DNA of 64,000 nucleotides from Rhizocola hellebori (GTDB lineage: Bacteria; Actinomycetota; Actinomycetes; Mycobacteriales; Micromonosporaceae): positions 80,352-144,351 of the forward strand of contig NZ_BONY01000008.1 in assembly GCF_016862955.1 (NCBI RefSeq), written 5' to 3'. Shown piece by piece: positions 1-64,000 of this stretch. How positions within the stretch are numbered: the first letter of the stretch is position 1; each line of letters starts with the position of its first letter. The notes under the pieces were generated by a model. The model had not been told where the DNA came from. It saw only the letters and a program-made list of their open reading frames with translations, and made no database searches. The position numbers and the translations under genes are program-made.

Positions 1-427
1 TCCCGTAGGAGTCGCCGAATCGCCGGAACCTCGACGCCTGAACGTAGGCGGGCCCGGTGGGCGGAGGCGGGCCGGTCGTCTGGGACCTCACTGGAGGGCC
101 GCCACCACCTTGATTGCCCGGCGGGGCGCCGCCGCCGGTGCTGACCGGCGCCGGCGTGGCCGACGTCGGCAAGGTCAGCGGCGGCGAGGCAGACGCCGAA
201 CCGTCCGGTGTCGGCGCGCTCGAAGGCAGGCGGGTGGGATCGGTGCCCTTTGCCGTGGAGTCGATCTGGCCATAGATCGTGAGCCCGGAATAGGCCAGCA
301 CCAACACCACGAAGACGACCGCGATCATCCGCCCGGTCATCTTCGCGGGCGGCTTGAGCCAGTTGCTGAAAATGCCCACGGCGATGGCGAGCAGGAGCAG
401 ACCAAAAGGCACAATCCAGGTACGCAT
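1..427 (-). CDS. Membrane protein of unknown function, 3' end beyond the window
   Basis: A reading frame begins with ATG at 427 on the minus strand and stays open to the window edge, giving about 142 residues. It starts MRTWIVPFGLLLLAIAVGIF, a hydrophobic segment that could be a signal anchor. A second hydrophobic segment follows (MIAVVFVVLVLAYSGLTIYG, about residues 34-53), and then a long Pro/Ser/Thr/Gly-rich tract. Two helices followed by a low-complexity extracytoplasmic stalk suggest an envelope protein. No family is recognised and the C-terminus is missing. It diverges from the regulator gene at 588. Confidence 0.6.
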   Translation of the reverse strand, partial: MRTWIVPFGLLLLAIAVGIFSNWLKPPAKMTGRMIAVVFVVLVLAYSGLTIYGQIDSTAKGTDPTRLPSSAPTPDGSASASPPLTLPTSATPAPVSTGGGAPPGNQGGGGPPVRSQTTGPPPPTGPAYVQASRFRRFGDSYG

Positions 428-587
428 GCGCCTTCGAGCCTCCCGCCGACACCGATAGAGCGGCAGCCTATAAGCATCCGCAGGCCTGCGCGTTCCACCG
501 CGCGGACATGGATACTGAGCCCAGTGGATGAACTAGAGATAAGATCGGCAATGATCGCTTCTCTGGCGTCAAACCTGCGGGTAGGTC

Positions 588-3368
588 ATGATCGAGTTTG
601 GCGTGTTGGGCCCACTGTCCATTCGGCGCGATGGGTCGCCGGTCGTGGTGGGCACGCGGAGTCTGGGACGCCTGCTCGCGGTGCTGGTGTGCCGGGCGAA
701 CCGAGCGGTGACGGTCGCGGAGCTCGCGGATGCCATCTGGGACGGTGACCCGTCGGCCAACCCGCGCAAGGCAATTCACGTGTACGTGCACCGGCTGCGC
801 CTGCTGCTCGGTGATGGTGACCTGGTCATCGGCGATCAGGGCTACTACTCGCTGGCGGTCGGCGCGCATCAGGTGGACGCGCTGCGTTTCGCGAGCCTCG
901 TCGCGCGCGGCCGGGCGGCGCATGCCCGCCAGGATCTGGATGCGGCGCGCAGCCTGTTCCGCCAGGCGCTCGGCCTGTGGCGGGGGCGGCCTTACGACTC
1001 CGTCGCCTACGGGACGCTGATCGCCGACGAGGTCCGGCGGCTCGACGAGCAGCATCTGCTGGTCCAGGAGGCGCTGTTCGCCGTGGAGCTGGACCTGGGC
1101 AACGACGCCGAAATGGTCGGCGAGCTGGCCCGGCTTGCGGCGGCGAACCCGTACCACGAACGGCTCTCGGCCATGCTCATGCGAGCACTGCACCGCGCGG
1201 GCCGTCGATCCGAAGCGCTGGAGGTTTTCCGGAGCACCCGGGCCGTGCTCGTCGACGAGCTGGGCGTGGAGCCGGGTGAGGACCTCCAGAAGGTGCACCA
1301 GGCGATACTGCGCGGCGAGATGTCGGCCCCGCGGCCGGCGGCGGGTGACGTCGAGAGCACTCCCAACCCGGTACCACGTCAGCTGCCTGGTGGTGTTGTT
1401 GGTTTCTCTGGGCGTAACCAGCAGATGAAGGCCCTCGACCAGCTGCTGCCGGACAGCTCACAACCCGACGGTCTCAGGATCTCGGTGATCGCCGGGACTG
1501 CCGGCGTTGGCAAGACCACACTGGCCGTGCACTGGGGCCACCAGGTTGCTGACCAGTTCCCCGACGGGCAGCTATATGTGGACTTGCGGGGTTTCGACCC
1601 GAGCAGGTCTCCGATGGATCCGGCGGAGGCGGTGCGAGGCTTCCTGGCCGCGTTCGAGTATCCGCCGCAGCGAATACCGGTCGAGGTGGCCGCCCAGGCC
1701 GGGCTGTATCGCAGCCTGCTGGCCGACAAGCGCGTTCTGGTGGTTCTCGACAACGCCCGCGACGGCGACCAGGTCCGCCCGCTGCTGCCGGGGTCGCCGG
1801 GATGCCTGGTCCTGGTGACCAGCCGCGAGCGGATGCCCGGCGTGGTCGCGGCAACGGGCGCTTATCCGCTGATGCTGGACGTGCTGCCGGAGAACGAGGC
1901 ACAGGCGCTGCTGGCGAGACGGCTCGGGCCCGACCGGTTGGCGGCCGAGCCGGACGCGGCCGACGAGATCATCCAGCGGTGTGCGCGGCTGCCGCTGGCC
2001 CTGGCGATCGCGGCAAGCCATGCCGCCAGCTACGCCGACCTTTCCCTCAGCGGGTTGGCCGATCAGCTGCGTACAGCCAGCGGCCTGGACGCGTTCGACG
2101 CCGGGGACGCGGCGACCGATGCGAGGGCCGTCTTCTCCTGGTCCTACGAAGCACTCAGCCCAGAAGCGGCACGGCTGTTCCGGTTGCTGGGGGTGCACCC
2201 GGGCCCAGACCTGTCCATGCCCGCCGCGGCCAGCCTGGCCGGTGTTGAACCGCAGCGGGCACAGGCCATGCTTGCCGAGCTGACCCGCGCGCATCTGGTC
2301 AACGAACGCGTCCCGGGCCGCTACAGCTGCCATGACCTGTTGCGGTCCTATGCCGGCGAGCTGGCTCACCGCCACGACACCGAGACCGCCCGGCGCACGG
2401 CCCTGCACCAGCTGCTGGAGCATTACATGCACAGCGCCCGCGCCGCAGTCCTGTGCCTGGACCCCAACCGCGACCCCATGCCCGAGACCCCGGTGCAGCC
2501 CGAGGTCACCCCCGAGACGTTCGACGATGTTCCGCAGGCGATGGGCTGGTTCACCGCCACACACGCCGCGTTGCTGGCGGCGATCGAGCATGCCGCAGGC
2601 AATGGGTTCGACGCCCACGCCCATCGGCTGGCCTGGACTCTCGTACCGTTCTTGGACCGTCGCGGGCACTGGCACGACTGGCTGGACGTCCAGCGCATCG
2701 CCGTTGACGCCACCGCCCGGATGGGCGACCGATCCGAGCAGGCCCGTGCTCATCGGGGTCTTGCCAGCGCGTACAAACAGCTGGGCCTCTACGACGAAGC
2801 CAACGTCCATTTTGGATACGCGCTCGACCTCTACCGGGAACACGGAGATCAGCTTGGTGAGGCGCTCACCCACAACAGCTTGAGTCTGGTACTGGAAAGG
2901 CAGGATCGCCTTCGCGAGGCCATCGACCATAACAAGCTCGCCCTCGACCTTTTCCGGGCGGTCGGCGACCGGTCGGGGCAGGGCCGATGCCTGCACTCGA
3001 TCGGCTGGTACCACGCTCGGCTCGGCGAGCACGAAATCGCCCTCACCCACTGCCAGCAGGCCCTTCCCCTGCTGGCCGAGGTCGGCGACCGCGCCGAGCC
3101 CTACACGTGGGGCGCCCTCGGCTACCTTCACCATCAGCTGGGCGACTATGACAGCGCCATCGCCCACCACCGGCAGGCCCTCACCCGTTTTCAGGAGCAG
3201 GGCTACCGCTACCCCGAGGCGCAGGCGCTGGATTACCTGGGCGACACCTACCTTGCCGCGAACGATCTCGACGCTGCCCGCACGGTCTGGCGCCAGGCGC
3301 TGAGCATCCTGGGGGAACTTCGCCACCCCGACGCGGACAAGGTACGCGCCAAACTTCACGACCTCTGA
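588..3368 (+). CDS. AfsR/SARP-family transcriptional regulator with NB-ARC ATPase and TPR domains
   Basis: The 926-residue protein has the full AfsR architecture. An OmpR-like winged helix (about 1-95, starting MIEFGVLGPLSIRRDG) is followed by a bacterial transcriptional activation domain (about 98-245). Next comes an NB-ARC-type P-loop ATPase with Walker A GTAGVGKTT near residue 303 and a Walker B-like VLVVLDN near 384. TPR repeats fill about 690-920. Such proteins bind direct repeats near promoters and are often activators of secondary metabolism. No biosynthetic cluster adjoins it, so its target is unknown. The next full gene encodes an acyltransferase, but a strong inverted repeat lies between them, so an operon is unlikely. 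Confidence 0.9.
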   Translation: MIEFGVLGPLSIRRDGSPVVVGTRSLGRLLAVLVCRANRAVTVAELADAIWDGDPSANPRKAIHVYVHRLRLLLGDGDLVIGDQGYYSLAVGAHQVDALRFASLVARGRAAHARQDLDAARSLFRQALGLWRGRPYDSVAYGTLIADEVRRLDEQHLLVQEALFAVELDLGNDAEMVGELARLAAANPYHERLSAMLMRALHRAGRRSEALEVFRSTRAVLVDELGVEPGEDLQKVHQAILRGEMSAPRPAAGDVESTPNPVPRQLPGGVVGFSGRNQQMKALDQLLPDSSQPDGLRISVIAGTAGVGKTTLAVHWGHQVADQFPDGQLYVDLRGFDPSRSPMDPAEAVRGFLAAFEYPPQRIPVEVAAQAGLYRSLLADKRVLVVLDNARDGDQVRPLLPGSPGCLVLVTSRERMPGVVAATGAYPLMLDVLPENEAQALLARRLGPDRLAAEPDAADEIIQRCARLPLALAIAASHAASYADLSLSGLADQLRTASGLDAFDAGDAATDARAVFSWSYEALSPEAARLFRLLGVHPGPDLSMPAAASLAGVEPQRAQAMLAELTRAHLVNERVPGRYSCHDLLRSYAGELAHRHDTETARRTALHQLLEHYMHSARAAVLCLDPNRDPMPETPVQPEVTPETFDDVPQAMGWFTATHAALLAAIEHAAGNGFDAHAHRLAWTLVPFLDRRGHWHDWLDVQRIAVDATARMGDRSEQARAHRGLASAYKQLGLYDEANVHFGYALDLYREHGDQLGEALTHNSLSLVLERQDRLREAIDHNKLALDLFRAVGDRSGQGRCLHSIGWYHARLGEHEIALTHCQQALPLLAEVGDRAEPYTWGALGYLHHQLGDYDSAIAHHRQALTRFQEQGYRYPEAQALDYLGDTYLAANDLDAARTVWRQALSILGELRHPDADKVRAKLHDL

Positions 3369-3441
3369 CTCCCCTGGCGCTACAGATGTAAGCGCTGTGT
3401 AACCGGCCTTCGAAACACTGTGCCAGTCCCGATAAGCGGGG

Positions 3442-3474
3442 GAGGGTTGTCCGGCCCCGAGCCGGACAACCCTC
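3442..3474 (+). terminator. Strong 14-bp inverted repeat, probable terminator
   Basis: Positions 3442-3455 are perfectly complementary to 3461-3474, leaving a 5-nt loop (cccga). The stem is GC-rich and lies about 70 bp after the stop codon of the AfsR-like gene. There is no U-tract, as is common for actinobacterial hairpin terminators. Because it is symmetrical it could instead be an operator, but its location favours termination. Confidence 0.65.
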
Positions 3475-3547
3475 GGCTGCGCCTCACCCAGCAAACCGTG
3501 CGCCGGAAGCAAAGGTGTTGGGCCGCAACCTATGGCACGGAGGAAAA

Positions 3548-3841
3548 ATGACGGGGTTTGGCATGGATCTCGGGACGACACCGTCCTGTATCGGCCGGGT
3601 GAATGGCGACAACACGGCACCATCGGTGCTCTTCTTCGGGTCGGCCCATAAGGTCTCGGTGCGGGCCCAGCTTTCAGGCGCGCCGTCCGCGAGCTGGCGC
3701 GAGCAGCCCAAAGCGAGGCATCGCCGGAGCGCACTAGTGTCCAATGTGGAGGCTGGCGCGTTGTCGGGTCGAGCGCTGGATCCCTGGTCGCCCATATGCG
3801 TGCCGGGCGGGCCATGGCACGATCTGCCTCCTGCGGCTTAA
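3548..3841 (+). pseudogene. Eroded N-terminal remnant of an Hsp70/DnaK-family ATPase
   Basis: A frame starting at ATG 3548 has a good ribosome-binding site (ggaggaa, 5 nt upstream) and reads MTGFGMDLGTTPSCIGRV, the Hsp70 phosphate-1 loop signature. The text continues NTAPSVLFFGSAHKVSVRAQ, which matches the next conserved Hsp70 stretch (TPSVV.F......VG.QA) with a short deletion between the two blocks. After about 45 residues the similarity stops and the frame ends at 3841, whereas Hsp70 proteins exceed 500 residues. I read it as a decayed gene that still has a translation start. A functional mini-protein is possible but unsupported. Confidence 0.65.
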
Positions 3842-3932
3842 TCGCCCGGCGGACAACGCTGATCAGCCGCAACCGGTATATTGCCCGCTTGACGACCACG
3901 ATCGGCGTCGACGGGCAAGGGAGAAAGTTCGC

Positions 3933-6068
3933 ATGCACCCAACGAGCCGCATGGAGTTTCGCGGGGATATCGAGGGTATGCGGGCGATTGCGGTGCTTTT
4001 GGTGGTCATTGGCCATGCATCGGTGGGCTTGTTCTCGGGCGGCTTTGTCGGCGTCGACGTATTTTTCGTGATCTCCGGATTCCTCATCACGTCTCTGCTG
4101 ACCCAGGAACTGACGGCCACTGGCACGATTTCCATCCGGCAGTTCTATACGCGCCGGGCGCTGCGCCTGCTGCCCGCATCGACACTGGTCTTGCTGGTCA
4201 CGCTGATCGCGGCGTGGTCGTGGTTGTCACCGCTCAGATTCACGGAAACCGTAAAAGACATAGTTGCCAGCGCATTCTATGTCATCAATTTCCGGCTTGC
4301 CGGCATCGGCACCGACTACTGGGCTGCCAGCGATCCGCCATCACCCGTGCAGCATTTCTGGTCACTCGCGGTGGAAGAGCAGTTCTACATGTTCTGGCCG
4401 GTGCTCATCCTGTTGGCAACGCTGTGGTCACGGCGGCGGGGACAGACCCGGCTCGGCCCGCTCACCGTGGTGCTGGCGACGTTGACGGCTGGTTCCCTTG
4501 CGCTCAGCTGGCTCGTGACCCACCAAAGCGCCCCGTGGGCCTACTTCGGCGGCCACACCAGGGCGTGGGAGCTGGGGATCGGCGCGTTGGTGGCGCTGGG
4601 CGCGACCAGGTTTGCGCGCCTGCCGCGCGTGGCGGCCGAATTGGCCGCGTGGATAGGGCTTGGGGCAATCATCACGGCCGCGGTGGTCTTCGATGAATTC
4701 ACGCCTTTTCCTGGTATTGCTGCGCTTCTGCCCGTTGCCGGCGCGGCATTGGTGATCGCGGCCGGCTTCCGTTCCTCCTCCGCGGGCCGCCTGCTCGGCC
4801 TGGGGCCGATGCGGGTCCTAGGCAAGCTTTCCTACGGCTGGTATCTGTGGCATTGGCCGATGCTGCTCATCGTCCCGGTCGCCTTTGACATGTCCCCGAG
4901 CCTGGCCGACAGACTCGCGCTTGCCGGTGCGGCCCTGCTGCTGGCGCAGCTGTCCCTGGTCGCGGTGGAGAATCCGATCCGCCATCTCTCCGCCCTGCGG
5001 CACCGACCCTTGCGAGGCATCGGGCTGGGTCTGACTCTTTCGTCCACCACGACGGCCGTGGCGCTGAGCATGGTGGTCCTCATGCCGCCCGGCGCGCCCG
5101 GGTTGGTGTCGCCCGACAGGGCCCTGTTCATACCGCCCGCCATACAGCTCGACGTGATCGACGATCTGCCCAGCGGTGCACCGGAGGTGCTCCCCAGCGC
5201 TTCGGCTTCGGCTGCGCCTGCTCCCAGCATGGATGCCCTTCTCGCGCAGGGCCTCAACATGAAGTCCCTGCCGCGCAACCTCGACCCGCCACTGGCCAGC
5301 GCGTCCAAGGCCTACCCCTCCACCTACAACGGCTGTCACCGAGGTTTTGCGGGAGTCTCCCTGCCGCCCGACAGTTGCGTCTTTGGCGACACCTCCTCCC
5401 CCACCACCGTCGTGCTGCTCGGTGATTCCCATGCCGCGCAATGGTTTTCCGCGCTCGAGAAGCTGGCGAAGGCGAAGCACTGGCGGCTGATCCCGCTGAC
5501 CAAGGCCAACTGCCCCGTCGGCGAGGTGCAGGTCATCGAAAGGTCGTTCAACCGGACCTACACCGAGTGTGAGCAATGGCGAGCCAACGCCATGGCGAAG
5601 ATTGCCTCTCTGCATCCCGCGCTCGTGGTGACGGCCACCTACTTCGACAGCCGGCAACCCGTTCCCGCTTCGTCAAACCCCGAGGCGGTGTGGGCCGAGG
5701 GCTGGAAGCGATCGTTCATCAAGCTCAAAGCCTCGGCAGCCCACGTCGTCTTTATGGTGGACAACCTCTACCGCTTCACCGCCGGGCCGGAGTGCGCTGC
5801 CGTGCATCCCGATTCGCTCAGCGCGTGCAACCAGGCGTCAACCTCGGGTGGGTTGATGCAGCCCACGCGCAGAGCGAACGTGGCCAAGGTGGCGGTGGAC
5901 CTCGGCGTGACCGTCATCGATCCCATCCCATGGATGTGCCTGAACAACAAATGCCCGCTCGTGGTCGGCAATATCCTGACCTACCGCGACAACCACCACA
6001 TCACGCCGCCCTTCTCCAGACTGCTCGCGCCGATGCTCGAAGCAAAGCTGCCCGCTCTCACGCCCTGA
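3933..6068 (+). CDS. Membrane O-acyltransferase (acyltransferase-3 family) with C-terminal SGNH domain
   Basis: The 711-residue protein has the OafA/YrhL-type fusion. An N-terminal acyltransferase-3 domain of roughly ten or eleven membrane segments occupies about 10-390 and begins RGDIEGMRAIAVLLVVIGH with the conserved His. A linker leads to an extracytoplasmic SGNH hydrolase-like domain. That domain carries the GDSH block (VVLLGDSHAAQWF, near residue 497) and a C-terminal DNHH block near 685, supplying catalytic Ser and Asp/His. Such enzymes O-acetylate cell-wall or exported glycans. The ATG at 3933 is preceded by gggagaaag; an internal ATG at 3951 is an alternative. It stands alone, ending at a hairpin. 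Confidence 0.88.
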   Translation: MHPTSRMEFRGDIEGMRAIAVLLVVIGHASVGLFSGGFVGVDVFFVISGFLITSLLTQELTATGTISIRQFYTRRALRLLPASTLVLLVTLIAAWSWLSPLRFTETVKDIVASAFYVINFRLAGIGTDYWAASDPPSPVQHFWSLAVEEQFYMFWPVLILLATLWSRRRGQTRLGPLTVVLATLTAGSLALSWLVTHQSAPWAYFGGHTRAWELGIGALVALGATRFARLPRVAAELAAWIGLGAIITAAVVFDEFTPFPGIAALLPVAGAALVIAAGFRSSSAGRLLGLGPMRVLGKLSYGWYLWHWPMLLIVPVAFDMSPSLADRLALAGAALLLAQLSLVAVENPIRHLSALRHRPLRGIGLGLTLSSTTTAVALSMVVLMPPGAPGLVSPDRALFIPPAIQLDVIDDLPSGAPEVLPSASASAAPAPSMDALLAQGLNMKSLPRNLDPPLASASKAYPSTYNGCHRGFAGVSLPPDSCVFGDTSSPTTVVLLGDSHAAQWFSALEKLAKAKHWRLIPLTKANCPVGEVQVIERSFNRTYTECEQWRANAMAKIASLHPALVVTATYFDSRQPVPASSNPEAVWAEGWKRSFIKLKASAAHVVFMVDNLYRFTAGPECAAVHPDSLSACNQASTSGGLMQPTRRANVAKVAVDLGVTVIDPIPWMCLNNKCPLVVGNILTYRDNHHITPPFSRLLAPMLEAKLPALTP

Positions 6069-6071
6069 CCG

Positions 6072-6090
6072 CCGCGCGGTCAGAGCGCGG
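6072..6090. terminator. Short inverted repeat between convergent genes
   Basis: Positions 6072-6077 (ccgcgc) pair with 6085-6090 (gcgcgg) across a 7-nt loop. It lies in the 23-bp gap between the stop codons of the acyltransferase and the minus-strand cyclase-family gene, so it may terminate both. The stem is short. Confidence 0.4.
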
Positions 6091-6091
6091 T

Positions 6092-7027
6092 TCAGAAGGT
6101 GGCGATCGGGTTGACCGGGCTGCCGGAGGTGCCGGCGAAGCGGACCGGCGCGACCGCGAGGTGGAAGTCCCACTGACCGAGCTCGGCAGCCGTCGTCGCG
6201 CACGCCTCCAGGTCGCAGTTGTCGAGCATCCACAGACCCATCGCAACGAGGCTCACGGCGTGAACGGGCATCAACACGTCTTGGTACCCCGACGGCTGAA
6301 CGTCCTGGGGGGTATCAGCGCCGATCAGGGCGACCTCCCGCTCATGCAGCCACGGCAGGCAGGACGCGTGCCAGCCGGCCTGCGTGAAGCTGAACGCCGC
6401 ACCGGCCTCGTGCCGGAAACGGCCGTAGCCCGTGCGCAGCAGCACCGCATCGCCGGATCGCACCCGCACACCCTGACGGCGCTCGGCCTCCTCGAGATCC
6501 TCGGGAAACACCCCCTGCCCCGGCTCCAGCCACGGCACCTCGCGGACGCTCGCGATGTCCAGCAGGACACCACGCGTGATAATCCCATTCGCCGCCGCCG
6601 TCACCGCCGCCCACGCCGAACCCGTTGCGGCGTCGACCACCGAGTGCGACCGCCCGTTGTACATCGTGCCGTCCCAGAAGATGTGGCACGGCGAGTCGAG
6701 ATGGGTGAGGGTGTTGCCGTGGAACGAGATGCCGAGCCGCTCGGAGGAAAAGCCCCAGCGCCGGTCGTTGTGGAAGGCGGCCGGCATGTTCTCCGCACCC
6801 GGCATGTCGGCGGCGCACGGGCAAGTCGTCGTCGACCGCTCCATGTCCTGCGGCACGGCAACCTCCCACGCGCACGACACGCTCCTGCCGTGGCGCACGG
6901 CCCTCGCCGCCGCCAGCCGGACATCGTCGGTGATGTGGTTCAGCGTGCCGAGCTCATCGTCGTTGCCCCACCTCCCCCAGTTCGACAACGTGTTGAAGTA
7001 CCCGAGCACGTCGTCCTGTGTGGGCAT
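6092..7027 (-). CDS. Cyclase-family (kynurenine formamidase-like) metal-dependent hydrolase
   Basis: The 311-residue protein carries the cyclase-family metal-binding motif HGNTLTHLDSPCHIFWDG (consensus HxGTHxDxPxH). It also has the N-terminal NWGRWGNDDELGTLNHIT block and LLRTGYGRF, all typical of the bacterial branch of this fold. Family members hydrolyse amides or lactones such as N-formylkynurenine; the substrate here is unknown. The ATG at 7027 follows a strong ggaggag site. It stands alone, divergent from the zinc-ribbon gene at 7088, so no pathway can be inferred from neighbours. Confidence 0.82.
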   Translation of the reverse strand: MPTQDDVLGYFNTLSNWGRWGNDDELGTLNHITDDVRLAAARAVRHGRSVSCAWEVAVPQDMERSTTTCPCAADMPGAENMPAAFHNDRRWGFSSERLGISFHGNTLTHLDSPCHIFWDGTMYNGRSHSVVDAATGSAWAAVTAAANGIITRGVLLDIASVREVPWLEPGQGVFPEDLEEAERRQGVRVRSGDAVLLRTGYGRFRHEAGAAFSFTQAGWHASCLPWLHEREVALIGADTPQDVQPSGYQDVLMPVHAVSLVAMGLWMLDNCDLEACATTAAELGQWDFHLAVAPVRFAGTSGSPVNPIATF

Positions 7028-7087
7028 CGACTCCTCCGGTCATGCGGTTGGAAAACACCGCAAAGCATATCCGTTGCCTCATGCGCT

Positions 7088-7438
7088 ATGGTCGGCAGCG
7101 TGCCCGCCGACGATGTCCTAGCTGCAGTGGAAGCCTTTGCCGCACGCATTCATGCCCTCGATCCGAAGGCGGCGGTGCTCGGCGAGCTGACGCTGAGCTA
7201 CCAAGGCCGGCAGACTCAGGTGCCGGTCACCGCGCCGGTGAAGGCGGCGCTGGCGGAGGCCTTGCGCAGCTATCACGATCCGCGGGACTTCGGCAGTTGT
7301 GACTACTGCGCCGACGGCCGGCTCGACGACAACTTCCTCTGTCTGAGCTGTGGACGCCCCAACGGATTGTTCGGCCAGATGCTCACCGAGCGGGCAGAAG
7401 GACACCTCGAGCCGCCTTCCCTTCCCGCCACCGACTAG
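7088..7438 (+). CDS. Small protein with a C-terminal zinc ribbon
   Basis: The 116-residue product starts MVGSVPADDVLAAVEAF and ends with a two-knuckle Cys motif, CDYC-x10-CLSC, near residues 72-89, suited to one structural Zn ion. No enzymatic motif is seen and the family is not recognised. Its stop codon shares the palindrome CTAG (7435-7438) with the stop of the convergent permease gene, so there is no spacer between them. It may be a nucleic-acid or protein-interaction module; this is a guess. Confidence 0.6.
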   Translation: MVGSVPADDVLAAVEAFAARIHALDPKAAVLGELTLSYQGRQTQVPVTAPVKAALAEALRSYHDPRDFGSCDYCADGRLDDNFLCLSCGRPNGLFGQMLTERAEGHLEPPSLPATD

Positions 7439-8622
7439 CCCGGGCTGGCCAGTGCCTCCGTGGGTGAGAGCCGGGAGGCGCGCCAGGCGGGGTAGAAGCC
7501 CGCGAAGACGCCAATGACGACCGTCGCCAGGACACTGCCCAGGCTCGCCCACGCCGGCACCACGACCGGCCAGCGTTGGTAGGACGCGTAGGCCGTCGTG
7601 AGCACGATGCCGAGCAGCACCCCACCTATGCCGCCGAACAGCGACAGCAGCAGGGATTCGACCAGGAACTGCGCTCGGATGTGGCGGCGGGTCGCTCCCA
7701 GCGAGCGCCGCAGCCCGATCTCGGCTCGCCGTTCCAGTACCGAGATGACCATCGTGTTGGCGACGCCGACCCCGCCAACGAGCAGCGCGACCACTCCCAG
7801 GCCGAGCAGCAGGCCGGTCAGGGTCTTGTCGGCGGCCTGGCGCGCGGTCAGCGCATCGGAGGGGCGGGAGACCCGGACCTCGTTGGGGTGCTCCGGGTTT
7901 GCCGTGCGGCCCAGCACGCCTTGCACCGCGAGGACAGCATCATCGCGGGTGCGGGTGTAGATGGTGGTCGGGTATCCGTCGAACCGCAGATACGACTTGG
8001 CGGCAGTCCAGCCGACAAGCGCGGCGTAGTCGAGTTCCGGGGTCAGCACCGCTTCACCGAGGATGCCGATCACGGTGAACCATTGGCCGCCAAGCCAAAC
8101 CTGGGCCTGGACGCTGGGCCGGACCACCCCCAGCCGCGCGGCCGCCTGCTTTCCCAGAACCACCACCGGGTACCCGGAAGTCGCGTCATTGAGCCAAACA
8201 CCGCTGCCGACTTTGGCGCCCACGGTCTCCAGCAGGTCCGTCCGGGCCGCCAGCACGGTCAGGTTACCGGTCTCCCCCACCGACATCCGGTCGTTGCGGT
8301 ACACGGCCTGTTCCAGAAGCCCGGTTGCCGTCGCCGAAGTCACCGGGCCGATCCGGCTGACCATGTCCACGGATTCGGGTGGCAGATGTGACGGCCTGCC
8401 GTGAATGTCTTGCCCTGGCGAGACTTTGAGCAGGTTAGTGCCGAGCTCGGCGAGCTTGCGGTCGAGTTCGGCGCGGCTGGAGCCGGTGATGCCGATGACA
8501 CACACCATGGCGGCGATGCCGATCGCGATCCCCAGCGCGGACAGGACAACGCGCAGTGGCCTGGTACGCAGGCCCGCAACGCCAACCCGATATACGTCAG
8601 CGGGCAGCAGTCTGCTTTTCAC
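7435..8622 (-). CDS. ABC transporter permease, MacB/FtsX type
   Basis: The 395-residue protein has an N-terminal helix ([25 protein letters not shown]) and a large extracytoplasmic domain (about 50-265). Three C-terminal helices follow with the FtsX-like text [19 protein letters not shown]. This is the four-helix MacB topology. It starts at GTG 8622, overlapping the ATPase stop as GTGA, so the two are translationally coupled. MacB-type systems act as mechanotransmitters that drive export of peptides, lipoproteins or antibiotics rather than classic channels. It is the last gene of a four-gene minus-strand operon. Confidence 0.88.
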
Positions 8623-9272
8623 CGCAACACCATCCCGTCATGCATCTGGATTCGGCGGGGCATCAGCGCGGCGATGTCGCGGTCGTGGGTGATGACCACC
8701 ACCGTGGCCCCCGAGGAGTGCAGTTCCAGCAACAGCTGGATCACCGAGGCGCCCGCCTTGGAGTCCAGGTTTCCGGTGGGCTCGTCGGCCAGCAGCAGCG
8801 CCGGGTTGCCCACGGCCGCACGGGCTATGGCGGCCCGCTGGCGTTCGCCGCCGGAAAGCTGATGCGGCTGATGCGCCGCCCGGTGGCCCAGCCCGACCCG
8901 TTCGAGCACGGCCTGGGCCCGTTGGCGTCGCTCCGCCTGCGCCACACCGGAATAGAGCAGCCCATCGGCGATATTGTCCACTACAGACATCCCGTTGGCC
9001 AGGTGGAACTGCTGGAACACGAATCCGATGAGCTGTCCCCGCAACGCCGAGAGCCGCTCGTCGGAAAGCGTGGACAGGTCATGTCCGGCAACGGTCACCC
9101 GGCCCGAAGTCGGAGTATCGAGGGCCCCGGCCAGATGCAGCAGGGTCGACTTGCCGCAGCCGGACGGCCCGACCACCCCGACCAGTTCCCCGGCTTCCAC
9201 GGCCAGCGTTACGCCCGACAAGGCTTGCACCCCACCGGGATAGGACTTGCTCACGTCATCGAGCACGATCAC
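8619..9272 (-). CDS. ABC transporter ATP-binding protein, MacB/LolD type
   Basis: A compact 217-residue ATPase. It has Walker [12 protein letters not shown] (about 35-45), signature [14 protein letters not shown] and Walker [15 protein letters not shown], followed by the H-loop ITHDRD. The DEPTGNLDS form is characteristic of the LolD/MacB branch. It starts at GTG 9272, overlapping the upstream adaptor stop codon (GTGA), and is itself coupled to the permease gene. It should energise the permease from the cytoplasmic side. Confidence 0.92.
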
Positions 9273-10309
9273 GACGGCACCACCACTTGGGTGCCTTCGG
9301 CGATGCCGTCGCCGGTGATCTGTACTCGCCCACTGGCGAACATGCCGGGTTGCACGGCCACATAACGGGTTTGCGACCCGGTGACGACCTGGACGCCATA
9401 ACCGCCCTCGGCGAGCGCCACCAGCGCCGTGATCGGAACAGTGAGCACATTCTCCACGGTCGATGAGGCCAGTTTGACGACCACCGGCGCCTGGTCAAGG
9501 GCACCCAGGGTGGACTGGTCGGCAAGGGTGACGGTCACCTGGATGGTCGCCGGGTGCTGCTCGTCCTGGCCCGGTGTCGCCACTGTCCCGACCTGGCCGA
9601 TCACGCCGTCGACCGCTTTCCCGTTCGGCAGGATGACCTGCGCGGTCAGCCCCGCCTTCGCCAGGTCCTGCAGCGCCACATCGAGCGCGATGCTCACCAC
9701 ACGGGTTGTCCCGGCGTAGGCCAGCACCGGCCCACCCGAGTCGGCGCCCAGCTGCGTCACGTGCTGGGCGATGCGCACCGGCCCGGGGGCGATCGCCACC
9801 GTCCCCGGATCGACCAGGCCCGTCTGCGGCACTCCCAAATCCTTCTGCCACTTGCGAACAGCCGCCGCGGTTGCGTTGGTGAAGGTGCCGTCAACGGTGA
9901 TGCCGGCGTATCCCAGCGCCGCCAGGTTCGTCTCGATCTGGCGCACATCGTCGCCGGAGTCGCCGATGCCCAACGGCCGGTAGAGCGGGAGCCCGCCGTA
10001 GAACAGCGTCACGGGGCGGTCGTTCACTTCGTAAAGCGGCTGACCGCGGCTCACGGTAGCGCCGAGGGAAGGAAGCCACGTCACGGTCCCCGGCCCGCGG
10101 GCGGTCACCGTGACCGGGGGGCCGTATCCCAGTACCCCGGAAACGGTTTGGGTTTTGGTTAAATTCGCCTTGGTGACGGGCGCGGTCGTCAGCGCCGCCG
10201 CGGACCCCTCGGAAGGTGAGTCTCCGGGGCCGCCGAAGCCGAAGGCCGCCGCGGTCACGGCGCCGGCGGCCAAAACGGCCGAGCCGGTCAGGACGAGTCT
10301 GCGTTTCAT
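9269..10309 (-). CDS. Extracytoplasmic adaptor with peptidoglycan-binding-like domain
   Basis: The 346-residue protein begins [21 protein letters not shown], a signal peptide or signal anchor. About residues 115-165 form a PG_binding_1-like repeat ([15 protein letters not shown]...[22 protein letters not shown]). The rest resembles an HlyD/MacA-type beta-barrel adaptor ([19 protein letters not shown]..., then IPITALVAL). Adaptor, ATPase and permease together match an actinobacterial MacAB-like export machine. The ATG at 10309 overlaps the lipoprotein stop by one base (TGATG). Confidence 0.82.
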
Positions 10310-10827
10310 CAGCTGCCCTTCTTGGTTTCGGTGGGCAGCTTGTCTTTGCACGCGGCATACGCGGCTTTGTAGACAGGGTCGGCCTCAAGCTGGTCGCGGG
10401 TGACATCTTCGAACCGGCCGCCGATGCGCATATTGCCCGGACGGTCTCCACCGATTTGAGGATCGGTGACCGGAATATCATGCTCGCGCATGCACACCGC
10501 GAAGGCACGCAGCTTTTCCATGTCCTCGGGAGGCATGCCGTCGTCGGTGGGCATCTCGATCAGGTGCTGGCAGGCGCGGATGGCCTCGTCCCAGCCCGTG
10601 GGAACAGTCCGGGGGTGCGGGTTGAATTCCCAGGTCCCACCCGGACCCGGGTCGGGAACGTGTTGACCGTGCTCGCGCATGCACTGGGAAAACGCGACCG
10701 GATCATCCTTGGCCGACGCCGTGGCAGTGGGCTGAGCGCCGTTGGCCGAGGCGATGCCGTTGTCGTCCGGGCCGGAACAGCCGGCGATCCCGGTGGCCAG
10801 TAAGGCGATCAGGAGGAGTCGTGTCAT
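10309..10827 (-). CDS. Putative lipoprotein with two CMREH repeats
   Basis: The 172-residue protein has a lipoprotein signal, with lipobox GIAGC placing the acylated Cys at residue 17. The mature part contains a degenerate internal repeat: FSQCMREHGQHVPDP and, about 60 residues later, FAVCMREHDIPVTDP. Each Cys-Met-Arg-Glu-His unit could bind a ligand or metal, but this is not established. It leads the operon and faces the response-regulator gene across an 86-bp divergent promoter region, so it probably belongs to the exported or sensed part of the system. Confidence 0.75.
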   Translation of the reverse strand: MTRLLLIALLATGIAGCSGPDDNGIASANGAQPTATASAKDDPVAFSQCMREHGQHVPDPGPGGTWEFNPHPRTVPTGWDEAIRACQHLIEMPTDDGMPPEDMEKLRAFAVCMREHDIPVTDPQIGGDRPGNMRIGGRFEDVTRDQLEADPVYKAAYAACKDKLPTETKKGS

Positions 10828-10913
10828 GGCTCCTGTTTACGTGGCGGCCGATGACATCAGCGCTACCGGCGACGTTAGGTCAATGTCATCTCGGGCGGGG
10901 CACAATGGCGGCC

Positions 10914-11558
10914 ATGCGGGTACTGGTAGCCGAGGATCACGCGGCGCTTGCCGAGCGGATCGCCGAAGGTCTGCGCGATGCGGGCTTGGCGGTGGATGTG
11001 GTCAACGACGGTTGCGCCGCGCTGGAGCAATCCGGTCACACCGCTTATGACGTCATCGTTTTGGACAGGGATCTGCCCATCGTGCACGGCGACCAGGTGT
11101 GCCGGTCGCTGGCGGGCAAGGCCGCCCGCATCCTGATGCTCACCGCCGCGGCCGAAGTCGATGACCGGGTCGATGGCCTGGAACTTGGCGCGGATGACTA
11201 TCTTGGCAAGCCGTTCGCCTTCCACGAGCTGGTGGCCCGCGTCCGTGCCCTGGGCCGCAGGGCGCCATCGGCCCCGCCGGTCGTGCGGCACGCCGATCTG
11301 ATCGTCGACCGAGCCCGGCACCGCGCGAGCCGGGGTGGCCTGCCGCTTTCTTTGACCCGCAAGGAGTTCGGCGTGCTGGAAATCCTGCTTGCCGCCGACG
11401 GTGGCGTGGTGAGCGCGGAGGAACTGCTCGAGCACGTGTGGGACGCCAACGCCGACCCATTCAGCAACATCGTTCCAGTGACGATGGCGCGGCTGCGGCG
11501 CAAGCTCGGCGAGCCACCGCTCATCGAAACCGTCGTCGGCCGTGGGTACCGGCTATGA
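10914..11558 (+). CDS. OmpR/PhoB-family response regulator
   Basis: The 214-residue protein has an N-terminal receiver with acidic pocket (VLVAEDHAAL), phospho-acceptor Asp51 in VIVLDRDLP and the conserved Lys in DYLGKPFAFHEL. A C-terminal winged helix follows (LSLTRKEFGVLEILLAADGG...IETVVGRGYRL). An upstream in-frame ATG at 10905 is an alternative start. Its stop overlaps the kinase start (ATGA). Being divergent from the MacB-like operon, it most likely regulates that operon. Confidence 0.92.
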   Translation: MRVLVAEDHAALAERIAEGLRDAGLAVDVVNDGCAALEQSGHTAYDVIVLDRDLPIVHGDQVCRSLAGKAARILMLTAAAEVDDRVDGLELGADDYLGKPFAFHELVARVRALGRRAPSAPPVVRHADLIVDRARHRASRGGLPLSLTRKEFGVLEILLAADGGVVSAEELLEHVWDANADPFSNIVPVTMARLRRKLGEPPLIETVVGRGYRL

Positions 11559-12715
11559 AGCTCACCCTGCGGGTCAGGCTCACCCTCATCTACACCGGCC
11601 TGTTCGCCATGTGTGGCGCCGCGATAGTGATAATTGCCTATCTTATGGTACCGAGCCTGCAGTCCGACGGCAGCAGAGTCTCGCAGCAGCAGGTCGACTT
11701 CCTGGACCTGTGCACCCGGTCGCTGGCGACGCTCAGCTCCGAGACCCAGTTCAAATGCCAGAGGGCCTACGAGGAAGGCCTCATGGCCGGCGCAGCAAGC
11801 CAGCGCGAGGCCACCCTCGAGCAGATGGTCCGGTACTCGGTCATCACTTTCGTCGTCGTCACCCTCTTCGCCGCGATCGCCGGCTGGATCCTCGCCGGAA
11901 GGGCGTTGCGGCCCGTCCATCAGCTGATCGCCGCGGCCAGAAACGCCTCGCAGCACGACCTTTCCGCCCGCGTGGCCTCCACCGGCCCCCGCGACGAGCT
12001 GCGTGAGCTGGCCGACACCTTCGACGACATGCTGGCCCGGCTGGAGGCTGCTTTCCAGAGCCAGCGCCAGTTCATCGCCAACGCCAGCCACGAGCTGCGC
12101 ACCCCGCTGACCGTGATGCGCACAGCGGTCGATGTCGTGCTGGCCAAACCGGAACCGGCTGTTGCCGAGCTGCGCGGGATGGGGAACGAAGTCCGCGCCG
12201 CAGTCACCGACGCCGAGAAACTCATCGATTCCATGCTCACCCTGGCCCGCAACGAGCATGGCCTGTCCCGCACCGAGCCAGTCGATCTGGCCACCGCCGC
12301 CGAGAACGCGCTCGACGACCTCGACACCGGCGACCGAGCCGTGCTGCCGTCGCTTCAACCCGCGATCGTCGACGGCGACGCCATCCTGCTGGAGCGGCTC
12401 ATCGCCAATCTTGTCGACAATGCCGTGCGCTACAACGACTCCCGCGGCCAAGTCTGGGTCAGCGTGCAATCGGCGGCCCCCTTCGTGCGGCTGACCGTGG
12501 CCAACACGGGCCCGGTCATCGCGCCGGAGTCCACGGCTGCGCTTCTGGAACCCTTCCGCCGGCTGAACAATCGCACCGCGCGCGACGGATTCGGGCTCGG
12601 GCTGGCGATCGTGTCCTCCATCGCGGCGGTGCACCACGGCACCGTCAGCCTGCACCCCCGGCCGGATGGCGGCCTATCCGTCGACGTCCTCCTGCCGCAA
12701 CACCGTGGCTCTTGA
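11555..12715 (+). CDS. Sensor histidine kinase
   Basis: The 386-residue protein has two membrane helices (about 8-30 and 95-118) flanking a short extracytoplasmic sensor. A HAMP domain and a HisKA domain follow, with phospho-accepting His179 in NASHELRTPLTV. The HATPase domain has the N box NLVDNAVRYN and G2 box GLGLAIVSSI; the G1 region is degenerate (VANTGPVIAPES). It pairs with the overlapping response regulator upstream. Its last 42 bp overlap tail-to-tail with lysX on the other strand, so the two C-termini are encoded by the same DNA. Confidence 0.9.
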   Translation: MKLTLRVRLTLIYTGLFAMCGAAIVIIAYLMVPSLQSDGSRVSQQQVDFLDLCTRSLATLSSETQFKCQRAYEEGLMAGAASQREATLEQMVRYSVITFVVVTLFAAIAGWILAGRALRPVHQLIAAARNASQHDLSARVASTGPRDELRELADTFDDMLARLEAAFQSQRQFIANASHELRTPLTVMRTAVDVVLAKPEPAVAELRGMGNEVRAAVTDAEKLIDSMLTLARNEHGLSRTEPVDLATAAENALDDLDTGDRAVLPSLQPAIVDGDAILLERLIANLVDNAVRYNDSRGQVWVSVQSAAPFVRLTVANTGPVIAPESTAALLEPFRRLNNRTARDGFGLGLAIVSSIAAVHHGTVSLHPRPDGGLSVDVLLPQHRGS

Positions 12716-15700
12716 CCGCGATCCGGAAGGGCGCACGAGCGGGAAAGGCAGGGTTTCCCGGATTGTCTTGGCGGTCAACAGCATCACGAGCCGGTCGACG
12801 CCGATGCCGAGCCCGCCCGTGGGTGGCATCGCAAACTCCAGCGCCTCCAGGAAATCCTCGTCGAGCTCCATCGCCTCCGGGTCGCCGCCGGTGGCCTTCA
12901 GCGATTGCGCGGTCAGGCGACGGCGCTGCTCGACCGGGTCCACCAGCTCCGAATGGGCCGTGCCCAGCTCGGTGCCGAAGGCGACCAGGTCCCAGCGTTC
13001 GGCCAGCCGCGGGTCGTCGCGGTGCTGCCGGGCCAGCGGGGATACCTCCGCCGGGAAGTCCCGGTAGAACGTCGGTGTCTTGGTGTGCGCCTCCACCAGG
13101 CGCTCGTAGAGTTCAAGGATCATCTGGCCGTGCCCCCAGGCGGGATCGAACGACACGCCCGCCGCGTTCGCCAGCTCCTGCAAGCGTGGCACCGGCGTGC
13201 CGGGGGTGACCTCTTCGCCGAGCCGGCGCGAAATGGCTTCGTTGACCGTGACTACCGGCCAGGCGCCGCCGATGTCGTACTCGGCCCCGTCGTGCACCAG
13301 AGTGGTGGTCCCCAGACCTTCGCGAGCCGCGTTCTGGATCAGGTCACGGGTCAGGTCCAGCATGGTCATGTAGTCGGCGTAGGCCTGGTACGCCTCGAGC
13401 ATGGTGAATTCGGGATTGTGCTTGAAGGACACGCCTTCGTTGCGGAAGGTGCGCCCGAGCTCGTAGAGCTTCTCCACGCCACCGACGCACAGGCGCTTGA
13501 GGTAAAGCTCGGGTGCGATGCGCAGGTAGAGCCGCATGTCGTAGGCGTTGATGTGGGTCAGGAACGGGCGCGCGTTGGCCCCGCCGTGGATGGGCTGCAG
13601 GATCGGCGTCTCCACCTCGAGGAAGTCGTTGCTGTGCAACGTTGTCCGCAACGAGTGCAGCACCGCGCCGCGCGTCCTGAGGGTTCCGCGCGACTGGGGG
13701 CTGACGATGAGGTCGAGATATCGGCGCCGCACCTTCGCCTCCGGATCGGCTAGACCCAGGTGCTTGTTAGGCAACGGATGCAGGCATTTGGCCGTCAGCA
13801 CCCACTGCTGCGCGACAATCGACTTCTCGCCTTTGCGGGAGCGGCCGACCCGGCCGGTGACGCCGATGAGATCGCCGACGTCGATCCCGTCCAGGCAGTC
13901 GGCGATGACCTGGATGTCGCCGCTCCAGTCGCGCAGCGTGGCGAACGCGATCTTCCCGTGGTCGCGGACCAGGATCACCCTTCCGGCGACCGCGACCTGC
14001 TCGTCATCTTGCACGTCCGCGATCGCGTGGGTTCGGGCGAAGCTGACCGGGTAAGGGTCGGCCAAACTGTTCAGTTTGGACAGTCGTACCTGGACCTGCT
14101 CTGGGCGCTTGGCCTCTTTTCGCTCCGGCGTGCGCGCCAGGGCGGGCAACGTCTGCGTGGGTGGCGGACCGGGCGTCAGGTGCCCGCGTTGCCAGGGCAG
14201 CACCAGGAAGCCCTCCGCGATCGCCGCCGCGACGCCGATCGTGGCCAGCTCACGCCGCTCCCGGAAACACAGGAATCTGGGTACCCACTCGGGGTGATAC
14301 TTCACGTTGGAGCGGTACAGCGACTCCAGCTGCCACCATCGCGAGAAGAAGAGCAGCAACCGCCGCCACGCGCGCAGCACCGGGCCGGCCCCTATCCGCG
14401 CTCCTTCCTCGAAGGCGGACCGGAACACGGCGAAGTTGAGCGAGATGCGCTCGATGCCCAACCGGGGCGCTTCCCTGACCACGGCCGCGACCATGAACTC
14501 CATCAGGCCGTTGCCGCTGTCGCGATCGCGTCGCATGAGGTCAAGCGACAGGCCGTTGGCGCCCCAGGGCACAAATGACAGGATCGCGGCCGGTTTACCC
14601 TGCACGTCAAGGGCCTCGACGAGCACGCAATCGCCGTCCCACGGGTCGTTGAGCCGGGACAGGGCCATCGAGAAGCCGCGCTCGGCGTCGGTGTCACGCC
14701 AGAGCTCGGCCAAGCGCTGGGCCTCTCGCATGTCCTGCGGCGAGATGGCGCTGTGCCGCCTTACCCGCGCGGTGAAACCGGCCCTCTCGATGCGGTTCAC
14801 GGCTTGACGCACCTGGCGCATGTCGCGCCCGTCGAGCTGGAAATCGCGTACGTGCAGGATCGCCTCGTCACCGAGCTCGATCACCTTGAGGCCGTGCTGC
14901 GCGTAGGCGGTCGCGCCTTCCTCCGATGCGCCCATCACCGCGGGACGCCAGCCGAACTCGCGCGCGTTGTGCAGCCAGGCCTTGATGGCGCCACTCCACG
15001 CCTCGGGGTCGCCGATCGGGTCCCCGCTGGCGAGGCTCACCCCGGCAACGGGCCGGTAGGTGAGCGCAGCCTTCCCGGTCGGCGAGAAGATCACTGACTT
15101 GTCCCGGCGGGTGGCGAAGTAGCCCAGCGAGTCGCGGTCGCCCGACCCGGCTAGCAGCTGCCGGATCTTGATTTCCTCGTCGCCGTGCAGCTCCGCAGCC
15201 TTGCGCTGGGTACGAAACAGGGTGAAGAACGCGGCAAGCAGCGCCACCGCGCCGAACAGGCCCAGCAGCAGGCTCACCCAGCGATAGCTGTGCGCCCGCT
15301 GATCGACGCGAATGTGCAGGTTGAACCCGCCGAAGACCTTCTCGGCGGCATAGGGCAGATAATCCTGCGGCTGCAACGTATTCGGGAACGTGTGCACGAG
15401 CAGATAGCCCAGCCCGAGCGAGAGACCGACCCCGAGCAGGTATACCGCCACGGCTTTGGGCAGGCTCGCCCGCTGCACCCGGGCGTTGAACTTGCGCCGC
15501 GCCAGCAGGAGGAGGGTCACAAACGTGGCGGTGACCATCGCGCTGGCGAGCACCGCCGGCTTCTCCCACCACTGCGGCGAGATCTGGTTACGTTCGAGAT
15601 CCTCGGTCCACAGCGTGCGCAGAAAGACCAGCAATGCCACCCCGAGCAGGTCGGCCATCAGCTGAAGTCCGAAGTAGACCATCATGATCCACCAGGCGAC

Positions 15701-15970
15701 CCGCTTGCGGCGGGCCGTCGCCGCGGCGAGCAGGGCCACGAACGCCGCGTAGGCAAGGTTGGCGGGGGCCGGGACGACCACGGCGTTGATGATGCGGCGG
15801 ATCGGCTGCTGCCCCATCCCGAAGTGCAGCGCAGCCAGCGCGCACAGGGCGGCGACGACGGTGAGGAGCACGGCGAACATCGTGGGCACCCGCTCGGGCC
15901 AATCACGCTTGGCAGCCCGGGAATGAGACTGCTTCCGATGCCGGGTGTCGTCTTTAGTGTCGGCGAGCAT
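12674..15970 (-). CDS. lysX: Bifunctional lysylphosphatidylglycerol synthase/lysyl-tRNA synthetase
   Basis: The 1098-residue protein has the LysX layout. About six or seven N-terminal membrane segments lie within 30-250. A DUF2156/MprF-type aminoacyl transferase domain occupies about 270-560. An OB-fold anticodon-binding domain follows (about 640-740), then a class II lysyl-tRNA synthetase core with FRNEGVSFKHNPEFTMLEAY near 841 and GIGVDRLVMLL near 1055. In mycobacteria LysX charges tRNA-Lys and transfers lysine to phosphatidylglycerol, giving resistance to cationic peptides. The chosen ATG 15970 follows gaaggt; a TTG at 16054 would add 28 residues. The final residues overlap the convergent kinase gene. 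Confidence 0.92.
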   Translation of the reverse strand: MLADTKDDTRHRKQSHSRAAKRDWPERVPTMFAVLLTVVAALCALAALHFGMGQQPIRRIINAVVVPAPANLAYAAFVALLAAATARRKRVAWWIMMVYFGLQLMADLLGVALLVFLRTLWTEDLERNQISPQWWEKPAVLASAMVTATFVTLLLLARRKFNARVQRASLPKAVAVYLLGVGLSLGLGYLLVHTFPNTLQPQDYLPYAAEKVFGGFNLHIRVDQRAHSYRWVSLLLGLFGAVALLAAFFTLFRTQRKAAELHGDEEIKIRQLLAGSGDRDSLGYFATRRDKSVIFSPTGKAALTYRPVAGVSLASGDPIGDPEAWSGAIKAWLHNAREFGWRPAVMGASEEGATAYAQHGLKVIELGDEAILHVRDFQLDGRDMRQVRQAVNRIERAGFTARVRRHSAISPQDMREAQRLAELWRDTDAERGFSMALSRLNDPWDGDCVLVEALDVQGKPAAILSFVPWGANGLSLDLMRRDRDSGNGLMEFMVAAVVREAPRLGIERISLNFAVFRSAFEEGARIGAGPVLRAWRRLLLFFSRWWQLESLYRSNVKYHPEWVPRFLCFRERRELATIGVAAAIAEGFLVLPWQRGHLTPGPPPTQTLPALARTPERKEAKRPEQVQVRLSKLNSLADPYPVSFARTHAIADVQDDEQVAVAGRVILVRDHGKIAFATLRDWSGDIQVIADCLDGIDVGDLIGVTGRVGRSRKGEKSIVAQQWVLTAKCLHPLPNKHLGLADPEAKVRRRYLDLIVSPQSRGTLRTRGAVLHSLRTTLHSNDFLEVETPILQPIHGGANARPFLTHINAYDMRLYLRIAPELYLKRLCVGGVEKLYELGRTFRNEGVSFKHNPEFTMLEAYQAYADYMTMLDLTRDLIQNAAREGLGTTTLVHDGAEYDIGGAWPVVTVNEAISRRLGEEVTPGTPVPRLQELANAAGVSFDPAWGHGQMILELYERLVEAHTKTPTFYRDFPAEVSPLARQHRDDPRLAERWDLVAFGTELGTAHSELVDPVEQRRRLTAQSLKATGGDPEAMELDEDFLEALEFAMPPTGGLGIGVDRLVMLLTAKTIRETLPFPLVRPSGSRSRATVLRQEDVDG

Positions 15971-16183
15971 GAGCACCTTCGTTCTGGTGTCCGGCGCGCT
16001 CGGGTCCGCAGCCGTTGTTACAGCCAGCCTGCGGACCCGGGGCCACGCGGTCAATCCGGTTACCCTCCCAGGTTCTTTCTGAGTCTTCGCTGAACGATGC
16101 CTGCCAGGGTGCGGGCTGACGGAAGGTTGACTGCTTGCGGCTTAGGGTCAGCGCGGATTTCCACTTCCGCAGATAATCTGAAG

Positions 16184-16981
16184 GTGATCACACGACGGGG
16201 GTTGATGGGTGGCGGCCTTGCCGCTGGCGTCGGGGCGGGTTTGGCGCTGTCCATCGAGCGTCAGCTCAACCAGTACGGGTCGGAAAGGCTGCCGCTTGGC
16301 GGTGGCTACGCGGCCGCCGGTGATGGGTGGCACGCCTCCGGCAGCGGCCTGGTCCGGACCATTTGGCACGTGCCCACCACGAAGCCGTGGGTGGCGCTGA
16401 CCTTTGACGACGGTCCCGGTCCGAAGTGGACACCCCGGGTGCTCGACGCGTTGGACCGCGCTGACGCGCAGGCCACGTTCTTTGTGGTGGGCAAGCGGTT
16501 GGTGCAGCACGCTGCCGTCGTCCGGGACAGGTTGCAGCGACACGAGGTCGGCAACCACACCTGGTCGCACTGCGAGCTCGGCAAGCTCGACGCCGAGAAG
16601 GCCTTCGACCAGCTCGACCGCTGCCACAACGCGATCAAGCAGGTGCTGGGCCGCGACGCCACCTTGATGCGCCCGCCGTGGGGTCATCTCGGCGGTGCGG
16701 CGCTGGTGGCCGCCGACCGCATGGGCTACGACGTGACGATGTGGTCCTATGTGATGCCTGAGCAGAACCCCGACGGGCTGGTCGACGACGTGTGCGCGAA
16801 CGCCAAGCCGGGCAGCATCCTGCTCGCCCACGATGTGGGCCGCGACAGCCGGCTCGCCGTTGTCGATCGCCTCGACCGCATTGTGGCGGGCCTGCGAGCC
16901 GCGGGCCTGGAGTTGGTGACCGTGTCACAGCTGATGGCGGCACGGTCGGCCGATGCTTCCGCGGTGGAGGCCCGGGCGTGA
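16184..16981 (+). CDS. Secreted polysaccharide deacetylase (NodB-homology family)
   Basis: The NodB motifs are intact. TFDDGP (about 73-78) provides the catalytic base and metal Asp, and HTWSH (about 125-129) the metal His pair. RPPWGH and LLAHDVG supply the remaining active-site loops. The N-terminus VITRRGLMGGGLAAGVGAGL looks like a twin-arginine signal, which favours GTG 16184; an ATG at 16097 would add 29 residues. Such enzymes deacetylate peptidoglycan or other N-acetylated glycans at the surface. The neighbouring lysX also makes the envelope more cationic, but the genes are divergent. Confidence 0.85.
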   Translation: MITRRGLMGGGLAAGVGAGLALSIERQLNQYGSERLPLGGGYAAAGDGWHASGSGLVRTIWHVPTTKPWVALTFDDGPGPKWTPRVLDALDRADAQATFFVVGKRLVQHAAVVRDRLQRHEVGNHTWSHCELGKLDAEKAFDQLDRCHNAIKQVLGRDATLMRPPWGHLGGAALVAADRMGYDVTMWSYVMPEQNPDGLVDDVCANAKPGSILLAHDVGRDSRLAVVDRLDRIVAGLRAAGLELVTVSQLMAARSADASAVEARA

Positions 16982-17040
16982 CCCCCACCTCCGGCGGCAG
17001 CGTCACGTTGACGGTGGCGGCGGCGGTGTGTTCGGATGGC

Positions 17041-17131
17041 GGGGTTCCAGCGTGAGGGGAAGCCGGTCGAAGCCCGGCACTGGCCCGCAGCCGTAGACCC
17101 GCCAGGGTGAGTCGGATTACCTGCGCTGGAA
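17041..17131 (+). promoter_or_regulatory. Cobalamin riboswitch upstream of the ECF transporter operon
   Basis: The B12-box core is clear: gaggggaagccggtcgaag, then cggcactggcccgcagccgt, then gagtcggattacctgc. A closing helix pairs ttccagcg (17045-17052) perfectly with cgctggaa (17124-17131). The element sits about 100 nt before the EcfT start, in the same orientation. Cobalamin riboswitches normally repress when adenosylcobalamin is bound. This assigns B12 or a corrinoid as the transporter's probable substrate. Confidence 0.92.
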
Positions 17132-17228
17132 GTGTTGTCCAGCGTCGTCGAGGTCCGCGGCGCGGAGACCGGCCTCGCCATGGTTGGGATCTGCACCGGG
17201 CGCCGATCACCCCCAGCCGGAGATGTTC

Positions 17229-18386
17229 ATGGTGGCCGCTTCCGCCCTTTTGCCCAGGGCTTTGCATCCGGTGGCCTGGTGGGTGTGGGCGATCTGCCTC
17301 GCCGCGGCGGCGAGTCAGACCAGCAATCCGCTGCTGCTGGCCCTGATCTTCGGTGTGCTCGGGCTGGTCGTCACCGCGCGGCGCACCGACGCCCCGTGGG
17401 CGCGGGCCTTCAAGTATTACCTGATCATGGCATTGATCGTCATCGCTATCCGAGTGGTGTTCCGATCGGTGTTCGGCACGGGCATCACCGCGCAGGACAC
17501 GATCCTGTTCCGCCTGCCGCGGCTGGACATGCCGGATTGGTATGCGGGGATTCAGATCGGCGGCCCGGTGTCATTGCAGGCGACCCTGGCTGCCACCATC
17601 GACGGGATGCGGCTGGCGTGCCTGCTGTGCTGCATCGGCGCGGCCAACAGCCTGGCCAACCCAAAGCGGGCGCTGAAGGTGCTGCCCGGCGCCCTCTACG
17701 AGCTCGGGGTGGCCGTGACGGTGGCGCTGTCGGTGGCCCCGCAGCTGGTGGAAAGCGTGCAGCGGGTGGCCCGGGCCCGCCGGTTGCGAGCCGGCAAATC
17801 CCGCGGGTTGCGGGCGCTGCGGGCGATCGCGCTTCCCGTGCTGCATGACGCGCTGGACCGTTCGCTGCGACTGGCGGCCGCCATGGACTCGCGCGGCTAC
17901 GGCCGCACCGGCACGGCAAGCGCAAGGTCACGGCGGCTGACCGGGACGCTGATGCTCGCCGGGATGGCCGGTCTGTGCGTGGGCGTCTACGGCCTGCTCG
18001 ACCCGGGGACGCCCCGGGCGATGGGCCTGGCCGGATTCGCCGCGGGCACGGCCTTGTCCGTCGCGGGCCTGTATGTCGGTGGCCGCCGGGTGTCCCGAAG
18101 CCGTTACCGGCCCGATCCGTGGCGGTGGCCGGAGTGGACGGTCGCCGGTTGCGGTCTGCTGACCGCCTTTGTTTTCTATCTGGGTACAGGTTACGACCCG
18201 GCCACCCTCAACCCCGGCCTCTATCCGCTGCAGTGGCCCACCCTGCCGCTGATACCGGCCGCCGCGATTCTCGTCTCGGCGACAGCGGCGTTCGCCTCGC
18301 CGCCGCCTCCCGCGCCGCCACGCTCCACGCCACCCGCACAGCGCCGCAGCCCGCCCGCCGCCACCGTTCAAGGAGCGTCGAAGTGA
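17229..18386 (+). CDS. ECF transporter transmembrane coupling protein EcfT (CbiQ family)
   Basis: The 385-residue protein has N-terminal helices (HPVAWWVWAICLAAAASQ...LLLALIFGVLGLVV). Two coupling-helix signatures that contact the ATPases follow: VARARRLRAGKSRG and AAMDSRGYGR. Further C-terminal helices make it longer than minimal EcfT proteins. The start at ATG 17229 is favoured by ggag six nt upstream. The stop overlaps the ATPase start (GTGA). It follows a cobalamin riboswitch and should transmit ATP hydrolysis to the S component encoded two genes downstream. Confidence 0.9.
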   Translation: MVAASALLPRALHPVAWWVWAICLAAAASQTSNPLLLALIFGVLGLVVTARRTDAPWARAFKYYLIMALIVIAIRVVFRSVFGTGITAQDTILFRLPRLDMPDWYAGIQIGGPVSLQATLAATIDGMRLACLLCCIGAANSLANPKRALKVLPGALYELGVAVTVALSVAPQLVESVQRVARARRLRAGKSRGLRALRAIALPVLHDALDRSLRLAAAMDSRGYGRTGTASARSRRLTGTLMLAGMAGLCVGVYGLLDPGTPRAMGLAGFAAGTALSVAGLYVGGRRVSRSRYRPDPWRWPEWTVAGCGLLTAFVFYLGTGYDPATLNPGLYPLQWPTLPLIPAAAILVSATAAFASPPPPAPPRSTPPAQRRSPPAATVQGASK

Positions 18387-20020
18387 TCCGTTTCGACCGG
18401 GTGAGCATCACCTACGAAGGCGCGCCGGAACCGGTGTTGCGCGAGGTCGACCTGGACCTCGGTGAGGGCGAGCTGTGCCTGGTCGTCGGGCATACCGGCA
18501 CGGGCAAGTCGACGCTGCTCGGCGCGATCAACGGGCTGGTGCCCCACTTCACCGGCGGCACCCTCGACGGCCGGGTCACCGTGCACGGCCGCGACACGGC
18601 CACCCACCCGCCGCGCGAATTCGCCGACCTGGTCGGGGTGGTCGGGCAGGACCCGGTCGCCGGGTTCGTCACCGACACGGTCGAGGAGGAACTGGCCTAC
18701 GGCATGGAACAGCTCGCGCTCGGGCCGGCGGTGATGCGTACCCGGGTGGAAGAAACCCTGGATCTGTTGGGGCTGGCCGATTTGCGGCATCGCGGGCTGC
18801 ACGAGCTGTCCGGCGGGCAGCAGCAGCGCGTCGCGATAGGCGCGGCACTGACCGCCCATCCGCGGGTGCTGGTGCTCGACGAGCCCACCTCCGCGCTGGA
18901 CCCGGTCGGCGCCGAGGACGTGCTGGCGGCGATCACCCGCCTGGTGCACGACCTCGGTGTCACCGTGGTGATGGCCGAACACCGCCTGGAACGGGTAATC
19001 CCTTACGCCGACAGGCTCATCTGGCTTCGCGGCGACGGCAGCGCGACCATCGGCCAGCCCGCCGTTCTGCTGCAGGAGGCGACCTCGGTCCCGCCGATCG
19101 TCCACCTTGGACGGCTGGCCAAATGGAACCCTTTGCCACTGTCGGTACGTGACGCCCGCCGCCACGCGCCCGAGCTTCGCCGCCGCCTTCCTGAACAGGC
19201 GATCACGGCACACCGCCAGGACCGCACCCAGGCGGGCGAAGCCTTGGCGGCCAAGGACATCATCGTGCGGCACGGGCCCGTGGTGGCGGTGGCGGGGGTC
19301 GGCCTCCAGCTCAAGCCGGGCCAGATCACCGCGCTTATGGGCCGCAACGGATCCGGAAAGTCGTCGCTGCTGTGGGCATTGCAGGGCTCGGGAAGACGCG
19401 ACGGTGGGGCTGTTGCTGTTGTCGCCGCTGACGGTCAGCACCTGGATCCGGGCAAGGTCAAAGCCGCCGTGGCCCGCCGGCTGGTCGGCCTGGTGCCCCA
19501 GACCGCCTCGGACCTTCTGTATCACGACACTGTCGACGCGGAACTGGCCCAGGCCGACCGCGATGGAGCAACCCCTGGCACGGCAAGGACTGTGCTGGAT
19601 CGCATGGTGCCCGGCATCGCCGGCGGCGATCACCCGCGCGATCTGTCGGCCGGGCAGCAGCTGGCTCTGGTGCTGGCCATCCAGCTGGCGGTGACGCCGG
19701 GGGTGGTGCTGCTCGACGAGCCGACCAGGGGGCTGGACTATCAGGCAAAGGCGGGGCTGGCCGCCACCCTCGACCAGCTCGCCCAGGCGGGGCGCGCGGT
19801 CGTGGTGGCGACCCATGATGTCGAGTTCGCGGCGACCGTGGCCGACCGCGTCATCGTCATGGCCGAGGGGTCGGTGATCGCCGACGGGCCGGCGCCCACC
19901 GTGCTCACCGCTTCCCCGGCTTTCGCGCCGCAGATCGCGAAAATCCTTTCCCCGCTGCCCTATCTGACCCTGGCTCAGGTCAGCGCTGCGCTACGTGAGG
20001 AGAAGGATGATGGCTGGTAA
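18383..20020 (+). CDS. ECF transporter ATPase, two EcfA domains fused
   Basis: The 545-residue protein contains two ABC nucleotide-binding domains in tandem. Domain 1 has Walker A GHTGTGKSTLL (from residue 36), signature LSGGQQQRVAIG and Walker B VLVLDEPTSALDP. Domain 2 has Walker A GRNGSGKSSLL (from about 320), the non-canonical signature LSAGQQLALVLAI and Walker B VVLLDEPTRGLD. Start is GTG 18383 with an aaggag site. A fused EcfA-EcfA' takes the place of the usual two-gene pair. It is coupled to EcfT upstream and overlaps the S-component gene downstream. Confidence 0.93.
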   Translation: MIRFDRVSITYEGAPEPVLREVDLDLGEGELCLVVGHTGTGKSTLLGAINGLVPHFTGGTLDGRVTVHGRDTATHPPREFADLVGVVGQDPVAGFVTDTVEEELAYGMEQLALGPAVMRTRVEETLDLLGLADLRHRGLHELSGGQQQRVAIGAALTAHPRVLVLDEPTSALDPVGAEDVLAAITRLVHDLGVTVVMAEHRLERVIPYADRLIWLRGDGSATIGQPAVLLQEATSVPPIVHLGRLAKWNPLPLSVRDARRHAPELRRRLPEQAITAHRQDRTQAGEALAAKDIIVRHGPVVAVAGVGLQLKPGQITALMGRNGSGKSSLLWALQGSGRRDGGAVAVVAADGQHLDPGKVKAAVARRLVGLVPQTASDLLYHDTVDAELAQADRDGATPGTARTVLDRMVPGIAGGDHPRDLSAGQQLALVLAIQLAVTPGVVLLDEPTRGLDYQAKAGLAATLDQLAQAGRAVVVATHDVEFAATVADRVIVMAEGSVIADGPAPTVLTASPAFAPQIAKILSPLPYLTLAQVSAALREEKDDGW

Positions 20021-20897
20021 GCCACAGGCGATCGGCATTCCCACTCGCGCGGGCGCGTCGATCGCGATGGCCGCGTTCATCGGTCTGGTGGCCTTCGCGT
20101 GGCCTTTTCTGGCCGCGCCGGGCGCCATCGGCTCGACGCAGACCGCGCCGCTGATGTTCGGTGTGCTGCTGCTGATCATCGTGGCGGTGGTCTTCTCGGA
20201 GATAGCCGAAGGGCGCATCGACGCCAAAGCGCTTGCCATGCTTGGTGTTCTGTCGGCCATCAACGCCGCGCTGCGCCCGCTGGGAGCGGGCACAGCCGGG
20301 ATCGAAACGGTGTTCTTCCTGCTGGTGCTCGCCGGTCGCGTGTTCGGGCCCGGGTTCGGGTTCACGCTGGGCTGCACCTCGCTTTTCGCCTCGGCTCTGC
20401 TGACCGGCGGAGTGGGGCCTTGGATGCCGTACCAGATGTTCGGCTGTGCCTTCGTCGGCATGCTCGCCGGGATGCTGCCCAGGGCGTCCGGCAAGGCCGA
20501 GCTGGCCATGCTCGCCGGCTATGCGGCCTTCGCCGGGTACCTGTTCGGGTTCCTGCTCAACCTGTCGTTCTGGCCGTTCGCTCTCGACCCGGCCAGCTCG
20601 ATCGCCTACCAGCCAGGCTTGGCGCCCTTGGAGCAGCTGCAGCGATACCTGACCTTCTTCACGGTGACCTCGCTTGGCTGGGACACCGGCCGGGCGGTCA
20701 CCACCGCCATCCTCGTGGCGCTGGCCGGCCCGGCCGTGCTCGGGGCGTTGCGCCGAGCATCCCGGCGCGCCAACTTCAATCCCCGCACCGTTTTCCAGCC
20801 GCTCACGGGTGGGCACGACGATCAGCGCCTGCGCCGCGCCGACGGCTCCGTCCTGCCGGAAGCTACCCCGAGCGCGGTCGACCGAGCAGATCGGTGA
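20010..20897 (+). CDS. ECF transporter substrate-binding S component, probable cobalamin specificity (CbrT-like)
   Basis: The 295-residue membrane protein has about six helices: AAFIGLVAFAWPFLAAPGAI, LMFGVLLLIIVAVVF, a segment with NAALRPLGAG, GFGFTLGCTSLFASALLTGG, and others. This is the compact fold of ECF S components, with a hydrophilic C-terminal tail. The gene overlaps the ATPase end, with gaggag before tandem ATG codons at 20007 and 20010. Substrate assignment rests mainly on the upstream cobalamin riboswitch and adjoining B12-regulated genes, not on identified ligand residues. Confidence 0.85.
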   Translation: MAGKPQAIGIPTRAGASIAMAAFIGLVAFAWPFLAAPGAIGSTQTAPLMFGVLLLIIVAVVFSEIAEGRIDAKALAMLGVLSAINAALRPLGAGTAGIETVFFLLVLAGRVFGPGFGFTLGCTSLFASALLTGGVGPWMPYQMFGCAFVGMLAGMLPRASGKAELAMLAGYAAFAGYLFGFLLNLSFWPFALDPASSIAYQPGLAPLEQLQRYLTFFTVTSLGWDTGRAVTTAILVALAGPAVLGALRRASRRANFNPRTVFQPLTGGHDDQRLRRADGSVLPEATPSAVDRADR

Positions 20898-21138
20898 GCC
20901 GGCACCGCAGGCACGGCTGCCTTACCTGGCACGTGCAGGGGCTGGCCTCGACCTGTTCCGCGATGGCCGCCACCACGGCCAGACTGGCCGTCAGCTCACC
21001 CCGCAACCGCGACGATCGTGCGTTGGCGGCACCGGCCTGTCTGCGCGCGGCGTCAAGCTTGGCGTGTTCTTGCGGCGTCAGCAGAATGAACTCCCGCCCG
21101 TCGACCTCGGCCCGGCGCGGCTGTTCCGCTCCAGCCAA
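20863..21138 (-). CDS. Small cysteine-containing protein of unknown function
   Basis: The 91-residue product has a short beta-like N-terminus (VDGREFILLTPQEHAKLDAA) and a helical middle. It ends in a Cys cluster, CTCQVRQPCLRC, that could bind Zn or a thiol-reactive group. It overlaps the 3' end of the S-component gene by 35 bp, tail to tail. I do not recognise the family. Its place within the B12 island may be accidental. Confidence 0.6.
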   Translation of the reverse strand: MAGAEQPRRAEVDGREFILLTPQEHAKLDAARRQAGAANARSSRLRGELTASLAVVAAIAEQVEASPCTCQVRQPCLRCRLTDLLGRPRSG

Positions 21139-21202
21139 AGCTGCCTCCCCAGGTCCATTGACGCGGCGGGCCGGAATCCGGCCCGCCGCGCTTACCCCCC
21201 AA

Positions 21203-22231
21203 TCAGCAGGTCAGACTCGGTGCACCCGAGGAAGATCCGGCCGAGGTGAGATGACGCAGGCCCGGCCCGGTCAGGCCGAGAATTCCCTGTGCGGTGGCAC
21301 GCGCCGCTGTCGCCGGGTCGAAACCGGTGGCGTCAAAGGCGATTGCCCCACGTTGCGCCGATGGTGCGGAGCAGCCCGACTGCAGCGACAGGACGAATTG
21401 GCGCGCCTTCGCCGCCGCTGCCAGCCGTAGGGCCTCACGCAACGCCTGACCGGCCACGCCGGTGCTGTTGGCGTTGGGCGTGCCCAGGGCCGAGAAGCTG
21501 CCGTCCGGCCCCTGGACGCTGAGCAGCCACTGGACAGCGGGCGCGGCCTGCGCCCGATTCCCGGTGGCGATCAGTGCCTGGACTGCCAGGGCGGTGGCAT
21601 CGGTGTCGCTGGTGCAGGTCGCCTCGCCGAGGAACACCGGGAAACCCCCGTCGGCGCAACGACTTGCCACCACGAAGGACACCGCCGATTCCGGGGCGCC
21701 CGCGGCGGTGCGCTCCAACGCGATGATCGCCAGGGACTGGCCGAACATGTTGCTGAAGTCACCGAACTCCGACCGATCCGAGAACCGGCCCGACGGTGTC
21801 AGCAGTGCCCGAAGCCGCGCAAGCAGATCCTGCCCCCCGAAAGACGCCGGGTTGCCGCCCCGAACCTGCACCGCAAGCGCCAGCTTGGCCGTCGAACCCG
21901 AATACGACTCGGTCACGCCGTCGCCGGTGTAGCCGGAAAGGATTTCCGGCCGAGCCAGCCAGGTCAATGCCCGTGAACCGTAGTCGTTCGCGGTTTTGGC
22001 CGCCGCGAAAGCGAAAATCGCATCGATGGTCAGGCCCTGGTCGGGGAAGATCATCCCGCCGAAGTCGACCTCGAATCTCTCCCCGTCCACCATCTGCCGG
22101 GCGAGCCAGCCGGCCGCTGCGTCGGGCCGAGTGGTCGGATGCCCGGTCGCCGCGGCAGGTGCTGCCCCCATCGTGACGGTGAGCAGCACTCCGGTCGCGA
22201 CCAGGCTGAGATGACGCAGACTGCGAACCAT
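21203..22231 (-). CDS. Secreted alpha/alpha-barrel repeat protein under cobalamin riboswitch control (free alpha half)
   Basis: The 342-residue protein has a signal peptide (LSLVATGVLLTVTMGAAPAAA) and then prenyltransferase/squalene-oxidase-type repeats. The repeat marks are SDTDATALAVQALIATG, QGPDGSFSALGTPNANSTG and VAGQALREALRLA. The fold is an alpha6/alpha6-like toroid, as in the N-terminal domain of intrinsic factor and transcobalamin. No membrane anchor follows and the tail ends in Cys. No terpene-cyclase catalytic Asp cluster is seen. A cobalamin riboswitch lies directly upstream. I infer a secreted corrinoid-binding half-protein; binding itself is untested. Confidence 0.75.
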   Translation of the reverse strand: MVRSLRHLSLVATGVLLTVTMGAAPAAATGHPTTRPDAAAGWLARQMVDGERFEVDFGGMIFPDQGLTIDAIFAFAAAKTANDYGSRALTWLARPEILSGYTGDGVTESYSGSTAKLALAVQVRGGNPASFGGQDLLARLRALLTPSGRFSDRSEFGDFSNMFGQSLAIIALERTAAGAPESAVSFVVASRCADGGFPVFLGEATCTSDTDATALAVQALIATGNRAQAAPAVQWLLSVQGPDGSFSALGTPNANSTGVAGQALREALRLAAAAKARQFVLSLQSGCSAPSAQRGAIAFDATGFDPATAARATAQGILGLTGPGLRHLTSAGSSSGAPSLTC

Positions 22232-22284
22232 TGTCGTTGACTGTCCTTTCTGGCCCGAACCAGACAGCCGGAGGTGGTGACGGC

Positions 22285-22430
22285 GCGCCCTGGCACGCTT
22301 CTCCGGCTCCCTGATTCCTTGAGCCACTTCAGGATGGGAACTACCGCGGTGAGCCGTCGGGCTGCCGCCGATGGGGCGGTCACCGTTGCGGGCCAGCGCC
22401 GGAGTCTCACCGGCTTGACTCATCCGCTGA
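22285..22430 (-). promoter_or_regulatory. Cobalamin riboswitch upstream of the free alpha/alpha-repeat gene
   Basis: On the minus strand the core reads aagccggtgagactccgg, then cgctggcccgcaacggtg (plus-strand 22381-22416). The distal element gagccggagaagcgtgcc lies at about 22292-22309. The stretch ccgttgcgggccagcgccgg is identical to that in the riboswitch near 25150. It fills most of the 203-bp gap between two minus-strand genes, so the downstream gene can be controlled independently of the operon above. The outer boundaries are approximate. Confidence 0.85.
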
Positions 22431-22434
22431 ACAG

Positions 22435-23235
22435 CTAGGTGTCGGATGTCGCTCGCCGTCTTCGCCGGATCACCAGCGCCGTCAACGCCAACGCGCACAA
22501 CAGGATCGCTGCGGCGATGGCTCCCCATGGCGTGCTCGTCCGGCGGATCGCTGGCTCGGCGATCGCGGTGACGATGCCGGAACCAGCTGGCGTGCCCGGC
22601 TGCGTCGCTTCCGGTGTGGCCGTATCGCTTGGCGCTGCTGGAGTTGTCGCGGTCGGTGCCGCTGGCACGGCCGCCGGCTGCCCCCCACCACCAATGGGCG
22701 GCTTGGTCGTCGCAGCGGGCGGCGGGGGTGGCTGGGGCGGCGGCTGAGGTCTGTGCGGCGCGACGCCGGGTGGCGGTACCGAGGAAGAGGTCTTGTCCTT
22801 CGCAAAAGACCAGCCCTCGAAACTGCCGGCCGGCGGGGTCCGGCTGAGCACACCGAAGTCGCTGTACTTCCAGGTGCCGTCGTTGGGCGCGTACCAGTAG
22901 GACCAGTAGGCAGAGGCGGGCGGGGTGTTCAGGCACGCCTCGGTATCCGCGCCCGGCTTGCCTTGGATCCGGCAGATGAACGCCTTGCCCCAGCGCTGGG
23001 TTCCCTGCACCGTGAACCCGGCGTTCTCCAGCGCTGTCAGCCCATTGGCCTGGGCGCCCGGTGCACAGCGCACGACCGTCCCTCCGCCGAGCTCGTTGAA
23101 GTCCACCACCACGGTGACACCGTTGGTGTCGGGACAATATCCGGGCAGGCCGTCGACCGCGGCCGCCGACGCGGCAACGGGTGCCACCGTCGCCGCGGCG
23201 GCAAGCATCACCGCGATCGCGACCCGCCGGATCAT
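22435..23235 (-). CDS. Membrane-anchored DUF4430 (transcobalamin C-terminal-like) protein
   Basis: The 266-residue protein has a signal peptide (VAIAVMLAAAATVAPVAAS), then a DUF4430-type beta domain (about 35-155). The domain contains GVTVVVDFNELGGGTVVRC, AGFTVQGTQRWGKAFICRI and the aromatic run ASAYWSYWYAPNDGTWKYS. A Pro/Ala-rich linker follows. The protein ends in a transmembrane helix (GAIAAAILLCALALTALVI) and a positively charged RRRRR tail. The same beta fold forms the C-terminal half of intrinsic factor. The start overlaps the upstream anchored alpha-protein stop (ATGA). Confidence 0.8.
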   Translation of the reverse strand: MIRRVAIAVMLAAAATVAPVAASAAAVDGLPGYCPDTNGVTVVVDFNELGGGTVVRCAPGAQANGLTALENAGFTVQGTQRWGKAFICRIQGKPGADTEACLNTPPASAYWSYWYAPNDGTWKYSDFGVLSRTPPAGSFEGWSFAKDKTSSSVPPPGVAPHRPQPPPQPPPPPAATTKPPIGGGGQPAAVPAAPTATTPAAPSDTATPEATQPGTPAGSGIVTAIAEPAIRRTSTPWGAIAAAILLCALALTALVIRRRRRATSDT

Positions 23236-24533
23236 CGCACCGAAACCCGGCGTCGCCGGGCCAATGCCAGCAACAGCATTCCCGCCAGCACGACAGCGGC
23301 TCCCACCCCGGCCATGGTGAACGCCGCCGGCCCCGTCACGGGCAATCCGCCACCGCTTCCTGGCGCCGATGCCGAAGGCGATGGCGAGGATGGCGAGGAT
23401 GGCGTAGGCGGCGAGTCGACGCCGATGCGATGCATGGGCACCAACGTGAAGGCCAGCAGGGCCTGGGTGGTGGCACGGTGCCAGGGATCCATCTCGTCGA
23501 TGAAACAGTTTTCAAACTCGGGCTTTACCTCGCAGATTCCGTCTGCCGTGCCATCTGCGAAGTCTGCCGTGCCTTTGGCGATCGCTCCCACATGAGCGCT
23601 GGCGGCCCCCGCGTTGGCGGTGGTCAGCTGAAGGGTGCGGATGAACGCCGCCGCCTTGGACGCCTGGTCCACCTTGCCACCCGCGTAAAGCGCTTGCGCG
23701 GCAAGGCCTGTGCTGTTGGTGCTGGGGACCGGACTGGCCCACCGGTCGAAGAAGCTGCCGTTGGGCTGCTGCATGCCCGCCAGCCACGCCACCGCTTTAT
23801 CGGCCTGCTGCTTCTTGCCAGCCCCATATAACGCCTGGATCGCCATGGCGGTGCCGTCGACGTGCGGTTCCGGCCAGAGCTTCTTGACGTCGTCGTTGGC
23901 GTCGGCCGCTGACGCCTGGCAGTTACCGATCGGGCCGGCCGTTGGGAACAGGGGGAAGCCGCCCTCCGCGCACTGCTGGGACAGCAGATACTGCACCACG
24001 TTGTCAGGCACCCCACCCGAACCGGCCAAGCCAAGCACCGCAAGGCTCTGGTCGAACATGTTGCCGCCGTTGCCGTCGGAGTCGTGGATCCAGCCACCCG
24101 CGTCTATCCGGTCCAGCGTTCGCTGGCGCATGTTGTGGCCACCAAAGCTGAGCGGATCGCCGCCGGAGATGACCGAGGCGAAGAGCACCTTCGCCGTGGC
24201 ACCACCGATGATCAATCCCGCTCCCCACGACGGGGTGGTGTAGGAATCCACATTCGCGGCAATGTTTTGCGAAAGTGCCTGTGCCAGCGGCTGTTCCAGC
24301 TTCGACGCGCGCACGGCGATCAGCATGTCGATGGTCATGCCCCAGTCGGGGTCGGCGGGCGTCGCCGGGTCCCAGGCGGGCGCCGGCAATGCACCGTTGA
24401 CCAGCTCGCCTTCCAGCCACTTGACGCCTTTGCTCCAAGAGCCGTCGCTGTCCCACGCGGGCGCCGCCTGAGCCGGAGCGGCGATGGCGACGGCCAGCCC
24501 GGCCGCCGCCAGGATGCTGAAAAGCTTGCGCAT
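23232..24533 (-). CDS. Sortase-anchored (LPVTG) alpha/alpha-repeat protein, transcobalamin alpha-domain-like
   Basis: The 433-residue protein has a signal peptide (KLFSILAAAGLAVAIAAPAQA) and then alpha/alpha-toroid repeats (about 35-350). Repeat marks include PHVDGTAMAIQALYGAG and PNGSFFDRWASP, followed by STNSTGLAAQALYAGG. A Ser/Pro-rich spacer leads to a complete cell-wall sorting signal: LPVTG at about 397-401, a hydrophobic helix and a RRRR tail. It is the middle gene of a three-gene operon. The alpha protein is thus fixed to peptidoglycan while its probable beta partners are encoded on both sides. Confidence 0.8.
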   Translation of the reverse strand: MRKLFSILAAAGLAVAIAAPAQAAPAWDSDGSWSKGVKWLEGELVNGALPAPAWDPATPADPDWGMTIDMLIAVRASKLEQPLAQALSQNIAANVDSYTTPSWGAGLIIGGATAKVLFASVISGGDPLSFGGHNMRQRTLDRIDAGGWIHDSDGNGGNMFDQSLAVLGLAGSGGVPDNVVQYLLSQQCAEGGFPLFPTAGPIGNCQASAADANDDVKKLWPEPHVDGTAMAIQALYGAGKKQQADKAVAWLAGMQQPNGSFFDRWASPVPSTNSTGLAAQALYAGGKVDQASKAAAFIRTLQLTTANAGAASAHVGAIAKGTADFADGTADGICEVKPEFENCFIDEMDPWHRATTQALLAFTLVPMHRIGVDSPPTPSSPSSPSPSASAPGSGGGLPVTGPAAFTMAGVGAAVVLAGMLLLALARRRRVSVR

Positions 24534-25003
24534 CACGGCGCCACACTCGGCGCGGCACCCGAACCGAAGGCCCAGCCCTCCACCGTGCCCGGGGCCGGGT
24601 TGTAGGACGAGGCCCCCGCGCTGCTGTAGGACCAGGTGCCGCCCGGTGTGGCGTGCCAGTAGGACCAGTAGGCCGACGCCGACGGCGTGTTCAGGCAAGG
24701 CTCGGTCGCCGCAGTGGGCAAACCGTTGATACGGCAGACAAATGCCAGACCCCATCGCTTGGTACCGGTAATGGTGAACCCGGCGCCGGTAAGCGCGGTC
24801 AGCCCAGAGGCCGGATCGCCGAGCGCACACGCCCGGGTCACCCCGCCGCCCAATGAGGCGAAGTCGACGACCACCGTCACACCGGACGTACCAACGCAAC
24901 CCGCCGCATAAGCGGCCCTGGGAGAAGGATCGGCGACCGCGACACCGACGGAAAGAACGGCAGCAAGAACAAGGCTCAACGCGAGCCGCAGGGACCGAGC
25001 CAT
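24533..25003 (-). CDS. Secreted DUF4430 (transcobalamin C-terminal-like) protein, unanchored
   Basis: The 156-residue protein has a signal peptide (LRLALSLVLAAVLSVGVAVA) followed by a single DUF4430-type beta domain. The domain reads GVTVVVDFASLGGGVTRAC, AGFTITGTKRWGLAFVCRI and SASAYWSYWHATPGGTWSYS. These align directly with the anchored paralogue at 22435, but no linker or membrane helix follows. It is the first gene behind the third cobalamin riboswitch. Its stop overlaps the next start by one base (TGATG), so the beta and alpha proteins are probably made in coupled amounts. Confidence 0.8.
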   Translation of the reverse strand: MARSLRLALSLVLAAVLSVGVAVADPSPRAAYAAGCVGTSGVTVVVDFASLGGGVTRACALGDPASGLTALTGAGFTITGTKRWGLAFVCRINGLPTAATEPCLNTPSASAYWSYWHATPGGTWSYSSAGASSYNPAPGTVEGWAFGSGAAPSVAP

Positions 25004-25037
25004 TTCAGGCCTTTCTCGGCCCAGGTCAGAAGCCAAG

Positions 25038-25080
25038 CGCCCCCGCGCTCGGTCTCCTCCCGTGAGCCACGACGGGGGCG
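25038..25080 (-). promoter_or_regulatory. Hairpin between the cobalamin riboswitch and its first gene
   Basis: Plus-strand cgcccccg (25038-25045) is the exact complement of cgggggcg (25073-25080), enclosing a 27-nt loop. On the minus-strand transcript that loop contains cacgggaggagaccg, a purine-rich Shine-Dalgarno-like run. It lies between the riboswitch aptamer and the start codon at 25003, so it is a candidate expression platform or terminator. The mechanism is inferred from position only. Confidence 0.45.
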
Positions 25081-25084
25081 GAGA

Positions 25085-25195
25085 ACAAAGCGAACGCAGC
25101 AGGTACTCGGACTCGCCACTCTCGAAAGGGTGGCCTACCGTTGCGGGCCAGCGCCGGAATTTGACCGGACTTCCCCCACACGCGATCGCATCGAT
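25085..25195 (-). promoter_or_regulatory. Cobalamin riboswitch upstream of the secreted beta/alpha/beta operon
   Basis: The minus-strand core reads ggggaagtccggtcaaattc, cggcgctggcccgcaacggt and gagtccgagtacctgct. This is a near-ideal B12-box arrangement. The outer helix can form between gcgatcgc (25182-25189) and gcgttcgc (minus strand, about 25089-25096) with one mismatch. It shares a 20-nt identical core with the riboswitch near 22400. It should control the three-gene secreted operon from 25003 down to 22435. Confidence 0.92.
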
Positions 25196-25246
25196 TCAAT
25201 TTGGTGACCCGATTGTTCCCACGCGCCGGCTGCCGTGTCAATTCAC

Positions 25247-25641
25247 TCACCTTCCATGTGGACCGTGGGTGACGACCTCAATCGATGGCAGGACCATGCG
25301 CAGCAGTGCGCCACCTTCGTTCGGCAGGGCCTGGGCGGTGCCCCCGTGGGCCTGCGCGACCTGCCGGACGATGGCCAGACCGAGCCCCGAGCCGGGATGG
25401 GCGCGGGCTGCGGGTGAGCGGTAGAAACGGTCGAAGACGAACGCCAGATCGCTGTCGGGAATGCCTGGGCCGCAATCGGCGACCTCGAGCACCCCGCCGC
25501 CAACGTTGATCTTGACCCCGTCGCCACGGAACCTGGCTTGCCCGCACCGGGCGCCGGGGTCGGCCCCGCCGCCGACGCTGTCCCGGTCGCGGCCAAGGCG
25601 ATCGCCGCCGCGGTGGCCACGACCAGCCGTGTTCGTTTCAT
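25247..25641 (-). pseudogene. Chimeric remnant: signal-peptide start joined out of frame to a histidine-kinase ATPase end
   Basis: Two unrelated coding remnants abut here. From ATG 25641 one frame encodes a clean signal peptide (MKRTRLVVATAAAIALAATG...) and about 37 sensible residues, until roughly 25533. From about 25537 to the stop at 25247 a different frame encodes the C-terminal half of a HATPase domain: G1 box DCGPGIPDSD, F box FDRFYRS, G2 box GSGLGLAIVRQV. The kinase's sensor, HAMP and HisKA parts are absent. A deletion that fused a secreted-protein gene to a two-component kinase gene explains this best. The breakpoint lies near 25510-25540. Confidence 0.7.
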
Positions 25642-25746
25642 CATCCTGATGCCTTTCGTCCACTGGCGCCGGAGGAGTCCCGACGCCGTGGTGACCACCC
25701 AAACATCGCGGCCTCAGCCGGGCTTTCGGCCAGCTTTAGAGAATCC

Positions 25747-26313
25747 TTAGAAAACATCCCGCCGAGCCGGTCGGCGTCCCCGGTACCTGATGGTGGCGGC
25801 GATCAGCCCGAGCAGCACCGGGACGGCGATCACTGTGGGCAATGAGCCACCGGGGTTGAGGGTTCGGCGTTCGGTGACGGTGACGTGGACCGGCGGGCTG
25901 ACGATCAGCGGGCCGGTCCCGGCGGTGGCGGCGGCGTTGGGCAGCAGGACGACGTAGACATCGAAACTGCCGGCGTTGACCGCGTGCAGGTCCCAGTCCA
26001 GAGGCACGCTGTCACCCGGTGCCATGGGCTCCACGGAGAGGCTGCGGTTGGCCGACCAGTCCTCGGGATCGACGTAAACGCCGCCGGTGAGGCTGGCGAC
26101 GTTGAGATGAGCCAGTCGCGCACCGGCCGGGATAGGGCCGGTGTTGACGACCTCCGACTGCAGTGAGAACTGCTGGCCGATGACGACGACGACCTCGGTC
26201 TGGTCGAAGCTCACCTCGATCGGCTCGGTGTCCGCCGCGTGCGCCGCCGTTCCCGGCAAGGCGGGACCGATCAGCACGATCCCAAGGGCGGCAAGCAAAG
26301 CCAGGGCTCTCAT
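25747..26313 (-). CDS. Secreted, membrane-anchored beta-rich protein of an ABC operon
   Basis: The 188-residue protein has a signal peptide (LALLAALGIVLIGPALPGTAAHA), then a beta-rich domain resembling a NEW3/CARDB-like accessory fold (FSLQSEVVNTGPIPAG...SVEPMAPGDSVPLDWDL). A C-terminal helix (VIAVPVLLGLIAATI) and the basic tail RYRGRRPARR follow. Its start overlaps the permease stop (ATGA). As the third member of an ATPase-permease-surface protein operon it may be an accessory subunit or the recognition module; its function is unknown. Confidence 0.7.
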   Translation of the reverse strand: MRALALLAALGIVLIGPALPGTAAHAADTEPIEVSFDQTEVVVVIGQQFSLQSEVVNTGPIPAGARLAHLNVASLTGGVYVDPEDWSANRSLSVEPMAPGDSVPLDWDLHAVNAGSFDVYVVLLPNAAATAGTGPLIVSPPVHVTVTERRTLNPGGSLPTVIAVPVLLGLIAATIRYRGRRPARRDVF

Positions 26314-27074
26314 CGGTGATCTCCTGCGACGAGGTGGACGATGCGCGGGGCGAGGATCATCAAGGTGGGAACGCCGACAAGCGCGACGGCCAGTGATGAA
26401 GCCAGGTAGGACAGATCGTGGGTCCAGCCGCGCCCGTTCACGACGACTGTCGTGAGGTAGTGCAGGGCGGCGGCGACGGGGTTGAGCCGATCGAGGAAAA
26501 CGCCGAAAGCGCCATGGGGCGTAGGCAGTTGCGTGGGCGCGAAGAGTGCGAGGAGCAGGAACAGGCTGACCGACACGCTGACCTTGTTGGACTTGGACCG
26601 GATGCTGATCAGCAGCCCGACCGCGCTCAGTCCCACCGCCAGCAGCGTTCCCACCACCAGGCCGGTGACCATGGCCGGGACGAGCGCCGAGACGCCACGG
26701 CCCAGCGCCCACAGGTATGGCACGGCGACCGCGAAGGCGCCCAGCCACAGCGACACGGCGGCGGTCAGCTTGCCCAGCACGATCGCGCGCCGCGACACCG
26801 GCGCGAGCAGCAGGCTCTCCAGGGTGGCGCGTTCACGTTCGCCGCTGATGGCATCGGCGCTGACCACCAACGTAACCAGGGCCCCCACCGCGACCGCGAC
26901 CTGCAGGGTGAGGTTGACGGCCTCCCGCTGTTCCAGGTAGTTCAGGATCTGATTGGTGGCGGCTAGATAGGTGATCGCGCTGAGCAGGATGCTGAGCGCG
27001 AACATCAGGATCGGCCCTCGTCCGCCCAGCCACAGGTCGCGCCATTCCCGGGCGGTCACCACATACCAGCTCAT
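26310..27074 (-). CDS. ABC-2-type transporter permease
   Basis: The 254-residue membrane protein has about six helices, starting with FALSILLSAITYLAATNQIL. It contains the NosY/NatB-like text DAISGERERATLESLLLAPV followed by SRRAIVLGKLTA, a hallmark of ABC-2 permeases beside the first cytoplasmic loop. Start and stop both overlap neighbours as ATGA, so it is tightly coupled to the ATPase upstream and the secreted protein downstream. The substrate is unknown. Confidence 0.85.
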   Translation of the reverse strand: MSWYVVTAREWRDLWLGGRGPILMFALSILLSAITYLAATNQILNYLEQREAVNLTLQVAVAVGALVTLVVSADAISGERERATLESLLLAPVSRRAIVLGKLTAAVSLWLGAFAVAVPYLWALGRGVSALVPAMVTGLVVGTLLAVGLSAVGLLISIRSKSNKVSVSVSLFLLLALFAPTQLPTPHGAFGVFLDRLNPVAAALHYLTTVVVNGRGWTHDLSYLASSLAVALVGVPTLMILAPRIVHLVAGDHR

Positions 27075-28027
27075 CGTGGCTCCTGACTGGTCATGGCGAG
27101 GAAGGCATCACTTAGCCGGGTGCCTTCGAGGTCGAACGACAGGACGGGGATGGCGGCGTCGAGCACCGCGCGCAGAACGGCGTTGGTATCCGGAACATGC
27201 CCGTCGCCGCCCGGCGCGAGAGTTATCCGCAGCGTGTCGGCGGTGGTCTCGAGCTGCAGGCCGGGCGCTGACGCCAGCGACTCGGCCGCTCGCGCGATCA
27301 TGTCGGAGGGAACGCGCAGCTGTGCCGTGGGCTGCGCGGCGACCGTACCGATGACCTCGGCAACCGTTCCGGCGGCCAGCACTGTCCCCTGCCGCAGGAT
27401 CAGCACGCTGGTACACACGTCCTCGACCTCGGTCAGGGCATGGGTGGACAGCACGACGGCCGCGCCCCTGCGCTGCGCGATGTCGCAGATGATGCCAAGG
27501 ACCTGGCGTTGCCCGGCCGGGTCCAGTCCCAGCGTGGGCTCGTCGAAGAACACCACGGCAGGATCGTTGACCAGGGCGCGGGCGATGCCCAGACGCTGGC
27601 GCATCCCTCGGCTGTAGGTCGCGATCGCCGATGAAGCCCGGTCGGCCAGCCCCACCTCGGCGAGCAATCTTTCAGTGGTACCGGCCGCGTCCGTCCGGTT
27701 GAGACCGAACAGACGCGCGTGATAGAGCAGGTACTCGCTGCCGCTGTGATGCTCCGGGTAGCCCGCGCTCTCGGGCAGCACGCCTATCCGGCGACGGATG
27801 TCGTTGGGCTTGCCGCAGTCGACACCGGCGACGCGAAACTGCCCGCTGCTCGGCGTGAGCATCGTGGTCAGCAGGCGGATGGCCGTGGTCTTGCCCGCGC
27901 CGTTAGGCCCCAGCAGACCCAGCACCTCACCGCGGCTCACGCTGAAGCTCACCTCGTCGACAGCGGTTCGCCCGCCGTAGCGCTTGGTCAGCCCGACAGC
28001 CTCCACGGCTGGACCTCGAAATTCCAT
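27071..28027 (-). CDS. ABC transporter ATP-binding protein (ABC-2 export type)
   Basis: The 318-residue ATPase has Walker A GPNGAGKTTAIRLL, signature YSRGMRQRLGIARAL, Walker B VVFFDEPTLGLDP and the H-loop STHALTEVED. A C-terminal extension of about 90 residues is usual for NatA/DrrA-type export ATPases. ATG 28027 opens a three-gene operon, divergent from a two-component system whose start lies 117 bp away. That system probably controls the operon. Confidence 0.9.
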   Translation of the reverse strand: MEFRGPAVEAVGLTKRYGGRTAVDEVSFSVSRGEVLGLLGPNGAGKTTAIRLLTTMLTPSSGQFRVAGVDCGKPNDIRRRIGVLPESAGYPEHHSGSEYLLYHARLFGLNRTDAAGTTERLLAEVGLADRASSAIATYSRGMRQRLGIARALVNDPAVVFFDEPTLGLDPAGQRQVLGIICDIAQRRGAAVVLSTHALTEVEDVCTSVLILRQGTVLAAGTVAEVIGTVAAQPTAQLRVPSDMIARAAESLASAPGLQLETTADTLRITLAPGGDGHVPDTNAVLRAVLDAAIPVLSFDLEGTRLSDAFLAMTSQEPR

Positions 28028-28144
28028 GCCCTGCACTGTGTACGGCGCCAGCTGAACGCAGGCTGAAGGACGTCCTCTCAGCACAATCTCAGGTGCGGCT
28101 TGGCAACGTGGCCAGGTGCCCGTGGTGAGACTTAGGCTTCGGCC

Positions 28145-29572
28145 ATGAGCCGTGCCCGCGACCTGCTGTCGCGATGGGGTGTGGGTGGGATCCGGCTGCG
28201 GTCGGCGCTGGCCGCCGCCGCGGTCGTGAGCGCCGCTGCCGCGCTGGCAGGCGTGCTGATGGTCTACAGCGCCAGGTCGAGCCTCACCGCCAACATCGAC
28301 GCTACCGCGTCTCAGCGCTCGGGTCAGGTGGCCGCGGCGATCACCTCGGGCGACGAGGCGCGCCTGGCGCAGACGTTGCGCCCGGCGGCCGGAGACCAGA
28401 CCATCGTGCAAGTGCTCGACCAGTCCGGGCAGGTGGTAGCTTGCTCGCCCGCGATAACGGGCCTTCCGCCGATCACCGATCTGCGCCCCGCGGCCGGGCA
28501 AACCCTTTGGCAGCAAGGACTTCTGCCCAGCGGCGACGATCCGTTCCGGATCGTGGCCACCTCGGTGCCGGCCGGCGCGGGCAGCCGCATTGTCGTGGTG
28601 GGCCAGTCGCTGCAGCCGGTCGAGGAGAGCCTGGAGGTCGTCACCGACTCCTTTCTGGCCGGGATTCCGTTGCTGGCCTTGGCTGTCGGGCTGGCGACCT
28701 TCGTGTTCGTGAGCCGCTCGCTGCGTGCGGTGGAGGCCATCCGCGGCCGCGTCGCCACCATCACCGCCCGGGACCTGCGGGCCCGGGTTCCGGTGCCGCG
28801 TGCCCGCGACGAGGTCGCGGCGCTGGCCGAGACGATGAACGCGATGCTCGACCGCCTGCAGGCGGCCTCCGACACCCAGCGGCGCTTTGTCGCCGACGCC
28901 AGCCACGAGCTGCGCAGCCCGCTCACCACCTTGCAGGTCGGGCTGGACGTGCTGGCCGCGGGCGACGAGCCGCCACCCGGGGTGCAGCGCCTGCGAATCG
29001 AAACCGGCCGCCTCGGCCGGCTCGTGGCGGATCTGCTGCTGCTCGCCCGCGCCGACGAGCATGGGCTGCGGCCGCGCGACGCCGACGTGGACCTCGACGA
29101 CATCGCGTATTCCCATCGGGAACGGCTTCACCGCCAGTACCCACATCTGTTGGTAGAAGCGCACATTGCTGCAGTGCGGGTGCCCGGTGACGCCCACCAG
29201 CTCGAGCGGGCCGTGGGCAACCTCTGCGACAACGCGGCGCAGCATGCCCGAACCCTGGTCACCGTGGAGGTCTGGCAGGAACAGTCGACCGCGCACCTGA
29301 TCGTGGCCGACGACGGCCCCGGAATCGACCCGGCCGACCGCGAGCGCGTGTTCGGCCGGTTCGTGCGCCTGGATACCAGCCGCAGCCGTAATGTCGGCGG
29401 CTCCGGCCTCGGCCTGGCCATCACCCGCGAGATCGCACGCGGACACCACGGCACCATCGCAGTCGAGACCTCGCCCGGCGGGGGCGCGGCATTGCACCTT
29501 CGGCTACCGACCATCGGCCACGACGGGCACCGCAGAGGAGGCGAAGATGCGCATCCTCATGGTGGAAGATGA
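28145..29572 (+). CDS. Sensor histidine kinase
   Basis: The 475-residue protein has an N-terminal helix (ALAAAAVVSAAAALAGVLMVYS), an extracytoplasmic sensor of about 110 residues and a second helix (IPLLALAVGLATFVFV). HAMP and HisKA follow, with His254 in DASHELRSPLTT. The HATPase domain has NLCDNAAQHA, DDGPGIDPAD, FGRFVRLD and GGSGLGLAITRE. All catalytic boxes look intact. The last 26 bp overlap the response regulator gene. Here the kinase gene precedes the regulator, the reverse of the system at 10914. Confidence 0.92.
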   Translation: MSRARDLLSRWGVGGIRLRSALAAAAVVSAAAALAGVLMVYSARSSLTANIDATASQRSGQVAAAITSGDEARLAQTLRPAAGDQTIVQVLDQSGQVVACSPAITGLPPITDLRPAAGQTLWQQGLLPSGDDPFRIVATSVPAGAGSRIVVVGQSLQPVEESLEVVTDSFLAGIPLLALAVGLATFVFVSRSLRAVEAIRGRVATITARDLRARVPVPRARDEVAALAETMNAMLDRLQAASDTQRRFVADASHELRSPLTTLQVGLDVLAAGDEPPPGVQRLRIETGRLGRLVADLLLLARADEHGLRPRDADVDLDDIAYSHRERLHRQYPHLLVEAHIAAVRVPGDAHQLERAVGNLCDNAAQHARTLVTVEVWQEQSTAHLIVADDGPGIDPADRERVFGRFVRLDTSRSRNVGGSGLGLAITREIARGHHGTIAVETSPGGGAALHLRLPTIGHDGHRRGGEDAHPHGGR

Positions 29573-30224
29573 GGTGAGCCTCGCCGAGACCATCCGCGAA
29601 GGCTTGGTGGGGCAGGGTTTCGCCGTCGACATCATGCACAGCGGCCCGGACGGGCTGTGGGCGGCGACCGAGCATCCCTATGACGTCATCGTGCTCGACA
29701 TCATGCTGCCCGGGCTCAGCGGCTACGAGGTGTGCCGCCGGCTGCGGGCACGCGAGGTGTGGACGCCGATCCTGATGCTGACGGCCAAGGACGGCGAGTA
29801 CGACCAGGCCGACGCGCTCGACCTGGGCGCCGACGACTATCTGACCAAACCGTTTTCGTTCGTGGTGCTGCTGGCGCGGATCCGGGCGCTGACCCGCCGC
29901 GGCACCCGCGCCCGTCCCACCGTCCTGAGCGCCGGGGACCTTTCCCTGGACCCGGCCCGGCGCAAAGTGACCCGCGCGGGGCACGAGATCGCTTTGACCG
30001 CAAGGGAATTCGCCTTGCTGGAGTTCCTCATGCGCCACCCCGGAGACGTCATGTCCAAACGCGCGATCATCGACAACGTGTGGGACATGAACTTCGACAG
30101 CGACGACAACATCGTCGAGGTTTATGTGCGTTACCTGCGCAAGAAAGTCGACCAGCCCTTCGGCCGGGCAAGCATCCAGACCATCCGCGGCGCGGGCTAC
30201 CGGATGGCGCCCGACGGCGGATAG
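29547..30224 (+). CDS. OmpR/PhoB-family response regulator
   Basis: The 225-residue protein has a receiver with MVEDEVSLAETI, phospho-acceptor Asp51 in VIVLDIMLPG, a Thr in LTAKD and the conserved Lys in DYLTKPFSF. The C-terminal winged helix reads LTAREFALLEFLMRHPGD...IQTIRGAGYRM. A gaggagg site precedes ATG 29547 inside the kinase 3' end. It pairs with the upstream kinase and probably regulates the divergent ABC operon starting at 28027. Confidence 0.92.
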   Translation: MRILMVEDEVSLAETIREGLVGQGFAVDIMHSGPDGLWAATEHPYDVIVLDIMLPGLSGYEVCRRLRAREVWTPILMLTAKDGEYDQADALDLGADDYLTKPFSFVVLLARIRALTRRGTRARPTVLSAGDLSLDPARRKVTRAGHEIALTAREFALLEFLMRHPGDVMSKRAIIDNVWDMNFDSDDNIVEVYVRYLRKKVDQPFGRASIQTIRGAGYRMAPDGG

Positions 30225-30526
30225 GCGCCCAAGACAGGGCGTGCGGTGTGATCGGCCAGGCAGCAACCCGTATTTTGGCCGCGATCAGGCGTACAGTGAA
30301 GATGTTGCCTCAGCCCCCGGCGGTGCTTTCCAATCCGTTTCTTGCGATCGCCGGCCGGGCGCGATGCGGCTGAGCCCGTTGCCCAACGCCGACTGGATCT
30401 TGAGGCGTGCCGCCGTGGCCCTGACGTTCCATGCTGCTGTCTCATGTGGACAGTGGTCGAATTTGGCTTTGCCACGGCTGGGTGATCGGTCTGGGTGGTG
30501 CCGGTTACCGGCGAGGAGAACAGCGC
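30225..30526. other. Intergenic region without recognised gene
   Basis: About 300 bp between the response regulator and the dehydrogenase. No open frame here has plausible composition and no strong hairpin or riboswitch core is seen. It probably holds the promoter for the dehydrogenase, whose ribosome-binding site (gaggag) is at its right end. Confidence 0.5.
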
Positions 30527-31498
30527 ATGAAGGCTATCGTTCACGACAGCTATGGTTCTGCGGAGGTTCTGCAGTTCCGCGACGTTGGCAAGCCCGAGGT
30601 CGCCGAGGGACAGGTCCTGGTTCGGGTGCATGCGGCCGGGGTGGATCGAGGCGTCTGGCACATCATGACGGGCCTGCCCTACCCCATCCGGCTGGCGGGT
30701 TATGGGCTACGGACGCCTAAGAATCCCGTTCTCGGCAGCGACATCGCCGGCGTGGTGGAGGCGGTGGGCGACGGGGTGACGCGTTTCGTACCCGGCGATG
30801 AGGTGTTTGGCATCGGCAAGGGCAGTTATGCCGAGTATGCGCTTGCCAGCGAGGACAAGCTGGCGCACAAGCCGGCAAACCTCAGCTTCGAACAGGCGGC
30901 AGGGGTCCCCATCTCCGGGCTGACCGCGCTGCAGGGTTTGCGTGACCACGGCCAGATCAAACCGGGTCAGCACGTTCTGGTCATCGGGGCGTCAGGCGGT
31001 GTCGGAACCTTTGCGGTGCAATTGGCCAAGGCGTTCGGCGCGGAAGTCACCGCGGTGTGCAGCACATCGAAGGTGGAGATGGTGCGCGCCCTGGGCGCAG
31101 ACCACGTCATCGACTACAAGGGTGCGGATTTCTCCGACGGCAGCCAGCGCTATGACCTCATCCTCGATATCGGCGGGAACGCTTCGTTGTCACGGCTGCG
31201 CCGCGCGCTCAAGGCCGAAGGAACGCTCGTCATCGCCGGAGGCGAGACCGGTGGGCGCTGGCTCGGGGGTTACGACCGGCAGATGCGCGCGGGAATGCTG
31301 TCGCGCTTCGTTGGCCAGAATCTGAAGACCTACATCTGCCGGGAAAACTACGAGGATTTGCTGGTCCTCAAGGAACTCATCGAAGCGGGGAAGGTCACCC
31401 CGGCCATCGACCGGATCTACTCGCTGGATCAGACTTGCTTTGCCTTCCAGTACCTGGGTGAGGGAAAGGCCCGCGGGAAGATCATTATCACGATCTGA
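30527..31498 (+). CDS. NAD(P)-dependent zinc-free medium-chain dehydrogenase/quinone oxidoreductase
   Basis: The 323-residue MDR-superfamily protein has an N-terminal GroES-like domain with GSDIAGVVEAVGDGVTRF and PGDEVFGIGKGSYAEYALA. A Rossmann domain follows with VLVIGASGGVGTFAVQLAK and LGADHVIDYKG. The AxxGGVG-type motif favours NADPH, and the structural-zinc Cys cluster of alcohol dehydrogenases is missing. It resembles quinone oxidoreductases or enoyl reductases. It stands alone, convergent with groEL. Confidence 0.85.
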   Translation: MKAIVHDSYGSAEVLQFRDVGKPEVAEGQVLVRVHAAGVDRGVWHIMTGLPYPIRLAGYGLRTPKNPVLGSDIAGVVEAVGDGVTRFVPGDEVFGIGKGSYAEYALASEDKLAHKPANLSFEQAAGVPISGLTALQGLRDHGQIKPGQHVLVIGASGGVGTFAVQLAKAFGAEVTAVCSTSKVEMVRALGADHVIDYKGADFSDGSQRYDLILDIGGNASLSRLRRALKAEGTLVIAGGETGGRWLGGYDRQMRAGMLSRFVGQNLKTYICRENYEDLLVLKELIEAGKVTPAIDRIYSLDQTCFAFQYLGEGKARGKIIITI

Positions 31499-31504
31499 CC
31501 TCCG

Positions 31505-31516
31505 CGCGGGCCCGCG
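31505..31516. terminator. GC palindrome between convergent dehydrogenase and groEL genes
   Basis: The 12-bp perfect palindrome cgcgggcccgcg sits in the 21-bp gap between two stop codons and is followed by gttt. It could act as a weak bidirectional terminator, but it has no loop and may be chance in GC-rich DNA. Confidence 0.25.
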
Positions 31517-31519
31517 GGT

Positions 31520-33283
<1,764 letters not shown>

Positions 33284-33300
33284 TTAGGACGCAGCGCACG

Positions 33301-33678
33301 CTATTGCTGAACGCTGACCTTGTCCTGGTCGGCCGCCTCGTCAGTGGCTGCCCGATGGGCGGCAAGATCTGACGTCACCGTGTCGTGCTTGCGCTGCAGG
33401 TCCCGCATCTCCTGCCGATGGTCGTTGAGCTTATGACGCCCGGCCGACCGACGGCGTGCGTTGCGGGCCAGCCCGCTGAAAACCATCATGATGCCGATCA
33501 GGACCAGGGCACCTGCCGCGACACCGCCGAGGAACATCTGGCCGACGGTCGCATTGATCTGATTGCCGAACAATTCGATGGCACCTGCCGGTGCGGTGAA
33601 GGTGCCGTCGTTCGCCAGGATGATGGCGAGCGAAAGTCCAGCCGCGCCAACGAGCAGAAGTAGCCCAAGGAAGATCAT
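33301..33678 (-). CDS. Two-helix membrane protein with coiled-coil-like tail
   Basis: The 125-residue protein has two membrane helices (LGLLLLVGAAGLSLAIILA and FLGGVAAGALVLIGIMMVFS). A charged cytoplasmic helix follows (HRQEMRDLQRKHDTVTSDLA) that may form a coiled coil. The ATG at 33678 is preceded by ggagg at suitable distance. Similar small proteins are common near stress genes in actinomycetes, but no function is known. Confidence 0.65.
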   Translation of the reverse strand: MIFLGLLLLVGAAGLSLAIILANDGTFTAPAGAIELFGNQINATVGQMFLGGVAAGALVLIGIMMVFSGLARNARRRSAGRHKLNDHRQEMRDLQRKHDTVTSDLAAHRAATDEAADQDKVSVQQ

Positions 33679-33747
33679 CAATTCGCCTCCGACCCGCCGA
33701 AGCGGGCGATAATTGTGCTTGTTCCTTCTGGGTACCCAACGCGGCCC

Positions 33748-34170
33748 TTACGTAACAAGCCTGACGTTGTCATGCCCGTCCAGCATCGTTGCCAGCTCTA
33801 GGCACGTCCATTGGTCATGCGCGGCGAGCAGCTCGGTCCAGAATGCGGAGCCGCCCGGCGGTGGGATCGAGGTTTCGATCAGCTCCAAGGCAACGCGGCG
33901 CTCCTCGGCCAGCCGGCTGGCGATCGCCGCGATCCACTCGGGCACGTCGTGCGGTGCCGTACCGCAGCGGAAGTCGAAGGAGCACATCCGCCACACCTCG
34001 CAGAACGTGGCACGAACCACATGCATTGACTGCACTGGATCGGGCAGGCCAACCTGTACGGCGGCCAGCGTGTCTGGTGCATATGCGGCGTATAGCCGCC
34101 GGAACGCCGCATGGTCGCCGGCACCCACCTGGGTAGCGAGGTTCTGCACGGTCTGGGTCGTTCTGCGCAT
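33748..34170 (-). CDS. Sigma-70 region 2-like protein lacking region 4
   Basis: The 140-residue product resembles the N-terminal half of ECF sigma factors: GDHAAFRRLYAAYAPDTLA, SMHVVRATFCEVWRMC and PEWIAAIASRLAEERR match region 2 helices. No region 4 helix-turn-helix follows in any frame before the next gene. It could be a stand-alone regulator, a sigma-mimic or a truncated gene. The frame is otherwise intact, with gggag before the start, and a second in-frame start (GTG 34176) lies just upstream. Confidence 0.6.
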   Translation of the reverse strand: MRRTTQTVQNLATQVGAGDHAAFRRLYAAYAPDTLAAVQVGLPDPVQSMHVVRATFCEVWRMCSFDFRCGTAPHDVPEWIAAIASRLAEERRVALELIETSIPPPGGSAFWTELLAAHDQWTCLELATMLDGHDNVRLVT

Positions 34171-34374
34171 GTGCACTCCCTAGAAACACTTGGATTCCAG
34201 GCGCACCGCCGGGGGCCAGAGCAGCTCGCAGGCCCTAAGGTTAGCGGCCGGCTGGACGTGAAAGTGGCACGGCGGTCATTGAATTGGCCGGTTGGGCGAC
34301 CTCGGCAGGGACGCCGTCACAGGTTGGCATGCTGCAAGCTGTCTGAAACACGTGGCCTGGGGCACGCCATCGGT

Positions 34375-34623
34375 ATGGGTATTGGTGTAGGCATATTCCT
34401 GATCGCGTTCGGCGCGATTCTGACTTTCGCTGTCGACTGGACCGTCGGTGGGCTGGACCTCAAGGCTGTCGGCTGGGTTCTCATGGCTGCCGGTGTCGGC
34501 GGGCTGATCCTGTTCTTCTACTTCTGGAATCGCCGCCGGGCCCCCGCCCTCGCGCGGCAGACTCAGGTGCGCGAAGTTTCCCGCACCTACGACGACTCGA
34601 CCCCGCCACCACCGCCGCGCTGA
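34375..34623 (+). CDS. Small DUF6458-like two-helix membrane protein
   Basis: The 82-residue protein has two helices (MGIGVGIFLIAFGAILTFAV and LKAVGWVLMAAGVGGLILFF) and a short hydrophilic tail ending in a proline run. The pattern and length match an actinobacterial small-protein family (DUF6458) that I recall. The start could lie slightly upstream, but the conserved MGIGVGIFLI motif supports ATG 34375. Function unknown. Confidence 0.7.
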   Translation: MGIGVGIFLIAFGAILTFAVDWTVGGLDLKAVGWVLMAAGVGGLILFFYFWNRRRAPALARQTQVREVSRTYDDSTPPPPPR

Positions 34624-34702
34624 CATTGTCGTCAGCGCTTGCGCCTCTGAGTTGAGGCGAACGATGCCCGGCCGGCTGTGCTCGCCGGGCATCGTGGTCT
34701 GA

Positions 34703-35500
34703 TCAGTGCGGCAGCATGGCGATGCGCAACTGGTCGATGGATCGGGCCAGCAGCCGGGAGACCTGCATCTGCGAGATGCCGAGTCTTTTGGCGATTTCGT
34801 TTTGGCTCAGGTCTGCGGAGAAGCGAAGGCGCAGAACGTCTTGCTCACGCCGCGGCAGCACGGCCATATGCACGCCGAGCAAGAGCCGGTCGGGTACCGA
34901 CTCGATGCGCTCGTCGAGGCCCCCGATGAGCAGTCCCGGCTCGGTGTTCTCGGAATCGCCGACAGGGCTGTTCAGTGACCTGGTGCTGTAGGCCAGGCCG
35001 CCTTGTACGCCCTCTCGCGCGTCCACTTCCGACAGGTGAAGATGCGCGGCCAGGTCGGTTACCGTCGGATGCCGGCCCAGCAGCTGGGTCAGTGCTGGGA
35101 TGGCGTGGCTTGTCTGCAGGTGCAGTTCCTGCGTCCGCCTGGCGACGCGCAGACTCCAGCCGTTGTCACGGAAGTGTTTTTTGACACCGCCGGCGATGCA
35201 CGGATAGGCGTATTGGGCAAAGGCAACACCGCGCGCGGGGTCGAATTTGGACGCTGCTTTGACCAGTTCGAGCAGGGCGACCTGGATCAGATCGTCGAGG
35301 TCTTCACCTCGCCCGCCGAAGCTGCGCGCGACTCGGGTAGCCATGGGAATGTGCGAGGCGATGAGGTCCTGGCGTCGCTGAGCGCTGCCCATGTCGGGCC
35401 CGCAGTGCAGCGGTGGGCTTGTTGCCACCGACGGCAGGGACATCGCCCTGATACCGGGCAGGGGGCGGCGTTGTTGCAGGGTTGAGCTGGTTGGACCCAC
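34703..35500 (-). CDS. SigB/SigF-type RNA polymerase sigma factor
   Basis: The 265-residue protein has sigma region 2 (RGEDLDDLIQVALLELVKAA and SKFDPARGVAFAQYAYPCI), region 3 (HPTVTDLAAHLHLSEVD) and region 4 with helix-turn-helix LSQNEIAKRLGISQMQVSRL. This is the SigB/SigF/WhiG-like class used for general stress and development. The GTG at 35500 is favoured because gagggag lies six nt upstream; ATG 35443 and 35392 are alternatives. No anti-sigma or anti-anti-sigma gene is adjacent, which is unusual for this class. Confidence 0.88.
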   Translation of the reverse strand: MGPTSSTLQQRRPLPGIRAMSLPSVATSPPLHCGPDMGSAQRRQDLIASHIPMATRVARSFGGRGEDLDDLIQVALLELVKAASKFDPARGVAFAQYAYPCIAGGVKKHFRDNGWSLRVARRTQELHLQTSHAIPALTQLLGRHPTVTDLAAHLHLSEVDAREGVQGGLAYSTRSLNSPVGDSENTEPGLLIGGLDERIESVPDRLLLGVHMAVLPRREQDVLRLRFSADLSQNEIAKRLGISQMQVSRLLARSIDQLRIAMLPH

Positions 35501-35610
35501 GATCTTCTCCCTCAAGGGGCACACGGGCAAAGGGTGCCGCCAGGGTCCGGAGCGGCTGCCGTGTCCTGTCCAGAGTACGCCTGATCGCGAGGTATAGGCG
35601 CTGTCGTATG

Positions 35611-36849
35611 TCAAGGGTTGGCGTCGGCTCTGATGATGACCGAGTCGGGGGGTGGCTGGGGACGCTGCTGGCCGAGATGGCGGACAGCGGTATTGAGGGC
35701 GGCGACTATGGGTACCGCGATGAGGGCACCGATGATCCCGGCCACGACTATCCCGGTGGCGATCGCCACGATGACGGCGAGCGGATGGACGGACACCGCG
35801 CGTCCCATGATAAGTGGCTGCAGGACATGGGATTCGGTTTGCTGTACAACGATGACCGCGGCCAGCACTAGCAGCGCTGTGAGTGTGCCCTCGTCCACCA
35901 GTGCCACCAGCACGGCCACCACGCCGGACAGGGTTGCCCCCACGATCGGTATGAATGAGGCCAGAAATACCAGTGCCGCGAGCGGGAAGGCGAACTCGAC
36001 CCGCAACAGCACCAGCGCCAGGCCTATGCCGACTGCGTCGATGAAGGCCACCAGGACGGTGGCTCGCACGTAGGCCACCAGCGTGAGCCATGCGGCGTGG
36101 CCTGCGTCGCTGGCCCTCCGGCGAGCCGGCCGCGGCAGGATCAGGGTGGTGAACCGCCACAGGCGCCGGCCGTCGCGTAGGAAGAAGAAGGTGACGAACA
36201 GGATGAGCAGACCGGAGGCGACCGCCTCGACCCCTGCCGTGGCTGTGGCCAGGGCGCCGCTGGTCAGGGACTGCCGGTTCTCCTCCAGCCAGGCGCGGGC
36301 GGCGGCGAGGGCATCATCGAGCTGGGTGGTCGACAGGTTCATCGGGCCGTCGCGCAGCCATCGCTGAATCTCCTCGACTCCGGTAGCCGCCTTCTCCGCC
36401 AGCGCCGGGCCGCCGTCTATGAACTGGGTGATCACCAACGTCAGCGTGCCGAGGACCACAAGGAGACCGCCGATCAGCACGATCGCCGCGGCAAGCGAAG
36501 CCGGCATTCGCATCCGCGTCCGCAGGAAGCCCACCGCCGGTGCCAGCAGCGCGGACAGCAGCAGGGCAATCGCCAGTGGGATGAGGACTTGAGATAGCCG
36601 GCTGACCATCCACAGCGCAACGTAGCCCGCAGCGGCCAGCACAAGAAAGCGCCAAGCCCACGCCGCGGAGACTCGCAAGCCGTATGGAACGTGGGCATCT
36701 GCGTCGATGGTGGGCTCCTCCTGCACGAGGTCGTCGGCAACGCCGGCGTCAACCTCATCCTGGTGGGCCTTGCGCGCAGCGCGGATCCGTTCCCGCGCCG
36801 CGTCTGCCGCACGGCGCAGCCTTCCACGTTCCGCTTCAGACTCGGCCAA
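35611..36849 (-). CDS. AI-2E family transporter (PerM/TqsA-like)
   Basis: The 412-residue membrane protein has the family's eight-helix plan. An N-terminal pair of helices is followed by a soluble helical segment (about 155-210). Conserved blocks include FVTFFFLRDGRRLW, FIPIVGATLSGVVAVLVAL and VVQQTESHVLQPLIMG. The N-terminal 60 residues are charged and cytoplasmic. The family includes quorum-signal exporters and Na/H antiporters, so substrate is open. Start is TTG 36849 with ggagg four nt upstream. Confidence 0.85.
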   Translation of the reverse strand: MAESEAERGRLRRAADAARERIRAARKAHQDEVDAGVADDLVQEEPTIDADAHVPYGLRVSAAWAWRFLVLAAAGYVALWMVSRLSQVLIPLAIALLLSALLAPAVGFLRTRMRMPASLAAAIVLIGGLLVVLGTLTLVITQFIDGGPALAEKAATGVEEIQRWLRDGPMNLSTTQLDDALAAARAWLEENRQSLTSGALATATAGVEAVASGLLILFVTFFFLRDGRRLWRFTTLILPRPARRRASDAGHAAWLTLVAYVRATVLVAFIDAVGIGLALVLLRVEFAFPLAALVFLASFIPIVGATLSGVVAVLVALVDEGTLTALLVLAAVIVVQQTESHVLQPLIMGRAVSVHPLAVIVAIATGIVVAGIIGALIAVPIVAALNTAVRHLGQQRPQPPPDSVIIRADANP

Positions 36850-36883
36850 TGGTCCTCCGCTCGTAGGTAGATTGCGTCCCGGT

Positions 36884-37903
36884 CTAGATGTCGGCGTGTT
36901 GCTGCACTACTTCGTCCACGGGCACGTCGCGCAGCGGCAGGTAGGGCTCAGAACGCGGCGGGAGGCCTGAAGCGATGGCTCGTTCTCGGGCCAATTCCGC
37001 GTCGAACTCGGCTCCAATTAGGACAGCGACATTCGTCAACCACATCCAGACCAGGAAGATGACGACTCCGCCGAGCGTGCCGTAGGTCTGGTTGTAGGAG
37101 TCGAAATGTGAGACGTAGTAGGCGAAACCACCCGAAGCCGCCACCCACACCAGGGTTGCCAGCAGCGATCCGGGGGTGATCCAGCGGAAGCCACCCTGCC
37201 GGGCGTTGGGCGCGGCCCAGTACAACAGGGCGACAAGGAGCCCAAAGGCGAGCGCCAGCAACGGCCATTTGGCGATGTCGAACGCCCGGATCCGTTCGGG
37301 GGCAATGCCCATCAGCTGACCCACCTGTGTGGCAAGCCGACCCGTGAAGACCACCACCAGCGCACTGAACGCGAGGAACAACCCGGTGACGATGGTGATG
37401 AGGAAACGCAGCGGCAGTGTTTTCCAGGCCGGCCGGCCTTCGGGTACGTCGTAAATGGCGTTGGCGGCGCGCATAAAAGCGCCGACATATCCGGCTGCCG
37501 AATAGAACGCGATAACCAAGCTGATGGCGGCGACGATTCCGGCTTGCCGCCTGCTGGCCTGAAGGCTCGCTATCCCCTCGGTAATGATCTGCTGGGTGGG
37601 GCCGAACGTCATGCTCTCTATGCCCTCGATCACCGAGCTGGTGGCTGACCCGCCGAACAGGCTCAGTCCGGCCACCAGAACCAGCATTCCGGGAAAGACC
37701 GCCAGCATCCCGTAGTAGGTCAGCACCGCGGCTCTATCGGTCAGATTGTCTTGTACCAGTTCACCGCCTGTGCGCCCCAAGGCACGCCACCTGGCCCGCC
37801 AGCTCAGCTCGGAGGGCCGGCTGGGACCCAACGCGAGCAGCCTGATCAGCCTGTCGCGATAGGCTTTTCCAGACTCACGGCTTCGTGCCATCTTCGCCGC
37901 CAT
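36884..37903 (-). CDS. YihY/BrkB-family inner membrane protein
   Basis: The 339-residue protein has about six helices and the family blocks DRAAVLTYYGMLAVFPGMLV, SAAGYVGAFMRAANAIYDV, PEGRPAWKTLPLRF and TYGTLGGVVIFLVWMWLTN. Despite its old label as ribonuclease BN, the family is membranous with unclear function. It begins five bases after the stop of the gene upstream and is followed by the AI-2E gene, suggesting a three-gene envelope operon. Confidence 0.88.
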   Translation of the reverse strand: MAAKMARSRESGKAYRDRLIRLLALGPSRPSELSWRARWRALGRTGGELVQDNLTDRAAVLTYYGMLAVFPGMLVLVAGLSLFGGSATSSVIEGIESMTFGPTQQIITEGIASLQASRRQAGIVAAISLVIAFYSAAGYVGAFMRAANAIYDVPEGRPAWKTLPLRFLITIVTGLFLAFSALVVVFTGRLATQVGQLMGIAPERIRAFDIAKWPLLALAFGLLVALLYWAAPNARQGGFRWITPGSLLATLVWVAASGGFAYYVSHFDSYNQTYGTLGGVVIFLVWMWLTNVAVLIGAEFDAELARERAIASGLPPRSEPYLPLRDVPVDEVVQQHADI

Positions 37904-37908
37904 CCTGC

Positions 37909-38487
37909 CTACTGGTGTTGCCCAGCCGGATGCGGCTGAACGTCTGATGATGGTGCGATCGGTTCACCGAGCAGCTGCGGCACGAGCATCCGGAAGTGCG
38001 CGACGGCAAGCCGCAGTTGCTCGGCGGTCGCCTCGCCGCGGCGATTGGACAGGCTGATCTGGTGGGCTTCGCGGTAGGAATCCAGAGTGGCGGCATGGTT
38101 GACCGAGGTCTGGGCCAGTTGCTCGTAGTACTCCCTGGCGGGATAGCCGAGCTCGGCGATCAGCTGGGACACCAGATCGTCGGCATCGTTGACAGCCTGT
38201 TGCGCAGATGTGGTCAAACGGCTGTAAAGCTCTTGCCATTTCACCGCATACCTCTCCCGGGCCAACGGTGACAGCTCGCTGAGGCCCTGGGTCGCGCGCT
38301 GCCGATACCGATCCCGTAGCTCCCGGTCGGCGGCCAGGCGGGTCTCGGACTGCGCAACGACGCGATCGTATTCAGAGCCGGGCCGCGGCCGAGGCAAACG
38401 GCTCCGCCGCCACCACCAGACGCCCAGGGAGCACAACGCCAGGGCGACAAGCACGATCGCCAACACGGCCGATTGGGTTGATGACAT
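37909..38487 (-). CDS. Single-pass membrane protein with helical cytoplasmic domain
   Basis: The 192-residue protein has one N-terminal helix (AVLAIVLVALALCSLGVWWW), then a charged helical domain (about 30-180) rich in Arg, Glu and Gln. The domain includes LARERYAVKWQELYSRL and GYPAREYYEQLAQTSVNHA. Such proteins occur in actinomycete stress loci as unnamed conserved membrane proteins. ATG 38487 has ggaggt upstream. It leads the minus-strand run into the BrkB-like gene. Confidence 0.65.
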   Translation of the reverse strand: MSSTQSAVLAIVLVALALCSLGVWWWRRSRLPRPRPGSEYDRVVAQSETRLAADRELRDRYRQRATQGLSELSPLARERYAVKWQELYSRLTTSAQQAVNDADDLVSQLIAELGYPAREYYEQLAQTSVNHAATLDSYREAHQISLSNRRGEATAEQLRLAVAHFRMLVPQLLGEPIAPSSDVQPHPAGQHQ

Positions 38488-38670
38488 CGGGTACCTCCAT
38501 TCACGCCGTGGGGTACCCGAACCGGCGTTTATCAACCAAGGTGCCAATTTTGCCTGGTCAATGCATTTTCCGCGTCGCGCGGGTTATCGTGGAGCTGCAC
38601 CATCACCCGCCCCGGACCCTGGCGGCCGTCCGCATACCGTTGCGCCGCTCACCCGGAGGGTCCTATTTAG

Positions 38671-39639
38671 ATGGTTCTCGTTGACGCACCGAGGCAGGCA
38701 TCGGCCACCTCGGCCAAACCGATGCTCGATCAGCCGCCACCGCGCTGGGCCATGGCAATTCTCATCATCGGGGTGACCGTGCCGTTTCTGGCCTTGCTGG
38801 CGGCTGTGCCGGTGGCGTGGGGCTGGGGCCTGTCGTGGCTTGATGTCCTCATCGGGGCAGTGTTCTATTTCGTCTCCGGCTTCGGGGTGACGGTCGGCTT
38901 TCACCGCCACTTCACCCACGGATCGTTCAAGGCCAAGCGGTGGCTGCGAATAGCCCTGGCGGCGGCCGGATCGCTGGCAATCGAGGGCGCGCCCATCATC
39001 TGGGTTGCCGATCATCGCCGCCATCACGCCTACGCCGACCGCGAGGGCGATCCCCATTCCCCGTGGCGCTACGGGGCAAGCGCGGCAGGAATTGCCAAAG
39101 GTTTGGTGTTCGCCCACATCGGCTGGCTGTTCCGGTTGGAGTCGTCCAACCGTGCCCGCTTCGCGCCGGACATGCTCGCCGATCGGGACATCAGAATCGT
39201 CGACCGGCTTTTCGGACCGCTGGCCCTTTACTCGGTGCTAGCCCCGCCACTGCTCGGTGGGCTGCTGACATGGTCATGGCAGGGCGCGTTGACCGCGTTC
39301 TTCTGGGCCACTCTGGTGCGCATCGCCCTGTTGCATCACGTCACATGGTCAATCAATTCGATCTGCCACGTCTATGGACAGCGGCCGTTCGCGACCCACG
39401 GCGCCGATCGCGCCACCAACTTCTGGCCGCTGGCCGTCATCTCTTTCGGCGAGAACTGGCACAACTCCCATCACGCTGACCCTACCTGTGCCCGGCACGG
39501 TGTTCTTCCCGGCCAGCTCGATCCCACGGCCCGCATCATTTGGCTGCTGGAAAAGGCCGGCTGGGCATCCGACGTGCGCTGGTCCGATCCGCAACGGCTG
39601 CGCCCACGGGAAACGCCAGCAATCACCCCGCCCTCATGA
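38671..39639 (+). CDS. Acyl-CoA/acyl-lipid delta-9 fatty acid desaturase
   Basis: The 322-residue membrane di-iron enzyme has the three His boxes: HRHFTH (about 78-83), HRRHH (about 116-120) and ENWHNSHH (about 261-268). Four membrane helices are arranged around them. It introduces a double bond into saturated fatty acyl chains, using O2 and an electron donor, and so maintains membrane fluidity. ATG 38671 follows ccggaggg. No ferredoxin or reductase gene adjoins. Neighbouring stress genes suggest envelope adaptation. Confidence 0.92.
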   Translation: MVLVDAPRQASATSAKPMLDQPPPRWAMAILIIGVTVPFLALLAAVPVAWGWGLSWLDVLIGAVFYFVSGFGVTVGFHRHFTHGSFKAKRWLRIALAAAGSLAIEGAPIIWVADHRRHHAYADREGDPHSPWRYGASAAGIAKGLVFAHIGWLFRLESSNRARFAPDMLADRDIRIVDRLFGPLALYSVLAPPLLGGLLTWSWQGALTAFFWATLVRIALLHHVTWSINSICHVYGQRPFATHGADRATNFWPLAVISFGENWHNSHHADPTCARHGVLPGQLDPTARIIWLLEKAGWASDVRWSDPQRLRPRETPAITPPS

Positions 39640-39779
39640 TCACGTCCGCGTAGATGCACCAGTCGGCGCGGGTTATTGGAGTTGTGGGCCATTACCACCG
39701 CTGGTGGCGAAGGCTAGGCTGAGAGTTCGACCGTTGCTTCGTGCCGGTTTTGCCTTGCACCATCGAAGGACTGACTCAC

Positions 39780-40373
39780 ATGCCGACGTTTGTAGATGAC
39801 CGGGTCGAGGGTTCTGCCAGGTTCTTCACCCGCATCTGCGAGGCGGCTGTTTCCGCGGTACGTGCGGATGCGGCTGGGTTGAGCCTGTTAGGTCTTCGCA
39901 CCGGGGCAGCGATCACCTTCAGCGACGGCCTTCCCACCGACGATCTGCAGCAGCGCCTTGATCGCGTCGAGCAGGGCCCTGGCCACTATGCCGCGGCCCA
40001 CGATTGTCTTGTCCTGATTGCCGATCTGGCCGAGCTTGAGCCTATGACCCGCTTTCCCGACTATGCGGCCATCGCCCTCATCGGGTGTGTGCGATCGGTC
40101 AGCGTGATCCCGCTGGGCACCGCGGCGGCCCGGTTGGGCACGTTGGAGTTTTACCGGTACTGGCCCCAGGCCCTGGCCGAGGAAGAGCTGGACGTGGCCG
40201 TCACGTTTGCCGCAATGATCACCGAGGTGCTATGCGCGGGGCCGGGTCCCCGCCATGGCGGAGTTCATTGGCCGGTGGACGTACAAACGCAGGAAGCCCC
40301 ACCAAGTCCTGGCTTATCCGCCAGAGTCGCGACGCCGTCTCGACATCGTTGGAAGCCTGACTGGATTTCCTAG
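39780..40373 (+). CDS. GAF-domain protein, ANTAR domain absent
   Basis: The 197-residue protein has a GAF-like domain (ICEAAVSAVRADAAGLSLLG...VEQGPGHYAAAHD...SVSVIPLGTAAARLGTLEFYRYW). It follows the same plan as the two GAF-ANTAR proteins just downstream. The C-terminal 40 residues are proline-rich and bear no ANTAR helices. I searched the other frames downstream and saw no ANTAR remnant. It may be a free-standing sensor or a truncated paralogue. Confidence 0.6.
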   Translation: MPTFVDDRVEGSARFFTRICEAAVSAVRADAAGLSLLGLRTGAAITFSDGLPTDDLQQRLDRVEQGPGHYAAAHDCLVLIADLAELEPMTRFPDYAAIALIGCVRSVSVIPLGTAAARLGTLEFYRYWPQALAEEELDVAVTFAAMITEVLCAGPGPRHGGVHWPVDVQTQEAPPSPGLSARVATPSRHRWKPDWIS

Positions 40374-40674
40374 GCTTGCCGGACCAATGGCCTGTCAAGC
40401 AACAGCGGCGAGACTGAACCCATGGCAACGTCTCCGTCGCTCAAACAGATCGCGAGGCCGCAGTGCAGCTGTCCATCCCATTTGGACTATCAAGCCGCCT
40501 TGCGACCGCGCCGGCTCCGCGGTCACCATCGGTCTCGGGTGAGACGTGGTGCAGCGCTGGGCAGACCCGCACCTGCCCGATTGGGCGATGCTAAAGTGCG
40601 GCGTAGGGTCGGCGACTGCTGCCGGTCCGGCTACCTCAGCCCCGGTGGCGCGGTCCCGGCGGAAGGACCCAATC
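40374..40674. other. Intergenic region without recognised gene
   Basis: About 300 bp with several overlapping open frames, none with convincing composition, domain or ribosome-binding site. It may carry the promoter for the small ORF and GAF-ANTAR genes that follow. Confidence 0.4.
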
Positions 40675-40770
40675 ATGTGCACCACGAAGTGCCAATGTCC
40701 GATCACGTCCGCACCGGCTGGGCCACGCGACATGTTGTGGCCGTTGGCCATCGGTGGAGCTCGTGGCTGA
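40675..40770 (+). CDS. Candidate 31-residue Cys-containing leader peptide
   Basis: ATG 40675 is preceded by a good ribosome-binding site (ggaagga, seven nt upstream) and encodes MCTTKCQCPITSAP... with three cysteines in the first eight residues. Its stop overlaps the start region of the downstream GAF-ANTAR gene, whose own start codon (GTG 40754 or 40763) has a weak ribosome-binding site. Translational coupling through this small ORF is plausible. No homologue is recognised. Confidence 0.35.
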   Translation: MCTTKCQCPITSAPAGPRDMLWPLAIGGARG

Positions 40771-41488
40771 CGTCGTCCGGCATGTGGAAATGCTGATCGG
40801 TCAAGAACCTGCGGCCGATGGTGAGCCAGCCGGTGTCGCCGATGACATGCGGCGGTTGTGCGGTGCCGCCGCGCGAGCGCTATCGGCCAGCGGGTCTGGG
40901 CTTACCGTGATGGTCCAAGACGGCATGCGCGCGGTGACGGCCGCGACAGATCCGGCCACCGAACGCCTCGAAGAGCTGCAACTGACGTTGGGCGAAGGGC
41001 CCTGTATCGATGCTTACGCGACGCGGCGACCCGTGCTGATCCCCGACCTCATCGCCGCGACAACACGCTGGCCGATCTACGTTCCGGCGGTGTACGCGAG
41101 CGGGGTGCGGGCGGTGTTCGCGTTCCCGTTGCAGATCGGCGCCGCACGGCTGGGCATGCTCGACCTGTTCCGCACCGAAACCGGCATGCTGTCCGCAGAC
41201 GAGCTCACCCTCGCGCTCACCTTCGCCGAAGTCGCCGTCGCGACCCTGCTCGACGGCCATGACCACTCCCCTGTCGGCGACACCGGCGGCTGGCTGGATG
41301 ATCCACTGGGCTCGCGGGCGGAGCTTTTCCAGGCCCAAGGCATGGTCATGGTCCAGCTCGGGAGCAACCTGGCCGAGGCGATGGCCCGGATGCGCGCCTA
41401 CGCCTACGCTCACGACCGCCGCCTGGGTGACGTCGCCCTCGATGTCGTCGCCCGCCGGCTCACCTTCGCACCCATTGAACGGCCATGA
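40754..41488 (+). CDS. GAF-ANTAR transcription antitermination regulator
   Basis: The 244-residue protein has an N-terminal GAF domain (LTLGEGPCIDAYATRRPVL...GVRAVFAFPLQIGAARLGML). A C-terminal ANTAR RNA-binding domain follows (about 180-235: ELFQAQGMVMVQLGSNLAEA and DVALDVVARRLTF). ANTAR proteins bind paired hairpins in nascent RNA and prevent termination. No ligand residue can be assigned to the GAF domain. GTG 40763 is an alternative start. It overlaps the next GAF-ANTAR gene region, suggesting co-expression. Confidence 0.82.
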   Translation: MELVADVVRHVEMLIGQEPAADGEPAGVADDMRRLCGAAARALSASGSGLTVMVQDGMRAVTAATDPATERLEELQLTLGEGPCIDAYATRRPVLIPDLIAATTRWPIYVPAVYASGVRAVFAFPLQIGAARLGMLDLFRTETGMLSADELTLALTFAEVAVATLLDGHDHSPVGDTGGWLDDPLGSRAELFQAQGMVMVQLGSNLAEAMARMRAYAYAHDRRLGDVALDVVARRLTFAPIERP

Positions 41489-41523
41489 ACGACCCGACTA
41501 GTCCAGGAAAGGCAAAGGCAGCC

Positions 41524-42258
41524 ATGACTTCCACCATTTCCGCCGAACGACTCGCCCGGGTGTTCGTCGAGGTCGCCGACACGCTCGTCGACGAATTTGA
41601 TCTGATCGAATTTTTGCAGCTGCTCGCCACCCGCACCGCTGATCTTTTGGACGCCTCACCGGTCGGGCTGCTTCTAGCCGACCAGCGTGGGCGGCTGGAG
41701 TTCATGGCGGCCTCGGATGAGAACGTCAAGCTGCTCGAGCTGTTCCAGGTCCAAAACCAGGAAGGGCCGTGCCTGGAAGCGTTTCGCACGGGAGCTGCCG
41801 TGGTAAACGCAGACCTGGCCGAAGCCGGTGGCCGCTGGCCACGCTTCGCCCCACGGGCAGTGGAGGCCGGGTTCCGTTCGGTTCATGCGTTTCCACTGCG
41901 ACTGCGGGCCGAGCGGATAGGGGCGATGAATGTGTTCAGCGCCAACGTCGGGGGGCGCCTTGCCGATACCGACGTGCAGATCGTGCAGGCGCTCGCGGAC
42001 GTGGCATCCATTGGGCTGCTTCAGGAACGTGCCATCACCCGTGGGGAGTTGCTCACTGAGCAACTGCAAGGCGCGCTCAATAGCCGAGTCATCATCGAGC
42101 AGGCCAAAGGCTCACTCGCGCAGGCGCGGGGAATCAGCGTCGATGAGGCGTTCATTCTCATCCGCAGTCATGCCCGGCGTCACAACCTGCGCCTTGGCGA
42201 CCTCGCCCAGACCATCATCGGTGATCCGGCCAGCGTCTCCGACCTGAGCGCCCAGTAG
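41524..42258 (+). CDS. GAF-ANTAR transcription antitermination regulator
   Basis: The 244-residue protein has a GAF domain (about 20-165, including NQEGPCLEAFRTGAAVVNAD and GFRSVHAFPLRLRAERIGAM). A well-conserved ANTAR domain follows (about 180-235: LQGALNSRVIIEQAKGSLAQ, then SVDEAFILIRSHARRHN). It is closer to the ANTAR consensus than the upstream paralogue. An in-frame ATG at 41485 overlaps the upstream stop (ATGA) and would add 13 residues. Two adjacent paralogues could respond to different signals or heterodimerise. Confidence 0.85.
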   Translation: MTSTISAERLARVFVEVADTLVDEFDLIEFLQLLATRTADLLDASPVGLLLADQRGRLEFMAASDENVKLLELFQVQNQEGPCLEAFRTGAAVVNADLAEAGGRWPRFAPRAVEAGFRSVHAFPLRLRAERIGAMNVFSANVGGRLADTDVQIVQALADVASIGLLQERAITRGELLTEQLQGALNSRVIIEQAKGSLAQARGISVDEAFILIRSHARRHNLRLGDLAQTIIGDPASVSDLSAQ

Positions 42259-42268
42259 CGTCGGCCGG

Positions 42269-43261
42269 CTAGGTCCGATCGATGATCTGGTCGGTAGGTA
42301 GCCGCGGGGTGGACGGTGGCGTGCTGTCGGCCGAGTCGATCGTGCCCAAGCGCAGCACCAGGTATGGGTGGCCGACGCCGGCCACCAGGCGTTTCATGAC
42401 TTCGCGGGTGGCAGGCACCTCGATGGTGGCGCTGAGCGGCAGCACGGTGATCCCCAGCTCGGTCGCGGTGAGCCAGCCCGCCGAGAGCCCTTCGCCCGCG
42501 CGCAGCCAGTCGGCGCTGGTGTCGCCAGGCCCGTAGAGCATGACGAAGGTCGCCGTCTGGTCGTCTTCGGCGCTGACCTTCGGGGAGCCGTAGTTGCCGA
42601 AATTGCGACCGGGCATTGGTGATGCGATCGCGGAGTCCGCGACACCGGTACGTTCGGGCCTGCCGCCGGCCCAGTAGGCAAGCTCGTCGCGCCACGGCGA
42701 ATCCGGCAGCTGGGTGCGCCGAGCGTATTCAGCGGCGGCCGACAGCTCGTGTCGCTGATCGGGGTGCAGCAGGTACAGCCAAGCACCCTGCGCTTCCACG
42801 GACTTGGTGATCGCGGCGAGGTCGGCCGGTGCGACCGGGGCGCCGGTGACCGGGCGGCGATCGGTCCGGCGGACGAGGATGGCTTGCATCCGTTGCACCG
42901 CAAACGAATCGGTCGTGCCACGTGCGATGCGCAGCTGGACGAGATGGTCGGGATCGGAGTGGTCGGAGGTCTGGAGTACCTTGACCTTCCAGCCGCTGGC
43001 CGCCAGCGCGACCCGTGCGTGGTGCAGCGCGGCCCCGCAACTCAGAGTCGCCAGCCGGGCGTCGGGATCGGAGATGGTCACGACCCGGCTGCGGTCCAGG
43101 TGGAGATCCAGGGTGCTGCCGGTGAGGCGCCACCGCCAGGGCCGCGTGTTGCGAATCGACGGCGCATATCCGGCTGTTTGCGCGGCCTGGAGCAACGCCT
43201 CGTTCATGGCCCGAAGCTCGGGGACGGCGCCGTTGATTCGGGACGGCAGGTAGGTCGCCAC
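42269..43261 (-). CDS. Acg-family nitroreductase-like protein
   Basis: The 330-residue protein shows the divergent nitroreductase fold of the mycobacterial Acg/Rv3131 family. It starts with APSIRNTRPWRWRLTGSTLDL, contains LSCGAALHHARVALAASGW and RRTDRRPVT, and ends with GHPYLVLRLG. Acg-type proteins bind FMN but often lack the residues for nitroreduction and are induced in dormancy or hypoxia. Start is taken as GTG 43261. Neighbouring GAF-ANTAR and bd oxidase genes fit a low-oxygen or stress theme. Confidence 0.82.
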   Translation of the reverse strand: MATYLPSRINGAVPELRAMNEALLQAAQTAGYAPSIRNTRPWRWRLTGSTLDLHLDRSRVVTISDPDARLATLSCGAALHHARVALAASGWKVKVLQTSDHSDPDHLVQLRIARGTTDSFAVQRMQAILVRRTDRRPVTGAPVAPADLAAITKSVEAQGAWLYLLHPDQRHELSAAAEYARRTQLPDSPWRDELAYWAGGRPERTGVADSAIASPMPGRNFGNYGSPKVSAEDDQTATFVMLYGPGDTSADWLRAGEGLSAGWLTATELGITVLPLSATIEVPATREVMKRLVAGVGHPYLVLRLGTIDSADSTPPSTPRLPTDQIIDRT

Positions 43262-43694
43262 GACAGGGTTGTCCTTTCTTGAACCTCACACCGGAGTCAG
43301 AGCCGTTTGGCGGCTGGGTCCACGGTTCTGCTGAAGCGCCGGGGATCGCTGGTCGTCGCCGCAGGGTCCGGGCGGATAGGACATCGACGATGCTCGTCAG
43401 CCACCACTGGCGGGGGCGCTGATTCCTGGCCCAACACTACGCGCATCCCGCCGGTCGGTGGACCGCTCGGCCGTCTCGCTCAAATCTGGTACCCGTGTGC
43501 CTAATATTCGGACAAACAACTCGTCGCCTACCACTTGCGGCAACCGGGCACCGCTTGCTCGCAACGTAGGCCGCGGCTGCCGCGTTGTGTCGATATTGGA
43601 CGCGCCGCTGCCACCCAGGTGATCTTCAGGAATCTGGGGCACAGTTGGCGCCCCATCCACAAACGACGCAGTTGTACGAGGAAAGGACCAGGCC
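43262..43694. other. Intergenic region without recognised gene
   Basis: About 430 bp between divergent genes. No open frame shows protein-like composition, and no riboswitch core or long hairpin is evident. It should contain the promoters of the nitroreductase and DUF4193 genes; gaggaaagg before 43695 is the latter's ribosome-binding site. Confidence 0.5.
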
Positions 43695-43988
43695 ATGGCT
43701 GCCAACACCGACTACGACGCCCGGCGGACCGTCATCGTCGAACCTGAAACCGAAAGCTTGGATCTGCTCCAGGAGCGCCGGGCGACCCCGGCCGACGACC
43801 TGGCCAGCACGGAATTCGCCGACGGGTACGAGCTGCCCGGCTTCGACATACTCGATGAGGAGCTCACGACACAGGTGATCCCGATGCGCGCCGACGAATT
43901 CCGGTGCGGAAGCTGCTTCCTGGTTCTGCACCGCAGCCTCTACGCCACTGTCCGCAAAGGCCAGGACACCTGCCGCGACTGCGCCTGA
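43695..43988 (+). CDS. DUF4193 family protein
   Basis: The 97-residue protein matches the DUF4193 pattern. An acidic N-terminal half is followed by FELP-like ELPGFDILDEEL, then VIPMRADEFRCGSCFLVLHR and the closing CRDCA. The two CxxC pairs suggest a zinc ribbon. The family is widespread in actinomycetes, usually as a core gene near sigma and dUTPase genes; here the setting differs, so this may be a paralogue. Function unknown. Confidence 0.88.
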   Translation: MAANTDYDARRTVIVEPETESLDLLQERRATPADDLASTEFADGYELPGFDILDEELTTQVIPMRADEFRCGSCFLVLHRSLYATVRKGQDTCRDCA

Positions 43989-44014
43989 GACAATCTCGCA
44001 GCGGTTCGCACCGG

Positions 44015-44056
44015 GTCGCGCGTGACAGACACCGAGTCGCGCGTGACAGACACCGG
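44015..44056. repeat. Two tandem 21-bp repeats
   Basis: The unit gtcgcgcgtgacagacaccg plus one base occurs at 44015-44035 and 44036-44056, differing only in the last base. A partial third copy starts at 44057. The array sits just before the adenylate kinase start and may affect its promoter, or may be simple replication slippage. Confidence 0.85.
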
Positions 44057-44078
44057 GTCGAGGTGACAAGGTGCCCAA

Positions 44079-44738
44079 ATGCGCAAGTATGCGATCATGG
44101 GCGTGCAAGGGAGCGGCAAGGGCACCCAGGCGACGCTGCTTGCCCGCGATCTTGATCTGGTGCACATCAGCGTCGGCGACATCTTCCGCTGGCATGTGCA
44201 GAACCACACCAAGCTCGGCGCGCAGGTGCGGCGCACCATGCGCCTGGGCGAGCTGGTCGACGACGAGCTGGTCGGATCCGTGGTCCGCCGTCGGCTCGAC
44301 GACCACGACTGGAACTACGGATTCATCATCGACGGCTTCCCGCGCAACGCGGTGCAGGCCGAATTCTTCCTCGAAAGCTACGACATCGACGGCGTGATCC
44401 ACCTCGACCTGCCCGACGACGAGGTGCGCCGGCGGGTCCTGGCCCGCCGCCTGTGCTCGCGGTGCGGGCTGGACTACAACCTCATCGCGCACCGTCCCGG
44501 CAACGAGTCTCGCTGCGACGTCTGCGGCGGCCAGCTGGTCAGCCGCGAGGACGACACCGAGGAGGCGCTGGCGACCCGCCTGCGCGACTACTACGCGAAG
44601 ACCAATCCGGTGCTGGATCTGTTCCGGCGCAAGGAATTCGTCTTCACGATCGACGCCCGGCCGGACAAGGTGACGGTGCAGCAGGCCATCCGGCAGCGCC
44701 TGAACCTGCCGCCCTACGTGAAGCCCAGCGACGGGTGA
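44079..44738 (+). CDS. Adenylate kinase with zinc-type LID domain
   Basis: The 219-residue protein has the P-loop GVQGSGKGTQ (a variant of GPPGAGKGT), NMP-binding text HISVGDIFR and GFIIDGFPRN. The LID carries four cysteines (CSRC...CDVC) for a structural Zn. The reaction is ATP + AMP to 2 ADP. It is not next to secY and map, where the housekeeping actinobacterial adk normally lies. It is therefore likely a second copy, perhaps with altered nucleotide preference. Confidence 0.85.
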   Translation: MRKYAIMGVQGSGKGTQATLLARDLDLVHISVGDIFRWHVQNHTKLGAQVRRTMRLGELVDDELVGSVVRRRLDDHDWNYGFIIDGFPRNAVQAEFFLESYDIDGVIHLDLPDDEVRRRVLARRLCSRCGLDYNLIAHRPGNESRCDVCGGQLVSREDDTEEALATRLRDYYAKTNPVLDLFRRKEFVFTIDARPDKVTVQQAIRQRLNLPPYVKPSDG

Positions 44739-44787
44739 AGCCGCTTCGAGCTAAAGCCGGCAGCCCCAGCAAATAGAACTCGCCGCG

Positions 44788-45573
44788 TCAGGGGTGTTCG
44801 GCATCGGCGGTGCGTTCCGGTAGCAGCAGCACAGCGCCGATGAAGAAGCACACCGCGCCTACCAGGGTGCCCAGGTTGGCCCGCTGGGCGTTGCGCAGCG
44901 TGCCGGTCACCGGGTCGATGTAAGCGGCCACCGCGGAGACGCCGAACGCGATGGACCCGACCAGGTTGGCCAGCGTCGTCCACCACGACCACGATCTGGG
45001 ACGCCACGCGAACCAGCCGTGGCAGACTTCGAACCACGCCAACCCGCTGGCCACCAGAAAACAGATCGAACCCAGCGCATCTGGCCGCCAGACATGCCGA
45101 TGTGCGGCGTCCGCGCTCAGATTCGTCATCGTGGCGCTCGCGGTGCTGACGTTGAAGTAGACCGTTCCGACGAGCTGTACCGCGGTTGCCCACCAATCGA
45201 TGCGCCGTGGCTGCCAGACGAAGAAGCGCCGCCGCGACGGATTCAGCCGCGCGGGAGCGGCGTCGACCGCCTCCCGATAGGTGAGGAACGCGGCGGAGGT
45301 GAAGAACAGTGAGCCGGCAAAGAACGTGACGTTATCTAAATAAATCCCGGCGGCTTCCACGTACCAGGGCAGGGCTCCAAGCGCGAACAGCAGGGACCCT
45401 GCGGCGAACAAGACCGCAATCCACCAGCCGCGGACCTTTGGCGCCCACCATGTTGAACCGGCCGATGACGCTTCGGTCAGATGCTTGCGGTGTCGGCGCG
45501 ACTCCCAGCGCACCACGACCCCATCCGCCCGCACATGATCGACAAATGTCGCCACGACGCCGCGTCCATGCAT
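44788..45573 (-). CDS. YrhK-like integral membrane protein
   Basis: The 261-residue protein has about six helices arranged in three pairs, with repeated blocks such as LFAAGSLLFALGALPWYVEA, TAVQLVGTVYFNVSTASA and LANLVGSIAFGVSAVAAYI. The internal repetition and aromatic residues resemble YrhK-domain proteins. No transport or catalytic motif is seen. It is divergent from the redox run starting at 45736. Confidence 0.7.
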   Translation of the reverse strand: MHGRGVVATFVDHVRADGVVVRWESRRHRKHLTEASSAGSTWWAPKVRGWWIAVLFAAGSLLFALGALPWYVEAAGIYLDNVTFFAGSLFFTSAAFLTYREAVDAAPARLNPSRRRFFVWQPRRIDWWATAVQLVGTVYFNVSTASATMTNLSADAAHRHVWRPDALGSICFLVASGLAWFEVCHGWFAWRPRSWSWWTTLANLVGSIAFGVSAVAAYIDPVTGTLRNAQRANLGTLVGAVCFFIGAVLLLPERTADAEHP

Positions 45574-45735
45574 GAGCGCTTCCCGCCCTCCTCCGCCCGT
45601 TCAGCCAACGATCACCCAGTTGAATCAGTTTCGGCTCGAGACGGAAGCCGGGGGCTGTGCCTGAATCCGCTGTTTCTCCATATTTGGGTTCCGAAGTGCG
45701 GTAGGCATGGCTGTGGGGATACAGGGGGAGTCTCG

Positions 45736-47037
45736 ATGACCGAGCCGGATACGCATGTCGTCGTGGTGGGCGGCGGGTTCGCCGGGGTGGCTTGCGCGAA
45801 GCGCCTCGCCGGGGAGCAACGGGTCAGTGTCACGCTCGTGGACAAGCATGGCTATCACCAGTTTCAGCCTTTGTTGTACCAAGTGGCGACCGCCGAACTA
45901 GCGCCGGACGACATCCGTTTCGACCTCGAGCACATGTTCCGCAAATACCCCAACGTCACCGTGCGCAAAGCCGAGGCGGTGGCGGTGGATCCGGCGGCGC
46001 CCTCGGTCACGCTGGCCGACGGCAGCAGCCTGGCCGCCGATGTGGTGGTGCTGGGCGCTGGAGCGCAGGCGAACTTCTTTCACACCAAGGGCGCGAGTGA
46101 ACACGCGTTCCCGCTCTACAGCCTCGAAGACGCGGTCCGGGTGCGGTCACGCGTCATGGAGCTGTTCCAGAAGGCCGCTGACGATCCGAAACTGATCGAG
46201 CAGGGGGCGCTGACGTTCGTGGTGGTGGGTGCGGGGCCGACCGGCGTGGAGACGGCCGGCGCGCTCTCAGAACTCATCCATGACGTGATGCCGCATGTGC
46301 ACAAACATCTCGCGGTATCAAGCGCCACCATCATCCTGGTCGATCTCGGCCACGAGCTGCTGGGCGCGTTCTCCTCGCACGCGCACGCCTACGCGGCCAA
46401 GCAGCTGCAACGCCGTGGGGTGCAGCTGCGCCTGGGCGTGCCGGTCAGCGAGGTGGCCGCGGATCAGGTCACCCTCGGCGACGGCACGGTGATCAAGACC
46501 GGGCTGGTGGTGTGGGGTGGTGGCGAGATGGCCGCCGACGTCGCCGGTCATGCCGGGTTCTCGCAGGGCCGGGGCGGGCGTATCGATGTGCAGCCCGATC
46601 TGACCGTGCCCGGATTTCCGGCTGTCTATGCGGTCGGCGATGTCGCCAATATTCCGTTCGGCGATGAGGCGGCCCTGCCGCAGCTGGGCAGTGTGGCGCA
46701 ACAGGCGGGCAAGTGGGCCGCGGAGAACATCCTCTCCGCGGCCGACAGCGGGGTACGCCAGCCGTTCCACTACCGCGACAAAGGGATCATGGCCATGATC
46801 GGGCGCAAGGCCGCCGTGGCCGAGGTCGGCGCGCACCGGCACGAGATCCACGGGCGGTTTGCCTTCGCCGCCTGGCTTGGCGTGCACATGGAGCTGCTGG
46901 GCAACATCGGTGCCGAGCTCAAAACCTATGTCGCGTGGGCGGAGGACTTCTATCTGCGCCCTCACCACAGGTCGGCGGCACTGCTGGATCCATCGCAGAT
47001 CGACACCCCGCGCCTCAACCAAGACCAGGAGAGCTGA
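45736..47037 (+). CDS. Type II NADH dehydrogenase-like FAD-dependent oxidoreductase
   Basis: The 433-residue protein has an FAD-binding Rossmann motif (VVVVGGGFAGVACAKRLA), an NAD(P)-binding motif (VVVGAGPTGVETAGALSE) and the C-terminal FAD block FPAVYAVGDVANIP. The block QPLLYQVATAELAPDDIR is typical of Ndh-type enzymes. It probably passes electrons from NAD(P)H to quinone at the membrane without pumping protons. A gggggag site precedes ATG 45736. It overlaps the downstream zwf gene by one base. Confidence 0.88.
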   Translation: MTEPDTHVVVVGGGFAGVACAKRLAGEQRVSVTLVDKHGYHQFQPLLYQVATAELAPDDIRFDLEHMFRKYPNVTVRKAEAVAVDPAAPSVTLADGSSLAADVVVLGAGAQANFFHTKGASEHAFPLYSLEDAVRVRSRVMELFQKAADDPKLIEQGALTFVVVGAGPTGVETAGALSELIHDVMPHVHKHLAVSSATIILVDLGHELLGAFSSHAHAYAAKQLQRRGVQLRLGVPVSEVAADQVTLGDGTVIKTGLVVWGGGEMAADVAGHAGFSQGRGGRIDVQPDLTVPGFPAVYAVGDVANIPFGDEAALPQLGSVAQQAGKWAAENILSAADSGVRQPFHYRDKGIMAMIGRKAAVAEVGAHRHEIHGRFAFAAWLGVHMELLGNIGAELKTYVAWAEDFYLRPHHRSAALLDPSQIDTPRLNQDQES

Positions 47038-48448
47038 TGAGCGTCACCGATTCCACATCCGTAGCGGCCAAGCCCGCGGAGGTGTTCGTCATCTTCGGGA
47101 TCAGCGGCGACCTGGCGAAGGTGATGACCTTCCACTCGCTGTACCGGCTCGAAGCCCGCGGTCTGCTCGACTGCCCGATCATCGGGGTGGCGGTGGACAA
47201 GTGGAGCCAGGACGACCTGCATGAGCATGCGCGGGTGGCGATCCTCAGCGGCGGGGAGAAGATAGACGACGAGGTGTTCGACCGGCTGACCGGCCGGATG
47301 TCTTATATCCCAGGCGATTTCGGGGACGCGGACACCTACCGCAGGGTCGGCGCGGCCATCGGCGATGTCGCCACACCCGTGTTCTACCTGGAGATCCCGC
47401 CGTTCCTATTCGGCACCGTCATCAAAGGCCTCGCCGATGCGGGGCTGGTACGCGGCGGACGGGTAGTGGTGGAAAAGCCGTTCGGCCACGACCTGGCCTC
47501 GGCCAAGGAACTCGCGGACGAGCTGCACCGCAGCGTGCCCGAGCCGCAGCTGTTCCGGATAGACCACTTCCTCGGCAAGCTCGGCTCAGACGAGCTGCAG
47601 TACCTCAGGTTCGCCAACACCATCCTGGAACCGATCTGGAATCGCAGCTTCGTCGAGTCGGTGCAGCTGACCATGGCCGAGAGCTTCGGCGTGGAGGATC
47701 GCGGCCACTTCTACGATCCGGTCGGGGCGCTGCGCGATGTGGTGGTCAACCATCTGATGCAGCTGCTGTCGATCGGGGCGATGGAGGCGCCGGCCGGCCC
47801 TGACCCGGACACGGTCAAGAACGCGCAAGTGGCGCTCTGGAAGGCGGTCGCCACTGCGGACCCGGCCCACTACGTGCGCGGGCAGTACGACGGCTACCAG
47901 CAGATCGCCGGAGTGGCGGCCGGTTCGACGACGGAAACCTATGCCGCCCTTCGCTTGGACATCGACAACTGGCGCTGGTCCGGGGTGCCGTTCTTCATCC
48001 GCACCGGCAAGTGCCTGCCGCTGACCCAGACCGAGCTGCGGCTGGTCTTCCGGCGCCCGCCACGCCTGGGCACCCAGCTTCCGTTCCACCGTGCGCCCGA
48101 GGCGAACCAGATTGTCATCAGGCTCGATCCGAGCACCGGGGTGCGGTTCCGGTTGGAGGCCCGCCCTGCCGACGCGCCCGACCCGGACACCATCACCCTG
48201 GACCGCGAATTCGCTAAGGAGGGCGCAAGCGCGCCCGCACCTTACGAGGTGCTGCTGCACGCGGCACTCGTGGGCGACAGCACCCGGTTCACCCGCCAGG
48301 ACGGTGTGGAGGAAACCTGGCGCATCATGCAGCCGCTGCTCGACGCGCCGTCGCCGGTGCAGCCCTATGCCAAAGGCAGCATGGGCCCGGCCGCGGCCGA
48401 TCAGCTTATCGCCGAATTCGGTGGCTGGCACAAGCCTTGGAGCAACTG

Positions 48449-48449
<1 letters not shown>
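47037..48449 (+). CDS. zwf: Glucose-6-phosphate 1-dehydrogenase
   Basis: The 470-residue protein has an N-terminal nucleotide-binding loop (FVIFGISGDLAKVM), the active site RIDHFLGK (residues 174-181, catalytic His177) and VEKPFGHDLASA. It catalyses oxidation of glucose-6-phosphate to 6-phosphogluconolactone with NADP or NAD. The conserved Tyr of RIDHYLGK is Phe, a conservative change. Its start overlaps the previous stop (TGATG), and its stop likewise overlaps the GH15 gene, so it is tightly coupled to both. Confidence 0.95.
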
Positions 48450-50346
<1,897 letters not shown>

Positions 50347-50350
<4 letters not shown>

Positions 50351-51951
50351 ACGGGGCATTCGACGTCATCATCGTTGGCACGGGTGCCGGGGGCGGCACC
50401 CTGGCCCGGCACTTGGCGTCCTCGGGTAAACGGATCCTGCTGCTGGAACGCGGTGACTGGCTGCCGCGCGAGCCGCAGAACTGGTCCACGGCAGACGTTT
50501 TCGTCGACAACCGCTATATCTCGCCGGACACCTGGGTGGACGGCAAGGGCAAGACGTTCCAGCCGCAGGTTCACTATTTCGTCGGTGGCGCCACCAAACT
50601 GTATGGCGCGGCCCTTTACCGGATGCGCGCCGAAGACTTCGGCCTGCTGCGTCATATGGACGGGATCTCACCGGCGTGGCCGATCGATTACGCGGACATG
50701 GAGCCCTATTACACCGCGGCCGAGCAGATGTACCAGGTGCACGGCGCCCGGGGCGAGGACCCGACCGAGCCGCCGGCCAGCGGGCCTTACCCGTTCCCGG
50801 CGGTGTCGCACGAGCCGCGCATCCAACAGCTGCACGACGACCTGGCCAGGGCGGGGTACCACCCCTTCCATGCGCCATGCGGGATCATGCTCAACGAGGC
50901 GAACATGCCCTACAGCGCGTGTGTGCGCTGCCCGACGTGTGACGGCTTCCCGTGTCTGGTGCATGCGAAGTCCGATGCCGAGGTGCTCGGGGTGCGGCCC
51001 GCGCTGGAGCACAGCAATGTGACCCTGCTGACCAACGCCGAAGCCGTCAAGCTGGAGACCAACGCGGCCGGCACCGCCGTCACCACGGTGGTGGTGGAGC
51101 ACGACGGGCATGAGGAACGCTACGAGGGCCACCTCATCGTGGTGTCGGCGGGCGCGGCCAACTCGGCCAAGCTGCTGCTGCGATCCGCCAATGACAAGCA
51201 CCCCAACGGTTTGGCCAACAGCTCAGACCAGGTCGGGCGAAACTACATGTTCCACGACAGCCAGGCGGTGCTCGCCCTGTCCAAGGAACCGAACCCGACC
51301 GTGTTCCAGAAGACGCTGGGCATCAACGATTTCTACTTCAGCGGGCCGGACTTCGACTATCCCATGGGCAACATCCAGATGATCGGCAAGTCGCAGGCGG
51401 CCATGTTCCGCGGCGAGAAACCCATCGAGACCAAGCTCGCCCCGACCTGGGCGCTGCGCGATGTGGCCACCCACGCGGTGGACTTCTGGCTGTCGACCGA
51501 GGACCTGCCCCGGGCCGAAAACCGGGTCACCGTCGACAAGGACGGACGGGTCAACCTCGCCTACACGCCCAGCAACCCCAGCGCCGCCAAGCAGCTTTAC
51601 CATCAGCTCAAGTCGATGCTGGGCAGCCTGGGCATGCACCCGGAACATCTGGTGCACCGCTTCGCGTACATGAAGAGCGACATCCCGATCGCCGGGGTCG
51701 CCCATCAGGCGGGCACCTGCCGTTTCGGCCGCGACCCGGCCACCTCGGTGCTCGACACCGACTGCCGCGCCCACGAGCTGGACAACCTCTATGTCGTGGA
51801 CACCAGCTTCTTTCCCAGCATCAGCGCGGTGAACCCGGCATTGACCGCGATGGCCAACGCCATCCGCGTCGGCGACCACCTGCTGCAGCGGCTGGCCGCC
51901 ACCGCGACCGGAGCCAAGAAAGCAGGCCCTGCCGCCAACGGCAGCCGCTGA
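50347..51951 (+). CDS. GMC-family FAD-dependent oxidoreductase
   Basis: The 534-residue protein has the FAD motif IIVGTGAGGGTLARHLASSG and the substrate-domain blocks GATKLYGAALYRMRAEDF and GAANSAKLLLRS. It ends with the GMC C-terminus VAHQAGTCRFGRD and SAVNPALTAMANA, which carries the catalytic His/Asn pair. A Cys pair in CVRCPTCDGFPC could bind a metal. Substrates in the family are sugars, alcohols or sterols; here a sugar is favoured by the neighbours. Coupled to GH15 by ATGA. Confidence 0.88.
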
Positions 51952-51952
51952 C

Positions 51953-53143
51953 ATGGCGACCCGCGCACAGAACGCGGTGGTCTACGGCGCCGCCGCTGTG
52001 CAGGGAATCGTGCTGGTCACCTTTCCGGCGGCCAGCACGATCCTCACCGGGCCCGCCTACTACGGGCTGTCCAGCACCAAATACGGCTTCCTGTTCCTGC
52101 CACAGGTGATCCTCGCGATCACGACCTCGCTGGCGGGCGCATGGCTCAGCTCCCGCGCTGGGACGAAGCCTATCTATCTCGCCGGTCTCGGCTGCGGCCT
52201 GCTGGCGATGGTGCTTCTGCTTATCAGCCAGCGCTACATGGCCGACGAAGCAGTCGCCTACCCGCTGCTGCTTGCCGCCACGGCGTTCGTGGGTGCCGGA
52301 TTCGGGCTGACCGTGCCCACCTTGAACTTGCTGACCGCCGCCTTCCACCCAGCCCGCGTCGACGCCTCGGTGCTGGTGCTCAACGCCGTGCTCGGCATCG
52401 GCACCGTGCTGGCCCCGGTGTTCGTCGCCATCTTTGTCGGCCTTGGCTTCTGGCAAGGACTGCCCATCACGTCGGCGGTGATGCTGGCGATACTCATCGC
52501 GGTCAGCGCGCGCCTGCAGTTGAGCGCCGGCGCCCGCCGCACCGCAAGCCAGCGCAGCACGCGCACCCCGATACCGGCCCGGTTCTGGATCTATGCGGTC
52601 TTCGCCGTGCTCTACGGCATCTGCGAGACGGTCAACGGCAACTGGGCCCAGCTGGACATGACCGGCACCCACGACGCCTCCACGACGCAGGCATCGCTCG
52701 CGCTGACCGCGTTCTGGGCGATGGTCACCCTCGGCCGGGTCCTGTTCGCCTTGGTGCAGAAGCACTTCCCGCCCGCGCGGACCTTCCATTTGCTCCCGTT
52801 CGCGCTCACCGCGATATTCGTGCTGATCGCCATCCTGCCCAAGGGTTCGCCGGGGTGGGCCATCGCCGCCTTCGGGCTCGCCGGCCTCGGCTGCTCTGCG
52901 CTGCTGCCCCTGACGATCAGCTTCGGCCAGGAAGAACTCACCGCGCTCTCCGCCACCATCGCCGGCGGTGTCATCGCCTGCTATCAGCTCGGCTACGGGA
53001 TCGCCGCGTTCGGCGTCGGCCCGCTGCTGGATGCCGGGGTGAAACTACCGGCCGTCTACGCCGCCGCGGCGGCGGTGGCCGCCGCGATGGGCCTGCTGTC
53101 TTTCGTGGTGAGCCGCCGCCCGCAAATGAACCCCGCCACCTGA
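51953..53143 (+). CDS. MFS transporter
   Basis: The 396-residue protein has about twelve helices in two sets of six, with a basic cytoplasmic loop in the middle (GARRTASQRSTRTPIP). It starts one base after the GMC stop codon, so it belongs to the same operon. Loop motif A is weak (SSRAGTKPIYLAG). The substrate is not evident; a sugar or sugar acid would fit the cluster. It ends before an 86-bp gap that probably contains the cydA promoter. Confidence 0.85.
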   Translation: MATRAQNAVVYGAAAVQGIVLVTFPAASTILTGPAYYGLSSTKYGFLFLPQVILAITTSLAGAWLSSRAGTKPIYLAGLGCGLLAMVLLLISQRYMADEAVAYPLLLAATAFVGAGFGLTVPTLNLLTAAFHPARVDASVLVLNAVLGIGTVLAPVFVAIFVGLGFWQGLPITSAVMLAILIAVSARLQLSAGARRTASQRSTRTPIPARFWIYAVFAVLYGICETVNGNWAQLDMTGTHDASTTQASLALTAFWAMVTLGRVLFALVQKHFPPARTFHLLPFALTAIFVLIAILPKGSPGWAIAAFGLAGLGCSALLPLTISFGQEELTALSATIAGGVIACYQLGYGIAAFGVGPLLDAGVKLPAVYAAAAAVAAAMGLLSFVVSRRPQMNPAT

Positions 53144-53229
53144 TCACCCTAGAAAGCTACAAACCCGTCGAAACATCTCCAAGATTGGCATGATCAGACC
53201 ATGAGAGGCATGAGCAGGCGGAGGCGGAC

Positions 53230-54621
53230 ATGTCCAATCTAGATCTCGCGCGCCTGCAGTTCGCGATGACGTCGATCTACCACTTCCTGTTCGTGCCCGT
53301 CACGATCGGGCTCGCCTTCCTGACCGCCGTGTTGCACACGGTTTGGCATCGCAGCGGCCGCGACGAGTACCTGAGGCTGACCAAGTTTTTCGGCACCTTG
53401 CTGGTCATCAACGTGGCCGTCGGCGTGGTGACCGGGCTGGTGCAGGAGTTCCAGTTCGGGATGGACTGGTCGGCGTATTCGCGCACGGTCGGTGATGTGT
53501 TCGGTGCCCCGCTTGCCATGGAAGGGCTGGGCGCGTTCTTCCTCGAGTCGGTCTTCCTCGGGTTGTGGATTTTCGGGTGGAACAAGCTTTCCCGCCGCGT
53601 GCATCTGCTCACGATCTGGGCGGTGGCGGTGGGCGCGGCCGGGTCCGCGGCGTTCATCATGGCCGCGAACTCGTGGATGCAGCACCCGGTCGGCTATGAG
53701 ATCAACCCCACCACCGGGCGGCCGCAGCTCAACAACATCTGGGCGGTGATGACCAACCCCGTTTTCCTTTGGGGGTACGCGCATGTGCTGCTCGCCGCGC
53801 TGGTGACCGCGTCGGCGGTGATGCTGGCCGTGTCCGCCTGGCACTTGCGCCGCAAATCGCACCCGGAAGTGTTCGCCCGCTCGGCGAAGCTCGCCCTCAT
53901 CGTGCTGGCACCGGCCATGATGTTCAACATGTTCGTCGGCAGCGAACTCGGTGTCGTGGAAGGCAAATACCAGCCGATGAAAATCGCCGCCGCGGAGGCG
54001 CAATGGACCACGTGCCAGCCGTGCTCGTTTTCCATCTTCCAGATCGGCGGCGGGAAGAACGATCAGACGCCGACGCAGATCATCGAGATCCCGCACCTGC
54101 TGTCCCTGCTGGCCACCAATCACTGGAACGGCCAGGTATTGGGCCTCAACGAGGTCAACGCCCAATACCAGCAGCAGTATGGGCCGGGTGACTACGTGCC
54201 CAACGTGTTCATCCAATACTGGTCGATGCGGGTGATGGCCTACTCCGCGGTGCTCGTTCTGCTGGTTGCGCTGTGGGGGCTGTGGTTGATGTGGCGCAAG
54301 CGTTTGGAGTCGGCGCGGCGATTCCTGTGGGTGGCGGTGTGGGCGGCGGTCCTGCCGTTCGTGATGAACACCGCCGGCTGGTTGCTTACCGAAAGCGGCC
54401 GGCAGCCGTGGATCGTGCAGGGGCTCATGCTGACCAAGCAGGGCGTCTCCCCCTCGGTGAGCGCCACCACGGTCGCGATCAGTCTCATCGTCTTCTTTTT
54501 GCTCTACGCGGCGCTTGCGGTCGTCGCGGTGACGCTGATGATGCGCTACGCGCGCAAGACCCTGCCGCCGGCCACCGCGGACGACGACGCGCGGACTCCT
54601 GATCCCGCCCCGATCTACTGA
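53230..54621 (+). CDS. cydA: Cytochrome bd quinol oxidase subunit I
   Basis: The 463-residue protein has the N-terminal SIYHFLFVPVTIGLAFL with His18 (haem b595 ligand position). A second ligand-type His lies in WGYAHVLLAALVTAS, and the signature ESGRQPWIVQG is near 390. The quinol loop is short, as in actinobacterial enzymes. With CydB it reduces O2 to water using quinol, with high affinity, and supports growth at low oxygen. It may take quinol made by the NDH-2-like enzyme upstream. No cydDC assembly genes are in view. Confidence 0.95.
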   Translation: MSNLDLARLQFAMTSIYHFLFVPVTIGLAFLTAVLHTVWHRSGRDEYLRLTKFFGTLLVINVAVGVVTGLVQEFQFGMDWSAYSRTVGDVFGAPLAMEGLGAFFLESVFLGLWIFGWNKLSRRVHLLTIWAVAVGAAGSAAFIMAANSWMQHPVGYEINPTTGRPQLNNIWAVMTNPVFLWGYAHVLLAALVTASAVMLAVSAWHLRRKSHPEVFARSAKLALIVLAPAMMFNMFVGSELGVVEGKYQPMKIAAAEAQWTTCQPCSFSIFQIGGGKNDQTPTQIIEIPHLLSLLATNHWNGQVLGLNEVNAQYQQQYGPGDYVPNVFIQYWSMRVMAYSAVLVLLVALWGLWLMWRKRLESARRFLWVAVWAAVLPFVMNTAGWLLTESGRQPWIVQGLMLTKQGVSPSVSATTVAISLIVFFLLYAALAVVAVTLMMRYARKTLPPATADDDARTPDPAPIY

Positions 54622-54628
54622 GGAAGCA

Positions 54629-55633
54629 ATGACACTCGCCGACTTCTGGTTCATCGCCATCACCGTGCTGTGGATGGGCTTTTTCATCCTGGAAGGCTTC
54701 GACTTCGGCGTGGGCATGCTGCACGGCCCGGTGGGCAAGGACGAGGCCGGGCGGCGCGCAGCCATCGCCACGATCGGCCCGCTTTGGGACGGCAACGAGG
54801 TCTGGCTCGTCGTGGCCGGCGCGGCCATCTTCGCGGCCTTCCCCGGCTGGTACGCCACCATGTTCTCCGGTCTCTACCTGGCCATGGTGCTCCTGCTCGT
54901 CGCGCTTATCCTGCGCGGGACCTCGTTCGAGTTCCGCAGCAAAGCTTCCAGCCAGCGCTCGCGCGACACTTTCTCGCACCTGCTGACGATCGCCAGCGCG
55001 GTGGCCCCGTTCCTGCTCGGCGTCGCCCTGGGTGATCTGCTGGTGGGGCTGCCCATCGGCGCCGATCAGGAGTTCACCGGCACCTTCCTGGACCTGTTGC
55101 AGCCCTACGCATTGTTCGTGGGTATCACGTTCGTGGTCCTCGCGGCGATGCACGGCGCCACCTTCCTGACCCTGAAAACCACCGGCGAGGTACGCGAACG
55201 TGCGGCCCGTCTGGCGCGGCGCATCGCCCCGGTCGCCGCCGTCGTCGTGCTGATCTTCGCGATCTGGACCCACGCCACCGCGGGCAAAGGCTTCTTCCCC
55301 AACGTCATCGAGATCGCGGTGGTCCTCGCCGTGCTCGCCGCGGCCTGGCTCATCAAGGAAAACCGCGAAGGCTGGGCCTTCACCATCACCACCATCGCCA
55401 TGGCCAGCACCGTGCTGGCCATCTTCACCGACCTCTACCCCCGCGTCATGGTGTCCTCAACGAGCGCGGCCTACAGCCTCACCGTGGCCAACACCGCGTC
55501 GGGCTCCTACGCCCTGAAGGTGATGACGGTGGTACTGGTGGTCTTCCTTCCCGCCGTCCTGATCTACCAATCCTGGACCTATCACGTCTTCCGCCAGCGC
55601 ATCAGCCATCACGACCTGCGCGGCGACGACTGA
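54629..55633 (+). CDS. cydB: Cytochrome bd quinol oxidase subunit II
   Basis: The 334-residue membrane protein has the CydB start LADFWFIAITVLWMGFFIL followed by EGFDFGVGML. The blocks GPLWDGNEVWLVVAGAAIFA and FPGWYATMFSGLYLAMVLLL are also typical. It begins eight bases after cydA with gaggaag as ribosome-binding site, so both subunits come from one message. No small CydX-type ORF is evident downstream; the antiporter gene follows after two bases. Confidence 0.95.
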   Translation: MTLADFWFIAITVLWMGFFILEGFDFGVGMLHGPVGKDEAGRRAAIATIGPLWDGNEVWLVVAGAAIFAAFPGWYATMFSGLYLAMVLLLVALILRGTSFEFRSKASSQRSRDTFSHLLTIASAVAPFLLGVALGDLLVGLPIGADQEFTGTFLDLLQPYALFVGITFVVLAAMHGATFLTLKTTGEVRERAARLARRIAPVAAVVVLIFAIWTHATAGKGFFPNVIEIAVVLAVLAAAWLIKENREGWAFTITTIAMASTVLAIFTDLYPRVMVSSTSAAYSLTVANTASGSYALKVMTVVLVVFLPAVLIYQSWTYHVFRQRISHHDLRGDD

Positions 55634-55635
55634 AC

Positions 55636-56820
55636 ATGGACAGCCTCACCCGCGGCATCGACACGCTGATCGCCATCGCGATCGTCGCCACACTCGCGCC
55701 TTTCCTGGCCGCGGCGGTGCCCGGAAAGCGGGTGCCGCAGGTCGTCATCCTGATAATCGGCGGAATCATCATCGGGCCGCAGGTCCTCGGGCTGGCCGAA
55801 ACCGCCAGCGTCGAGCTTTTCGCCAATGTGGGCCTCGGTTTCGTTTTTCTTTTCGCCGGGTACGAGCTCGACCCGCTCCTGTTCCGGGCGCGCTACGGGC
55901 GCAATGCCGTGCTGGCGTGGGTCATCGCGGCCGTGCTAGCCCTGGCCGTGGTCGGCATTTTGGAAGCGGCCGGGCTCGTCCACGCCTTCGTCCCGGTCTC
56001 GATCGCGTTGACCACCACCGGATTGGGCACGCTGCTGCCGATCCTGCGGGACAACGACATGCTCTCGGGAGAGTTCGGCAAATACATCGTCGCCGCCGGG
56101 GCCACCGGCGAGTTCCTGCCCATTGTGGCGGTGGCCATTTTTCTGGGTACCACCAGCAGTGTCGCCGCGATCGTATCGCTGCTGATGATCGGCGGCCTGG
56201 CCGCTGTCTTCGCGTTGGCACCGCGCCTGATTCACAGCACCACGATCACCCGCATCCTGATCGCCGGAGAACATGCCACCTCGCAGACCACGCTGCGGCT
56301 GACCGTGCTGCTGTTGCTTGTGCTGCTTGGGTTCGCGGCCCGCTTCGGTCTCGACATCGTGCTCGGGGCCTTCATCGCCGGTCTGGTGCTGCGCCGCTGG
56401 GCGCCCGGCCACGTGCACTCGCTCGAGGAAAAGCTCGACGCGGTCGGGTACGGGTTCTTCATCCCCATCTTCTTCGTCTCCTCCGGCATGGCCCTGGACA
56501 TCGACTCCATCGCCGCCGCGCCGCTGCGTCTGCTCGCCTTCTTCCTGCTGCTGCTGGTAATCCGCGGCCTGCCCGCGCTGCTGGTCTACCGCCGCACACT
56601 CAACACGACACAGCGCCGCCAGATGGTCTTCATCACCGCGACCACACTGCCGATGCTCGTCGCGCTGGCCCACATCGGCCTGGCCAACGGAACAATGCTG
56701 CCCGAGAACGCCGCCGCGCTGGTCGGGGCAGGCGTCCTGTCGGTGCTGGTCTTCCCGGCCGTCGCCGTAGCGATCGGCTCACACACCCGGCCACAGCCCG
56801 CCCCCGCCAAGCCCGGGTAA
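55636..56820 (+). CDS. Cation/proton antiporter (CPA2/Kef-type membrane domain)
   Basis: The 394-residue protein has about twelve helices and the Na/H exchanger blocks VPQVVILIIGGIIIGPQVLG, LFANVGLGFVFLFAGYELD and DIVLGAFIAGLVLRRWA. No TrkA-N regulatory domain follows, unlike full Kef proteins. It begins two bases after cydB, so it is translated with the oxidase. Linking proton/cation exchange to a bd oxidase could help balance pH or ion load when respiration is altered; this is inference. Confidence 0.85.
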   Translation: MDSLTRGIDTLIAIAIVATLAPFLAAAVPGKRVPQVVILIIGGIIIGPQVLGLAETASVELFANVGLGFVFLFAGYELDPLLFRARYGRNAVLAWVIAAVLALAVVGILEAAGLVHAFVPVSIALTTTGLGTLLPILRDNDMLSGEFGKYIVAAGATGEFLPIVAVAIFLGTTSSVAAIVSLLMIGGLAAVFALAPRLIHSTTITRILIAGEHATSQTTLRLTVLLLLVLLGFAARFGLDIVLGAFIAGLVLRRWAPGHVHSLEEKLDAVGYGFFIPIFFVSSGMALDIDSIAAAPLRLLAFFLLLLVIRGLPALLVYRRTLNTTQRRQMVFITATTLPMLVALAHIGLANGTMLPENAAALVGAGVLSVLVFPAVAVAIGSHTRPQPAPAKPG

Positions 56821-56822
56821 TC

Positions 56823-56890
56823 GCTTACCCCACGCGCGCCGCGCCCGGGGTAAGCCGGTCAGCCCAACGCCCGCCGCGCCCGGGGTAAGC
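56823..56890. repeat. Inverted and direct repeats between convergent genes, probable terminator
   Basis: gcttacccc (56823-56831) is the exact complement of ggggtaagc (56847-56855). A 24-bp segment ending in that arm (56832-56855) recurs at 56867-56890 with one mismatch, so the left arm could pair with either copy. The structure fills the 78-bp gap between the antiporter stop and the DUF2254 stop, fitting a bidirectional terminator with a duplicated arm. Confidence 0.6.
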
Positions 56891-56898
56891 GGGTCGGG

Positions 56899-58221
56899 CT
56901 AGCGCTCGTCGGGGCCGCCGATGCCTTGCCGGTCGGGTTGCCGGGCGAACTGCCGCTCCTCGGAGTCCGGGAAATGGGCGGTGACCGTCCGGTCCAGGCG
57001 GGCCAGTTCGGCCTCCACCGCCGGCCGGCAAGCCGGATCGACGATATCGTTGAGCCCCTCCAGCATGGCTTTGAGACGCCGGCATACCTGAATCGACTCA
57101 CCTCCGTACTCCCGGATCTCGGTCACGGCCAGCCTCAGGTAGTCCTCGAAAGTCCGGACCGGCACGACCAGCCGGACAGTCCCGTTCGGGTCGGTCGCCA
57201 CCAGATGCTGCTGCTGGTCCAGATCAGGTGCCAGACCTCGAATGAGCGCCTCGATCTGGTTGATGAGCTGCACAGCCGTGGTAGGATCGTTGACCGCGGG
57301 CGACAGCGCCCGGATGGCGATGTCCACCATGATGCGCAGGGCGAAGGCCGGATCGTCCTCAATGGAGCGTTCCTGTCCCAGGGCGATCATTCCGGCCACA
57401 ACCCGCGCGTCGGGCAACTGCTCTGCCGGGTGAATGTTCACGACTGGAAACCCGGACGGCACAAAGTCTCCCACCGAGCATCTCATCTCGATGGCGCAGC
57501 CGTACTTTACGGCCATGCCGACCAGGCCGTGCAGGTTGATCGCGTGCAGCGCGCCGCCCTCGCCCAGCCCGACCACCATCACCGGATCGCTTGCAGCCAA
57601 AGGATTCGGAGCGCGCGCGATGGTCACGCCGGCCGCCGCCGCGCCACGGATCGCATGTCTGCCCTCCTGCAAGCCCCGCCGTCCCACCATGTCGCCCACA
57701 GATACCGGACGCAGGTTGTGAACGAACCGGTCGAGATACAAAAGCAGCAGAATGAGATTGACGATGAACGCCAGACCCGCCACCGACACGCCCAGACTCG
57801 GCACGGAACTGTTGGTGATCCCACGCAGCACGGCGAAGGCGAAGGTCACCGTGCCCACAAACGACGCCAGGGTAAGCTTTTGCAGCCGATCCCGGTACCA
57901 CAGACGCATAAATCTTGGAGACAACGTGCCGGTGGCCATCTGCACCACCAGCACACCAATCGTCACCACGAAGCCGAACAACCCCACCATGGCCGCGATG
58001 ATCGTCGTCAGCACCCCACTCGCGGTGCCGGCCGAGTACTGCCAGGCTGTGGGCAGGCGGGCGACCGGGTCATGCCACGCGTCGGCGGAACCCAACACCG
58101 CCCCGAGCACGGCTCCGAGCAGGGGGATGACCCACAGGCTGCCGATGAGCCGCTGGCGCAGCTGAAACCTGCGCGCCCAGGAAAACACGGAAGGACGGCC
58201 AAGTGAGGACGTGGTCACCAT
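56899..58221 (-). CDS. DUF2254 family membrane protein
   Basis: The 440-residue protein has about four N-terminal helices (SLWVIPLLGAVLGAVLGSAD, TTIIAAMVGLFGFVVTIGVL, and two more to residue 165). A soluble C-terminal domain follows with AVKYGCAIEMRCSVGDFVP and ALRIMVDIAIRALSPAVNDP, plus TTAVQLINQI. These are characteristic of DUF2254. Function unknown. An ATG at 58221 is chosen because conservation begins near VTTSS; the frame extends upstream to 58293. Confidence 0.85.
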   Translation of the reverse strand: MVTTSSLGRPSVFSWARRFQLRQRLIGSLWVIPLLGAVLGAVLGSADAWHDPVARLPTAWQYSAGTASGVLTTIIAAMVGLFGFVVTIGVLVVQMATGTLSPRFMRLWYRDRLQKLTLASFVGTVTFAFAVLRGITNSSVPSLGVSVAGLAFIVNLILLLLYLDRFVHNLRPVSVGDMVGRRGLQEGRHAIRGAAAAGVTIARAPNPLAASDPVMVVGLGEGGALHAINLHGLVGMAVKYGCAIEMRCSVGDFVPSGFPVVNIHPAEQLPDARVVAGMIALGQERSIEDDPAFALRIMVDIAIRALSPAVNDPTTAVQLINQIEALIRGLAPDLDQQQHLVATDPNGTVRLVVPVRTFEDYLRLAVTEIREYGGESIQVCRRLKAMLEGLNDIVDPACRPAVEAELARLDRTVTAHFPDSEERQFARQPDRQGIGGPDER

Positions 58222-58328
58222 TCGCCGCCCAAATAGATCGCCATTGACGATGCCCAGTTTAGACGCATTACTGCCACGAAAATGGCATTTCATCCACGAT
58301 CGTTCGCGGTCATGGCTACGGTGCGATA

Positions 58329-59246
58329 GTGACCAGCATCCGGCCGGCGTCAGGCGATCAGTGGGTCATCACGTCCGGCGACCAGCGTGCCGTAGTGGCA
58401 GAGGTCGGTGGTGGGCTTCGCGCCTATAGCGTGGGCGGCTGGGACGTCCTGGACGGGTACGCCCAGGACGAAGTAGCGCCGGGCGCGGCAGGGCAGATCC
58501 TGGCTCCTTGGCCAAACCGCATCCGAGACGGCCGGTACACCCATCGGCAGCAGGCGCACGAACTCGCGCTGACCGAACCCGAGCACCACAACGCCGCCCA
58601 CGGACTCGTGCGCTGGCTGCCATGGCGGGCCGAGGCGACAGCCACCGACAGCGTCCAGGTGGTCTGCCTGCTGACGGCCCAGCCCGGCTACCCCTGGCAC
58701 CTGCGGATAGCCACCACCTGGTCGCTGCGGCCCGACGGCCTGCACGCCGAGCACGCCGCCACCAACCTCAGCGCGCAACCCTGCCCGTTCGGCCTTGGCA
58801 TCCACCCATATCTGCGGCTGCCTGAGTCCACTGTGGACGAAACGCAGATCACGCTGCGGGCGCGGACACGGCTGCTCGTCGACGACCGGCTCCTGCCCAT
58901 CGGCCAAGCCCCCGTCGCCGGCACAGACTACGACTTCGGCAGCCCGCGAGCCATCGGCGCGGCGAAGCTCGACACCACCTTCACCGACCTCGAATCCGGC
59001 GGCAACGCCGTCACCATGACGTCGCGAACAGGCGAGCACGCCCTGCGCGTGTGGGGCGACGAGGTCTTCAAGTGGTGGCAGCTGTTCACCGGCGACACCG
59101 TCCCAGACCCCCGCCGCCGCCGATCCATCGCCGTCGAACCCATGACCTGCCCGCCAAACGCCTTCCGCAGCGGCACCGACCTCATCACCCTGCAGCCGGG
59201 CGAAACCTGGCGCGCCACTTGGGGAGTGACGCCAATCCGTCCGTGA
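58329..59246 (+). CDS. Aldose 1-epimerase family protein
   Basis: The 305-residue protein has galactose-mutarotase-fold motifs: LAPWPNRIRDGRYT, HNAAHGLVRWLPW (catalytic-type His), GLGIHPYLRLPE and the C-terminal VEPMTCPPNAF with its Glu. It would interconvert alpha and beta anomers of an aldose or sugar phosphate. GTG 58329 is the start. It is divergent from DUF2254 and adjoins, or overlaps by GTGA, a membrane protein gene. Confidence 0.88.
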   Translation: MTSIRPASGDQWVITSGDQRAVVAEVGGGLRAYSVGGWDVLDGYAQDEVAPGAAGQILAPWPNRIRDGRYTHRQQAHELALTEPEHHNAAHGLVRWLPWRAEATATDSVQVVCLLTAQPGYPWHLRIATTWSLRPDGLHAEHAATNLSAQPCPFGLGIHPYLRLPESTVDETQITLRARTRLLVDDRLLPIGQAPVAGTDYDFGSPRAIGAAKLDTTFTDLESGGNAVTMTSRTGEHALRVWGDEVFKWWQLFTGDTVPDPRRRRSIAVEPMTCPPNAFRSGTDLITLQPGETWRATWGVTPIRP

Positions 59247-59266
59247 GAAACGGGGTCGAGACGCGA

Positions 59267-59947
59267 ATGGACCGCGGCGAGCACGCCCAGCCTGACGCGA
59301 AGGCTGCCGTTACCGGTCAGCAGCGGTGGCCGGTAGTGCTGACTGCGCTGTTCGCGCTCGCGATATCGGTGTTGCTGCCAGAGCGGCTGATACTCGGCCC
59401 AGGTTGGGTGGTACCAGCCATGCTGGGGATTTTCGCGATCGTGATTCTGGCGACCAGCCCGAGACTGGCCGGCCGTCGATACCTCTTGTTACGCGCGCTG
59501 ACGATCGGGATGGTGGTGATCTTCGCGGCCGGCGCCGGCTATGCGGCGATCCATCTGGTGCTTGACCTCATCGATGGCGGCAAATCGTGGCCGACCGCGC
59601 GAGCGCTCCTTGTCGCCGGGGCAGTGGTGTGGCTCAACACGAACATCGCCTTCGCCCTTGTCTACTGGGAGCTTGATGGCGGAGGCGCGCTGAATCGCGC
59701 CCGTCGGCCACAGCCCTATCCCGACCTGGCCTTTCCCCAGCATTTGAGCCCGGAACTGGCCCCGCCTGGATGGCGGCCGACGTTCATCGACTACCTGTAT
59801 CTGGGATTTACCAACGCGACCGCGTTCAGCCCGACAGACGTGATGCCGTTACGGCCATGGGCGAAGATCGCGATGGGCCTGCAAGCAACGATATCCATGG
59901 CGATCCTCACCTTGGTCATCGCCAACGCGGTAAACCTCCTTGGCTGA
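59267..59947 (+). CDS. Membrane protein with channel-like C-terminal segment
   Basis: The 226-residue protein has about five helices. The last part (FIDYLYLGFTNATAFSP, TDVMPLRPWAKIAMGLQATI, SMAILTLVIANAVNLL) resembles the pore-helix, selectivity loop and final helix of two-helix potassium channels. The filter TVGYGD is replaced by TNATAFSPTD, so potassium selectivity is not supported. GTG 59243, overlapping the previous stop, is an alternative start. I recognise this as a conserved actinobacterial type without known function. Confidence 0.65.
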   Translation: MDRGEHAQPDAKAAVTGQQRWPVVLTALFALAISVLLPERLILGPGWVVPAMLGIFAIVILATSPRLAGRRYLLLRALTIGMVVIFAAGAGYAAIHLVLDLIDGGKSWPTARALLVAGAVVWLNTNIAFALVYWELDGGGALNRARRPQPYPDLAFPQHLSPELAPPGWRPTFIDYLYLGFTNATAFSPTDVMPLRPWAKIAMGLQATISMAILTLVIANAVNLLG

Positions 59948-60104
59948 ACAGGATTGCGCATATGTCGGCGAGAAGGTCTGGTCTGGAGAAGAATGTCAGC
60001 GGAGGACCGCACCCGGGGCCTCGGGCCGGCCAACGTGTGGCAGGGAAAGGCGGTGGCCGGATCGTGCGGCGACACGGGAGTTCAGCTCTGCCGGGGTGCT
60101 CCTC

Positions 60105-61400
60105 GTGAGCCTGTCCGGCGGGCCGGCCGAGGCGCCACCGGTCACCCAGAAGCGGGAGTTCTGGGCCCTGATGGGTTATGCGGTCGCCCTGGGGGTGTTC
60201 GGCGCGATCGCCGGTCTGGTGTTCATCGGAGTAATCGACTTCGGGGGCAAGTGGTACAACGACTCCGATCCGGGTTGGTTCGGCGGGCAATGGTGGTGGG
60301 TGGCTGTAGCCGCGGTCGCCGGCGCGGTGGTCGGGTTGCTGCGCCGTCTGACCCGCCTGCCTCATGACGTCCCCGGCCTGTTCGCTGATCTGCAAACCGA
60401 GCGGGTTGACCGGAAAATCGTGCCTGGGATCGTTGCTGTCTCAACGGTTTCGCTGATCGGTGGCGCCAGCCTCGGCCCGGAAAAGGCGCTGGGTTCCATG
60501 GGCGGTGGGGCGGGCAGCTGGCTGGCTCAGCGAAAGTCGCTTGGCAAAGAGGACTCACAAGTCAACACGCTGGCCGGCTTCGCCGGTGCCTACGGCGGGC
60601 TCTTCTCCAGCACGGTGATCGTGGTGCTGCTGATCCTGGAGGCTGCCCGCCCGGGCGGGCAGCGGCTCACCAAGGCCCTCGCCGCCGAGATCGTGGCATC
60701 AAGCGTTTCGTTCGGCATCTACTTCGTCATCGCCGGTGCTGTCTTCCTGGACAGCTACCAGGTGCCCGCCTACGAGTTCGAGAGCTGGCAACTGCTCGCC
60801 GGAGTTCTCCTGGGCCTGTTCGCGGCCCTGGTGGTGACGCTGCTGGCCGGGCTCATGAGGGCGGCGGCGAGGCTGTTCGGCCGGCTCAAGGCCCCGGCGA
60901 TCGCGAAATCGACGCTGGGCGGCCTCATCTTCGGAATCGTCGGCGTGGCACTGCCGCTGACGATGTTCTCCGGCAGCGAGCAGCTCAAGACTGTGCTCAA
61001 AGACCCGGGCACCCTTGGCTTGGGTTTGATCGCCGCCGTCCTGGTCGCCAAGATGTTCACCTTCGCGGTCAGCCAGGCGAGCGGTTTCGTCGGCGGGCCG
61101 ATCTTTCCCTCGCTGTTCATCGGCGGAACCGCCGGAGTCCTGGTCCACCAGGTCATCCCCGGCGTGCCAATGGGTCTGGCGTTCACCTGCCTGCTCGCCG
61201 CCGTCCCGGGGGCACTCGCGCCCGCGCCATTCTCCATGGTGCTGATGGCTGCCTTCCTGACCCAGGTTGGGGCGCTGCAAACCGCCCCCATCCTGATCGC
61301 CGTTGTCACCGCGTTCCTCACCATGGAAGCCGTCAAATATCTCCTCGCCCGCGGCAAACAGACCCGCACAGCCACAGCGAAGCCGACAGCTCCGGCGTGA
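60105..61400 (+). CDS. ClC-family chloride channel/transporter
   Basis: The 431-residue protein has the ClC fold marks GGASLGPEKALGSMGGGAG (the GxEGP-type region) and GFVGGPIFPSLFIGGTAG (the GxFxP anion-binding region). Ten or more helices surround them. The first filter motif GSGIP is not clearly present, and no C-terminal CBS domains occur. It may be a chloride/proton antiporter or a fluoride-type relative. GTG 60105 or 60096 is the likely start. Confidence 0.85.
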   Translation: MSLSGGPAEAPPVTQKREFWALMGYAVALGVFGAIAGLVFIGVIDFGGKWYNDSDPGWFGGQWWWVAVAAVAGAVVGLLRRLTRLPHDVPGLFADLQTERVDRKIVPGIVAVSTVSLIGGASLGPEKALGSMGGGAGSWLAQRKSLGKEDSQVNTLAGFAGAYGGLFSSTVIVVLLILEAARPGGQRLTKALAAEIVASSVSFGIYFVIAGAVFLDSYQVPAYEFESWQLLAGVLLGLFAALVVTLLAGLMRAAARLFGRLKAPAIAKSTLGGLIFGIVGVALPLTMFSGSEQLKTVLKDPGTLGLGLIAAVLVAKMFTFAVSQASGFVGGPIFPSLFIGGTAGVLVHQVIPGVPMGLAFTCLLAAVPGALAPAPFSMVLMAAFLTQVGALQTAPILIAVVTAFLTMEAVKYLLARGKQTRTATAKPTAPA

Positions 61401-61462
61401 CCTCGCCCTACCCCTAGGACGCCGGCCGCTCCGACGTGGACGAACCCGTATCATCACTCGGC

Positions 61463-62953
61463 ATGACTGCCGCGCGGCTGCGCCAGGCGTACGTCGACGA
61501 CCTGACCCGGGCGTGGACGACGTTCCGCGCGACCTACCCCGACCACAACCCTTACGCGCTGGTGGTCTACGGGATGGGCTGCGGCGATGCGGATCTCGTC
61601 CCGCATGTCCTCACCGAGCAGGGCCTGGCCGAGGTCGCTCAGGACTACGTCGACGGCGGACACCATGACACGCTTGAAGAGGCCCGCGAAGACCTGCGCT
61701 ACTCGGTCGAGGATTCCCCGCTGGCCGCGGACTTCCACGAGCTGGCCGCCGCCGGTGCGGTCAGCGCCTACCTCGGCTCGCTCGATGACGAGCCCGACAC
61801 CGATAGCGCCGCGAGCGCGGTCATCGCCGCCCTGCGCGAGCTCGACAGGCGGGAGTTCTTCGGCACGGGTGCTGTCCGCGATCAGCTGGTGCTGGTCATC
61901 CTCGATGAGGGGGACGATGAACTGGCGCAGCGGTCGGCGATCGAGCTGAACCCGCCCTTGGTGGCGCAGCGTTTCGTCGAGCAGATCCGTACCGAGGGCG
62001 ACTACGCCAGCTGCGACACGCTGGCCGTAGCGGCAGACGGCAAACGCATTTACACAGCCGGCTCGATCGCCAACCCACAGGCGGGGTCCGGCTCGCATGA
62101 AGAGTTCCTCGGGCAACTCGTCGCCTATGACCTCCACGGCGTGAGCCTGATAAAGCGCTGGGCGTATGAGATTCCCGGTTGGGGCGACTCGTTTCGGCAG
62201 GTAGCCTGCTCGGGCTCGGCGGGCACGGTGTACGCCCTGCGGTGCCAGTACCTCGACAGCGGCGCCCGTGCGGTCGTGATGCGCTTCGACGCGGCCGACG
62301 GCCGGCTCATCGATCAGGGCGAGCTACCCGGTGAACCGGCGTCGATGGCGGTCATGGCCGACGGCTCCGAGATCGCCGTCTCAATGTTCGAAGGTCTTCT
62401 CTACCAGCTCGACGCCGATCTGCAAGCCATGGACCCGATCCGGCTCGCGCAGCGGGCAGGCGGGCTGCGATATCTGCGCGGCGGCGAGCTGCTCATCGCG
62501 ACCGACGATGGCGTCCTTCAGCTCGATCCCGGCAGCACCCTGCCGCGCCAGGTCTTCCCGTTTAGAGCATTCCGGCTCAGCACCAACGATTCTGAGACGA
62601 TGCTGGCCGTGTCCCAGTGGCCGCAGATCCACGGCCAGGATGTCGAGTTCGGAGCGTCGGTCGTCCCGCTGCCCGGCCTGAGCCCGGTCAGGTCCTTCCT
62701 CCTGCCCGACCATCAGGCGGTGACGGCCGAGCTGTCTGCCGACGGACGGCGGCTCGCGCTGATCGCCCTGGCGCTGAACTCGGCCCGCAAGCACATCATC
62801 GTGTTCGAGACCGAGACCGGCCAGGAGCTGATCCGGCTGCGGGCCGATCACCTCATCGGAGATCTGGCATTCCTGCCCGACGGCAGCGCCCTGGTCGTGC
62901 CGACCAGCGGGGCGACCACCGGACCACCGCTGAAGATCTTGCCCATCTCCTAG
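61463..62953 (+). CDS. DUF4303-like N-terminal domain fused to a beta-propeller-like domain
   Basis: The 496-residue protein has an N-terminal domain of about 140 residues (LTRAWTTFRATYPDHNPYAL, then EEAREDLRYSVEDSPLAADF) resembling DUF4303. The C-terminal 310 residues repeat WD40/YVTN-like strands: TLAVAADGKRIYTAG, SMAVMADGSEIAVSMF, ELSADGRRLALIALAL and DLAFLPDGSALVVPTS. It has no signal peptide, so the propeller is cytoplasmic. The role is unknown. A minus-strand MazF-like gene converges on it. Confidence 0.7.
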   Translation: MTAARLRQAYVDDLTRAWTTFRATYPDHNPYALVVYGMGCGDADLVPHVLTEQGLAEVAQDYVDGGHHDTLEEAREDLRYSVEDSPLAADFHELAAAGAVSAYLGSLDDEPDTDSAASAVIAALRELDRREFFGTGAVRDQLVLVILDEGDDELAQRSAIELNPPLVAQRFVEQIRTEGDYASCDTLAVAADGKRIYTAGSIANPQAGSGSHEEFLGQLVAYDLHGVSLIKRWAYEIPGWGDSFRQVACSGSAGTVYALRCQYLDSGARAVVMRFDAADGRLIDQGELPGEPASMAVMADGSEIAVSMFEGLLYQLDADLQAMDPIRLAQRAGGLRYLRGGELLIATDDGVLQLDPGSTLPRQVFPFRAFRLSTNDSETMLAVSQWPQIHGQDVEFGASVVPLPGLSPVRSFLLPDHQAVTAELSADGRRLALIALALNSARKHIIVFETETGQELIRLRADHLIGDLAFLPDGSALVVPTSGATTGPPLKILPIS

Positions 62954-62961
62954 CTCCCCGG

Positions 62962-63453
62962 CTACTCCAATTCGGCCAGCCGCAACGCATTGGCAAGCTG
63001 TTCGAGCTTCACCGTCGACAACGCCCCGGCTTGCTTGACCAAGCTTTCCCGTGTCAACGTCACCAGCCAGGTGCAGAAGATGCGACCTTGATGGGGAATC
63101 GCCACCCGCACCACACCGTCGTACGTAAGCCCCTCACCGGTGCCGATCTCGACCTCGATGCCGACACCGCCGACGTCGGCACCGGCCAAGCTGATGGCCT
63201 GCTGCCTCGCCGCGGGGTCAGCCGCCTCGGTTGCCGACAGCACCACGAACCCCTGCTTCTGCTGGGCGGTCGCGGGCGCGACGATCTGCATCGCGCGAAG
63301 CTCGGACTCCTCTGTGCCGCAGAGAAGCACGACGGGGCAACGGTCGCCGACCATCGCCCACCAGACTTCGCCTCGCTCCACTCGCCATCCCCTCAACGCC
63401 GGGGCCGTCACCAAACGCTGACTGCCCAGCGCACGACGCACGCTAGCCGCCAT
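62962..63453 (-). CDS. MazF/PemK-like protein
   Basis: The 163-residue frame contains the MazF pattern. An N-terminal RGEVWWAMVGDRCPVVLLC is followed by a beta-rich middle, and it ends with TWLVTLTRESLVKQAGALS, then LEQLANALRLAE. MazF toxins are sequence-specific endoribonucleases. The middle (about 70-120) is longer and more divergent than usual, and no antitoxin gene is seen upstream. It may therefore be a non-toxic relative. GTG 63381 just before RGEVWW is an alternative start giving 139 residues. Confidence 0.65.
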   Translation of the reverse strand: MAASVRRALGSQRLVTAPALRGWRVERGEVWWAMVGDRCPVVLLCGTEESELRAMQIVAPATAQQKQGFVVLSATEAADPAARQQAISLAGADVGGVGIEVEIGTGEGLTYDGVVRVAIPHQGRIFCTWLVTLTRESLVKQAGALSTVKLEQLANALRLAELE

Positions 63454-63485
63454 CGGCGCCAAGAAAGCGCTTACAGTGCGCCGCT

Positions 63486-63707
63486 CTACCCTCGAGCCAG
63501 GACTGACAACGCTATCGCCACCAAGGCGAACACCGCGCCACCACCCAAGAAAGGCGCCGCGAAGGCAAGCTTGACCGGGGCTGACGCGCCGCGTCCCGCA
63601 ATTTGATCATCACCTGGACCGCCGGTCTTTGGTGCCGCCACAAACAGTCCAATAGCGGCGCCCGCGACAGCGAGCACCACGGCGACCACCGTCAGCACCT
63701 CATACAT
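63486..63707 (-). CDS. Small two-helix membrane protein
   Basis: The 73-residue protein has two helices (VLTVVAVVLAVAGAAIGLFV and LAFAAPFLGGGAVFALVAIA) joined by a short polar loop. No family is recognised. It lies upstream of the MazF-like gene on the same strand, 32 bp away, and might be co-transcribed with it. Confidence 0.6.
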   Translation of the reverse strand: MYEVLTVVAVVLAVAGAAIGLFVAAPKTGGPGDDQIAGRGASAPVKLAFAAPFLGGGAVFALVAIALSVLARG

Positions 63708-63883
63708 GGCACCACTATAGACGCGTAGAAACGCTTCCCTTATGCCCCTCTTGGGACCCTTTGGACCCGGCAGAGAGCGTTCTCTTGCGGTAAAACTATT
63801 GACTCGAGCGGCATCGCAGTCATAAATTTCACTATCTCAACGCCTCTATGAACATTATGTTCACCGTCCCCCTGGAGGTCCTC

Positions 63884-64000
63884 ATGTTCCCAAAACCGGC
63901 CGCGGCGAGCGCGGCTGTGCTGCTGATCGTCGCCGGGCTGATCAGCGTCTCCAAGCCCCAACCCGCTTCCGCTGCCACGTGCAGCGTCCTGTTCGACGAC
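63884..64000 (+). CDS. Start of a secreted protein, truncated by the window edge
   Basis: The first 39 residues are MFPKPAAASAAVLLIVAGLI, a signal peptide, then a PASAA-type cleavage site and ATCSVLFDD. The CSVLFDD start recalls secreted glycan-active enzymes such as GH16, but too little is visible to assign one. ATG 63884 is chosen because ggaggt lies five nt upstream; an in-frame ATG at 63848 exists. Confidence 0.6.
   Translation, partial: MFPKPAAASAAVLLIVAGLISVSKPQPASAATCSVLFDD

What the first reader, a model, noticed from the sequence alone, without database searches (positions are those of the whole stretch)
17041..25195. B12 island: three cobalamin riboswitches controlling an ECF importer and a split intrinsic-factor-like surface system
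Seen directly: three B12-box riboswitch cores, one before EcfT-EcfAA-S and two before secreted-protein transcription units. Known: DUF4430 is, to my recollection, the C-terminal domain type of transcobalamin/intrinsic factor, whose other half is an alpha6/alpha6 toroid. Inferred: here the two halves are separate proteins that assemble on the cell surface, capture corrinoids and hand them to the ECF importer. A Gram-positive surface B12 trap assembled from animal-carrier-like halves would be new to me as a described mechanism.
Basis: partly seen in the sequence, partly recalled or inferred. Interest (0 to 1): 0.93.

Follow-up and report, generated by a model that had tools for sequence, protein, structure and literature searches.

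The report
Split bacterial intrinsic-factor-like B12 trap
Beside a likely vitamin-uptake pump, and behind three RNA elements of the B12-switch kind, this bacterium carries genes for two pairs of likely secreted proteins that resemble the two halves of our own vitamin B12 carriers made as separate pieces, and they are predicted to clasp B12 outside the cell and pass it to the pump.

Summary
Two cobalamin riboswitches pass Rfam's gathering score; the third falls short (28.3 of 31.5 bits) but scores 60.5 bits with a model built without it. Three of the genome's four RF00174 matches lie here; the fourth precedes BtuF/C/D-like genes.

The layout recurs. A cobalamin riboswitch lies upstream of beta in 28 of 34 beta-positive genomes and before a beta or toroid gene in 76 of 77 named-record loci; 69 of 77 have beta near both a toroid and EcfT. 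Some relatives fuse the halves, in either order.

Predicted mechanism: split, transcobalamin-like corrinoid capture feeding an ECF importer. Binding is untested. Burroughs et al. 2007 predicted the principle, chiefly in low-GC Gram-positives; separately encoded halves, riboswitches and a soluble plus an anchored pair make this a new variant.

The parts
17033..17142 (+). Cobalamin riboswitch 1, before the ECF importer genes (R1 match 17019-17142)
   Evidence: RF00174 35.4 bits, above gathering; R1 85.0 bits (R1 was built with it)
17223..18386 (+). EcfT, transmembrane coupling protein (387 aa)
   Evidence: PF02361 CbiQ 44 bits, cut-off 25; weak PDB matches to EcfT chains, best E 0.0073
18383..20020 (+). 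EcfAA, two ECF ATPase domains in one chain (545 aa); start overlaps the end of EcfT
   Evidence: PF00005, 2 stretches; NCBIfam ECF_ATPase_2 261.3 bits, below its 330 cut-off
19995..20897 (+). EcfS, putative substrate-binding S component (300 aa)
   Evidence: TIGR04518 folate-family S component, 24.4 bits, cut-off 60; PDB chains 5d0y E 0.058 and folate S component 5d3m E 0.15; conserved after EcfT-EcfA in relatives
21203..22231 (-). Toroid B, predicted secreted alpha/alpha toroid, no C-terminal anchor (342 aa)
22300..22416 (-). Cobalamin riboswitch 3, before toroid B (R1 match 22331-22458)
   Evidence: RF00174 28.3 bits, below gathering; R1 60.5 bits, E 3.5e-16, not among the sequences R1 was built from
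22435..23235 (-). Beta B, transcobalamin-beta-like domain with long linker and C-terminal hydrophobic helix (266 aa); ATGA overlap with toroid A
   Evidence: 52% identical to beta A; C-terminal helix; not modelled itself
23232..24533 (-). Toroid A, predicted secreted alpha/alpha toroid with LPVTG motif and C-terminal helix (433 aa); TGATG overlap with beta A
   Evidence: PF00432 21.5 bits, below its 26.5 cut-off; 35% identical to toroid B; LPVTG and helix; not modelled itself
24533..25003 (-). Beta A, transcobalamin-beta-like domain, no anchor (156 aa)
25081..25199 (-). Cobalamin riboswitch 2, before beta A - toroid A - beta B
   Evidence: RF00174 33.4 bits, above gathering; R1 92.4 bits (R1 was built with it)
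25212..25241 (-). Promoter-like site TTGACA-18-AACAAT just upstream of riboswitch 2
   Evidence: Consensus scan of 16900-25300, 1 found against 0.4 expected in shuffles; not evidence of function

Best explanation
The island encodes a predicted split, transcobalamin-like corrinoid-capture system, two beta-domain proteins and two toroid proteins made as separate and likely secreted chains, that would feed the likely vitamin importer of the ECF type encoded beside it, with a cobalamin-type riboswitch in front of each of its three units. Shown by the calls: the riboswitch matches, the predicted folds of beta A and toroid B, the homology of the beta family to DUF4430, the pairing and occasional fusion of the halves in relatives, and the recurrence of the layout. 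Inferred: when B12 is scarce the switches let the units be made. A beta domain and a toroid then close on one corrinoid as the two domains of transcobalamin do, and the ligand itself holds the two chains together. Because the halves are not tethered they can part again, so the corrinoid can be released to EcfS without proteolysis. Gene order and anchors in relatives suggest one unanchored pair (beta A with toroid B) and one anchored pair (beta B with a membrane helix, toroid A with LPVTG).
For: Riboswitches. The Rfam model finds one within 5 kb upstream on the same strand of a beta gene in 28 of 34 beta-positive genomes, against 0.065 beta-riboswitch pairs expected by chance. Beta fold. Homology to DUF4430: P 7.4e-8 over 102 columns, toroid control P 0.29. 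Toroid fold. Physical link: of 137 beta ORFs in 77 loci, 115 have a toroid within 1.5 kb on the same strand and 7 share an ORF with one; ORFs with the toroid first in L039, L040, L041, L048, L063. ECF link: EcfT within 6 kb of beta in 70 of 77, toroid and EcfT both in 69 of 77. Host need: no CbiC and no CobN match, but 10 B12-binding-domain matches, 8 over the cut-off. Mechanism precedent: human transcobalamin alpha (with CD320) and beta domains, expressed separately, co-elute only when cyanocobalamin is present, and separate expression lowered the affinity (PMC5599065, passages).
Against: No binding, assembly or localisation was tested, and no complex was modelled. The toroid is closer in fold and sequence to squalene/terpene cyclases than to transcobalamin. 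No Foldseek match of beta reaches E 0.1, and beta profiles find no carrier in the PDB by sequence. The S component is only weakly like folate S components, so its substrate is not shown. Over the phylum sample, beta-positive genomes are not poorer in CbiC overall (9 of 34 against 66 of 212, P 0.69); a deficit appears only when stratified by class (P 0.009; strata set by hand after seeing the data). No upstream riboswitch was found in 6 of 34 genomes, and 15 of 137 beta ORFs have no toroid within 1.5 kb on their strand.
Confidence: 0.8

Rival explanations
1. The beta protein alone is the corrinoid receptor that serves the ECF importer, and the toroid is a separate cell-wall protein that does not close over the ligand.
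For: The isolated human transcobalamin beta domain binds cobalamin on its own (PDB 5np4, listed; PMC5599065, passages). Four of 77 loci have no toroid within 6 kb of beta, and 15 of 137 beta ORFs none within 1.5 kb on the same strand. Burroughs et al. also report stand-alone bacterial beta domains (passage).
Against: A toroid neighbours beta in 115 of 137 cases and shares an ORF with it in 7 and in five further loci, in both orders. Three of the four loci without a toroid (L139, L143, L158) are cut short on one side by a contig end (lengths).
Confidence: 0.12
2. The island takes up another B12-related ligand, such as cobalt or incomplete corrinoids, rather than complete cobamides; the riboswitches only report B12 status.
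For: CbiQ and CbiO names come from cobalt transport; cobalamin riboswitches also control cobalt transporters (PMC3766115, passages). EcfS specificity is unknown.
Against: No CbiC and no CobN match in this draft genome, so cobalt for de novo corrin synthesis is probably not needed. The beta fold is closest to the B12 carriers. Incomplete corrinoids remain possible.
Confidence: 0.06
3. The toroids are secreted terpene or lipid cyclases that happen to be B12-regulated, as some database names suggest.
For: Closest folds and sequences are squalene-hopene and drimenyl diphosphate synthases; several relatives are named prenyltransferase/squalene oxidase repeat protein or terpene cyclase.
Against: The class II cyclase motif DxDD (motif recalled) is absent in 45 of 45 rows of the close alignment, which holds both window toroids; of 23 diverse toroids 5 have the string, by eye not at the matching site. 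Pairing and fusion with the transcobalamin-like beta domain argue otherwise.
Confidence: 0.02

Closest known systems
Animal intrinsic factor, transcobalamin and haptocorrin
   Different: Here the halves are separate genes, duplicated, two of four anchored, preceded by riboswitches and next to an ECF importer.
SLBB / transcobalamin-like proteins with CbiO and CbiQ (Burroughs et al. 2007, PMC1796856; outline, passages and section 7 part 1 seen)
   Same: Secreted beta-grasp domains, often with a toroid and a Gram-positive anchor, with ECF-type transport genes and a second paralogue; predicted B12 scavenging on the cell surface.
   Different: They place the clade in low-GC Gram-positives, planctomycetes and, less often, euryarchaea, describe fusions with toroids as the common form (stand-alone beta domains also noted) and, in the parts seen, do not mention riboswitches or separately encoded toroid partners.
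ECF-CbrT vitamin B12 transporter of Lactobacillus delbrueckii (PMC5997447; passages seen)
   Same: An ECF module, proposed here for B12 import.
   Different: The only two PDB chains matched by the S component at E up to 10 are 5d0y and the folate S component 5d3m; the ATPases are one chain; extracellular carrier-like genes are added.
acI freshwater actinobacterial ECF module preceded by cobalamin riboswitches (PMC5301498; passages seen)
   Same: Riboswitch-preceded putative cobalamin ECF importer in Actinobacteria.
   Different: The passages seen do not mention toroid or beta proteins.
Pfam PF28005 (precomputed on most beta relatives listed)
   Same: Covers the same protein family.
   Different: Its name and description could not be seen: the accession is not in the library held here.

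Membership tests
Rfam RF00174 cobalamin riboswitch | Covariance-model score at or above gathering, elements 1 and 2 | tested here: met
   35.4 and 33.4 bits against 31.5
Rfam RF00174 cobalamin riboswitch | Covariance-model score at or above gathering, element 3 | tested here: not met
   28.3 bits; but 60.5 bits, E 3.5e-16 with actinobacterial model R1, so described as a cobalamin-type element
Transcobalamin / intrinsic factor / haptocorrin carriers | Beta-grasp ligand-binding domain of the carrier fold | tested here: met
Transcobalamin / intrinsic factor / haptocorrin carriers | Alpha/alpha toroid domain | tested here: met
   Toroid B model: toroid superfamily fold, transcobalamin E 3.9e-5 at Foldseek rank 33; not specifically carrier-like
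Transcobalamin / intrinsic factor / haptocorrin carriers | Both domains in one chain | tested here: not met
   Separate genes in the window; in one ORF only in some relatives
Transcobalamin / intrinsic factor / haptocorrin carriers | High-affinity cobalamin binding | not testable with these tools
   No binding assay and no complex model
Pfam DUF4430 (PF14478) | Match above curated cut-off | tested here: not met
   No match in the window beta proteins or in the genome; homology shown by profile comparison
NCBIfam SCO2321_fam / SCO2322_fam | Match above curated cut-off | tested here: not met
   Toroid B 121.8 of 300, toroid A 53.1 of 300; beta A 28.6 of 85, beta B 23 of 85: distant kin
ECF transporter | EcfT and paired ATPases | tested here: met
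   PF02361 44 bits; two ABC_tran stretches
ECF transporter for B12 (CbrT type) | B12-specific S component | tested here: inconclusive
   Weak folate-family S-component matches only
Class II terpene cyclases | DxDD motif (recalled) | tested here: not met
   Absent in 45 of 45 rows of A4, both window toroids included

The most novel reading that the evidence does not exclude
A two-tier, ligand-glued B12 relay: a secreted heterodimer (beta A with toroid B) roams like a bacterial haptocorrin or a protein siderophore, closes around free corrinoids, and passes them to a wall- and membrane-anchored heterodimer (beta B with toroid A) that opens at the ECF importer. Splitting the carrier would be how bacteria escape the near-irreversible grip that forces animals to digest theirs, and animal carriers would be the tethered version of the same device.
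Probability: 0.3. Interest if true: 0.88.

Novelty: new variant of a known kind. Interest (0 to 1): 0.72.

Why it matters
Human B12 carriers hold their ligand so tightly that release requires proteolysis (PMC5997447, passage). A naturally split version would be another answer to the release problem and would make the origin of intrinsic factor and transcobalamin testable in bacteria. It gives a likely function to a large family (2228 beta relatives at E <= 0.001 among the 7994 candidates scored) that databases carry as hypothetical protein, peptidase, terpene cyclase or flagellar hook-length control protein (names in the lists), and it marks a probable extracellular route of B12 competition among actinomycetes, including antibiotic-producing genera (recalled).

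Tried and rejected
Terpene-cyclase reading: rejected on the missing DxDD motif and the pairing with beta. Direct Pfam identification as DUF4430 failed and was replaced by profile comparison: the narrow beta alignment A5 gave only P 0.0022, probability 13%; the wider A8 gave P 7.4e-8, probability 94.5%. PDB sequence searches with beta profiles found no carrier; the DUF4430 alignment itself found transcobalamin only weakly (E 0.16 and 0.28). Loss of B12 synthesis as a marker: no overall association, only a stratified one. In the 50 entries shown for the toroid by VIA-align no carrier appears; other toroids fill that list, so the absence is not evidence. PtaRNA1-like hairpin at 21132-21193: E 0.083, taken as chance. 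R1 match at 29827-29927 (16.1 bits, E 0.0039): taken as chance. PF28005, precomputed on many relatives, is not in the library held. Ten literature searches (in one search only 20 of 46 papers were listed) showed no account of this actinobacterial system beyond the papers named; closed-access papers and preprints are not held, so absence from print is not claimed.

Rows left out: A8 took the beta stretches over 90 residues with domain E under 1e-4 from L037-L065; one search left out beta ORFs fused to a toroid and beta domains under 60 bits or under 100 residues, and its tree resolves few forks; one search counted domains over 60 bits only; neighbourhoods were fetched for 31 of the 33 other beta-positive genomes (not G172, G023). 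The best 80 of 363 named-record matches were kept by the tool. One search printed several proteins out of frame; coordinates were corrected before use.
Full report
WHAT IS THERE. The window holds three cobalamin-type riboswitches. RF00174 finds 17033-17142 (+, 35.4 bits) and 25081-25199 (-, 33.4 bits) above the gathering score and 22300-22416 (-, 28.3 bits) below it. A covariance model (R1) built from 14 actinobacterial sequences, which include the first two window elements but not the third, gives 85.0, 92.4 and 60.5 bits; in its alignment 6 of the 11 predicted pairs have at least one sequence with both sides changed and the pair kept. The 10.77-Mb draft assembly has four RF00174 matches at E <= 0.001: three here, the fourth on a 5-kb contig 34 bases before genes resembling BtuF, BtuC and BtuD (scores below the curated cut-offs).

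GENES. Plus strand: EcfT (17223-18386), a two-domain EcfA (18383-20020), EcfS (19995-20897). Minus strand, behind riboswitch 2: beta A (25003-24533), toroid A (24533-23232), beta B (23235-22435), joined by TGATG and ATGA overlaps (sequence). Behind riboswitch 3: toroid B (22231-21203). Toroid A ends in LPVTG plus a hydrophobic helix, beta B in a hydrophobic helix; beta A and toroid B have neither. All four N-termini read like signal peptides by eye; no predictor was run.

IT IS A CONSERVED SYSTEM. Of 246 genomes drawn from the phylum, 34 have a beta match at E <= 0.001. In 28 of these 34 an Rfam cobalamin riboswitch lies within 5 kb upstream on the same strand; 0.065 such pairs are expected by chance. 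Of the six without, three have no RF00174 match at all, one has beta near a contig start, and two are weak beta hits. Neighbourhoods were fetched for 31 of the 33 other beta-positive genomes; ten of the 31 (L037, L042, L044-L047, L049, L056, L057, L066) read riboswitch-toroid-beta-EcfT-EcfA-EcfS, and several more are fused or cut variants. In a pattern search of named genome records 363 stretches encoded a relative; the best 80 (77 loci, chosen for similarity to beta, so not a random sample) were kept: Micromonospora, Salinispora, Dactylosporangium, Streptomyces, Saccharothrix, Kribbella, Phycicoccus and others, and one Chloroflexi metagenome bin. In 69 of 77, beta lies within 6 kb of both a toroid and EcfT. 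R1 finds 155 riboswitches in 76 of 77 loci; 118 of 155 have a beta or toroid as the first recognised gene within 900 bases, 36 have no recognised gene there and 1 has EcfA; 76 of 77 loci have at least one before beta or toroid, L127 has none. ORF starts in these maps are the first possible start codon, so 5' ends are over-long.

SPLIT AND FUSED. Of 137 beta ORFs in the 77 loci, 115 have a separate toroid within 1.5 kb on the same strand (103 toroid-beta, 12 beta-toroid), 7 are in one ORF with a toroid, 15 have none. The seven fused ORFs have beta first, five of them with two or more toroid stretches; five loci of the other set have the toroid first, the order of transcobalamin. Fusion in both orders argues that the halves act together.

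TWO TIERS. The commonest set in a locus (20 of 77) is one beta with and one without a C-terminal helix, one LPxTG toroid and one unanchored toroid, which is the window's own set. On a beta tree of 132 rows the anchored or unanchored state needs 11 changes against about 44 in shuffles, so the state is mostly inherited, although the tree is poorly resolved. Typical Micromonospora loci read toroid-beta-toroid-beta-EcfT-EcfA-EcfS; the window has the same seven genes rearranged. The pairing of beta A with toroid B and beta B with toroid A is inferred from this.

HOST. The genome has no CbiC and no CobN match but 10 B12-binding-domain matches, 8 over the cut-off, and GATase_3 matches compatible with late corrinoid salvage. 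It therefore likely depends on outside corrinoids; the assembly is a draft. Across the sample CbiC matches occur in 9 of 34 beta-positive and 66 of 212 beta-negative genomes (P 0.69); stratified by class there is a deficit (P 0.009), but the strata were set by hand after seeing the data. The family thus also occurs in likely B12 makers.

HOW IT LIKELY WORKS. Cobalamin riboswitches are OFF switches (PMC11477304, passage), so the units would be made when B12 is low. Human transcobalamin alpha (with CD320) and beta domains, expressed separately, co-elute only when cyanocobalamin is present, and separate expression lowered the affinity (PMC5599065, passages). Human carriers practically do not let go and release requires proteolysis (PMC5997447, passage). 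A split carrier would be held together by its ligand and could open again at EcfS. For the window's proteins every step of this paragraph is inference.

WHAT IS KNOWN. Burroughs et al. 2007 (PMC1796856; outline, passages and section 7 part 1 seen) predicted that secreted transcobalamin-like SLBB proteins, often fused to toroids and encoded with CbiO and CbiQ, scavenge B12; they place the clade in low-GC Gram-positives, planctomycetes and, less often, euryarchaea, note stand-alone beta domains too, and suggest that paralogues form surface complexes. A freshwater actinobacterial study reports an ECF module behind cobalamin riboswitches as putative cobalamin transporter (PMC5301498, passages). 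The idea is therefore not new. The separately encoded halves as the prevailing form in the actinobacterial loci sampled, the riboswitch linkage, the soluble-plus-anchored pairs and the kinship of the SCO2321/SCO2322-like families to the animal carriers did not turn up in the ten searches made. The family names SCO2321 and SCO2322 come from NCBIfam. A newer Pfam family, PF28005, is precomputed on most beta relatives listed, but its description could not be seen. That the window's host belongs to Micromonosporaceae is inferred from its nearest named relatives.

Noticed in passing
L068 (G000:C166) 645-3406: The genome's fourth cobalamin riboswitch stands directly before genes resembling BtuF, BtuC and BtuD, so all four RF00174 matches found in this genome precede likely B12-uptake or B12-carrier genes.
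   Followed up: partly
L050 7104-10124, L053 7033-10059, L054 6613-9810: EcfA, EcfS and EcfT matches lie in one ORF of about 1000 residues next to beta, in three genomes where no RF00174 match was found.
   Followed up: no
L103 4346-7264, L138 12250-15372, L147 7173-9995, L161 13390-16551, L165 12713-15817: Single ORFs with a beta domain first and two or more toroid stretches after it, unlike the one toroid and one beta of animal carriers.
   Followed up: no
L041 7953-10781: One ORF with a toroid followed by two beta domains.
   Followed up: no
L157: A Chloroflexi metagenome bin carries riboswitch-toroid-beta-EcfT-EcfA, perhaps by transfer or a binning error.
   Followed up: no
L038 about 16481-16627 (G162): A classic Pfam DUF4430 match lies about 6 kb downstream of the SCO2322-like beta, so both branches of the beta family occur in one locus.
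   Followed up: partly
12674-16054: The gene beside the island is LysX, lysylphosphatidylglycerol synthetase fused to lysyl-tRNA synthetase (1526.9 bits).
   Followed up: no
21132-21193: A strong G+C-rich hairpin just after the stop of toroid B, between convergent units; possibly a terminator; PtaRNA1 match E 0.083 taken as chance.
   Followed up: no
protein lists: Database names for relatives include peptidase, terpene cyclase/mutase and flagellar hook-length control protein FliK, which look like misannotations.
   Followed up: no
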